NCBI GenBank assembly: GCA_020432045.1
Contig: JAGQHB010000085.1
Coordinates: 1 to 35,973, forward strand
Origin: Dehalococcoidia bacterium
GTDB taxonomy: Bacteria > Chloroflexota > Dehalococcoidia > Tepidiformales > Tepidiformaceae
Direction of reading: 5' to 3'
Length of the DNA: 35,973 nt
Positions 1 to 35,973 of this stretch are shown one piece after another. Numbering within the stretch: position 1 is the first letter of the stretch; each line of letters opens with the position of its first letter. The notes below the pieces were generated by a model that searched no databases, was not told the DNA's origin, and saw nothing but the letters and a program-made list of their open reading frames with translations. The position numbers and the translations under genes are program-made.

Positions 1-49
1 CTCCTTGCCAAGGAGGAGGTCGCGAGTTCGACCCTCGTCTTCCGCTCCA
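1..49 (+). tRNA. tRNA-Gly(GCC), 3' part
   Basis: The window opens inside this tRNA. A seven-base loop TTGCCAA between CTCC and GGAG half-stems gives anticodon GCC (glycine). The T arm GCGAG-TTCGACC-CTCGT follows, then the 3' acceptor strand CTTCCGC, discriminator T and an encoded CCA at 47-49. The 5' half lies outside the window. It is part of the host chromosome flank and sits 33 bp upstream of the tRNA-Leu used for integration. Confidence 0.9.
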
Positions 50-82
50 ATATCTTCCTTCGGGTGCCGGCCCCTACACCAC

Positions 83-169
83 GCCGAAGTGGCGGAACGG
101 CAGACGCGGCGGTCTCAAAAACCGTTGAGCCACAAGCTCGTGTGGGTTCGAATCCCACCTTCGGCACCA
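83..169 (+). tRNA. tRNA-Leu(CAA), chimeric integration target
   Basis: This is a class II tRNA with a long variable arm. Acceptor GCCGAAG pairs with CTTCGGC, the anticodon loop is CTCAAAA (anticodon CAA, leucine UUG codon), the variable arm stem is GAGC/GCTC, the T arm is GTGGG-TTCGAAT-CCCAC, and CCA is encoded at 167-169. A second, divergent copy of the 3' half occurs at 35847-35902. This copy is therefore probably a chimera: 5' half from the host, 3' half delivered by the element during integration so that the tRNA stays functional. Confidence 0.95.
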
Positions 170-183
170 CGATCCTAGATTCG
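114..183 (+). repeat. attL: direct repeat inside tRNA-Leu
   Basis: The 14-bp block CTCAAAAACCGTTG (114-127: anticodon loop plus the 3' anticodon stem) is identical to 35847-35860. After it the two copies stay aligned without gaps through the tRNA 3' half but differ in the variable arm and in the T stem, with identical GGTTCGAATCC and CCTTCGGCACCA blocks. A further CCTAGATTCG match lies just past the CCA (174-183 and 35906-35915). Crossover most likely occurred in the 14-bp anticodon-loop block, the only long perfect match. Confidence 0.8.
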
Positions 184-194
184 GATTCAAGAGA

Positions 195-221
195 AACGCC
201 CGGTCGTGATGACCGGGCGTT
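195..221. terminator. Strong hairpin after tRNA-Leu
   Basis: An 11-bp GC-rich perfect stem (195-205 with 211-221) encloses a 5-nt loop GTGAT. It lies 25 bp past the tRNA-Leu CCA end. There is no clear T tract on either strand, so it may stop transcription with a factor or protect a processed 3' end. Being a near-perfect palindrome it can act in both directions, separating the tRNA transcript from the leftward genes of the element. Confidence 0.5.
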
Positions 222-239
222 GTGACCCGCCGGGGCTCC

Positions 240-260
240 GTACCCCGCGCCGTACCACTT
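240..260 (+). repeat. 21-bp terminal repeat, left copy
   Basis: A 21-bp sequence here occurs identically and in the same orientation at 35741-35761 near the other end. Each copy contains GTACC twice (GTACC-CCGCGCC-GTACC). The left copy is 113 bp to the right of the 14-bp att core (after its end), the right copy 85 bp to the left of the other core. Paired short repeats flanking both cores are the expected look of integrase arm-type binding sites, or of a duplicated element end. Confidence 0.6.
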
Positions 261-272
261 GAAATCGAAGAA

Positions 273-749
273 TCAAGGCCGACCGGCGCCGCGAGGTACG
301 TTCCTAACCGCACGCTCGACTGGGACGGAATTCGCATCAGCCCAGCGCTCGGCTTCCCTACGTGTGGTGAACTGAACCGGGCGCCACTCGGCGTCCCCGA
401 CAAGGTGCCCACGTCGAACAAGGCCTTGGAGTGCCCGCTGCATGGAACGGAGTTCGCTGTCGGTCACCACCTGGAAATGCTCTCGACGCGGTGAGCCTCC
501 CCACCGGCCGAGGCCCGTTATGTCGCGGTACGGCGCATCGATCCCGTGCTTCTTGCCCAGCACATCGAACACACAGAACCGATGCCAGATGCGCGGATCC
601 TGGGAACGTTCGCGAGCCTCGGTAATGAGCCGACCGGCGATGAGCAGGATTTCGTGTTGGCCGGCCGAAATGCCCCTACTCACGGGACGTCTAAGTGTTC
701 GTCGAATGACCCACGCGCCTGTTGACGAACGCTTAGGGCCAGAGACCAT
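273..749 (-). CDS. Small hypothetical protein, downstream of integrase
   Basis: A 158-aa reading frame on the minus strand, downstream of the integrase. No family is recognised. Residues from about 30 onward look protein-like (acidic and basic residues balanced, aromatic positions such as RIWHRFCVF), and the C-terminal third, with SELRSMQRALQGLVRRG, resembles a helical or winged-helix segment. The first 25 residues are arginine-rich and overlap the 691-793 repeats, so the true start may be downstream. The leftward direction continues that of the integrase. A real gene is likely but not certain. Confidence 0.45.
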   Translation of the reverse strand: MVSGPKRSSTGAWVIRRTLRRPVSRGISAGQHEILLIAGRLITEARERSQDPRIWHRFCVFDVLGKKHGIDAPYRDITGLGRWGGSPRREHFQVVTDSELRSMQRALQGLVRRGHLVGDAEWRPVQFTTRREAERWADANSVPVERAVRNVPRGAGRP

Positions 750-793
750 AAGTGTTCGCTAATCGACCAATCGGCATCGAGACGAACACTTAG
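691..793. repeat. Two tandem inverted-repeat units, 57-bp period
   Basis: The 13-mer CTAAGTGTTCGTC occurs four times in alternating orientation: 691-703 forward, 724-736 reverse (one mismatch), 748-760 forward (three mismatches) and 781-793 reverse (perfect). Each forward/reverse pair spans 46 bp with a 20-bp spacer, and the second pair repeats the first with a 57-bp offset. The array sits between the integrase stop and the body of the next minus-strand ORF. It may be arm-type integrase or excisionase sites, or an operator for a dimeric DNA-binding protein. Confidence 0.75.
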
Positions 794-801
794 CACTGGG
801 G

Positions 802-1959
802 TCAGGCCCCCGCCGCCTCGAGGATGCGGTCCATCGCGTCGGCAGCATTCTTGAGCGAGCCCGGCAGAGCGTGGCTGTAGATGCTCAGGGTGATTGCCGG
901 GTTCGCGTGCCCGAGCATCGCGGATACGTCCGGCACAGGAACGTTGCCGGCCAGAGCAAGGCTGGCGCACGTGTGCCGGAGGTCGTGGAACCTGAACGTC
1001 GCCGGCAGGCCGGCACGGTCCCGGAGGATCCGCCACTCGGCGCCGAAGGTTGCCGGGTGCTGCGGCATCCCGATTGGTGTTGGAAAGACGAGGTCGTTGC
1101 GAATCCAGCCCACGGCAGCAAGCTCTTCCGCTGCCTGCCGCTTCCGATGCTCCTTGAGGGACACAACGGCCGTCTGCGTCAATGTCACGGTGCGGCGGCT
1201 GCGCGATGTCTTCGGCTCCTGGTAGACGAGCTTCCCGTCGACGGGCGCGAGACTCCTGACGACCCGCACGGCGGGTTCGTCGAGGTCGACGTCGGCCCAG
1301 CGGAGCCCTAACAGCTCGCCGAGGCGCATTCCCGACGTCACGGCCAGGACGATCATCGCCTCGTGGCGGTCGCCCTTCACCGTGGCGATGAGGCGTTTGA
1401 CCTGCTCCGGGGTGAGGATCGCCATCTCCTCATACGGGACCTTCGGTGGGGACACGAGCGACGCAACGTTCCGCGCGATGAGGCCATCACGGGCCGCCTG
1501 CTCAAGTGCAGCGTGCAGCACCCGATGGACGTGGCCGACCGTCCGCGGTGCGAGCGGCGCGCTGTCCTTCTTGCGCCGGGCCCGTGGCTCGGTCTGGAGC
1601 TTGGAATAAAGAGCGCGCAGATGGACAGGGGTCAACGACTTGACCCGGAGGTTGCCGGCGCGGGGCACGATCTGGAGTCGCACCAGCTGCTCGTACCGCT
1701 TGTAGGTTGTGGGGCGAACCGTTGGCTTTACTCCCTGCAGCCATGTCCCGAGGTAGGCGCCGAGGGTGAGCCTGGCATCGCCAAGGCCCAGCCCATCCTC
1801 GATAGCCTCGCGGGCCTTCCCTAGCTCGCGGACCGCATCGTCCTCGTCTTTCGAGTAGATCGAGACTCGCTTGCCGCTTGCTGGGTCGGTTACCCGGACC
1901 TCGTACAGTCCGTTAGCTCGACGGCGGATAAGACCTTCGTTGCGCTTACGCCTGGCCAT
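802..1959 (-). CDS. int: Tyrosine recombinase / phage-type integrase
   Basis: 385 aa, the usual size for a tyrosine integrase. It catalyses site-specific integration and excision, here most likely at tRNA-Leu. The N-terminus (MARRKRNEGLIRRR) resembles the AP2-like arm-binding domain. A SAM-like core-binding domain covers about 65-160 and the catalytic domain about 180-375. Visible catalytic residues: R212 in GMRLGEL, H325 and R328 in HDLRHT, H351 in LGHANP, and nucleophile Y361 in SIYSHA. Frame-open sequence extends to 2235, but that extension is the shadow of the upstream gene. The ATG at 1959 gives the family-like N-terminus and overlaps the preceding gene by 14 nt, suggesting coupled expression. 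Confidence 0.95.
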   Translation of the reverse strand: MARRKRNEGLIRRRANGLYEVRVTDPASGKRVSIYSKDEDDAVRELGKAREAIEDGLGLGDARLTLGAYLGTWLQGVKPTVRPTTYKRYEQLVRLQIVPRAGNLRVKSLTPVHLRALYSKLQTEPRARRKKDSAPLAPRTVGHVHRVLHAALEQAARDGLIARNVASLVSPPKVPYEEMAILTPEQVKRLIATVKGDRHEAMIVLAVTSGMRLGELLGLRWADVDLDEPAVRVVRSLAPVDGKLVYQEPKTSRSRRTVTLTQTAVVSLKEHRKRQAAEELAAVGWIRNDLVFPTPIGMPQHPATFGAEWRILRDRAGLPATFRFHDLRHTCASLALAGNVPVPDVSAMLGHANPAITLSIYSHALPGSLKNAADAMDRILEAAGA

Positions 1960-2623
1960 GGCGAGCCTCGATCCTACGGCGTGCCGCATCGGGAGTGCTG
2001 CGGGCCAGCCGTTCAGGATCCTCTTCGATTTCTGCGACCAATGCCGGAGGGGCCCCCGTCGCGATCGTGCCTTCGACAAAATCGCTGACTTCCGCGAGCG
2101 GCAGGCCCGGGGTGTCGAAGACCACCTCGAATGACAGGGTCTCGTCGGCTCCAGACAAGGCGGCTTCAACCCTCCGGCGTGCACCATCCGGATCATCGAG
2201 CAGTCCAGCGTCAGCAGCCGACAAGAGGCGAGCACCAGCCTCCCGGCGCTGTTCTGGCCAATCGGGGCGCGCCTGCGTCAGATGCCAGTACCACCGCGCA
2301 TAGCGGATATGCGGTCGACGACCCTGGCGGAGGAACCGTCCAAGCAGCCCGACAACTGCGGGCGATGACTCCCATGGCAACACGGAGCCGAATGTTTCGG
2401 GCCAGTGAACCAAGCCGTACTCCCGACGCTCGCCTTCGGTGAGACCCGCGAACTCATCGATGTACCGCCGGCACTGTCGTTCTGACTTTTCGATCCCCAC
2501 TTCCGCCAGCGCATCCGCGAGGGCAGGAGCCGATAAAGCGGTCCAAGGGTGTGCATCCTTCGGGTGCTGTCCGCACACGGCAAAAACAGCCTGCCGTAGT
2601 TCCCAGTTCTTCCGTGGTGCCAT
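1946..2623 (-). CDS. Hypothetical protein upstream of and overlapping int
   Basis: 225 aa, no recognised family. Residues about 25-60 (ALADALAEVGIEKSERQCRR) look like a helix-turn-helix or winged-helix segment. The middle is Trp/Arg-rich (RYARWYWHLTQARPDW) and the C-terminal part is acidic. It overlaps the int start by 14 nt, so the two are probably co-transcribed, and it is divergent from the excisionase-like gene at 2690 across a 66-bp intergenic region. The position suggests a regulator or directionality factor of the recombination module. This is inference from context. Confidence 0.7.
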   Translation of the reverse strand: MAPRKNWELRQAVFAVCGQHPKDAHPWTALSAPALADALAEVGIEKSERQCRRYIDEFAGLTEGERREYGLVHWPETFGSVLPWESSPAVVGLLGRFLRQGRRPHIRYARWYWHLTQARPDWPEQRREAGARLLSAADAGLLDDPDGARRRVEAALSGADETLSFEVVFDTPGLPLAEVSDFVEGTIATGAPPALVAEIEEDPERLARSTPDAARRRIEARHGQA

Positions 2624-2689
2624 CTTGCCTCTATGGTGGCCGATACTGCCGTCATGACGACTGCCACGATCAGATGATAGTGTCCGAAC

Positions 2690-3013
2690 ATGGCTAGTTC
2701 AACCCCGATACACACAACGGTACGGGCCGCGGGAGATGCGGTTGCGGCGACAGACGCGATCTTCGTCTCTCCTGAGACGGCCGCGGCAATCCTTGGCATT
2801 TCGCGAAGCGCCATCTACGACTTGCTGAAAGGCCCGAAACCCGAACTCGACAGCGTCCGGCACGGCAAACGGCGTCTGGTCACCCGCGCAAGTGTCGTTC
2901 GCTGGGCACAGGCACGACTCCGCGAAGCCGGAATCGTAGCCGAACTGGAGCCGTCGGTCGCGGGGAGCGAACCACTTCTGATGAGCATCGACCGCACGCC
3001 GGTGAAATCGTGA
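2690..3013 (+). CDS. Excisionase-type helix-turn-helix protein 1
   Basis: 107 aa. Residues about 25-80 carry an HTH_17/excisionase-type winged helix (VSPETAAAILGISRSAIYDL, then a basic RHGKRRLVTRASVVRW wing). Such proteins bind DNA as recombination directionality factors or small regulators. There is no Shine-Dalgarno before the ATG, while a GATGATAGT sequence lies just upstream (2673-2681), so a leaderless transcript is possible. It is divergent from the int-linked gene, the normal arrangement for an early/lysogeny control region. Confidence 0.8.
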   Translation: MASSTPIHTTVRAAGDAVAATDAIFVSPETAAAILGISRSAIYDLLKGPKPELDSVRHGKRRLVTRASVVRWAQARLREAGIVAELEPSVAGSEPLLMSIDRTPVKS

Positions 3014-3108
3014 CCCACATGGCGCCACATGGATATGAACGGATCCACCTCCAGGTAGCGGCGCCTCGGTTTGAAGCACCGGTAGCATTCGCAGCAAGGA
3101 GGTGGAAC

Positions 3109-3300
3109 ATGAAGTTCGACGAGGAAGAGCGGGGAACTCTGCGTCCGAATGAAGCAGCACGCTGGCTGGGATGCTCACGCGACACAATCGACAGACTGTG
3201 CGCATCCGGCGAGCTCAAGAGCTTCAAGATCGGGACCGCCCGCTACATCAGCGCGGCCGAGCTGGAGCGGTTCGTGGCCGAGCGCGAGCAGGGCGGATAG
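3109..3300 (+). CDS. Excisionase-type helix-turn-helix protein 2
   Basis: 63 aa. LRPNEAARWLGCSRDTIDRL is a clear MerR/excisionase-type HTH, followed by a short wing with KIGTARYISAAELERF. It is close in fold to the 2690-3013 product but clearly a different protein. The start is fixed by a very good Shine-Dalgarno AAGGAGGT at 3096-3103, five bases before ATG 3109. An in-frame ATG at 3010 would add a poorly folded leader. It likely controls excision or early transcription. Confidence 0.85.
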   Translation: MKFDEEERGTLRPNEAARWLGCSRDTIDRLCASGELKSFKIGTARYISAAELERFVAEREQGG

Positions 3301-3304
3301 CACC

Positions 3305-4228
3305 ATGCCTAGGCAGCAGGAACGCTCGACTGGTCGACGGGCCGGCTCCACGAAATTTACGCCACTCTCGAGCGGTGATGTAGCACGTCTGGAGAGCATC
3401 GAGATGTTACTTCGCGAGAACTTCGCGGTCGCCCGCTCGCCCGGAGTGCGGGAGCTAAGCCCAACGGCGCGGGCCGTACTACTGGACGTCGTCCAGCGCC
3501 GTCGGGTGGGCCACAAGCCACAGAGCCGTGAACGACGGGCAGCAGGGATCGGGGCCATCACGCTGAAGCAGTACGACAACGCCATCGCAGAGCTAATCGA
3601 GGCCACTCTGGTATTCGAGACGAAAGGCCGCGGCCGCGCTCCCAGCCAGGTGGAGCCGATCGAAGACGCGATCGAAGCGTGGTGTGAGAACCGCCTAATG
3701 GCTCGGCGCCCGGTAGCCGTAGCAGCGCTCGTAGGTGCAACGACGCGGCCGACAACGGCGACCCCTCGCGCACGCGATAGTTACTACAACGACCACGGTG
3801 ATCGCGGCCAGTCAGCCCAATTCCTAGACGGCAAGGACACCATCGTTCTCGCCATCTATCCCCCGGCCAGTCCCGAGGAACGGAAGGCCGCCGAAGACGT
3901 CCTGACGAAGCTGAAACCGTACGCGCGGGTGAGACTGGCGCAGTATCTAACGGTGGTCCACTGGACCCGAGAGGGCGCTACCTGGGAGGACTGGGAAGTC
4001 GGCGGAGTGTCGGCCGACGCTCAGGGTGAACGGAAGGGCATCGATTACGTCGCGGGCACGGTCCGGAATCGTATCAACGAGCGGCGCCGTGAGGCTGCCC
4101 GGCAGATCGACGAAGAGTCCGAACAGCTCGATGGCCGGTGCGATCGCGCGGCTGACGAGGTCAGCCCCGCCCCCGAGAACGTCAGCGCCTTCGTAGAGGC
4201 GCACGACCGGAAACGGTGGACGTCGTGA
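3305..4228 (+). CDS. Hypothetical phage-type protein, 307 aa
   Basis: No recognised family. The N-terminus is basic, a helical segment follows at about 30-110 (ARLESIEMLLRENFAV, then TARAVLLDVVQRRR), and the C-terminal half is charged and helical (NRINERRREAARQIDEESEQL), possibly coiled coil. ATG 3305 lies four bases after the previous stop. The frame is open further upstream, but that part is the shadow of the excisionase gene. Position after two xis-like genes and before zinc-ribbon ORFs fits a phage early or replication protein. No function is assigned. Confidence 0.75.
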   Translation: MPRQQERSTGRRAGSTKFTPLSSGDVARLESIEMLLRENFAVARSPGVRELSPTARAVLLDVVQRRRVGHKPQSRERRAAGIGAITLKQYDNAIAELIEATLVFETKGRGRAPSQVEPIEDAIEAWCENRLMARRPVAVAALVGATTRPTTATPRARDSYYNDHGDRGQSAQFLDGKDTIVLAIYPPASPEERKAAEDVLTKLKPYARVRLAQYLTVVHWTREGATWEDWEVGGVSADAQGERKGIDYVAGTVRNRINERRREAARQIDEESEQLDGRCDRAADEVSPAPENVSAFVEAHDRKRWTS

Positions 4229-4502
4229 CCTGCGAGCGCCGCGAGGCGACGTTTAGGCGCATCCCGGCAGCAAGCGACTGTGCAGGCCGTGCCTGGTGGA
4301 GCACCGCACCCGCGGCAGCGAGCGGCACATCACGGTCTACTCGGGCGAGTTCCCTCTCGGCATCTCGTTTGCTGACTGGGGAGTGGGAGACAAGCTGATG
4401 AGGGGCGATATGGAAGCCCTATCACCCGCAGCGATGTTCGCCGCAAGGCGAACGAGCAGCGCGGCTGGAATCGATTCGGGCGACCCGGGAGTAGCGCCAT
4501 GA
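4225..4502 (+). pseudogene. Probable frameshifted zinc-ribbon ORF
   Basis: A GTG at 4225 overlaps the previous stop by four bases and opens a frame starting TCERREATFRRIP. Around 4250-4271 the coding signal moves to another frame reading SKRLCRPCLVEHR and then VYSGEFPLGISFADWGVGD, which ends at a TGA (4500-4502) overlapping the next gene's ATG. Together they would make a CxxC-CxxC zinc ribbon in which one cysteine has become arginine. Alternatively only the second frame is a gene, starting at GTG 4296 (68 aa). The overlaps at both ends argue that it descends from a real gene. Confidence 0.45.
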
Positions 4503-4687
4503 CGTGTTCCCACTGCCAGCGCCAAACGACCGTCACGTTCAGGCCGCACCCCAGTAGGCGCCTGACACTTTGTGAGAGCTGCTACGCGACGCAGAGCATG
4601 GCCGAGGGGGACCGGTTGTCGCCACAGGTGCGGCGCCCGCTCCGACCCGACGAGATTCGCGACCTGCCGGCGGAGGCGTTCCGATGA
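4499..4687 (+). CDS. Small zinc-ribbon protein, 62 aa
   Basis: Two CxxC knuckles (CSHC at residues 3-6 and CESC at about 25-28) form a compact zinc ribbon, followed by a basic linker and PLRPDEIRDLPAEAFR. The ATG overlaps the stop of the preceding frame (ATGA) and its own stop overlaps the next ATG, so translation is probably coupled through the cluster. Tiny zinc-ribbon proteins of this type are common in phage early regions. The role is unknown. Confidence 0.7.
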   Translation: MTCSHCQRQTTVTFRPHPSRRLTLCESCYATQSMAEGDRLSPQVRRPLRPDEIRDLPAEAFR

Positions 4688-4836
4688 ACCCGCTGGACCA
4701 ACGTCTTATGTGCCGCACGGTGGCGGAGACCGCTATGGACGGTCGTACATCTTGGCTCCCGACGCAGTGTTCGTGCTGCTGTCGAGCCATCGCCTTTGGC
4801 GTTCCGAAATCACAGGAGTTGGGAGTGGAGCTATGA
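4684..4836 (+). CDS. Tiny cysteine-rich ORF, 50 aa
   Basis: This ORF starts MNPLDQRLMCRTVAETAMDG and contains a CSCCCRA cluster. It has ATGA overlaps on both sides: its ATG (4684) overlaps the previous stop and its TGA (4834-4836) overlaps the HNH start at 4833. It closes a gap of otherwise unexplained sequence exactly, which supports a real gene despite the small size. The cysteines suggest metal binding. No family is recognised. Confidence 0.5.
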   Translation: MNPLDQRLMCRTVAETAMDGRTSWLPTQCSCCCRAIAFGVPKSQELGVEL

Positions 4837-5189
4837 GGCGGTGCCTGGATTGTGCGCAACTCATCCGTCGCGGCTCGCGATGCCTTCCCTGTGCTCGCAG
4901 ACGGCGCCCAACCGGCCGTCCGTGGCAGAGGGTGCGCGCTGCTGTCCTGAAGGCCAGTTCCGGGCGTTGTGCGCGCTGCGGTGACCCCGCGACCGAGGTG
5001 GACCACGTGGTCCCCCTGCAGCGCGGCGGAAGCGGTCACACCGACAACCTGCAACCGCTATGCGCGCCGTGTCATAGACGCAAGACGGGGACGGACGCAC
5101 ATAGGAAGGGGGAGGGAGGGTCAAAAGTCCAGCGATTTCAGTGGATGAGTGGAAACCCCGGAAGTGGTTTTTGTGCCGTGGCAAGATGA
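4833..5189 (+). CDS. HNH endonuclease
   Basis: 118 aa. Two cysteine knuckles (CLDC/CLPC) lie near the N-terminus, then CARCGDPATEVDHVVPL with the ββα-metal DH, followed by GHTDNLQPLCAPCHRRKT, giving the H-N-H signature and the structural CxxC pairs. Phage HNH proteins of this size nick or cut DNA and often sit beside terS/terL to support packaging. Here the terminase is 8.1 kb away, separated by unrelated modules. ATG 4833 is chosen because the frame upstream is the shadow of the small ORFs. The C-terminal 25 residues look disordered. Confidence 0.9.
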   Translation: MRRCLDCAQLIRRGSRCLPCARRRRPTGRPWQRVRAAVLKASSGRCARCGDPATEVDHVVPLQRGGSGHTDNLQPLCAPCHRRKTGTDAHRKGEGGSKVQRFQWMSGNPGSGFCAVAR

Positions 5190-5269
5190 ACCGAAAAATT
5201 TCACGCGTCTCTGAATCTAGCCGGCGCCCGGTTGAATCTGCGGTGCGAAGTCAAAGTCCGGCCTTCGTT

Positions 5270-5286
5270 GGGAGGTTTGGGAGGTA
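5270..5286 (+). promoter_or_regulatory. Tandem Shine-Dalgarno before the methyltransferase
   Basis: GGGAGGT occurs twice (5270-5276 and 5279-5285) before ATG 5287. The first is at a workable 10-nt spacing. The second is one base from the start and too close to serve it. The duplication may tune or buffer initiation. The 97-bp gap 5190-5286 shows no clear promoter. Confidence 0.5.
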
Positions 5287-6597
5287 ATGTTCCTGGGCAC
5301 GATCCCGGCGGCGGCGCGGCCCATTCTCCGCGAGATCGTCGATGCCTGGAACCCGACGACCCTCGCGGTCGGCTGCTCGGGAAACTTCACAATTGAGCGC
5401 ACGATGGCCGACATGGGCCTGGAGCTGCACTCCTGCGACGTGAGCCTTTACAGCTACGCGATCGGCTCCGCTCTCTCGGGGCAGCCGGTGGAGATCGAGC
5501 TCTCCGAGCGAGGGCGTGAGCTCGTGCCATGGGTGGCCGACTCTTTCGGCGACGCCGACTCCGCGGCGGTAGCGATCATGCTGCTGCTCGACTACGCACC
5601 CAGCCTGGGAAAGCCGGAGCGCATCTACTCCCGGCACTTGCTGGCGGCCCTGGCGCTGAAGTGGCCAGAGCTGCACGCGCGGGCCCTGGCGAGGTTTCGT
5701 GCGAAGCGGCCGGTTCAGGTAGCGAGCTACTTCAACGGCGACGTGCGTCAGTTCATCGCCCAGCTGCCGGCCGACACGCCATTCATGTCCTTCCCGCCGT
5801 TCTACAAGGGCGGCTACGAGCGGCTGTTCAGAACGATCGGGGAGCTGATCGACTGGCCGGCACCGAGCTACGAGATCATCGACGACAACGCCGTCGAGGT
5901 GCTGCTCGAAGGCGTGTGTGCGAAGAGCGAGCGCTGGTGCATCGGGTTGAAAGAGGAGCATGCGCCAATCGCGCATCTGCTACGGGGTGTGGTTGAGCGG
6001 CGCGGGTCGATCCCAATGTACATCTACGCCTCGGCGGGGCCTCGACGTTATGTCGCTCCGACAGGAGTAGCCGTGGCGCCACTCCTCCTACCTGTGGTCG
6101 ATGCCGTTGACGAGATCACGGCCGACTCGATCGTCGAGATCCGGCGGGTGGCACTGCCCTACTTCGAGTTCGTGCGGGCGAAGTACCTGGCAAAGCACAT
6201 CGCCACAGCGGCGCCCTCGGCGGCTGCCCTGGTGCTGGTAGACGGGAAGGTCGCCGGCGCCTTCGGGATCGTCGCCGAGCGCTATCGCAGCAACGGCGCG
6301 TACCTGCTCTCGGACTTCGCGGTGAGTCGCCAGGGGCGTCTTTCCAAACTGGTGCTCTACGCGGCGCTCTCCCGGGAGGCACAGCTCCTGATCGAGCAGG
6401 TGCTGAACCGACGTATCCGGCGGCTGCTGACCACCGCCTTTTCCGAACACCCGGTTTCGATGAAGTACCGCGGGCTGTTCAAGCTGGTCAGCCGCAAGCC
6501 CCAGGAGGATGGGCGGTTCCAGCTCAACTACGAGTCGCCGACGGGGCGCTGGACGCTGCAGGAGGGCTTCGAGACGTGGCTCAAGAAGAATCGGTAG
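5287..6597 (+). CDS. Putative antirestriction-type adenine methyltransferase
   Basis: 436 aa. The N-terminal half looks like a SAM-dependent methyltransferase: a motif I-like AVGCSGNFTIE at about 28-38, acidic HSCDVS at about 49-54, and a motif IV-like SFPPFYKGGYERLF near 164-177. It matches a family usually labelled putative antirestriction adenine methyltransferase in actinobacterial phages and plasmids. The C-terminal third (AALVLVDGKVAGAFGI, then LSDFAVS and a long helix) looks like a GNAT/Mom-type acyltransferase fold, so the protein may be a two-domain base modifier. A ParB-like gene follows. Role inferred: modifying element DNA against host restriction. The C-terminal residues LQEGFETWL are echoed at 6934-6958. 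Confidence 0.75.
   Translation: MFLGTIPAAARPILREIVDAWNPTTLAVGCSGNFTIERTMADMGLELHSCDVSLYSYAIGSALSGQPVEIELSERGRELVPWVADSFGDADSAAVAIMLLLDYAPSLGKPERIYSRHLLAALALKWPELHARALARFRAKRPVQVASYFNGDVRQFIAQLPADTPFMSFPPFYKGGYERLFRTIGELIDWPAPSYEIIDDNAVEVLLEGVCAKSERWCIGLKEEHAPIAHLLRGVVERRGSIPMYIYASAGPRRYVAPTGVAVAPLLLPVVDAVDEITADSIVEIRRVALPYFEFVRAKYLAKHIATAAPSAAALVLVDGKVAGAFGIVAERYRSNGAYLLSDFAVSRQGRLSKLVLYAALSREAQLLIEQVLNRRIRRLLTTAFSEHPVSMKYRGLFKLVSRKPQEDGRFQLNYESPTGRWTLQEGFETWLKKNR
6557..6581 (+). repeat. 25-bp direct repeat at methyltransferase 3' end (copy 1)
   Basis: This segment encodes LQEGFETW plus L at the end of the methyltransferase. It matches 6934-6958 at 23 of 25 bases, 377 bp apart. The position that is G at 6576 is A at 6953 in copy 2, where it forms the ATG of the ParB-like gene. 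Confidence 0.8.
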
Positions 6598-6673
6598 CCG
6601 GGCGCGGCGATAGAGACCGACGCTCAGACTTCAGGGCGGTCTGCCCGTGCGGCGATCGGACGTGCTTTGGAGG

Positions 6674-6883
6674 TCAGTGGAGCGCGAGGCGGTCCACCTC
6701 ATCAATCGCGATGTTCCAGATCCTCCATGTGAGGGGTCTGCCTACCGCTTGGAGGAAGGTGCGGAACTGCTCCTCCGTCATGACGTTCTGGTGGTGGAAG
6801 GCTTCCCAGAACTCGCGCTCCGCGGCGGCCTCCTTGTGGCTCAACGCTCGCTCTAGGGCTCTTCCGGAGTTGGAAGTGGGCAC
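6674..6883 (-). CDS. Small hypothetical protein, inserted cassette gene
   Basis: 69 aa on the minus strand, opposite to both neighbours. The sequence is protein-like and helical (ERALSHKEAAAEREFWEAF, then MTEEQFRTFLQAVGRPLTW). GTG 6883 is chosen because GAGGAG lies seven bases upstream. An ATG at 6925 would give 83 aa but has no ribosome site. No family is recognised. The gene lies wholly between the two 25-bp repeats, so it probably arrived as a small cassette between the methyltransferase and the ParB-like gene. Confidence 0.55.
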   Translation of the reverse strand: MPTSNSGRALERALSHKEAAAEREFWEAFHHQNVMTEEQFRTFLQAVGRPLTWRIWNIAIDEVDRLALH

Positions 6884-6933
6884 CGCATCGCTCCTCGAAT
6901 TGCGTAGGTGGCGAATCCTACACATTGGAGGCT

Positions 6934-6958
6934 TGCAGGAAGGCTTCGAGACATGGCT
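6934..6958 (+). repeat. 25-bp direct repeat, remnant of a second methyltransferase 3' end (copy 2)
   Basis: In frame it reads LQEGFETWLSKR and then stops at 6969-6971, mirroring LQEGFETWLKKNR-stop of the complete gene. It is best explained as the last codons of a homologous but diverged methyltransferase allele. The ParB-like ATG (6953) lies inside it, so the ancestral order probably had the two genes overlapping. Confidence 0.75.
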
Positions 6959-7921
6959 GAGCAAGAGATGATGGCGGGAATCGAGACGGCGGTCGTCGAG
7001 TGCGACCCTCGGGAGCTCGTGCTCCTGGAGAAGAACGCGCGCTACATGAAGCCGGAGACGTTCCGCAAGCTGGTCGAAAACGTGAAGCGGGACGGCGTCC
7101 TCACCCAGCTCCCGTTCTGCGTGCGCGACGGGGAACGGCTGAAGGTGCTCAGCGGCAACCACCGGGTGATGGCGGCGATCGAGGCTGGTCTGGAGAGCGT
7201 GGAGGTGCTCGTCAGCAAACACGAACTCACGCCGGACCGGCAGCGGGCGATCCAGCTGAGCCACAACGCCATCGTTGGCGAGGACGACCCGCTGATGCTG
7301 CGGGCACTGTTCGACGAGCTCGGCGACGTGGCCTGGAAGGCATACTCCGGTCTCGACGACAAGGTGCTCGACCTGATGACGAAAGGCGCCACACCCCCGA
7401 TGGGGGCACAGGGCCTCGACGTGGCGTTCCTCACCCTGGCTTTCCTGCCCGGGGAGAAGGAGCGCATGCGAGAGGCGCTGCTGGAGGCCGCAGACGCCGG
7501 GAAGGACGAGGCCTGGCTGGTGCCCTTCGCCCTGTACGACCAGACCGCGGACATGCTGGATACGACGTCACTGGCCTGTGAGGTGCGCTCGATGGCGGTC
7601 GCCTTCGCCCACCTCGTGGACGTGTTCGGCCGGCACCTGGGAGAGCTGAAGCCGGAGATGGCGAAGAACAAGGGAGACTTCCCGCTGGCCGTCCTCTTCG
7701 AGCGGAGCGAGGTGCCGAGGGAGAGCGCCCGGCGGGTCGCAAAGGTCCTCGCCCGCTACGGCGACGACCCTTGGGAGGCGTTAGAAACGGCGCTGGCCAG
7801 GCTGGAGGCGACCCCGAAGAAACGCGCACGAAGCATTGGCAGCGATGCATCCGGCGTCCGGCCGGGAGAGGGCGGTGCAACTCCGACCCGTGCGCTCCAC
7901 GCAAAGGGGGTAGGAGGTTGA
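6953..7921 (+). CDS. ParB-like nuclease-domain protein
   Basis: 322 aa. The N-terminal ~100 residues form a ParB/Srx-like domain: LLEKNARYMKPETFRKLVEN, the typical glycine-rich GNHR motif in VLSGNHRVMAAIEAG, and a following VEVLV strand. The rest is helical without a recognisable ParB HTH, so a partition role is unlikely. Phage-encoded proteins of this kind often accompany DNA base-modification enzymes, which fits the adjacent methyltransferase. AGGAAGG ends nine bases before ATG 6953. Met at 6968 and 6971 are alternatives. The last 40 residues are low-complexity and basic. Confidence 0.85.
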   Translation: MAEQEMMAGIETAVVECDPRELVLLEKNARYMKPETFRKLVENVKRDGVLTQLPFCVRDGERLKVLSGNHRVMAAIEAGLESVEVLVSKHELTPDRQRAIQLSHNAIVGEDDPLMLRALFDELGDVAWKAYSGLDDKVLDLMTKGATPPMGAQGLDVAFLTLAFLPGEKERMREALLEAADAGKDEAWLVPFALYDQTADMLDTTSLACEVRSMAVAFAHLVDVFGRHLGELKPEMAKNKGDFPLAVLFERSEVPRESARRVAKVLARYGDDPWEALETALARLEATPKKRARSIGSDASGVRPGEGGATPTRALHAKGVGG

Positions 7922-7987
7922 TAGTCTGGATCCGCTCCCGTCGGTTCCAGAACATCGGATCGACCCGCGGTGGCTGTCGGCAAATGC

Positions 7988-8025
7988 TTGCTGCAAGGAA
8001 TAATCTGGGAATATTTTCCCTTGCA
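7988..8025 (+). promoter_or_regulatory. Promoter with inverted repeat before the XRE-ImmA gene pair
   Basis: TTGCTG (7988-7993) and TATTTT (8012-8017), 18 bases apart, make a plausible -35/-10 pair in an unusually AT-rich patch. TGCAAGG (7992-7998) and CCTTGCA (8019-8025) form an inverted repeat that straddles the spacer and the -10. This is the typical position for an operator, and the XRE protein encoded at 8645 is the obvious candidate repressor. Confidence 0.5.
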
Positions 8026-8055
8026 TTTTACACGCCCGGCGGCTACGGTTTGGCA

Positions 8056-8640
8056 ATGATCACTCTCATGGATGCCCGCGACGTATTGACCGATGACCGG
8101 GTCGTCGGCGTGGTCAGCCCGGTTAAGCGTGCGTTCGAAACGTGGACGCGTCTCGCGCATCCTGCTTTCGACTCGACCACGCGAGCCCGCGCTATTCAGA
8201 ACATGGCCCACTGGGATGCGTGCGAGCGTCTCTCAGACGATCAGGGCGTCCGCGCAGGAGAGCACAGACTCCAGAAATACATCACCTTCGACGAACGGGT
8301 GCTGATCCGTATCAAGCAGTTCGATCGCAACCTCGCTACGCGCAACTACCCGACCGACCAGGCTCTGGAGTTCGTCCAACAGGAGCAGATTGACGGGTTC
8401 CCGCCGTTCGACCGCCTTCACGTCGGCTACCGCCTGGACATCTCCGGGACCCGCCTGCAAGACGTGTTCATCACTCTCCCGACTGGTAGAAAGAGCGCCT
8501 TCAACGCTTGGGTTTGGCAGGTTTTGGGAGATCCCATCGACCTGACCACTTACGGATACCAAATCGGGCTGTTCCGTGTGGCCCAGCCCACGATCCGTGA
8601 TGGCTATTTCTACGAAGACTACAGTTCGCGGCTTGCATAG
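8056..8640 (+). CDS. Unknown partner of an XRE-ImmA protein
   Basis: 194 aa, no recognised family. The sequence is well-formed: KYITFDERVLIRIKQFDRN in the middle and a hydrophobic, aromatic C-terminal half (FNAWVWQVLGDPIDLTTYGY). ATG 8056 is chosen because the frame upstream is poor and crosses the promoter. The following gene begins four bases after its stop. Small genes next to an XRE-ImmA fusion are often the toxin or the regulated target of that protein, so a toxin-antitoxin-like or stress-switch pair is possible. No PIN, RelE or other toxin signature is visible. Confidence 0.75.
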   Translation: MITLMDARDVLTDDRVVGVVSPVKRAFETWTRLAHPAFDSTTRARAIQNMAHWDACERLSDDQGVRAGEHRLQKYITFDERVLIRIKQFDRNLATRNYPTDQALEFVQQEQIDGFPPFDRLHVGYRLDISGTRLQDVFITLPTGRKSAFNAWVWQVLGDPIDLTTYGYQIGLFRVAQPTIRDGYFYEDYSSRLA

Positions 8641-8644
8641 GAAG

Positions 8645-9721
8645 ATGTCACCGCAGAACTCAGCGGACGTTAATCCGCAAATGGTCACTTTGGCACGGTT
8701 GTCGCGCGGCCTAACGCAGACTGCGCTCGCGAACCAAATGAACATCGCTCAAGGGACCATTTCCAAGATAGAGGCTGGCAGCCTCGTCGCTGATGAGTCC
8801 ACTGCCCGAAGTCTCGGAGACGTCCTCAGGTATCCGCTGTCTTTTTTCTATACGAGAGACGCTCTCGACGGGCCAAGCACTGTCGAGTTCTTCCACGAGC
8901 GGCGCCGGAAGTCCGCTGGGTCCTCGGTTTTGAGCAAGGCCTACGCGACCGCAACGATTCGGCGACTCCACATCCAACGCCTCCTGGCCGCTGCCGAAGA
9001 CACATCCTCGAATTTTCCCTACCTTCCGCGGAGCGAGTTTGGCGACCCAGCCCGCATTGCACGTACGGTTCGAGCGCATTGGGAGCTTCCAATGGGGCCG
9101 GTGTACAGCATTACTGAGGCTATCGAGAGTGCCGGGGGCATCGTTGTGGAATGTCAGTTTGAGAGTCGCCACATCGACGGCTTTTCCCGATGGAAGCGAC
9201 CGAACCTGCCTCCGCTTGTCTTCATGAGTCGAGACCTGCCGCCCGATCGCTGGCGGTGGACGATGGCCCACGAGCTCGGGCACCTAATCATGCACACCGG
9301 AGAAATGCCCGCCGAGGACATGGAGCAGGAAGCGGATAGTTTCGCAGAAGAGTTCCTGATGCCCGCCAACGTGATTAAGCCGCAACTGGGTAATGCCAAG
9401 TTCGAGACTCTTGCCCGACTCAAACTGCACTGGAAGGTCTCCGTGCAGGCCCTCATCCAACGCGCGTACCACCTTGAGATAGTCACCGCGCGGCAACGGA
9501 GCCACATGTTTATGCAGTGGACGAAGGCCGGCTACCGTCTCCGTGAGCCGGCCGACCTTGATCCGCCTCGTGAGCCCCCTCGGGCGATGGCAAAGCTGGT
9601 CGAGTTCCATCTCTCGGACCTCGCATATACGGAGCAGGACCTGGCCGAGTTCCTGGGTCTTGAGCCAGAGGAATTTCAGGCCACATATATGGAGGGGACC
9701 CACCTTCGACGCATCAAATAG
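8645..9721 (+). CDS. XRE-family regulator with ImmA/IrrE metallopeptidase domain
   Basis: 358 aa. An N-terminal XRE helix-turn-helix (about 12-60: LARLSRGLTQTALANQ, IAQGTISKIEAG) is followed by a linker and an ImmA/IrrE-type zinc peptidase domain with HELGH at residues 209-213 (MAHELGHLIMH) and the downstream acidic EADSFAEEFLMP. Such proteins bind operators and are released by, or carry out, regulated proteolysis, as in ICE ImmA/ImmR switches and COG2856-type antitoxins. It probably represses the promoter at 7988-8025 and pairs with the 8056-8640 product. The upstream in-frame GTG at 8576 overlaps that gene, so ATG 8645 is preferred. Confidence 0.9.
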   Translation: MSPQNSADVNPQMVTLARLSRGLTQTALANQMNIAQGTISKIEAGSLVADESTARSLGDVLRYPLSFFYTRDALDGPSTVEFFHERRRKSAGSSVLSKAYATATIRRLHIQRLLAAAEDTSSNFPYLPRSEFGDPARIARTVRAHWELPMGPVYSITEAIESAGGIVVECQFESRHIDGFSRWKRPNLPPLVFMSRDLPPDRWRWTMAHELGHLIMHTGEMPAEDMEQEADSFAEEFLMPANVIKPQLGNAKFETLARLKLHWKVSVQALIQRAYHLEIVTARQRSHMFMQWTKAGYRLREPADLDPPREPPRAMAKLVEFHLSDLAYTEQDLAEFLGLEPEEFQATYMEGTHLRRIK

Positions 9722-9883
9722 CTGACGCTGGGCCTCCATGCCGCCGACCGCAACCGCTTCGGGTGCAGCGCGGTGCCGAGCAGACCAGGCGGTACAAGAA
9801 TCGCGACGCTCCTCGCCAGTTGTTCCGTACTTCGCAGGAAGCATTGGCAACGGCGACGCAGGTCTGGGCAGTGTGGTCCAACC

Positions 9884-10270
9884 CTAGGAGAGCAGCTCGT
9901 CGGAGACCTGACGGCCGCTCCCGGCGAGGGCCGTCACGATGGTCTCACGGTGGCAGCCGACCGGGCTGGCGCACACACACATCAGGGCGACCGGATGCTG
10001 CTCCGAAATCTCCGCGATAAGGTCCAACCCGGCCGCCAGGTCGACGATCTCGATGGTGTCTGACTTGTAGAGGCGGTTTCCGAGGGTGTCTCCGGCCCAG
10101 CGGTAGCGCTCCCCCAGCCGCGTCTCCAGGGCCTTGCGGTTCCAGGTGGGGACGCGGGAGCGGGGGGTGAACCGGATGTCGACGAGAACGGCGTCGGCCG
10201 CGACGATGTTGTCCACGACAGCGTCGAGCTGGCGGCCGGTGTAGCCGAATGCGTAGATGGGGTGGGGCAC
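9884..10270 (-). CDS. DUF488 family protein
   Basis: 128 aa. It matches DUF488: the start IYAFGYTGRQLDAVVDNI, VDIRFTPRSRVPTWNRKAL (the DVR-P-S core), a GERYRW segment, and a cysteine-containing CVCASPVGCHR motif near residue 105. The biochemical role of the family is unknown. GTG 10270 is the start, with AAAGGAGA seven bases upstream. It is the last gene of the leftward operon, 17 bp after parB. The 162 bp to the convergent gene ending at 9721 hold nothing recognisable. Confidence 0.85.
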   Translation of the reverse strand: MPHPIYAFGYTGRQLDAVVDNIVAADAVLVDIRFTPRSRVPTWNRKALETRLGERYRWAGDTLGNRLYKSDTIEIVDLAAGLDLIAEISEQHPVALMCVCASPVGCHRETIVTALAGSGRQVSDELLS

Positions 10271-10287
10271 CAGAATTCTCCTTTCGG

Positions 10288-11136
10288 TTAGAGACGTGCG
10301 TTGTTGGAGCGCAGCAGGCCGTCGAGGACGGTGCCGACGACGGCCGCCTCGGACTGCATGCCGCCGGCCAGCAGTTCGGCGATGTAGGACAGGAGGGTAG
10401 CGCCCACGCTCATCTTGCCCTGCATCGGTGGCAGGTTGGGGGCCGTCGGGAAGGACGGCGGCTGGTCGCCAGTCGCTGCCCCTTCTGCGTTGGCGCGCAT
10501 GAACTCTTCGAGGTTGAACAGTCTCTCCTGCGCCTGGTCGGCGAGTAGCTGACCGCAGAGGGAGCGGAACCAGGCCAACGTCGGCGCCTTCGCCTCGTTC
10601 AAGGAGCGGAGGGCGATGAGTTGGCGGTTGCGGTCGAGGTCGGCCATCGCCTCACCGTAGCCAACCCCCAGCTGGCCCGACTGGACCAGGTGTTGGGCTT
10701 CGTCGATGAGAGAACAGAGGCGGAGCCGGGAGCGGACCCGGCCCTCGCTGACGCTGGCCACGGCGGCTATCTCGGCCACCGACGCCCCGAACTGTTCCCG
10801 GCGCTTCCGGTAGGCGCGGGCCTCGTCCATGGGGTTGAGGTCGACCCGCTGGATGTTCTCGATGAGCATCACGTCGGCAGCCTCGCGGTCGGACATCCTC
10901 CGGACGATGGCCGGGATAGTGGCCGCCCCTAGCTCCTGGTGGGCGCGGAAGCGGCGATCCCCGGCGACGATCTCGTAGTGGCCCTTCCGGGGAAGGGGAC
11001 GGACGGTGATGGGCTGCGCCAGGCCGTGCTGGCGGATGGACTCCGCCAGAGCGGTAACCTCGGCCGGGTTGAAGATGGAACGGTCGTTGTTGCCGGCCAC
11101 AATGGCCGTGAGCGGCAGTTCCTGGACGGCGGTCAT
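10288..11136 (-). CDS. parB: ParB/RepB/Spo0J family partition-type protein
   Basis: 282 aa. The ParB N-domain shows IVAGDRRFRAHQELG (the GxRRxxA CTP-binding region) and IENIQRVDLNPMDEARAYR (ENxQR motif), followed by a KorB/ParB-like HTH (ASVAEIAAVASVSEGRVRSRL). ParB proteins load on parS sites for DNA segregation or serve as regulators. No parA is in the window, so segregation alone is unlikely unless a host ParA is used. ATG 11136 overlaps the stop of the upstream ORF (ATGA). The C-terminus is low-complexity then helical, probably dimerising. Confidence 0.9.
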   Translation of the reverse strand: MTAVQELPLTAIVAGNNDRSIFNPAEVTALAESIRQHGLAQPITVRPLPRKGHYEIVAGDRRFRAHQELGAATIPAIVRRMSDREAADVMLIENIQRVDLNPMDEARAYRKRREQFGASVAEIAAVASVSEGRVRSRLRLCSLIDEAQHLVQSGQLGVGYGEAMADLDRNRQLIALRSLNEAKAPTLAWFRSLCGQLLADQAQERLFNLEEFMRANAEGAATGDQPPSFPTAPNLPPMQGKMSVGATLLSYIAELLAGGMQSEAAVVGTVLDGLLRSNNARL

Positions 11137-11342
11137 GAGGGTGTGTCCTCCCGGCGAATCGCCGTCGCAAGGTCGGCGTAGCCGAGGGGGAGGATGGCGT
11201 CCTCCCCGATGTCCCATGCCTTTCGGCTGGCGTAGAGGAACCAGCCCTCGACCGCATCCGACTCGACCAGCACGCGGCCGTTCGGCAGGGTCACGATGGC
11301 GACGTAGATATTGCCGCCCGTGTGCTGCACTTCCACCTTCAT
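11133..11342 (-). CDS. Small hypothetical protein, 69 aa
   Basis: It begins MKVEVQHTGGNIYVAIVTL and continues as a compact β-rich protein (VLVESDAVEGWFLYASR), then an acidic helix. It overlaps both neighbours by four bases, which supports translation in the leftward operon. No family is recognised. Confidence 0.75.
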   Translation of the reverse strand: MKVEVQHTGGNIYVAIVTLPNGRVLVESDAVEGWFLYASRKAWDIGEDAILPLGYADLATAIRREDTPS

Positions 11343-11587
11343 AGCAGCCTCCCCTGGCTGGGGCGCCAGCCGTTCAGCTCGGCCTCGGTCTGGAAGGTGT
11401 CGACGACGCCGTCGAAGAGCGTCGCGCGCTTCACGGTCGCTGGTTGGTAGGGGGCGATGTCAAGATCGCAGCTGCCGCAGTTCGGGCAGCTTTCGCTCTT
11501 ATCGGTGCCCAGTTCGAAACAAAGAGCTTCGAGCAGGGCGTCGTCAATAAGGGTTTCGCATTCCTGGCACTGGAAGGTGGCCGTCAT
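11339..11587 (-). CDS. Zinc-ribbon protein, 82 aa
   Basis: CQECET near the N-terminus and CPNCGSCDLDI near residue 34 provide two cysteine pairs for one zinc ribbon, with an acidic helix between. The C-terminus (TEAELNGWRPSQGRLL) is basic. It is coupled by ATGA overlaps to the DUF2786 gene upstream and the 69-aa gene downstream. Start ATG 11587. The longer open frame to 11719 is the shadow of the DUF2786 gene. Confidence 0.75.
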   Translation of the reverse strand: MTATFQCQECETLIDDALLEALCFELGTDKSESCPNCGSCDLDIAPYQPATVKRATLFDGVVDTFQTEAELNGWRPSQGRLL

Positions 11588-12390
11588 CGCCCGGCTCCCA
11601 ACCGCAGGCTGGCCCCGCCAGCGCCGCTGAGGGCGGGGTCGCGGGTGAGCTTCACACGGTCGCCCGCCCTGGCTCCGGCCTTCATGCCGTCGCGGCCGTA
11701 GTTCGGCATCCCGCTCCAACGAGCGAGCTGAGGGAAGATCCGTCGCACCGCCTCGCTCAGTTCGCGGCCGCTGCTGACGACGAGGGCGCGCGTCTGCTCC
11801 GATTCCGCCTGGAAGCGGCGCATAGCGGTCTCCAGGCGCTGGTCGATGCGCTTCACCGCTGCCCGGTAGAAGCCGGCAAGGTAGATGGCCTCATCCTCGT
11901 CCCCTTTCGGCGTCCATGGCCGTGGGGTCACGGAGCCGTCCGCGTGGAAGTCCCAGCGGGCTTGCTGGGTGGGTTGCATGTAGTCCCGCAGACTGCCGAA
12001 GGCAAGCCGTTCCAGCTGCTCGGCGACCCAGGTCCACATATCGAGAACGACACGCACGTTCTCCTGCTTGCCGAAGACATGGATGGTGCCGCGCTCACCT
12101 TCGTCGCTGAGGACGACCCGGCAGAGGTTGGCGCGGGCGATGGCGGCGAGGAGGCTGGCGCGCCACTTGAAACCACCCGCTACCTCCACGTCCTGCTGGC
12201 CGACCCTGCGCTGAAGCGCCTCGTGGCCGTCGGCGCGGGTCTGGACTTCCTCGGCGGAGAGGTTGTAGCGGAGGAGCAGCTCCTGCGCCTTTTCCAGCGC
12301 GCTGGCCGCCTCCTGCTCGGAACACCCGTTCTCCACGGTCTTGGCGAGCAGGGCGGCGATCACACTCTGCATCCGGTCGGGCGCGGTCAT
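11584..12390 (-). CDS. DUF2786 domain protein
   Basis: 268 aa. Residues about 5-45 (VIAALLAKTVENGCSEQEAA, SALEKAQELLLRYNLSAEEV) match the DUF2786 helical domain found in phage and plasmid proteins. A larger α/β part follows (FKWRASLLAAIARANLCRVV) with the region that commonly accompanies DUF2786. The C-terminus is glycine/arginine-rich. Function unknown. It sits in a chain of 4-nt overlaps. ATG 12390 is the operon-compatible start. Confidence 0.85.
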   Translation of the reverse strand: MTAPDRMQSVIAALLAKTVENGCSEQEAASALEKAQELLLRYNLSAEEVQTRADGHEALQRRVGQQDVEVAGGFKWRASLLAAIARANLCRVVLSDEGERGTIHVFGKQENVRVVLDMWTWVAEQLERLAFGSLRDYMQPTQQARWDFHADGSVTPRPWTPKGDEDEAIYLAGFYRAAVKRIDQRLETAMRRFQAESEQTRALVVSSGRELSEAVRRIFPQLARWSGMPNYGRDGMKAGARAGDRVKLTRDPALSGAGGASLRLGAGR

Positions 12391-12701
12391 CGCAGCACCC
12401 CCGACACCGCGCACTCGCGCAGCGCGCGCGGCGTCCAATAGAGGTCACGCTCGACGCCGAGGCCTAGCGGCCCACGGACGGCCTGCAGTTCTGAAAGATT
12501 GACGTACCCTAGCTCCGGTTCGCCGAAGCCGAGGTCACAGAGTCCGAACAGAATGTCGTCGCCGTCGAACTCGGTGATGTACCACGTCGCGGCGCCACAG
12601 GGGTCGAAGAACTTGACGTAGGCGACGGCATCGTAGCCGCGGCTCTCCTGCGCGTAGAGGGCGGGAAGCGCCCGTCGGTCGGCTGCAGTGAGAAGCTTCA
12701 T
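12387..12701 (-). CDS. DUF2958 family protein
   Basis: 104 aa, full length for DUF2958. The start KLLTAADRRALPALYAQE, VAYVKFFDPCGAATWYITEF and LFGLCDLGFGEPELGYV are the family's conserved blocks. DUF2958 proteins are typical of plasmids and integrative elements, and their function is unknown. ATG 12701 overlaps the preceding stop. The frame is open to 13262 but that upstream part is a shadow. Confidence 0.9.
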   Translation of the reverse strand: MKLLTAADRRALPALYAQESRGYDAVAYVKFFDPCGAATWYITEFDGDDILFGLCDLGFGEPELGYVNLSELQAVRGPLGLGVERDLYWTPRALRECAVSGVLR

Positions 12702-12907
12702 CGCACCGCCCCCCGCTGGATGCGAGCAAGGCACTGCCGGTCGAAGGCTGAACCGCTGGGCACGTCCCACGAGCCACAGCCGCAGCCACAGGGGATACCA
12801 GCGCGCGCTGGCGAGAAGGGCACGTCCCAGACGTTGCGTCCGTCGCGCGCAAGGTCGAGCCGCCCTGGCTCCCCGAGGTATTCGGGGCTCGTCGTCGTGT
12901 TCCTCAC
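12698..12907 (-). CDS. Small cysteine-rich protein, 69 aa
   Basis: GTG start at 12907 overlapping the SWIM gene's stop, and its own stop overlaps the DUF2958 ATG. It contains the short cluster IPCGCGCGSWDVP and a further cysteine (RQCLARI), suggesting metal binding. No family is recognised. Retained because the four-base overlaps on both sides match the rest of the operon. Confidence 0.6.
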   Translation of the reverse strand: MRNTTTSPEYLGEPGRLDLARDGRNVWDVPFSPARAGIPCGCGCGSWDVPSGSAFDRQCLARIQRGAVR

Positions 12908-13200
12908 GAGCGCACCGTCCAGATAGGGAGCCGGCGGTAACCGGCCGCGTCGAGGTAATCGAGCGCTTCGGTGACATGTTCGCAGGGCCCGTGACCCTGG
13001 CGCAGGTTCTGGCTATAGACGGCGCAACGGCAGGCGATGCGGAGGTCGGGCGTGATCTCCACGCTGCGTACGCCATCCCCCTCGGGGATATGGTAGTAGC
13101 GTTTGGTCTGGACGCTGTAGAGCTCGTTCCAGCTCCGCAGCCTGTAGGTGGTGAGCTCCGCGAACGTCGAGGGGGTAGTGGTAGGATGTGGATTAGCCAT
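12904..13200 (-). CDS. SWIM zinc-finger-like protein
   Basis: 98 aa. It shows the CxC...CxH signature of the SWIM domain: ACRCAVYSQNLRQGHGPCEH, preceded by strands YSVQTKRYYHIPEG and VRSVEITPDLRI. SWIM domains bind DNA or protein and occur in mobile-element and transposase-linked proteins. It is the first gene of the leftward operon. ATG 13200 has AGGAG 11 bases upstream. The longer frame to 13305 runs into the promoter. Confidence 0.8.
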   Translation of the reverse strand: MANPHPTTTPSTFAELTTYRLRSWNELYSVQTKRYYHIPEGDGVRSVEITPDLRIACRCAVYSQNLRQGHGPCEHVTEALDYLDAAGYRRLPIWTVRS

Positions 13201-13231
13201 TGGAGGTCTTGTCTCCTGTGGTGATTCCGGG

Positions 13232-13252
13232 AGGGGGAGCTCCAATCCCCCT
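13232..13252 (-). promoter_or_regulatory. Leader hairpin of the leftward operon
   Basis: AGGGGGA (13232-13238) and TCCCCCT (13246-13252) form a perfect 7-bp stem with a 7-nt loop in the untranslated leader between the predicted promoter and the SWIM start. No T tract follows on either strand, so it is more likely a leader structure or protein site than a terminator. Confidence 0.4.
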
Positions 13253-13264
13253 TTCGGTACAATT

Positions 13265-13308
13265 ATTTTACCACTATGCGCAACTGTTGTACACATTGTT
13301 AGCAACAG
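13265..13308 (-). promoter_or_regulatory. Promoter and operator-like repeat of the leftward operon
   Basis: Read leftward, TGTACA (13288-13293) and TAAAAT (13265-13270), 17 bases apart, make a good -35/-10 pair in the only AT-rich stretch here. CTGTTG (13284-13289) and CAACAG (13303-13308) form an inverted repeat overlapping the -35, a likely operator. The rightward terminase genes start 20 bp beyond, so the site may regulate both directions. Confidence 0.55.
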
Positions 13309-13327
13309 AAGGACCGGTCATAATGAC

Positions 13328-13855
13328 ATGAGTGGACAGCGGCAAAAGGCACCAGTTCTTCTCGCAGATAGACGCGCGGGGCGAGGACGCGGATTAGTTG
13401 TCGCAGCTCAAGCGCCAGGAAAGCGGCCACCCGCGCCACCAGGTCTGCGCAGCCATGCGAGAGGCGTCTGGCGCCGCTTCTGGGCCTCACCAGTGGCAGC
13501 CGCCGTCGACGCCGACGCCGACCACGAGGCTCTGCGGCACTGGATCTACGCCGTGGACGAACGCGAGCGGCTGAGTGAACTCACCTCCGCCCAGCCACTG
13601 ATCCCTGGCATACGTCATACGAAGGACCGCCCGCACCTCATCCTCAACCCGCTCTTTCGACGCATCCGGGAGCTGACCGCCGACATCGAAAAGGCGCAAG
13701 AGGCGTTCGGGATGACGCCGCTCTCCCGCTTCCGCCTCCAGCTCTCGTATGCCGATGCCGGCCAGTCCCTGGCGGACCTCCGCCGCCGAGCAGAGTCCGA
13801 TCGGCAAGAACAGCGCCGAGCCCCCAAGGTTCTAGACCTGGAAGCGCTCGAATGA
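13328..13855 (+). CDS. Phage terminase small subunit, P27 family
   Basis: 175 aa. A basic, proline-rich N-terminus is followed by a helical domain (EALRHWIYAVDERERLSEL, then DRPHLILNPLFRRIRELTAD) ending in MTPLSRFRLQLSYADAG, typical of P27-like small terminase subunits that recognise viral DNA for packaging. Its stop overlaps the terL ATG (ATGA), the usual terS-terL coupling. It is divergent from the ParB operon across 127 bp. Confidence 0.85.
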   Translation: MSGQRQKAPVLLADRRAGRGRGLVVAAQAPGKRPPAPPGLRSHARGVWRRFWASPVAAAVDADADHEALRHWIYAVDERERLSELTSAQPLIPGIRHTKDRPHLILNPLFRRIRELTADIEKAQEAFGMTPLSRFRLQLSYADAGQSLADLRRRAESDRQEQRRAPKVLDLEALE

Positions 13856-15471
13856 CGGCGGCACGCGTACTACAGCCACCCTGCGAAGGTTCCGAATTGG
13901 TGCGCCTGGCGGGCCGCGAGTTCTGGAGCACTGGAGGGAGCGTCATCGAGTTCATCGAAGACCACTGCCGGTTCACGAACGGCCGCTGGACGGGTGACCC
14001 GTTCGTCCTTCAGCCGTGGCAGAAGCGGATGCTCTACGGGCTCTTCGAGATCGATGCGTCGACCGGGCTGCGTCGCTACCGGCGCGCACTTATTGGCGTG
14101 CCACGAAAAGCAGGCAAGACCGAGCTGGCGGCGGCGCTTGCAATCTACCTCTTCGCTGCGGATGGGGAGCGGAGCGCCGAGGTCTACTGCGCCGCAGCAT
14201 CCGAGGACCAGGCAGACCGCGTCTTCGAAGCGTCGAGGCGAATGGTGGAGCTATCGCCGACGCTTTCCCAGGTGATCGACGCGGCTGTGGGACGCCTGAG
14301 CGCCCGCGAGGACCCCTACTGCTACATGCAGCGCCTGACCTCGACCGGCAGGACGAAGCATGGGCTGAACATCCATGGCGCGATACTGGACGAGGTCCAC
14401 GCCTGGGGTATTGGCGAGGCGGAGGAATTGTGGGCGGCACTGACAACCGGTATGGCTGCGCGCGAACAGCCCATGATGCTGATGATCACGACAGCCGGGA
14501 ACGACCTGGAGACCTCACGCTGCGGCGGGCTGTACGAGTACGGGCGCTCGCTGGAGCGTGGTGAGCTCGAGGACGACGGATTCTTCTTTCGCTGGTGGCA
14601 GGCTCCGGACGGCGCTGATCACCACGACCCGGAAATGTGGAAAGCGGCGAACCCCAGCTTTGGCGTCACTGTCAACGAGCACTTTCTGCGGGGCGAACTC
14701 GCCGGAACCAACATCACCGAGGGGAAACGCAAGGGGGCAATCACGGAGGGAGAGTTCCGCCGGCTCTACCTGAACCAGTGGGTCGATTTCGCTGAGGCAC
14801 CGTGGGTCACGGCAGAACAGATTGGCGCCTGTCGGCTCCCATCGTTTGAGCTGCGGTCAGGCCTGCCTACCTGGGCGGGCATCGACCTCTCGGAGACGCG
14901 CGACTCCTCGGCCGTCGTTCACGGGCAGTGGTGGAGCGACGACGATCGGCCGTGCGGGCACAGCGGCGCCCCCTGCCTCTACCTGCGGGTGCGGGTGTGG
15001 GAAAGACCACGTGGCCCGGATGGGCGCCTCATCGAAGGCTGGGAGGTGCCACAAGCGGAGATCCGCCAATACCTTCGCGATATGGCGTGGGCCCTCGACG
15101 TGACGACCAACGTCTTCGACCCATGGCACTCGCGGCTGATGGCCCAGGACCTGCGTGCTGAAGGCCTCGTAACCGAGGAGATCTGGCAGACGGGAGCGCG
15201 CCGCTCCGGCGCCTCGGCGTCGCTGTTCGACCTGATCATCCAGCAGCGCCTGCACTACTGCGACGATGTCTTCGAACGGCACGTGATGAACGCCACCACC
15301 AGGCCGTCCGGCACGGACGGCGGCTACTACCTTGCGAAGCGTCGCGCAGGACGGGTGATGGACGCGGCGATGGCCGCGGTGAACGTCGTCTACGGGACAG
15401 CCCATGCGCCAGAGGCACCCGCGAAGCGGGGGATCAGCGTGTACATACCGGGGGAGGAGCGCGAGTGGTGA
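13852..15471 (+). CDS. Phage terminase large subunit
   Basis: 539 aa, full length. The N-terminal ATPase shows a Walker A-like VPRKAGKTEL, Walker B AILDEVH, and the coupling motif in MLMITTAGN. The C-terminal RNase H-like nuclease shows GIDLSETRD, then a second acidic site in VFDPWHS and a final DAAMAAVN. TerL pumps DNA into capsids and cuts it. No portal, protease or capsid gene follows. The next sequence is a decayed conjugation gene in the opposite direction. The frame itself looks intact, so the gene may still be used to hijack a helper phage's capsids, or may be a relic. Confidence 0.93.
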   Translation: MTAARVLQPPCEGSELVRLAGREFWSTGGSVIEFIEDHCRFTNGRWTGDPFVLQPWQKRMLYGLFEIDASTGLRRYRRALIGVPRKAGKTELAAALAIYLFAADGERSAEVYCAAASEDQADRVFEASRRMVELSPTLSQVIDAAVGRLSAREDPYCYMQRLTSTGRTKHGLNIHGAILDEVHAWGIGEAEELWAALTTGMAAREQPMMLMITTAGNDLETSRCGGLYEYGRSLERGELEDDGFFFRWWQAPDGADHHDPEMWKAANPSFGVTVNEHFLRGELAGTNITEGKRKGAITEGEFRRLYLNQWVDFAEAPWVTAEQIGACRLPSFELRSGLPTWAGIDLSETRDSSAVVHGQWWSDDDRPCGHSGAPCLYLRVRVWERPRGPDGRLIEGWEVPQAEIRQYLRDMAWALDVTTNVFDPWHSRLMAQDLRAEGLVTEEIWQTGARRSGASASLFDLIIQQRLHYCDDVFERHVMNATTRPSGTDGGYYLAKRRAGRVMDAAMAAVNVVYGTAHAPEAPAKRGISVYIPGEEREW

Positions 15472-15828
15472 GGCGCGGGATGGGAAAATCAGCGTTACCT
15501 CCCCGTCCCCGTCGACGGTCGAAACTTCGCGTGAGGTGCGGACGCCAGACGACCACGCGCGGGATGCTGACGTAAGCGGATGAGGACGAACCCGCAGTCC
15601 TCGAGCGAACGACCGGCCGGCTGCCAGAACGAGATAGCCGCGGTCATCAATAGGATCGTTGCGCCGGCCGCGAAACGGACGGCGAGCGGCAGCTGGTGCT
15701 TCGCTCATAGCGGAGTACGCGAGGTCCAGGCCGATGATAGCGACCACCAGCTGGCGCATCGTCAGGCCGGCAAAGGCCTTGTCCTCGATGTTGAGGTGCG
15801 TGGGGACTTCGTGGCGTTGCGCGGACAA
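15472..15828 (-). pseudogene. PrgI-type conjugation protein, frameshifted relic
   Basis: From TTG 15828 leftward the sequence reads EVPTHLNIEDKAFAGLTMRQ and LVVAIIGLDLAYSAMSE, the hallmark start of PrgI family proteins of Gram-positive type IV secretion systems. Near 15700 the coding sense jumps frame to LPLAVRFAAGATILLMTAAI and SLEDCGFVLIR, and near 15574 it jumps again to YVSIPRVVVWRPH, the normal PrgI C-terminus. At least two frameshifts, so non-functional. No other conjugation gene is present. It points to an ICE ancestor or a recombination partner. Confidence 0.75.
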
Positions 15829-16420
15829 CTCCTCGTCGGTGTTGGAGGAGAGCGTGCTAAGCGCGATGCCATGGGCGTTCCGGGATCCGGGCGGTTGGGT
15901 CCAAGACAGGTCGTCTGTTCCAAGTCGTGTTGATTGGCATCAACGCGATTGCGCTCCCGGGCATCGCATACACTCCCTTGAGTTCTATCCCGCCCTGCGG
16001 GCTCGCTTGAACGACGGCACGCTCCGATTGGATCTCAAGCCTCTCGGCTGGCCGCTCGCCGTAGAGTTTGAAATCGACAAGCTCGACTAAGTCCGCCCTG
16101 CCACATGGGCTTAGTGCGTCGTTGCCATCGCATGTCAGTCAGCCTGAGCGCGATCGATGCTCCGGGCAGTCCGAGTCACGCTGCTCATCGCGAAACTGCA
16201 ACGACCGGCTCAAGTACCTAATACCCGAGGGGCCGTGCTGACCAGCCGGTTGCACGTCGCCGTTCGCCATCTTTGAACGAATCGCGCCAACAACAGTCCG
16301 ATTGGGCCCGCCTGTACAATAGCGCCCAACTCCACCGCGTTAGACGATGCTCGCGTCTGGCTCCTTGTAGCGAAACGAGTTCGCTGCGAACCAGTTCACC
16401 TGACCGAGAGGAGCAAACGA
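15829..16420. other. Gene-poor interval with one ORF fragment
   Basis: About 590 bp without a convincing intact gene. On the plus strand, 15962-16090 reads like a protein C-terminus (RIHSLEFYPALRARLND, then RLDLKPLGWPLAVEFEI, stop), but the sequence before it is not coding-like, so it is probably a truncated fragment. A TACAAT hexamer at 16315-16320 could be a -10 for the HipA-like gene, without a good -35. Together with the PrgI relic this marks a recombination scar between the phage-like part and the defence cargo. Confidence 0.5.
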
Positions 16421-17215
16421 ATGCCGGCAAGCGGCTCGGGGCTCTTAGCTGGCAGGGTGCCGCGCCGTGCCGTCGTGGACTTGGGAAGTGCACCTGGCGG
16501 GGCAACTGGCGCCCGCTTCGTCGCGACCGCCGACCAAACGGAGTTCATCGTGAAGTCGCCGTCCGCATCGGCGCGGGCCGGACCTTTTGTTGCTCCAAAC
16601 GAGTTGATCGGGGTCCAGCTCGCGGCGATGCTGGAGATTCCGGTGCTGCCTTGGGAGTTCATACTCCTCCCCGGTGGAGAGCTGGGCTTTGGCTCTTTGC
16701 GTCTCGACTCGGCTGACTTCGCGCCTATGAGTGACAGTATCGCAGCTCAGTTGACCAACTCGACCGAGTTTTGTGCGGTGGCCGTGCTCGACCTTTGGAT
16801 TTGTAACCGCGACCGACACGGAGGGAATCTGTTAGCCCGGCGAAACCGTCACAACCAGGGGGGCGGATACTCGATGCTCGCGAATGACCACAGCCACGCT
16901 CTTTTGCATGGCGTGGCTGACCCTGCTCAGCTTGCCGCGACCTACGCGACAGTTCCACCAGCGCAATTCTTCCGGTGTTCGCAGCTGCTCGGCGGCGTCG
17001 TCCCCTGTTCGCGCTTGGGTGATACGCTGGATCTCGTCGAGAGTCTCCCGCGGGAGACTGTAGAGGGCGTTGTGGCTGGCGTCCCGGACGCATGGATGAA
17101 ACAGTCTGCTAGAGAGCACGTTGCCCGGTTCCTCACGGACCGCGCTCGCAACATACGCGTGCTGATGCAGGGCTGTGTACCATTATTTCCTTCTCTGAAT
17201 GGGATCACGCTATGA
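16421..17215 (+). CDS. HipA-like kinase (HipA_2 type)
   Basis: 264 aa, much shorter than classic HipA (~440), as expected for the stand-alone HipA-like family. Kinase features: ATP-lysine candidate K45 in FIVKSPSAS, catalytic loop D131 and N136 in CNRDRHGGNLL, and metal-binding D156 in NDHSHALL. It probably phosphorylates a protein or tRNA-related target. A Shine-Dalgarno AGAGGAG lies seven bases before ATG 16421. The stop overlaps the DUF3037 start (ATGA). HipA-like kinase plus DUF3037 is a recurrent pair, plausibly toxin-antitoxin-like or defensive. No HipB-type HTH gene is adjacent. Confidence 0.85.
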   Translation: MPASGSGLLAGRVPRRAVVDLGSAPGGATGARFVATADQTEFIVKSPSASARAGPFVAPNELIGVQLAAMLEIPVLPWEFILLPGGELGFGSLRLDSADFAPMSDSIAAQLTNSTEFCAVAVLDLWICNRDRHGGNLLARRNRHNQGGGYSMLANDHSHALLHGVADPAQLAATYATVPPAQFFRCSQLLGGVVPCSRLGDTLDLVESLPRETVEGVVAGVPDAWMKQSAREHVARFLTDRARNIRVLMQGCVPLFPSLNGITL

Positions 17216-18015
17216 GCACTGGCACGTACCACCTCGTCCGGTTCGCCCCGGACCCAGTACGCGACGAGCCGTTGAACATCGGTCTCGTGATGGCCGGCGA
17301 CTTTTCGCCGCGCGTGGCATTCCCTGAGGCCGCGCTCCAACGTGCCGCTCGTTGGTGTCGCACCCTAGACTCAAAGGGGCTGGTGGCGCTTCGGGATTAC
17401 CTCCAGGAGGCCCTCGAGCGCGCAGCGGCAACGGCCGCTGACATCGGTGAGGCAATTCGACCGGATTTCATGGGTGAGCGATTCGGTCCGGTAAGCGTCT
17501 CAGAGTCCCGATGGATCGACTTGCCAGACGATGAAGTCGACCTACAGGCGACGTTCGAGTTCCTTCTAGGTCGACTCGTTCTGCCTCCGAAGCAGGTGGC
17601 ATATGGCGGTGGCGGAAGCGCTGGAGAGAAGCTCGCGAAGGCCGTGTTGCCAGCAATCAAATCTGCCTTCCCGCGCGCTCACCTCAATGAGCCGCTCGTG
17701 GGCCGGAGCGGCCGCCCCTTCGTCGCAGACGTGTTCGCGAGTGGAAACAGGCCCTTAATCCTCAGCACCATCGTTCCGAGTTCTTCCTGGCAAGGCATAC
17801 GCCTCGTGGAGGCCAAAGCGTTCGAGATGTTTGACGTGGGTCGCACCATGAAATCGGCTTCTCTAGCGATTTGCGGCCAGTTCCCTTCGATCGACCCTGA
17901 GGGCGTGCAAGAGCAGGCCCGAGCTATCTTCGACTCGATCGAGGTTTCGATGGTCACTCCGGAGCGCATAAGAGCGCTGGTTGATGAACTCGCCGTATCT
18001 GCCGCCAGGGACTAA
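17212..18015 (+). CDS. DUF3037 protein, partner of HipA-like kinase
   Basis: 267 aa. The N-terminal block YHLVRFAPDPVRDEPLNIGL is the DUF3037 signature, followed by a helical middle and an α/β C-terminal part (RPLILSTIVPSSSWQGIRLV). Function unknown. The start overlaps the kinase stop, so the two are co-translated and the protein may be the kinase's inhibitor or substrate. It ends 66 bp before the helicase with no obvious terminator, so the defence operon may be read from the kinase promoter. Confidence 0.85.
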   Translation: MSTGTYHLVRFAPDPVRDEPLNIGLVMAGDFSPRVAFPEAALQRAARWCRTLDSKGLVALRDYLQEALERAAATAADIGEAIRPDFMGERFGPVSVSESRWIDLPDDEVDLQATFEFLLGRLVLPPKQVAYGGGGSAGEKLAKAVLPAIKSAFPRAHLNEPLVGRSGRPFVADVFASGNRPLILSTIVPSSSWQGIRLVEAKAFEMFDVGRTMKSASLAICGQFPSIDPEGVQEQARAIFDSIEVSMVTPERIRALVDELAVSAARD

Positions 18016-18081
18016 TCATTCCGGTTCAAAGGGGTAGGATGCCGGAGGCGGGACACGACCCGCAGGCGGACGACCGGACAG

Positions 18082-21000
18082 ATGCATGCGCCAGCCCCCG
18101 ACACCGTCCTAGAAGGCCCTTACTGGACCGATCCGGTCCGAGTGATCCGCGCTGTCAATGAGGGCGATGCGTTCCGTATCGAGTCGGTCTCGGCGCTCAC
18201 GGGCGATGGGTACTCCAACAAGCTGATCCCGAAGGCAGACTTCGAGCGCGATGTCCGCGAGGTGCTCTCCGGCGGACGCACGTTCGATGCCTCGCCACGC
18301 CTGTTTAGGCTCGCCACGGAGGCCTTGCGAACCCACTTGGCCCACGCATTCGACCCGCAGTTTGCCGTGTCCGTGTCGCAAGTCGATCCGCTGCCCCACC
18401 AGATCGAGGCCGTGTACAAACGCATCCTGCCGCTGCCACGCATTCGGTTCCTCCTTGCTGACGACCCGGGCGCCGGCAAGACCATCATGGCTGGGCTCCT
18501 GATGCGGGAGCTGATGCAGCGCCACGACGTGAAGCGAGTGCTGGTGCTATGCCCGAAGGCGATCACCGACCAGTGGCGCCGGGAGATGTGGGATCGGTTC
18601 AAAGAGAGGTTCCTGCTCCTGACGGGCGAGGTCATGGCCGCCACGTTTGGCGGCAACCCGTGGCTTGACAACGACCTCGTCATTGCCTCCGTCGACTTCG
18701 CTGCCCAGGAGCACATTCGCCCGAGCCTGGAACAGGCTACGTGGGACCTCATCGTCTTCGACGAGGCCCACAAGCTCTCGGCGTACCAGTACGCCGGCAA
18801 GGTGGACAAGACCCGGCGGTATCAGCTCGCTGAGGCGATTGGTGACCGCACCCGCCACTTGCTGCTGATGACAGCAACGCCTCATCGTGGTGACCCGGCC
18901 AACTTCCGGCTTCTTCTGGCACTGCTCGACCGCGACGTGTTCGCGTCGCAGTCCGGCGCCCAGGAGGCGATCGACCCCGACAACTCGCCGTTCTTCCTCA
19001 GGCGTATGAAGGAGACGATGCGCGACTGGGACAACAAACCGCTGTTCCTGCCCCGGCATGTCCTCACGCCGCCATACGACCTCAACCCTCACGAATTTGA
19101 CCTCTACGAGGAGGTCACCGACTACGTCCGGACCGGGATGGAACTGGCAGACCAGTCCGCCGAGAGCCGAGTGCGCCGCAATGTGGGCCTGGCGCTGACC
19201 ATCCTGCAGCGGCGGCTCGCGTCCAGCCTTTTCGCGGTAACGCGTAGCTTGGAGCGGCGGCAGGACAAGCTCACCGCGGCCCTGCAGATGTTGCGGGAGG
19301 GTGGAGGAGTAGCCAGCACGTTGGCTGGTACGACTGAGGAGTTCGACGAGGAAGAGGACGATACCGATGAGATCGAGCGGGCAGTTTCGGGTGCCTCGGC
19401 GGCTACGTCCGCGGAGCAGCTCGAGGCGGAAATCGAGCAGCTGAAGCTCCTCGTGGCGCATGCCCGCAGGGCGATGGCCCTTGGCCCGGAGCGGAAGGTC
19501 GAGGAGTTGCAGCGAGTCATCCGGGAGGCCACAGTCGCCGAGCACGACGAGAAGATCCTCATCTTCACCGAACACCGCGACACCTTGGAGTATCTAACCA
19601 CCCGCCTGCGCGAGTGGGGCCACTCGGTCGTCAACATCCACGGCGGCATGCAGCTCCCGGCCCGAATTGCGGCCGAGAAGGCGTTTCGGGGCGACGCGCA
19701 GTTCCTCGTGGCCACCGACGCGGCCGGGGAGGGCATCAACCTCCAGTTCTGCCGGGTAATGATCAACTGGGATCTGCCCTGGAACCCCAACCGGCTCGAG
19801 CAGCGGATGGGCCGTATCCATCGCTACGGCCAGAAATTCGAGGTGCAGATCTTCAACCTCGTGGCCATGAACACCCGCGAAGGCCAGGTGCTGGCGCGCT
19901 TGATGCTCAAGCTCGACCGGATGCGCGACGCACTTGGCCACGATCAGGTCTACGACGTAATCCAGCAGGTGCTCGACACCGGGCAGATCCGCCTCGACAC
20001 TCTCTTTCGCGAGGCCATCCTCAACCGACGGACGCTCGACGACATCCTGGCAGACTTCGATGCGCTCGAGACCGAGGCCGCTAAGGCGGCCGCCCGGGAT
20101 GCCCTGGGCGAGGCGCTGGCCACCCAGCACATCGACATGACCTTCCTCTTAGGCGAGGAGCGCGAGTCGAAGGAGCGGCGGCTCACGCCCGAGTTCGTCG
20201 AGCGGTTCTTCGTTGACGGCTTCGAGTACCTCGGCGGCAAACTGGCAAAGCGCCGCGACCAGACCTACAGGCTCGAGAAGGTGCCGACGGACCTGCGGAA
20301 GCTTGCCCAGGCATCCAATACGGGCGAGACGGGTGCAGAGAACCGGCCCATCACGTTCCGGAAGGAACGAGCGTCCAGTATCACCGAGCAATCGGCCGAG
20401 TTCCTGGCGCCCGACCACCCGCTCTTTGACGCGGTGACCGAGAAGGTCCTCGCTGCCGGCCGCCAGGCGCTGGCGCAGGGAACCGTGTTCATCGACAGCA
20501 CCGCGCGCGAGGCATACCTGGTCTGGCTGCTGGAGGTTGCCGCGAGGAACGGCATGGGCACCGAGGTGCACCGGCGCCTGCTGGGGCTGCGGCAATCCGG
20601 CGAAGCTTTCGACGCGGTCGAACCGGGCGTCTTGCTCGACCTCACTCCCTCGGATACGGCGCCCGTAGCCCCCGATAACATCCGAACACTGGCTGACGCC
20701 GACAGGGCGAGGTCCGAGGCCGGGAAGCTCTACGCCTACGAGTACCTTGCCCGCGTACGGGAGCAGCAAGAACGCGAAGTCGACATCGTGAGCAAGGCTT
20801 TGGAGTCGTCACTCGCCGACCAACTCGCGCACCTTCAGGCCGACCTGGAGCGGCAGAACGAGCAGAAGGAAGCCGGGCGCGACATGGACATTGCGATTCG
20901 CACCACGAGCCTGCGAATCGACGACCTACTTGCGGAGCGTGACCTGCGCCGGAAGGACCTCGCGCATCGCCGCGTTGTGTCGCTGGACGCCCCGAAGGTC

Positions 21001-21468
21001 GTTGGCGTGGCCGCTGTGCTACCTGGACCGATCCCGGTCACGTGGGAGAAGGGCGGTGCTGGCGGGGGCGACACCGGCGTTGTGGAGAGAGCAGGTATGG
21101 ACATCGCGATGGACTACGAGCGGGCTAACGGCCGTAACCCCGAGGATGTCTCCAAGCGCGGCGTAGGCTACGACATCAAAAGCACAGCGCCCGACGGAAG
21201 CGTCCGCTACATCGAGGCGAAGGCGCACACGACAACAGGCGATGTGACGCTGTATTACACGGAGCGCCAAATGGCCGAGCGTATGGGCGAGGAATTCTTC
21301 ATCTACGAAGTCAACTACGCACTCACGGACCCGCAGCTTCGCATCGTCCAGGATCCCGTGGGAAAAGGCATCGAGTTCGTTGAGAAGGTAGTCGAATATC
21401 GGATCGCTGCCGCAGCCATGGGGGAACATTCGGTTCTCGTAGAATTCAGGCCCGGCAGCGCCCTATGA
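18082..21468 (+). CDS. SNF2-family helicase with C-terminal DUF3883/nuclease-like domain
   Basis: 1128 aa. Walker A is DDPGAGKT (127-134), the DEAH box is at 227-230, motif III MTATPHR follows, and helicase C has IHGGM, TDAAGEGINL and QRMGRIHRYGQ (574-584). The C-terminal ~120 residues (GVGYDIKS..., YIEAKAH) match DUF3883, with D1031 and E1045-x-K1047 arranged like a PD-(D/E)xK nuclease core. It likely translocates on DNA and cuts or senses it. The architecture resembles the SNF2 helicases of DISARM class 1 (DrmD). First gene of the main operon. Its stop overlaps the DUF91 ATG. ATG 18082 is chosen. No Shine-Dalgarno is obvious. Confidence 0.9.
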   Translation: MHAPAPDTVLEGPYWTDPVRVIRAVNEGDAFRIESVSALTGDGYSNKLIPKADFERDVREVLSGGRTFDASPRLFRLATEALRTHLAHAFDPQFAVSVSQVDPLPHQIEAVYKRILPLPRIRFLLADDPGAGKTIMAGLLMRELMQRHDVKRVLVLCPKAITDQWRREMWDRFKERFLLLTGEVMAATFGGNPWLDNDLVIASVDFAAQEHIRPSLEQATWDLIVFDEAHKLSAYQYAGKVDKTRRYQLAEAIGDRTRHLLLMTATPHRGDPANFRLLLALLDRDVFASQSGAQEAIDPDNSPFFLRRMKETMRDWDNKPLFLPRHVLTPPYDLNPHEFDLYEEVTDYVRTGMELADQSAESRVRRNVGLALTILQRRLASSLFAVTRSLERRQDKLTAALQMLREGGGVASTLAGTTEEFDEEEDDTDEIERAVSGASAATSAEQLEAEIEQLKLLVAHARRAMALGPERKVEELQRVIREATVAEHDEKILIFTEHRDTLEYLTTRLREWGHSVVNIHGGMQLPARIAAEKAFRGDAQFLVATDAAGEGINLQFCRVMINWDLPWNPNRLEQRMGRIHRYGQKFEVQIFNLVAMNTREGQVLARLMLKLDRMRDALGHDQVYDVIQQVLDTGQIRLDTLFREAILNRRTLDDILADFDALETEAAKAAARDALGEALATQHIDMTFLLGEERESKERRLTPEFVERFFVDGFEYLGGKLAKRRDQTYRLEKVPTDLRKLAQASNTGETGAENRPITFRKERASSITEQSAEFLAPDHPLFDAVTEKVLAAGRQALAQGTVFIDSTAREAYLVWLLEVAARNGMGTEVHRRLLGLRQSGEAFDAVEPGVLLDLTPSDTAPVAPDNIRTLADADRARSEAGKLYAYEYLARVREQQEREVDIVSKALESSLADQLAHLQADLERQNEQKEAGRDMDIAIRTTSLRIDDLLAERDLRRKDLAHRRVVSLDAPKVVGVAAVLPGPIPVTWEKGGAGGGDTGVVERAGMDIAMDYERANGRNPEDVSKRGVGYDIKSTAPDGSVRYIEAKAHTTTGDVTLYYTERQMAERMGEEFFIYEVNYALTDPQLRIVQDPVGKGIEFVEKVVEYRIAAAAMGEHSVLVEFRPGSAL

Positions 21469-22496
21469 AAAAGTCCATGGCCTGGGAGATAGCCAACGCG
21501 GGCGTTCCCCGCCGGCTGGAACACGCTTCCATTGCGCTCGAAGAGCACCTGGAAGACTGGATCGACGCTGATATTGGCATCGTCGCGGACGACGTGTTGC
21601 TTATCGGCCGCCAGCTAAGGACCGAGGACGGCACCTATTTGGACCTACTCGGCATCGACCGCAGCGGTGACCTCGTTGTCATCGAACTGAAGCGCGACAA
21701 GACGTTGCGCGACACGGTGGCCCAGGCAATCGACTACGCCGAATGGTGCTACCGGCTGTCGGATGACCGCATCATGGACATCGCCGCGGCCCGCTACGGC
21801 GGCGAGGAACAGTTCCGCGATACGTTCACATTGCAGTTGGGCGTCCCCTTTCCGGAGTCGCTGAACGGCCGCCAAAGGCTGCTCGTCGTTGCGCCGACCA
21901 TTCCCGACCATACGTCTCGTGTCATCGAATACCTGGCGAAGGTCTATACGGTGCCCATCAGCGCCGTGGACTTCGATGTGTTTGGGCTGGACGGCAAGCG
22001 AATCCTCGTGCGGCACACGGTGGTGGAGGAAGCTACAACAGGCGAACTCCCGGCGCCGCGACCTTCGCAGCCAAGGCGAAGCCTCGAGGACTTCATCGCG
22101 CTGGCACACGAGAACGGAGTAGGGCCGTTGTTCGAGCACCTGCTGACGATGAAGGACGTCCTGCCGCTGTCGGAGCGATTCCAGACGAGCTTTGCGATGA
22201 AGGCCAAGACCTTCGACAAGCGAGTGCTGGCCGGCTTCACCGTCTACCCGACCGCGGATACGAACCCGGGCTTCCTCCACCTGGTGATGTCGCCGGCGAA
22301 TCTCTCCGTCTTGTACGGGTGCACCGATGAGATGGCCGAGGCGTTCATCCGCCAGGTGCAAGGCATCGGCAGCCCTGGACGGGAGTGGACCGGCTGGATC
22401 GGGACACACTTCGAGACGTTGGAGCAGGTCCAGGAGTTCGACCGGGCGTTCAGGGCGCTCGCTGCCGAGGCGCCGGTGCAGGTGATATCGACGTGA
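21465..22496 (+). CDS. DUF91/NucS-like PD-(D/E)xK nuclease protein
   Basis: 343 aa. The N-terminal half carries a restriction-endonuclease-like core: YLDLLGIDRSGDLVVIELKR gives D60 and E74-x-K76, followed by the helix TVAQAIDYAEWCYRL, as in the DUF91/endonuclease NucS family. The C-terminal half (about 200-340) is an unassigned α/β region with RPSQPRRSLEDF at the junction. The start overlaps the helicase stop, so it is probably a partner nuclease of that helicase. The DNA structure it cuts cannot be told. Confidence 0.85.
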   Translation: MKKSMAWEIANAGVPRRLEHASIALEEHLEDWIDADIGIVADDVLLIGRQLRTEDGTYLDLLGIDRSGDLVVIELKRDKTLRDTVAQAIDYAEWCYRLSDDRIMDIAAARYGGEEQFRDTFTLQLGVPFPESLNGRQRLLVVAPTIPDHTSRVIEYLAKVYTVPISAVDFDVFGLDGKRILVRHTVVEEATTGELPAPRPSQPRRSLEDFIALAHENGVGPLFEHLLTMKDVLPLSERFQTSFAMKAKTFDKRVLAGFTVYPTADTNPGFLHLVMSPANLSVLYGCTDEMAEAFIRQVQGIGSPGREWTGWIGTHFETLEQVQEFDRAFRALAAEAPVQVIST

Positions 22497-22544
22497 GGGT
22501 GGCGAACGCGTGGCGCCGCGTCGCCATAACGGGAGCCCTGACCA

Positions 22545-23381
22545 ATGGATAGTGGCTGGGGGCGTCTTGAACGTCGGATCGCCCGCGAGCTGGATGAGTA
22601 CGCCCAAGCCCTGGAAGCGCACGTGCAGCCAATTCCACGGGCACAGGAACGCAGGGGGCTCGCGCTTGCGCTGCTAGCCAGCACCTTGCCGGAGGCGTTT
22701 TCCCCTGATCTGCGGGATCACGCGATCGAGCTTGCGCGCGACATCCTCCGGCGGGATGACTACGCGACCTATGGTTGGTATGCCGGCGCGTCCATCCTGA
22801 CCACGGCCTTCGCGCTCACCTCCGACCGCTGCTTCGCCGACCCGATCGTCGCGAACATCGACCACCACTCGTCCGAACTTCGCGATCTCATGGACGAGAC
22901 CGTGGCGTTCATCGCTTCCAGCCTAGCGTTCGACGACCTCGAGCCGAGGGTGGCAAGCAGCCTGGAACACCATCACCTCGGCGCCGAGATGGCCGTGTAC
23001 CTGTTGATGATGAGCCGCGACAGCGAGGACCGGAAGCGCTCGTGGGCGATGACGCAACTCGACCGGCGGCATAACGAACCGGTGGTCGAAATCCTCGAGC
23101 GTGTAGCGAACGATCAGCTCATCGTAAATCCCTTCCTTCCCCTGCTGATGGATGTTGTCGCGGCTACCGCCGGACTGGTGCTGTCTGCACTGGCACCGGT
23201 CTCGGAAGAGCACGACGGCCCGTACCAAACGCAACTAGCGTTGGGGTCGGGGAGCCCTGACCGACCGCAGCTCGCGGAGGCCGGGACGTGGTTCTTCGAA
23301 CGCCTAGCACGGCTTCCTGCCCTACGGCCGGCGGTGACCCTCAGCGAACTGTCCCCCGTCGAAGCGGGGAATCATGGCTAA
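22545..23381 (+). CDS. Unknown helical protein of the defence operon (A)
   Basis: 278 aa, no family recognised. Almost entirely α-helical in appearance: RIARELDEYAQALEAHVQPI, then repeated helical hairpins (ERRGLALALLASTLPEAF, LVSRDSE-like loops, VEILERVANDQLIV). A hydrophobic stretch FLPLLMDVVAATAGLVLSAL near the C-terminus could be a membrane segment or a buried helix. No catalytic motif is visible. It follows a 48-bp gap and overlaps the next start by eight bases. It could be a scaffold or effector specific to this system. Confidence 0.8.
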   Translation: MDSGWGRLERRIARELDEYAQALEAHVQPIPRAQERRGLALALLASTLPEAFSPDLRDHAIELARDILRRDDYATYGWYAGASILTTAFALTSDRCFADPIVANIDHHSSELRDLMDETVAFIASSLAFDDLEPRVASSLEHHHLGAEMAVYLLMMSRDSEDRKRSWAMTQLDRRHNEPVVEILERVANDQLIVNPFLPLLMDVVAATAGLVLSALAPVSEEHDGPYQTQLALGSGSPDRPQLAEAGTWFFERLARLPALRPAVTLSELSPVEAGNHG

Positions 23382-23877
23382 GCCTCTCCTCACCGACGAC
23401 CGGGTTCGCGAGATCCTCGCCGAGCCCAAGGCGATCACTGAGGCTGAGTACCGCAGCCTGAGCCGGAAGGGCCGACGAAAGTCGAACCGCGCGTTCACCG
23501 AGATGACACTCGAGTTTACGTCCGAATCTGGCGCGTTCCGCATCCATGCCCAGCGCCACGTTTCCAATGCTCTACAATTCGCGATCCAGCTCATGTACAT
23601 CGACCCTGATGGCAACGAATACCGTTTGCTACGGCACGCGGGGCGCAGCGGGCCCCATACGAATGAACTCGAACGACAGGAACGCCGGGCTGATACTCGT
23701 GTTGGCGACCGCTTCCGAATCAATCGCCTGACCGAGCGCTACCAGGCGAGCCAGTACGAGGAGGACGGGTACGCTGAGAGCGCCGGCATTCAGTTCGCCG
23801 ACTTCGATTCAGCCCTGCGCACGCTCTGCGAAGAGGCACACATCACCTGGCCCACCCAACAGGGCCAGTTGCTTTAG
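23374..23877 (+). CDS. Unknown protein of the defence operon (B)
   Basis: 167 aa. The N-terminus is helical and basic (ILAEPKAITEAEYRSLSRKG, RRKSNRAF), then β-rich EMTLEFTSESGAFRIHAQRH and LQFAIQLMYIDPDGNEYRLL, and a conserved-looking HTNELE-x-Q segment. It starts eight bases inside the previous gene and is followed 11 bp later by the DUF1828 gene. Genes of this size and layout often precede DUF1828 proteins, suggesting a functional pair. Function unknown. Confidence 0.8.
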   Translation: MAKPLLTDDRVREILAEPKAITEAEYRSLSRKGRRKSNRAFTEMTLEFTSESGAFRIHAQRHVSNALQFAIQLMYIDPDGNEYRLLRHAGRSGPHTNELERQERRADTRVGDRFRINRLTERYQASQYEEDGYAESAGIQFADFDSALRTLCEEAHITWPTQQGQLL

Positions 23878-23888
23878 GGGGCAGGACC

Positions 23889-24668
23889 ATGGACACATCG
23901 ACTATTGCCACTGAGTTCAAGGAGAAGTTCTGCTCGTCGGTGAACCTGAGGCAGGAGAGCCTCACGCGCTACTTTGTAGACACGCCGTTTCTGCTTCCGG
24001 GCGGCGACCACCTGCCGGTGATTCTCGAGGAGACCCCTGCGGGCCTGCGGCTGACCGATGACGGTGAGACGTTCATGCAGCTCGCCTTGTTGATACCTAA
24101 CTTCGACCAGGGGAACCGCTGGAAGGCGCTCCAGGATGCTCTGGAGGCCCGTCGGGTACGCCACGCCGAGGGGGTCCTCAGTATCGATGTCCCCGACGGA
24201 CTCTATGCCGAATCGCTCAGCAGCTTCGTCCAGGCGCTCACCGAGGTGATGGAGTTTCGTCGGTGGACTCGTGAGGCAGTCCGCGACACCTTCCGTGAGG
24301 ATGCCGAGTCGCTCGTCGCGGCGCTGCCGGAGGAACTCGTCCCGGCAAAGGAATTCGGCTATAGCGAACCGGAGTTCGATAGCGCGGGCCTCTACACAGT
24401 GGACGCCCTTATCCGGCCGGCGCAGAGTGCCAGGGATGTCGTCGTCATGTTCGTAGGCAACAACGACCAGTGCCGCGACGCGACCATTACGCTGCTCCAG
24501 TGGGAGCGGTGGAACCGGCCCCACGACTCGATTGTCCTATTCCGCGACGAAGAAGAGATTGCCCGAAAGCCCCGCGCCCAACTCGGGGACATTGCGGAGA
24601 AGAGCTTTTCCAGCCTTTCGGTGGCCCGGGAACGCTTACCACGCTGGCTGGAAGAGCACGCCTCATGA
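23889..24668 (+). CDS. DUF1828/DUF1829 protein
   Basis: 259 aa. The N-terminal DUF1828 block shows VNLRQESLTRYFVDTPFLLP, then LEETPAGLRLTDDGETFMQL. The C-terminal part (AQSARDVVVMFVGNNDQCRD, then IVLFRDEEEIARKPRAQLGD) fits DUF1829. Such proteins occur in prophages and defence loci without a known activity. Its stop overlaps the DUF1156 methylase ATG (ATGA), so it is translated together with the modification enzyme. Confidence 0.85.
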   Translation: MDTSTIATEFKEKFCSSVNLRQESLTRYFVDTPFLLPGGDHLPVILEETPAGLRLTDDGETFMQLALLIPNFDQGNRWKALQDALEARRVRHAEGVLSIDVPDGLYAESLSSFVQALTEVMEFRRWTREAVRDTFREDAESLVAALPEELVPAKEFGYSEPEFDSAGLYTVDALIRPAQSARDVVVMFVGNNDQCRDATITLLQWERWNRPHDSIVLFRDEEEIARKPRAQLGDIAEKSFSSLSVARERLPRWLEEHAS

Positions 24669-27529
24669 CTGAACGACGCAAGCGCCTGATCGAGGTGGCT
24701 TTCCCGCTGGAGGAGGTGTCGGAGCACTCGCGGCGGGAGAAGAACGTGCGGCACGGGCACATCTCGACGCTGCACATCTGGTGGGCGCGGCGGCCGCTGG
24801 CAGCCTGCCGGGCGTTCATCTACGCCTCGCTGGTCGACGACCCGCCGAGCGAGGCGGAGCGCGAGGAGCTGCTGAAGGAAGTCGCCGACATCGCCAGCTG
24901 GGACGCCGTGCGCAAGCCCGACGAGGTGGTGCGACCGCAGGCGAAGGGCGGCAGCGGGTTGACCGGCGCCCAGCTGCTGGAGCGGGCCCGCGAGCGCATC
25001 CTGCGCGACAACGGCGGCAAGGCGCCGCGCTTGCTCGATCCGTTCGCCGGCGGCGGCGCTATCCCCCTTGAAGCGCTGCGGCTGGGCTGCGAGGTGGAAG
25101 CGAGCGACCTGAACCCGGTGGCCGTGCTGATCCTGAAGGGGACCGTGGAATATCCGCAGAAGTACGGCCGCCCGCTGGCCGAGCAACGCGAGAAGCGCCC
25201 CGACGACTGCGCCGGCGTGGACGGCCAGGTGCCGCAGTACATCCGCGACGCGGGCGGTAGCGCGCAATCGAGCTTTGGTGAAGGCGACGCCGTTGCGGCG
25301 TACGAGAAGAACCCGCTGGCCGCCGACGTGCGCTACTGGGGCAACTGGATGCTGGAGAAGGCACGCGAAGAACTGGCCGAGTTCTATCCGGCAGACCCCG
25401 ATGGCAGCGTGCCGGTGGCGTACCTGTGGAGCCGGACGGTGCCCTGCCCGAGCTGCGGCGCCGAGATGCCCCTCATCCGCCAGTACTGGCTGGCGCGCAA
25501 GGATAAGAAAAAGGTGGCGCTGCAGCCCGTGATCGACCGGGCGAACAAGCGCGTGGACTTCGAAGTCGTTGAAGGGCCAAACGTCAGTGGTGACCCAGGG
25601 GAAGCGACGACATCCCGAGGTGACACGCTGTGTCTGGTTTGCAGTCAGACCGTGAAGGCGGCCTATGTACGTGATGCCGGCATGCAAGGTCGAATGTCGG
25701 CGATTCCGACTGCGGTCGTCCTTGAGGCCAAAGGCGCCGGTGGGAAGCGTTATCGGGCGGACTTGGACATCGATCGGCAGGCGTATCAGAAAGCGGTCTC
25801 CCGCCTCGCCGAGATGGAGCGCGACCATGATGGCGACCTCCCTCTCGTTCCTGACGAGCCGATGCCGAGGCACCTGACTGGCGGCGTCATCACAGCGTTT
25901 GGATACGACACGTTCGGCAAGCTGTTCAACGCGCGGCAGATGGTGGCGCTGACCACCTTCGCCCGCCTCGTCCGCGAGGCCCACGCAGAGATGGAGGCCG
26001 CCGGCCTCGGCGATGGGTACGCGAAGGCGGTAGTGTCGTACTTGGGGCTAGCTGTGGATCGCCTTGCGGACTACAACAGCACGTTGGCCCGGTGGGTCAG
26101 TTCCGGCGAGTTCACTGCGGGAACATTCGCTCGTCAGGCGCTCCCGATGGTTTGGGACTACTCCGAGGTCTGCCCAATGCAGGTCACCGCGGGTGCATTT
26201 CCTGGTGCTGTTGAATGGATCGCGCTGATCATCGGCGCCGAGGCGTTCGACGCCGCCTCGGCGATCGTCGTCCAACGGGATGCACGGTTGACGTCATCGG
26301 GATTCTCGGCTGTTGTGACAGATCCGCCGTACTATGACGCGATCAACTACGCCGACCTATCGGACTTCTTCTACGTATGGGCGAAACGCTCCCTGGGCGG
26401 CATTGTGACTGATGCACTCGCCTTGCCCCTCACGCCGAAACGGGAACAGGCGGTGATGAACGTCTACTCCAGCGGTGGAGGAGGCAAGGACGCGGCGCGC
26501 AAGCACTACGTGGATTCCATGGCAGAGTCATTCGGGGCCATGTCCAACTCCCTTGAGGCAGACGGGATGGTCTCGGTCGTCTTCGCCCACACCGACCCCG
26601 ACGCCTGGGCCACTCTAATCGACGGTCTGCTCGCGGCTAACCTCGTGCCCGATGCCAGCTGGCCGATCGACACCGAACGCGGCGACAAGGTGTCGAATCT
26701 CGGGCAAGCCCGTCTAAAAACCTCAGTCTGGATGGCCTGCCGCCCCCGCAAACCGGATGCGGGCCCGGCGTTCCTTGGTGACCTTCGCGAAGAGCTGCGT
26801 GAGAACATCGAGGGAAAGCTGCTCGACTTCTGGCGGCGCGGCATCCGCGGCGTGGACTTCTTTCTCAGCGCGATCGGTCCAGCGCTCTCCGTCTATGGGC
26901 GTCACACGAAGGTGCTGCGGCCCGACGGCAGCGAGGTCGATGTCCGTGAGTTCCTCGACATTGTCCGGCGCGAATCGACCCGCGTGGCGCTCCAACAGGT
27001 GCTCCAGGGCCAAGACCTCGGCGTCATCGACGAGCCCACGCGCGCATACGTCACCTGGGTCTGGAGCTACGGAAAGGCCGCGCTTGACGCCGGTGAAGCC
27101 ATCGCCCTCTGCCTGGCCACCGGCGCGGACCTTGACGACGTCTCGCGGCCCCACAGCATCGCCGAGCCAGCGAAGGAGAAAAGCAAGAAGGTCTACCGCC
27201 TACGCAGCATCGCTGGCCGGGCCCGCAACGACGAACACCTGGGCCAGGCGAACGGGGCCAAGGCCACGCCACTCATCGACCAGCTCCAATACGGCGCCTG
27301 GCTCTGGAGCACCAACCGCAGCGCCGACCTCGCGAAGTACCGGGCAGAACTCGGCGAACAACGCTGGCACGCCGTCCGCGTCCTCGGCCAGGCCGTCGCC
27401 GACTGCCTCCCCGACAACGACGAGGACCGGCGCATCATCCACGGGATGCTAGGGTCGGGCGCGGCGTCGGGCGCGGCTCCTGTGGCCGCGCCAGCGACCT
27501 CCCAAGGACGATTGGAGCTGGATCAATGA
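24665..27529 (+). CDS. DUF1156 adenine-specific DNA methylase with zinc ribbon
   Basis: 954 aa. The N-terminal DUF1156 domain has LIEVAFPLEEVSEHSRREK and STLHIWWARRPLAACRAFIY. SAM motif I is DPFAGGG (125-131) with acidic ASDLNPV. A zinc ribbon uses C261/C264 and C323/C326. Catalytic motif IV is DPPYYDAINY from residue 553, typical of N6-adenine methylases. This is the COG1743 type: Zn-ribbon adenine methylase. It likely marks self DNA for the helicase/ATPase/nuclease set. The long insert between motifs I and IV may contact the target. GC content falls noticeably after about 25556, hinting at a mosaic gene. ATG 24665 overlaps the previous stop. Confidence 0.93.
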   Translation: MTERRKRLIEVAFPLEEVSEHSRREKNVRHGHISTLHIWWARRPLAACRAFIYASLVDDPPSEAEREELLKEVADIASWDAVRKPDEVVRPQAKGGSGLTGAQLLERARERILRDNGGKAPRLLDPFAGGGAIPLEALRLGCEVEASDLNPVAVLILKGTVEYPQKYGRPLAEQREKRPDDCAGVDGQVPQYIRDAGGSAQSSFGEGDAVAAYEKNPLAADVRYWGNWMLEKAREELAEFYPADPDGSVPVAYLWSRTVPCPSCGAEMPLIRQYWLARKDKKKVALQPVIDRANKRVDFEVVEGPNVSGDPGEATTSRGDTLCLVCSQTVKAAYVRDAGMQGRMSAIPTAVVLEAKGAGGKRYRADLDIDRQAYQKAVSRLAEMERDHDGDLPLVPDEPMPRHLTGGVITAFGYDTFGKLFNARQMVALTTFARLVREAHAEMEAAGLGDGYAKAVVSYLGLAVDRLADYNSTLARWVSSGEFTAGTFARQALPMVWDYSEVCPMQVTAGAFPGAVEWIALIIGAEAFDAASAIVVQRDARLTSSGFSAVVTDPPYYDAINYADLSDFFYVWAKRSLGGIVTDALALPLTPKREQAVMNVYSSGGGGKDAARKHYVDSMAESFGAMSNSLEADGMVSVVFAHTDPDAWATLIDGLLAANLVPDASWPIDTERGDKVSNLGQARLKTSVWMACRPRKPDAGPAFLGDLREELRENIEGKLLDFWRRGIRGVDFFLSAIGPALSVYGRHTKVLRPDGSEVDVREFLDIVRRESTRVALQQVLQGQDLGVIDEPTRAYVTWVWSYGKAALDAGEAIALCLATGADLDDVSRPHSIAEPAKEKSKKVYRLRSIAGRARNDEHLGQANGAKATPLIDQLQYGAWLWSTNRSADLAKYRAELGEQRWHAVRVLGQAVADCLPDNDEDRRIIHGMLGSGAASGAAPVAAPATSQGRLELDQ

Positions 27530-27783
27530 GTGAACCGTGGCACCTGCCGGCACAGGACTGGGCCCACGCAAGGGACAGTCCTGGCCACCACCGAATTCTT
27601 GAGGTTTATCGCCACAGCTGGCATCTCGAGGCCCACTGCCTGCCTGGTGAAACTGTTTGGCACTGCACGGCCGTTGCCGAGGGTATCACACCGCTCGAGG
27701 ACACCATCACCGCCGCGTTTGATGACCCGGAGCCCGCAGTGCAACGTTGCTATGCCATGGCGGATGCCCGAATGGAAACCTAG
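27526..27783 (+). CDS. Small unknown protein between methylase and ATPase, 85 aa
   Basis: It starts SEPWHLPAQDWAHARD, is rich in His, Trp and acidic residues (HRILEVYRHSWHLEAHCLPG), and ends PEPAVQRCYAMADARMET. ATG 27526 overlaps the methylase stop (ATGA). A competing overlapping frame (27530-27805) is Arg/Pro-rich and looks like a shadow. No family is recognised. Its place between methylase and ATPase suggests an adaptor. Confidence 0.6.
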   Translation: MSEPWHLPAQDWAHARDSPGHHRILEVYRHSWHLEAHCLPGETVWHCTAVAEGITPLEDTITAAFDDPEPAVQRCYAMADARMET

Positions 27784-27820
27784 ACTCGCGTTCTCCTCGA
27801 GCTGATCTGGAGGAATATCC

Positions 27821-30800
27821 ATGCCCCCCACAGAAACCCTCAGCAACTTCGCCGCCCTCAGCGAGGGCATCAAACGCTACACAGACGCCATGCGTCTGTT
27901 CATCCGCGAGAAGCTCATCGCGAGGTATCCAGAGACCTGGTTCGAGACTGGCGTTCTCAAGAACCTGAATGAGGGCCAGCGCCGAAACCTCCAGCGGGAG
28001 TTGAAGGGGCGGGTGGACCTCAAGCCCGCCGAGAAGCTGGATCTGCTCGATCCGAATCACTTCGGCCGCATCATCGAGCGCGAGTTTCGTGGGGCGTTCG
28101 ACGGCGTTTTCGGCGAGTTCAATCAGGCGCAGTCCTACCTGAACCAGGCAACGAACGCTCGGAATCGCAACATGGCGCATTCACGAAGCGGCGACATCCT
28201 CAAAGATGATGCGCTCGAAGGGCTACGGGCGATGCAAAAGCTGCTCGAAGCCGCAAGCCTGCCAGAGGCTGAAGAAGTGCGGAAGCTCTGGGAGCGTGTG
28301 AACGCCGGTGGCTCAGAAACTGCCGTAGCTGAACCAGAAGTCACACCGAAGGCGCCAGCCGCGGCCCAGCCAGCACCGAAAGATGCGCTGCCGTACTGGT
28401 GGCAGGTCACCGAACCGTGGGACGGCTTCAAGAACCCCAACGCTATCGACGAAGGGCTGTTTGCCGCGACCCTCGGCGCCGTGCATGCCGGCAGCGCCAG
28501 GCCCGAATACCAGGACGCGACCCGCTTCTTCGAACACACCTACTTCACACAGCAACTTAAGCAGACCATCGCCGACGTTCTCAGTCGCATGGGCGGCGGT
28601 GACGGAGCGAGCGTCACCGAGATGCAGACGCCTTTCGGCGGCGGGAAGACCCATGCCCTCCTGGCGCTCTACCACCTCGTCAGCCATCCGGATGAGTCGC
28701 TCGCTGTCCCGGGCGTTGAGGAGGCTCTTTCCGGGATCGCAGTGCCGCATGGGGCAAGTGTCGCCGTCATCGACGGCGGCGAGATGGGTGTCGAGGAGCA
28801 GCTGAAGGAAGACCAGACTTCGGTCTCGACGCTTTGGGGCGAGATTGCCTATCAGCTCGATCCGGTTGCCTACCGGAAACATGTCCAGGCCTCGGACGAT
28901 AAGGGCGAGGCTCCGGGCAACGCCGCTTACCGGGCTGTGCTGGAAGCAGCGTCGCCGGCGCTGATCCTCATCGACGAGCTGATCAGCTACCTGGTCAAGC
29001 TCAAGTTCTCGAACTCCAGGCGGACCATGAACCTCTACCGGCAGACGGTTCAGTTCATGCAGGAGTTCATGCAGGAAGCGGGCAACGTCCCAGGCGTGTG
29101 CGTGGTCGTCACCTTGCCCAAGAGCCAGCAGGAGTTCGGCGGCATCGACCCTGAGCAGTTGCAGCGGGAGCTGGGCATCGTGGACGAGATCAAGCCGCGC
29201 GCGGACCGCGTGGTCTCGAAGCGCACCCCGGTCTCCGACGAGGAGGTCTACACACTCCTCAGCAAGCGCCTCTTCAAGCGCCCTGACCCGGCGGAGGTGA
29301 ACCGCGTCATCGATGCGTACTACCAGGCCTACGAAGCGGGTCGTGAAAAGGGCTTCTACGACCCGAATGTCTTCACCACCGACTACCGGCGTCAGATGGT
29401 GGAAGCCTACCCGTTCCACCCGGAGTTCGTCGACGTGCTCTACAAGAAGTGGGGAGCCCAGGGCGACTTCCCCCGCACGCGCACCGTATTGCAGCTGCTC
29501 GCCAATGTTGTCGCCGACCAGTGGGCTACCAAGAGGCATGCCTACCTCATCCAGTCGGCTCATGTGAACCTCGAGCGCGAGCGCATCCGCACGAAGATCC
29601 TCAGCGCGATCGGTGCGAGCGTGGCCAACGACTCGGTCGTAGCTGCCGACATCATCGGCGGAGACGCCCACGCCGACGGTTTCGACGAGCGGCAGTCGGG
29701 GATGTACCAGGACCACAAAATTGCTCGCGGCGTGGCAACGACCTTGCTGTTGCATTCGGCCGGCGGCCAACTTCGTGCAGGCGCGCTGCCGTCGGACATC
29801 CGCATAGGCACGGTGTCGCCGCTCATCGGTCCCGAGTATCCCGACGAAGTAATCGCCGAGCTGGAGGAGACTCTCTGGTACGTCCACCGCAGCGGCGAGC
29901 TGCTCCAGTTCCAGTCGAAGCAGAACCTCTATCGCCGCATCGCCGAGACGGCACAGACTCAATCGCCACACCAGGTTACCGAGAAGCTGCACCAGGTCAT
30001 GACAGCCGCGGCGGGCAGCGGTGAGGGCTTCCGTGTGCTCCAGTGGGCAGGCGAGGACGGTGCGATTCCGGATGCTCCTGAGCCAGCGGTGGCGATTCTG
30101 GCCCCTGCGCCCACGTATCGCATCTCGGACGACGGAGGTCAGCCCGCCGGACAGGAAAGGGCGGCAATCGAGGGTCTTTGGAACAAGAGTGGCGGCGGAC
30201 TGCGGAGGTGGCGCAACGCCCTCATCCAGGTGGCCCCCGACCGCGAGGCCTGGGACCGCGCCGAACAGGCCACGCGCGAGGTGATGGCCTACGAGACCGT
30301 GCTCTCGGGTAAGGGTTCCGGTGAACTATCGGAAGGCGAGAAGAAGGACCTCCAGGCGCGCAAGCGGGACAAAGAGCAGAGCCTGCGCACGAGCCTGGTG
30401 ACCGCCTACCGCTGGGTGTTTTATCCAGGCGACGAGGGAAAACTCGAGTCAATCGCGCTCCCGACCGCTACCGCAAACGAAACCATCGCCCGGCGCGTCG
30501 TGGATCGACTCGAGAGCCACGACTACGGGTCACCGAAAATCCTCCGGGCCATAAGCGCGATGTTCTTCCAGGCCAAGATCCAGCCGCGGGTCTGGGAAGA
30601 CGCCGGCACCGAGCTGGAGGTTGGCGAACTCGTGCGCCGCTTCTCGGAGTGGACGTTCCTCCCAATCCTGCCCGATCGAGTGGGGACGATTCGTGCCTGC
30701 ATCAGCGACGGCATTGACAAGGGCGCCTGGGCACTCGCATATGGCATCCCCGGCCAGGCGCGACGACTTATCGAAAAGCCGGGCGAGCTGAACGCTATCC

Positions 30801-31225
30801 CCGACCTCCTCGATGGCGCCAGCTTCCTGGTGCGCGACGAACTGCTGGAGCTGTACCGCGAGCAATTCGGCAGGGTCGATGAATCCCAGGATCCGAAGCC
30901 CCCCGAGCCGCCCGTGGGTGGTGGCCAGGGTGGCGGCGCCAGCGGCGGACCCGGCGGAGGCACTGGTGGCGGAGTTCAGACGCCGGTCCCTCAGCCCGCC
31001 ACACGCCACTCGCGGGTCCGCATCCGTGTCACCGACATGCCAGTCGCTAAGAGCACCAACCTGCAGCCCTACCTCTGGAAGGTCCTCCAGGGCGTCGACA
31101 TTGACACGAAGCTGAGCATCACGGTCGAGGTCGAAAGCGCTGCCGGGGTTCCGGAGGACGTGCTCAACGGCCGAATTGTCGAGGGGCTGGAGCAACTGGG
31201 GATACAGGTGGAGTGGGAGGCGTAG
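27821..31225 (+). CDS. DUF499 AAA+ ATPase with N-terminal Swt1-type HEPN domain
   Basis: 1134 aa. The N-terminus (about 8-140) is helical and ends with ARNRNMAHS, giving the HEPN ribonuclease motif R114-N115-x4-H120, as in Swt1-type HEPN domains. The DUF499 ATPase (COG1483 type) follows: Walker A FGGGKTHAL (272-280), Walker B LILIDEL with D385/E386. Residues near 1030-1055 are a Gly-rich linker, then a conserved C-terminal α/β domain (LQPYLWKVLQGVDIDTKLSI). Large ATPases of this family pair with DUF1156 methylases. The likely role is a switch or translocase in target sensing. ATG 27821 has GGAGG seven bases upstream. Confidence 0.9.
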   Translation: MPPTETLSNFAALSEGIKRYTDAMRLFIREKLIARYPETWFETGVLKNLNEGQRRNLQRELKGRVDLKPAEKLDLLDPNHFGRIIEREFRGAFDGVFGEFNQAQSYLNQATNARNRNMAHSRSGDILKDDALEGLRAMQKLLEAASLPEAEEVRKLWERVNAGGSETAVAEPEVTPKAPAAAQPAPKDALPYWWQVTEPWDGFKNPNAIDEGLFAATLGAVHAGSARPEYQDATRFFEHTYFTQQLKQTIADVLSRMGGGDGASVTEMQTPFGGGKTHALLALYHLVSHPDESLAVPGVEEALSGIAVPHGASVAVIDGGEMGVEEQLKEDQTSVSTLWGEIAYQLDPVAYRKHVQASDDKGEAPGNAAYRAVLEAASPALILIDELISYLVKLKFSNSRRTMNLYRQTVQFMQEFMQEAGNVPGVCVVVTLPKSQQEFGGIDPEQLQRELGIVDEIKPRADRVVSKRTPVSDEEVYTLLSKRLFKRPDPAEVNRVIDAYYQAYEAGREKGFYDPNVFTTDYRRQMVEAYPFHPEFVDVLYKKWGAQGDFPRTRTVLQLLANVVADQWATKRHAYLIQSAHVNLERERIRTKILSAIGASVANDSVVAADIIGGDAHADGFDERQSGMYQDHKIARGVATTLLLHSAGGQLRAGALPSDIRIGTVSPLIGPEYPDEVIAELEETLWYVHRSGELLQFQSKQNLYRRIAETAQTQSPHQVTEKLHQVMTAAAGSGEGFRVLQWAGEDGAIPDAPEPAVAILAPAPTYRISDDGGQPAGQERAAIEGLWNKSGGGLRRWRNALIQVAPDREAWDRAEQATREVMAYETVLSGKGSGELSEGEKKDLQARKRDKEQSLRTSLVTAYRWVFYPGDEGKLESIALPTATANETIARRVVDRLESHDYGSPKILRAISAMFFQAKIQPRVWEDAGTELEVGELVRRFSEWTFLPILPDRVGTIRACISDGIDKGAWALAYGIPGQARRLIEKPGELNAIPDLLDGASFLVRDELLELYREQFGRVDESQDPKPPEPPVGGGQGGGASGGPGGGTGGGVQTPVPQPATRHSRVRIRVTDMPVAKSTNLQPYLWKVLQGVDIDTKLSITVEVESAAGVPEDVLNGRIVEGLEQLGIQVEWEA

Positions 31226-31229
31226 CGAT

Positions 31230-32582
31230 ATGACCCCTAACCCCGCGTCCCAAACATGGAAGCCGCATGTTGCTCGAGCAGGCCCGTACCGATGGGATGG
31301 CGACACCGCGCCTTCAGAACCAGGCGAGCAAAGGACGAACATCGAGCCATGGCTCGCCGCGCTTGTTCAAGCTGAACATGTAAATCTCCTCGTTGGTAGC
31401 GGGCTTACGACAGCCGTGGCCACGCTCGCAGGCGCTACAACCGTTGACATGGGCTCAGTACCTTTCGAATGCGAACTTGGCAATGTGGTGGATCGAGTGG
31501 TGGTAGAGAGTGCTGGACGAGCGGAACGGGGCGAGCCCAACTTGGAGGATCAAGTCCGGACGGCTCGCGAGTTGATAGCGGGGCTGCGCATCCTCTCCGC
31601 CGACGGCAGCGACCTTAGCGACCGCGCAACTCAGCTGCTCAAGACTTGGGAGACCGAACTGGACGCGCGATTGCGGAGCCTGCTCGGTGGGGTTCTGAAT
31701 ACAGAACGCGAGATCGACGCGGCGCTTCGCTCCGGGACGGCTGATGCAAACCGTATCCGACGCCTCCTCTCCTCCTTCCTCCTAACGTTCGCGAGCCGCG
31801 CAGCCTCGCGGGAACGACTGCATATCTTCACAACGAACTACGACCGCTTGATCGAGTACGGTGGCGATCTTCTTGGTCTGCGGATTCTCGACCGCTTCGT
31901 AGGTCGCCTGGAACCGGTCTTCCGCGCCTCCCGACTTGGTGTCGATTTGCACTACAACCCGCCCGGCATCAGGGGAGAGCCCCGCTACCTCGAAGGAGTC
32001 GTGCGCCTGACCAAGCTCCACGGCTCGGTCGACTGGCGTCAAGGCGAGAGCGGTGTTGGTGGGCCACGCATCGTTAGGGAGGCGCTTCCATTCGGTGCTC
32101 CATCGGATCATCCGGCGCTGCCGTCGAGCCCGCGCGAGGGCCTCATCGTCTACCCCAATCCCGCCAAGGACATCGAGACGCTCGAGTATCCCTATGCTGA
32201 GTTGTTCCGCGACTTCGCGGCCGCCGTCTGCCAACCCAACACCGTGGTCGTGACCTACGGCTATGGATTCGGCGATGACCACATCAATCGAGTTCTGCGG
32301 GACATGCTCACGATTCCATCCACGCACCTCGCGGTTCTCTCATACGACGAAGCTTCAGGCCGCATCGAGCGGTTCGTCGAAGCTGTCAGTCGTGATGAGC
32401 AGTTGACCCTGCTCATTGGCAATCACTTCGGCGACCTGGAGGAGCTCGTCAACTACTATCTCCCGAAACCCGCGATCGACAGCACGACCTGGCGCATGAT
32501 CGAACTCGTCAACCGGCGGACGCCGCATAATGTGCCGGTGCCGCGACACGAACCGGACGACGCCGCGGGTTCGTCAGCATGA
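31230..32582 (+). CDS. SIR2-like domain protein (predicted NADase)
   Basis: 450 aa. SIR2 fold motifs: LLVGSGLT (54-60ish, replacing the usual GAG), FTTNYDRLIE with N203 and D205, KLHGS with catalytic-type H264, and YGYGFGDDHINRVL (343 onward). Residues needed for NAD+ binding and hydrolysis are present. In phage defence, SIR2 proteins paired with HerA ATPases degrade NAD+ on infection. Here herA follows with an ATGA overlap, so they probably form one complex. ATG 31230 is chosen, four bases after the ATPase stop. The frame before it overlaps that gene. An insertion at about 75-190 is helical and unassigned. Confidence 0.9.
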   Translation: MTPNPASQTWKPHVARAGPYRWDGDTAPSEPGEQRTNIEPWLAALVQAEHVNLLVGSGLTTAVATLAGATTVDMGSVPFECELGNVVDRVVVESAGRAERGEPNLEDQVRTARELIAGLRILSADGSDLSDRATQLLKTWETELDARLRSLLGGVLNTEREIDAALRSGTADANRIRRLLSSFLLTFASRAASRERLHIFTTNYDRLIEYGGDLLGLRILDRFVGRLEPVFRASRLGVDLHYNPPGIRGEPRYLEGVVRLTKLHGSVDWRQGESGVGGPRIVREALPFGAPSDHPALPSSPREGLIVYPNPAKDIETLEYPYAELFRDFAAAVCQPNTVVVTYGYGFGDDHINRVLRDMLTIPSTHLAVLSYDEASGRIERFVEAVSRDEQLTLLIGNHFGDLEELVNYYLPKPAIDSTTWRMIELVNRRTPHNVPVPRHEPDDAAGSSA

Positions 32583-34735
32583 CTTCCATGATCCAGGCCC
32601 TTGGCGATCGGGCAGTTGGCACCGTGGAAGGGGTCTCCGCCAACCAGATCACCGTTCTGCTCGAGCCTGACGCACCGCAAGCGACGGCGCTCAACACCGC
32701 GGTGCCTGCGGGGTTTCCCCGCATCAATGGGTACCTGCTCGTTCCAAACGAAGCTGGGGCGACCGTGGGCGTGATCACGAAAGTGGAGGTCGAACGGCTC
32801 CCGTATCCAAAGCGCCGCGGCATGCAGGACTTTGGGCTCGTCGACCTGCCATTCCCCGGACGGAAGGTGTCGCTGACGCCCCTCGGAACGCTTGTCCTCA
32901 AGCCAGCAGGCGCGGGAGGGGAACTGAGCGTCGCAGTGCGTCGTGGAGTGGATGTATTCCCTTCTGTCGGCGATATCGTCATTCTTCCGACAGTCGCCCA
33001 GCTTCGCGCCATCGTAGAAGGCGAAGGCGGCCACCAGGCGCAGCGCGTGCAACTCGGAACTTGCCCGACAGCGGCAGGTGCGCCGGTCTATGTCGATCCC
33101 GACAAGCTCTTCGGCCGACATCTCGCGGTGCTGGGGAACACTGGCGCAGGCAAATCATGCTCGGTTGCTGGCCTCATCCGATGGTCACTCGATGCAGCGC
33201 GCATCGCGCGGACGAACGGCGGCAGATCGGAGGCACCGAACGCCCGGTTCATCATCCTTGATCCGAACGGAGAGTACGCAAAGGCATTCGACGGACTTAA
33301 CGCGCGCCTTTTCCAGGTTGAGCCCAAACCGGGTGTTAACACCCTCAAGGTTCCAGCATGGATCTGGAATGGAGAGGAATGGGCTGCGTTCACGGCCGCC
33401 GCGCCCGGTGTGCAGCGTCCGATTCTGTTCGATGCCATTCGAAGACTGCGTTCAGGCGGTGTAATGCCGGACGCCCTGCAATCACGCGCCCGTGCCCGAG
33501 TGAAGCGGTATAGGACCGCGCTCAAATTGAGAATCCAAGAAGGAGACCACCTCCAGCAAGGACGCCGCGAAGGAGTTGCGCAGCTTCTGCTCAATGCCGC
33601 GGAGGACTTCGCGGAAGTTGCCAGCGCCGCCGAGGGATCCAACCACGGCCTCCGCGACCTTCTCTCGGCAGTGGCCGAAACTTGCACCCAGGTGGAGGAG
33701 GCAGCACGAGGCCGGCGCCGGGATGGGGGCGGATTCTGGCATGATGACTTCTCAGAAGCGAGCCTGGGGACAGTTGAAACCGCCCTAACTGCGGCTGGAG
33801 CTTCGGTCGGTCTTGTCAACGACGAGCCGAGTGCCGGCGAGGATGTCCCTCTCCCGTTTCCGGTGGACGAGCTGCCCGCCTATGTCGAGGCCCTCGCTGC
33901 GGATGTGAGTGGCCGAGACGTAGCCCAATTCGTGGACTCAATGAACCTGCGAATCCGGGGGCTGTTTGCGACGGGACCGCTGGCATCCGTCCTTGACCCA
34001 GACGGGTCCCCGACGACCACGTTGGAGCAATGGCTCACCGACTACGTTGGTGGCGACGACGGAGGGAATGGTCCGCTGACCGTCATCGATCTGTCGCTTA
34101 TCCCGTCCGAAGTGATTCACCTGATAGTGGCTGTATTGGCACGCGTCATCTTCGAGGCGGTCCAGCGCTATCGGCGTATCCATGGCTCGGTACTCCCAAC
34201 GGTGCTCGTTCTTGAGGAAGCGCATACATTCGTCCATCGCGACCTGGCCACCGAAGGCGCCCCGCAGTCTGGTAGGGCCTGTTGCCGGACGTTCGAACGT
34301 ATCGCCCGCGAAGGGCGGAAATTTGGTCTTGGCCTTGTGCTCGCGTCGCAGCGCCCATCAGAAATGTCCGCCACCGTGCTGTCGCAGTGCAACACGTTCC
34401 TCCTCCACCGGATCGTCAACGATCGCGATCAGGATTTAGTCCGCCGTCTGGTCCCAGACGCTCTCGGAGACCTCTTGCGTGACCTGCCGAGTCTGCCGTC
34501 CAGGCGTGCGGTGCTTCTCGGTTGGGGAGCACCCGCGCCGGTCCTTGTCGAGGTGCGTGAGCTTCCGGCGGCTCATCGCCCACAATCCCCTGACCCTGAG
34601 TTTTGGAAGGTCTGGACGGGTGAGGACGAACGGAAGGTCGGCTGGGAATCCATTGTGCGTGAGTGGCAGGGAGCAGACTCCTCCAGGACTCCGCTGACGG
34701 ACGAGCAGGATCCGGGAGCGCCCGATCCCCCGTGA
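32579..34735 (+). CDS. herA: HerA-like DUF87 ATPase, partner of SIR2
   Basis: 718 aa. The N-terminal part (about 10-80: AVGTVEGVSANQITVLLEPD) resembles the HAS-barrel. FtsK/HerA ATPase: Walker A GNTGAGKS (186-193), a helical insertion around 300-420, Walker B VLVLEEAH (542-549), then LVLASQRPSEMSATVLSQCN (sensor region) and an arginine-rich C-terminal part. HerA proteins form hexameric DNA translocases. Paired SIR2-HerA is a known anti-phage arrangement in which the ring hosts and activates the NADase. The start overlaps the SIR2 stop. Last gene of the operon. Confidence 0.92.
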   Translation: MTSMIQALGDRAVGTVEGVSANQITVLLEPDAPQATALNTAVPAGFPRINGYLLVPNEAGATVGVITKVEVERLPYPKRRGMQDFGLVDLPFPGRKVSLTPLGTLVLKPAGAGGELSVAVRRGVDVFPSVGDIVILPTVAQLRAIVEGEGGHQAQRVQLGTCPTAAGAPVYVDPDKLFGRHLAVLGNTGAGKSCSVAGLIRWSLDAARIARTNGGRSEAPNARFIILDPNGEYAKAFDGLNARLFQVEPKPGVNTLKVPAWIWNGEEWAAFTAAAPGVQRPILFDAIRRLRSGGVMPDALQSRARARVKRYRTALKLRIQEGDHLQQGRREGVAQLLLNAAEDFAEVASAAEGSNHGLRDLLSAVAETCTQVEEAARGRRRDGGGFWHDDFSEASLGTVETALTAAGASVGLVNDEPSAGEDVPLPFPVDELPAYVEALAADVSGRDVAQFVDSMNLRIRGLFATGPLASVLDPDGSPTTTLEQWLTDYVGGDDGGNGPLTVIDLSLIPSEVIHLIVAVLARVIFEAVQRYRRIHGSVLPTVLVLEEAHTFVHRDLATEGAPQSGRACCRTFERIAREGRKFGLGLVLASQRPSEMSATVLSQCNTFLLHRIVNDRDQDLVRRLVPDALGDLLRDLPSLPSRRAVLLGWGAPAPVLVEVRELPAAHRPQSPDPEFWKVWTGEDERKVGWESIVREWQGADSSRTPLTDEQDPGAPDPP

Positions 34736-35132
34736 CCGCTGGACTGAGCCCGTTCGCCAGAGCCAGTTGGGCTGAGCCGGCCTATACTTGCAAGCGCGAC
34801 GCGAACCAATCGCGGCCTCGTGTTCGCAGCGCCGTCGATTCGGGCGGCCCTACGGCACGAAGAACTAGACGGAGCTCGCGAGCACCGCCGCTCGCGGAGA
34901 TGACGAATGCCGTGCAGAACGTGGCGTCCGAAGGTGGCGGCCTCCGACGGACGTACTAATTCGAAGTGATTAGGCCAGTTGTCGACTGGTGCGGCCGTGT
35001 CGGGCTCAGAGGCGATCGGCAGTTCGCTGCCCCGGCCCTGCAAAGGCGCGACCACCGAGTGCGGAAACCCGCTGCAGACCGTGCATGGGGATGCACAAGC
35101 CACTGGTGGTGCCGGGTATCATCTTCTTCGTC
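34736..35132. other. Gene-free interval after the defence operon
   Basis: About 400 bp with no convincing ORF on either strand. Minus-strand open frames here are Arg/Ser/Pro-rich and look like noise. The only structure seen is a hairpin at 34877-34896, listed separately. The end of the operon and the promoter of the NYN gene should lie here, but no promoter stands out. Confidence 0.5.
34877..34896. terminator. Possible terminator hairpin after herA
   Basis: CGCGAGC (34877-34883) pairs perfectly with GCTCGCG (34890-34896) over a 6-nt loop, 142 bp after the herA stop. No T tract follows, so if it terminates the operon it would need a factor. Confidence 0.3.
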
Positions 35133-35718
35133 GTGACCACTAGGGTGTACGTCTTCATCGACGCCGAATATGTCCGCAAGAGCTTCGCATCACTGAGTGC
35201 CGCCTGGCAGGACCTGGATTTGCAGCAGTTGGCGATCCTCGCCTGCAGGGCTGTTGATACCACGCAGGCGTGGGATCCTCACCGAATCTACGTGTACAGT
35301 GCGGTGGGAGACAGCCCGGACGCCGATCCTCAGCCCGACGTCCGGTCATGGCTAGAGAGAAATGACCTCCAGCGAGACACACATCTTAGGTGGGGAAAGC
35401 TTGCCGGATCGGCTGGCAAACGCGGCCCGAGGCAGAAGCGCGTAGATGTTCAACTGGCCATCGACGCCCGTCACAGCGGCATATCGCAGCTTGTACGACG
35501 TTGCCGTTCTCGTTGCGGGGGATGCGGACTACGACCCAGTGGTCGAGGCCGTCCGTGAAGCCGGGCCCACGAGTGCTGTCGCTGTGTTCGCGGTGCCTTC
35601 GAATTCGCGGGAGCTGCGCCGGGCGGCGGACCGATGGGGAGAGATCCCGAACGATGAGAGCCTCCGTGGAATTCGACTGCCGGCCGCCACGCGATCCGCT
35701 CCGGGTCAAATAGAATGA
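35133..35718 (+). pseudogene. NYN-domain (PIN-like) ribonuclease, single-base frameshift
   Basis: The first frame (GTG 35133) reads RVYVFIDAEYVRKSFASL and later KRVDVQLAIDA. The second frame continues VTAAYRSLYDVAVLVAGDAD, YDPVVEAVREAG and SRELRRAADRW to the stop at 35718. Joined, they make a full LabA/NYN domain of about 195 aa with the acidic residues of the active site (FIDAEY, KRVDVQ, AGDADYD). The break is exactly at CCC (35467-35469). With CC the frame would read through as IDAVTAAY. So it is a one-base insertion: a real mutation, a sequencing error or, less likely, programmed slippage. Last gene of the element. Confidence 0.8.
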
Positions 35719-35740
35719 GGGCAGCAAGTTGTCCTACCGC

Positions 35741-35761
35741 GTACCCCGCGCCGTACCACTT
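35741..35761 (+). repeat. 21-bp terminal repeat, right copy
   Basis: Identical to 240-260 in sequence and orientation. It lies 85 bp before the attR core. Both copies are followed by sequences without similarity, so only the 21 bp (plus weak CCG context upstream) is conserved, as expected for a protein-binding site. Confidence 0.6.
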
Positions 35762-35846
35762 CACGGTCAGAATCGGCCGTCGCGTTATGTGGTGTTCAGA
35801 TACGGATTCGGCGTATGCTTGTCCCACCTGGACACCATAGGCCGAA

Positions 35847-35915
35847 CTCAAAAACCGTTGGGGGTAAACCCCGTGCCGGTTCGAATCCGGCCTTCGGCAC
35901 CAGTCCCTAGATTCG
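35847..35915 (+). repeat. attR: displaced 3' half of tRNA-Leu
   Basis: Starts with the 14-bp core CTCAAAAACCGTTG, then a variable arm GGGGTAAACCCC, a T arm GCCGG-TTCGAAT-CCGGC, CTTCGGC and CCA (35900-35902). The folded arms are intact but differ from the left copy by compensated changes in both stems. No 5' half precedes it, so it is not a functional tRNA. It is most likely the original host 3' half displaced by integration. The final 70 bp of the window would then be host chromosome. Confidence 0.8.
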
Positions 35916-35973
35916 AAATCGTCCGGCCTTACCCTGCAAATACCCCATGAGGGATCGGTGCACATCGTCCTGC

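Follow-up and report, generated by a model that had tools for sequence, protein, structure and literature searches.

Does the large DUF499 ATPase encoded in this stretch of Dehalococcoidia DNA also carry a domain that could give its operon an RNA-cutting output? The window, by which we mean the whole 35,973-nucleotide stretch analysed (contig JAGQHB010000085.1), contains a gene for such an ATPase, HmaC, at whose N-terminus the first-pass annotation had placed a Swt1-type HEPN domain with an intact ribonuclease motif. The gene and its parts are the following:

27821-31225, plus strand: HmaC (HEPN-DUF499 ATPase) open reading frame, 1134 aa, with the start ATG at 27821 preceded by GGAGG
27821..28312, plus strand: HEPN_Swt1-like domain of HmaC, residues 1-164 (PF18731 match, AlphaFold2, VIA-align)
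28160..28180, plus strand: active-site motif R114-N115-R116-N117-M118-A119-H120 (Rx5H; R and H invariant, at the end of a helix in the model)
28313..31225, plus strand: HmaC linker, DUF499 AAA+ ATPase and C-terminal part (PF04465, PADLOC HmaC)

The Pfam model HEPN_Swt1 (PF18731) matches HmaC residues 20-144 with an E-value of 1.9e-6, and the score of 28.6 bits lies barely above the curated cut-off of 27.5. DUF499 (PF04465) matches the ATPase part with an E-value of 4.5e-36, and the PADLOC HmaC profile scores 379 bits over residues 193-1112, leaving the HEPN part uncovered; the NCBIfam model DUF499_antiphage matches HmaC below its own cut-off. The ATPase motifs are intact, a P-loop (GGGKTH, about residues 273-278) and a Walker B motif (LILIDE, about 381-386), both largely invariant in the close clade. 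When the Pfam HEPN model was run against the genome of this organism, nothing was returned at E<=0.001, which we read as a limit of sensitivity, since HmaC itself scores 28.6 bits. Comparison of full HmaC with PDB sequences gave low-complexity matches only, and viral contigs scanned with the single HmaC protein gave no relative.

AlphaFold2, run on residues 1-164 from an 18-sequence alignment, predicted a confident helical bundle (pLDDT 92.8, pTM 0.86) of eight helices (9-35, 40-48, 51-63, 69-75, 78-87, 100-120, 128-144 and 149-162). R114 to H120 form the end of helix 100-120, and two helices follow. When this model was compared with known structures using VIA-align, the top rows were mostly HEPN proteins: the C-terminal HEPN of yeast Swt1 ranked first (4pqz, Z 9.2, rmsd 3.3, 123 residues aligned) and AbiF second (8vz6, Z 8.6, rmsd 4.6, 153 aligned), and Csm6 (6tug, Z 6.8), 1wwp (Z 6.0) and a HEPN-MNT protein (8xeh, Z 5.5) also stood in the top seven. 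Helical bundles with Z under about 13 may share their arrangement only, and Foldseek alone found no match in the PDB at E<=0.001, so that we take the predicted fold match as supportive, not decisive. The eukaryotic Swt1 HEPN is reported to be catalytically inactive, and AbiF, to our knowledge, is not fused to an ATPase as HmaC is. Taken together, fold match, profile match and motif make the HEPN identity of the HmaC N-terminus convincing, and the Swt1-type assignment of the first-pass annotation is borne out.

The motif as bare letters is unremarkable and weak evidence alone. The string ARNRNMAH occupies HmaC residues 113-120, with the R114 codon at 28160-28162 and the H120 codon at 28178-28180, and when the 165-aa domain is shuffled, a pattern R[NDH]x3-5H arises in 7% of cases, against 34% for the whole protein. 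What lifts the motif above chance is homology. DUF499 relatives were drawn from Chloroflexota genomes, GTDB contigs and IMG/VR and chosen by the length of the part preceding the P-loop (225 residues or more), so that the motif played no part in the choice; 53 of them, together with the window HmaC and one added HEPN-REase protein, made up an alignment of 55 sequences. R114 and H120 are its only invariant columns (55/55). A chance motif is rejected on this ground, despite the 7% of domain shuffles, and the conservation that the earlier reading presupposed for both residues is found throughout. An asparagine directly follows the motif arginine in 50 of the 55 domains, as N115 does in the window. 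The motif is also kept in plasmid homologues from Thermus, Rhodococcus and Gloeocapsa (RNRWAH, RNKWAH, RNTWAH, RNCWAH). In a check for the conserved acidic residue of helix 2 (Ex3[KR]), E30 was present in most close-clade members, yet off the column of the 'VERE' glutamates of the main group.

Only part of the earlier description of an intact motif can be kept. Arginine and histidine stand at the active-site position, whereas the spacing differs: 53 of the 55 domains have Rx4H, mostly as RNxWAH, and the window has RNRNMAH, i.e., Rx5H, a departure that passed unnoticed in the first reading. The window stretch from LNQA to ARN aligns without gaps up to R114/N115 with the closest relative, L031, which shares 64% identity overall. 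R114 therefore corresponds to the motif arginine of the relatives, and the insertion of one residue follows it. R116 as the catalytic arginine (Rx3H) is ruled out by the same alignment and because a spacer of three lies outside the known range. A 2013 survey of the superfamily gives the motif as Rx4-6H, places it where helix 3 ends, and notes families with a spacer of six (PMC3710099). Rx5H thus lies inside the superfamily range but is unusual for the Swt1-like, DUF499-fused family.

Relatives of this HEPN domain are also fused to partners other than DUF499. In L029 (G064:C88:78727-82173, 1492-3264), a HEPN_Swt1 domain (RNEYAH) that is 41% identical to the window HEPN over the domain lies N-terminal to an HsdR_N-type nuclease domain. 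In L177 (G278:C11:449500-452800, 1316-2920), a HEPN_Swt1-like domain below the Pfam cut-off (RNRAAH) precedes a DndB/DGQHR-type protein. L175 (G035:C22:4800-7600, 662-1999) has a HEPN-like domain (RNTQVAH) fused to OST-HTH/LOTUS and may possibly be an RNA-directed RNase, and L176 carries a HEPN relative N-terminal to an uncharacterised C-terminal part. In the tree, L029, L175 and L176 fall inside the window clade (9 rows, support 95/91), L175 and L176 on long branches. The HEPN module is mobile, and its varied defence partners together with the retained arginine and histidine fit an effector domain.

HmaC stands in an operon of codirectional genes separated by small overlaps or gaps:

18082..21468, plus strand: HmaA, SNF2/DrmD-like helicase with a C-terminal NOV_C/DUF3883-type PD-(D/E)XK nuclease (PADLOC 733 bits; Helicase_C, NOV_C)
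21465..22496, plus strand: NucS-C-like nuclease-type open reading frame (PDC-S11), in the same transcription unit as HmaA and HmaC
23374-23877, plus strand: DUF6978-like open reading frame (below cut-off), also in the L031 Hma operon
23889-24668, plus strand: DUF1828 open reading frame, also in the L031 Hma operon
24665..27529, plus strand: HmaB, DUF1156 N6-adenine DNA methyltransferase (PADLOC 455 bits; DUF1156)
27526..27783, plus strand: 85-aa open reading frame between HmaB and HmaC, with an ATGA overlap with HmaB and no Pfam match

An uncharacterised open reading frame sits between the NucS-like and DUF6978-like ones, and the order continues behind the 85-aa frame with HmaC, SIR2 and HerA. 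For HmaB, the ATG at 24665 is the likelier start compared with the GTG at 24470 of the listed frame. The operon of L031 has the same order (HmaA, DUF6978, DUF1828, HmaB, small ORF, HmaC), including a homologue of the 85-aa protein in the same position (60 bits), and lacks the NucS-C-like gene; the order helicase, methylase, ATPase is conserved across the Hma loci compared. Hma systems combine a DUF499 ATPase, a DUF1156 N6-methyltransferase and an SNF2 helicase in one operon, and all three are present here, whereas the marks of Type-2 systems (a DUF3780 gene, HKD/PLD on the helicase) were absent among the open reading frames scanned. The nuclease motif of HmaA can be read in its sequence (YDIKS...YIEAKA). 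A C-terminal PD-(D/E)XK nuclease on the helicase occurs in 79% of Type-1 BREX-related (BR) systems. Among 43 neighbourhoods, HEPN-bearing HmaC always stood with an HmaA that carries its nuclease motif, as far as the neighbourhood reached the HmaA end, and the idea that HEPN compensates for a nuclease-less helicase is unsupported.

Several other genes lie near or within these operons. Directly upstream of HmaA (window 16421-18015) are a weak, below-cut-off HipA_2-like and a DUF3037 open reading frame. Window 83-15471 holds a phage DAM-like/GNAT protein (5287-6597), ParB-like open reading frames and small and large terminase subunits (13148-13855 and 13852-15471), with a tRNA-Leu at the edge; this region next to the defence operon is a phage-like or satellite element. 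On a plasmid of Gloeocapsa sp. PCC 7428 (L173, 2401-4777), an AAA ATPase and DUF4435 pair, PARIS-like by annotation, is placed inside the Hma operon between helicase and methylase. Similar slots hold Fic and HicAB in Thermus (L171) and DUF262 in Rhodococcus (L172), which suggests that operons of this kind offer room for cargo.

According to the first-pass annotation, discussion of the family normally treats it as nothing but an ATPase, which does not agree with the literature. The fusion was described in 2013 as 'Ava_2192', HEPN plus a novel AAA+-ATPase (DUF499), belonging to the Abi2/Swt1 HEPN clan and labelled 'Active' (Anantharaman et al. 2013, PMC3710099). That type shares with the window the N-terminal Swt1-like HEPN with its R...H, the C-terminal DUF499 AAA+ part and an operon of restriction-modification components, with a methylase and an SNF2 helicase that bears a DUF3883 nuclease; the window differs by Rx5H and in that its transcription unit also includes SIR2-HerA and a NucS-like gene. 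A survey of 2026 reports HEPN-fused DUF499 in 1370 of 2446 Type-1 BR taxa and proposes a last-resort suicide RNase role for it (NAR 2026, PMC12839542). As described (PADLOC 2021, PMC8565338; PMC12839542), Hma or Type-1 BR systems share with the window the HmaA helicase-nuclease, the HmaB DUF1156 methylase and the HmaC DUF499 protein, and the window operon carries additional genes. RefSeq names HmaC homologues, including those on annotated plasmids, 'Swt1 family HEPN domain-containing protein'. To regard the HEPN-DUF499 fusion as an overlooked family property is thus wrong; what the window adds is one more case, with Rx5H as its oddity. No experiment that addresses HEPN activity in a DUF499 protein turned up in the literature searched.

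Since the domain is a Swt1-type HEPN whose active-site position carries arginine and histidine, an RNase output is plausible. Active HEPN RNases generally require two facing domains, as in Csm6 and Cas13. A model for such pairing is offered by BrxC of BREX, which shares with HmaC a homologous AAA+ core and downstream domains, dimerises via its C-terminus and via ATP and forms DNA-dependent oligomers (PMC13326643); an N-terminal HEPN, in contrast, is not reported for BrxC in the BREX papers cited here. The reading we favour, with a probability of roughly 0.7, is that of a HEPN-fused HmaC in a Hma/Type-1 BR restriction-like operon whose oligomers pair HEPN domains and cut RNA as a back-up. HmaB would methylate self DNA, HmaC, by analogy with BrxC, would scan unmodified invader DNA or assemble on it into an oligomer that depends on ATP, and HmaA would degrade the invader DNA. 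Oligomerisation of HmaC would bring its N-terminal HEPN domains together as dimers, and these could cut RNA, a growth-arresting output alongside DNA cleavage by HmaA. We infer RNase activity, its dependence on oligomerisation as trigger, an RNA target and a suicide role for the HmaC HEPN, and the 'switchable' RNase of the first-pass annotation is to be taken in the same sense. Against this reading we count the Foldseek result, the VIA-align Z values, which helical bundles may reach by arrangement only, the barely passing Pfam score, Rx5H, the replaced motif tryptophan and the variability of the N115 position in the close clade.

The last three points would suit a HEPN that is catalytically weakened or dead because the extra residue turns H120 away from R114, leaving only RNA or DNA binding or HmaC dimerisation. 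The single other DUF499 case of Rx5H among the 55 domains (L034, RDQTAAH) comes from a MAG in which the HEPN-DUF499 gene (JAERMM010000323.1, 1225-4687) is split by frameshifts. In the close clade, moreover, the second motif position is relaxed (L in two members, L032 with RLDVSH and L004 with RLEHAH, and D in one), with loss of the polar asparagine in these two, and the tryptophan, replaced in the window, is relaxed there as well. Mere binding, however, would not need the arginine and histidine that all members keep, and the spacing of the motif is variable by its published definition; the independent HEPN-LOTUS protein L175 also has Rx5H, and AlphaFold2 confidence holds through the helix that carries the extra residue. 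We consider a weakened domain rather unlikely. The window HEPN is probably an active RNase, its activity likely yet less certain because it has Rx5H instead of the family's Rx4H.

HEPN might instead be part of DNA restriction, in substrate handling or as an accessory to DNA looping by the AAA+ part, with no RNA target. The fusion to the ATPase of a restriction-modification-like operon, whose helicase already has a nuclease, would fit such a role, and DNA looping by the AAA+ part was suggested in 2013 (PMC3710099). The invariance of the catalytic pair speaks against it, as do the active HEPN enzymes known so far, which cut RNA; in RNase L, PrrC and RloC the HEPN motif is required for this activity. 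Furthermore, many DUF499 proteins without HEPN keep the same operon, which makes HEPN an accessory to the restriction machinery rather than a core component of it. We hold a purely DNA-directed role to be very improbable and retain the RNA-cutting back-up.

Behind HmaC, starting 4 bp after it and in the same direction, lies a two-gene module, a defence pair of the SIR2-HerA type:

31230-32582, plus strand: SIR2 (PADLOC 558 bits; GSGLT, TTNYD and KLHGS present)
32579-34735, plus strand: HerA (PADLOC 866 bits; overlaps the end of SIR2)

In 43 other loci, HmaC had no SIR2-HerA next to it. Relatives of SIR2 occur widely on plasmids, and none was found in 399 other genomes of the phylum at E<=1e-20. 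The organism's genome contains another SIR2-HerA pair at a different place (G000:C53), with no Hma gene in the approximately 1 kb fetched upstream. These observations led us to reject SIR2-HerA as integral to a Hma subtype; because SIR2 is common on plasmids and a second pair exists elsewhere in the genome, it appears as a separate inserted module. The Rx5H motif might mark a HEPN in transition, whose RNase output is in this lineage altered or released from constraint while the SIR2-HerA NADase adds to layered DNA, RNA and NAD+ outputs, possibly with a shared sensor, an idea that we find quite doubtful.

The window locus represents no new kind of system. Conservation and structure together confirm that strict selection acts on just the two catalytic residues in the HEPN part of Hma/BR ATPases, so that single mutants can put the published 'last-resort RNase' proposal to the test. 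The window copy is a natural Rx5H variant, useful for learning how far the spacing of the HEPN motif may vary.
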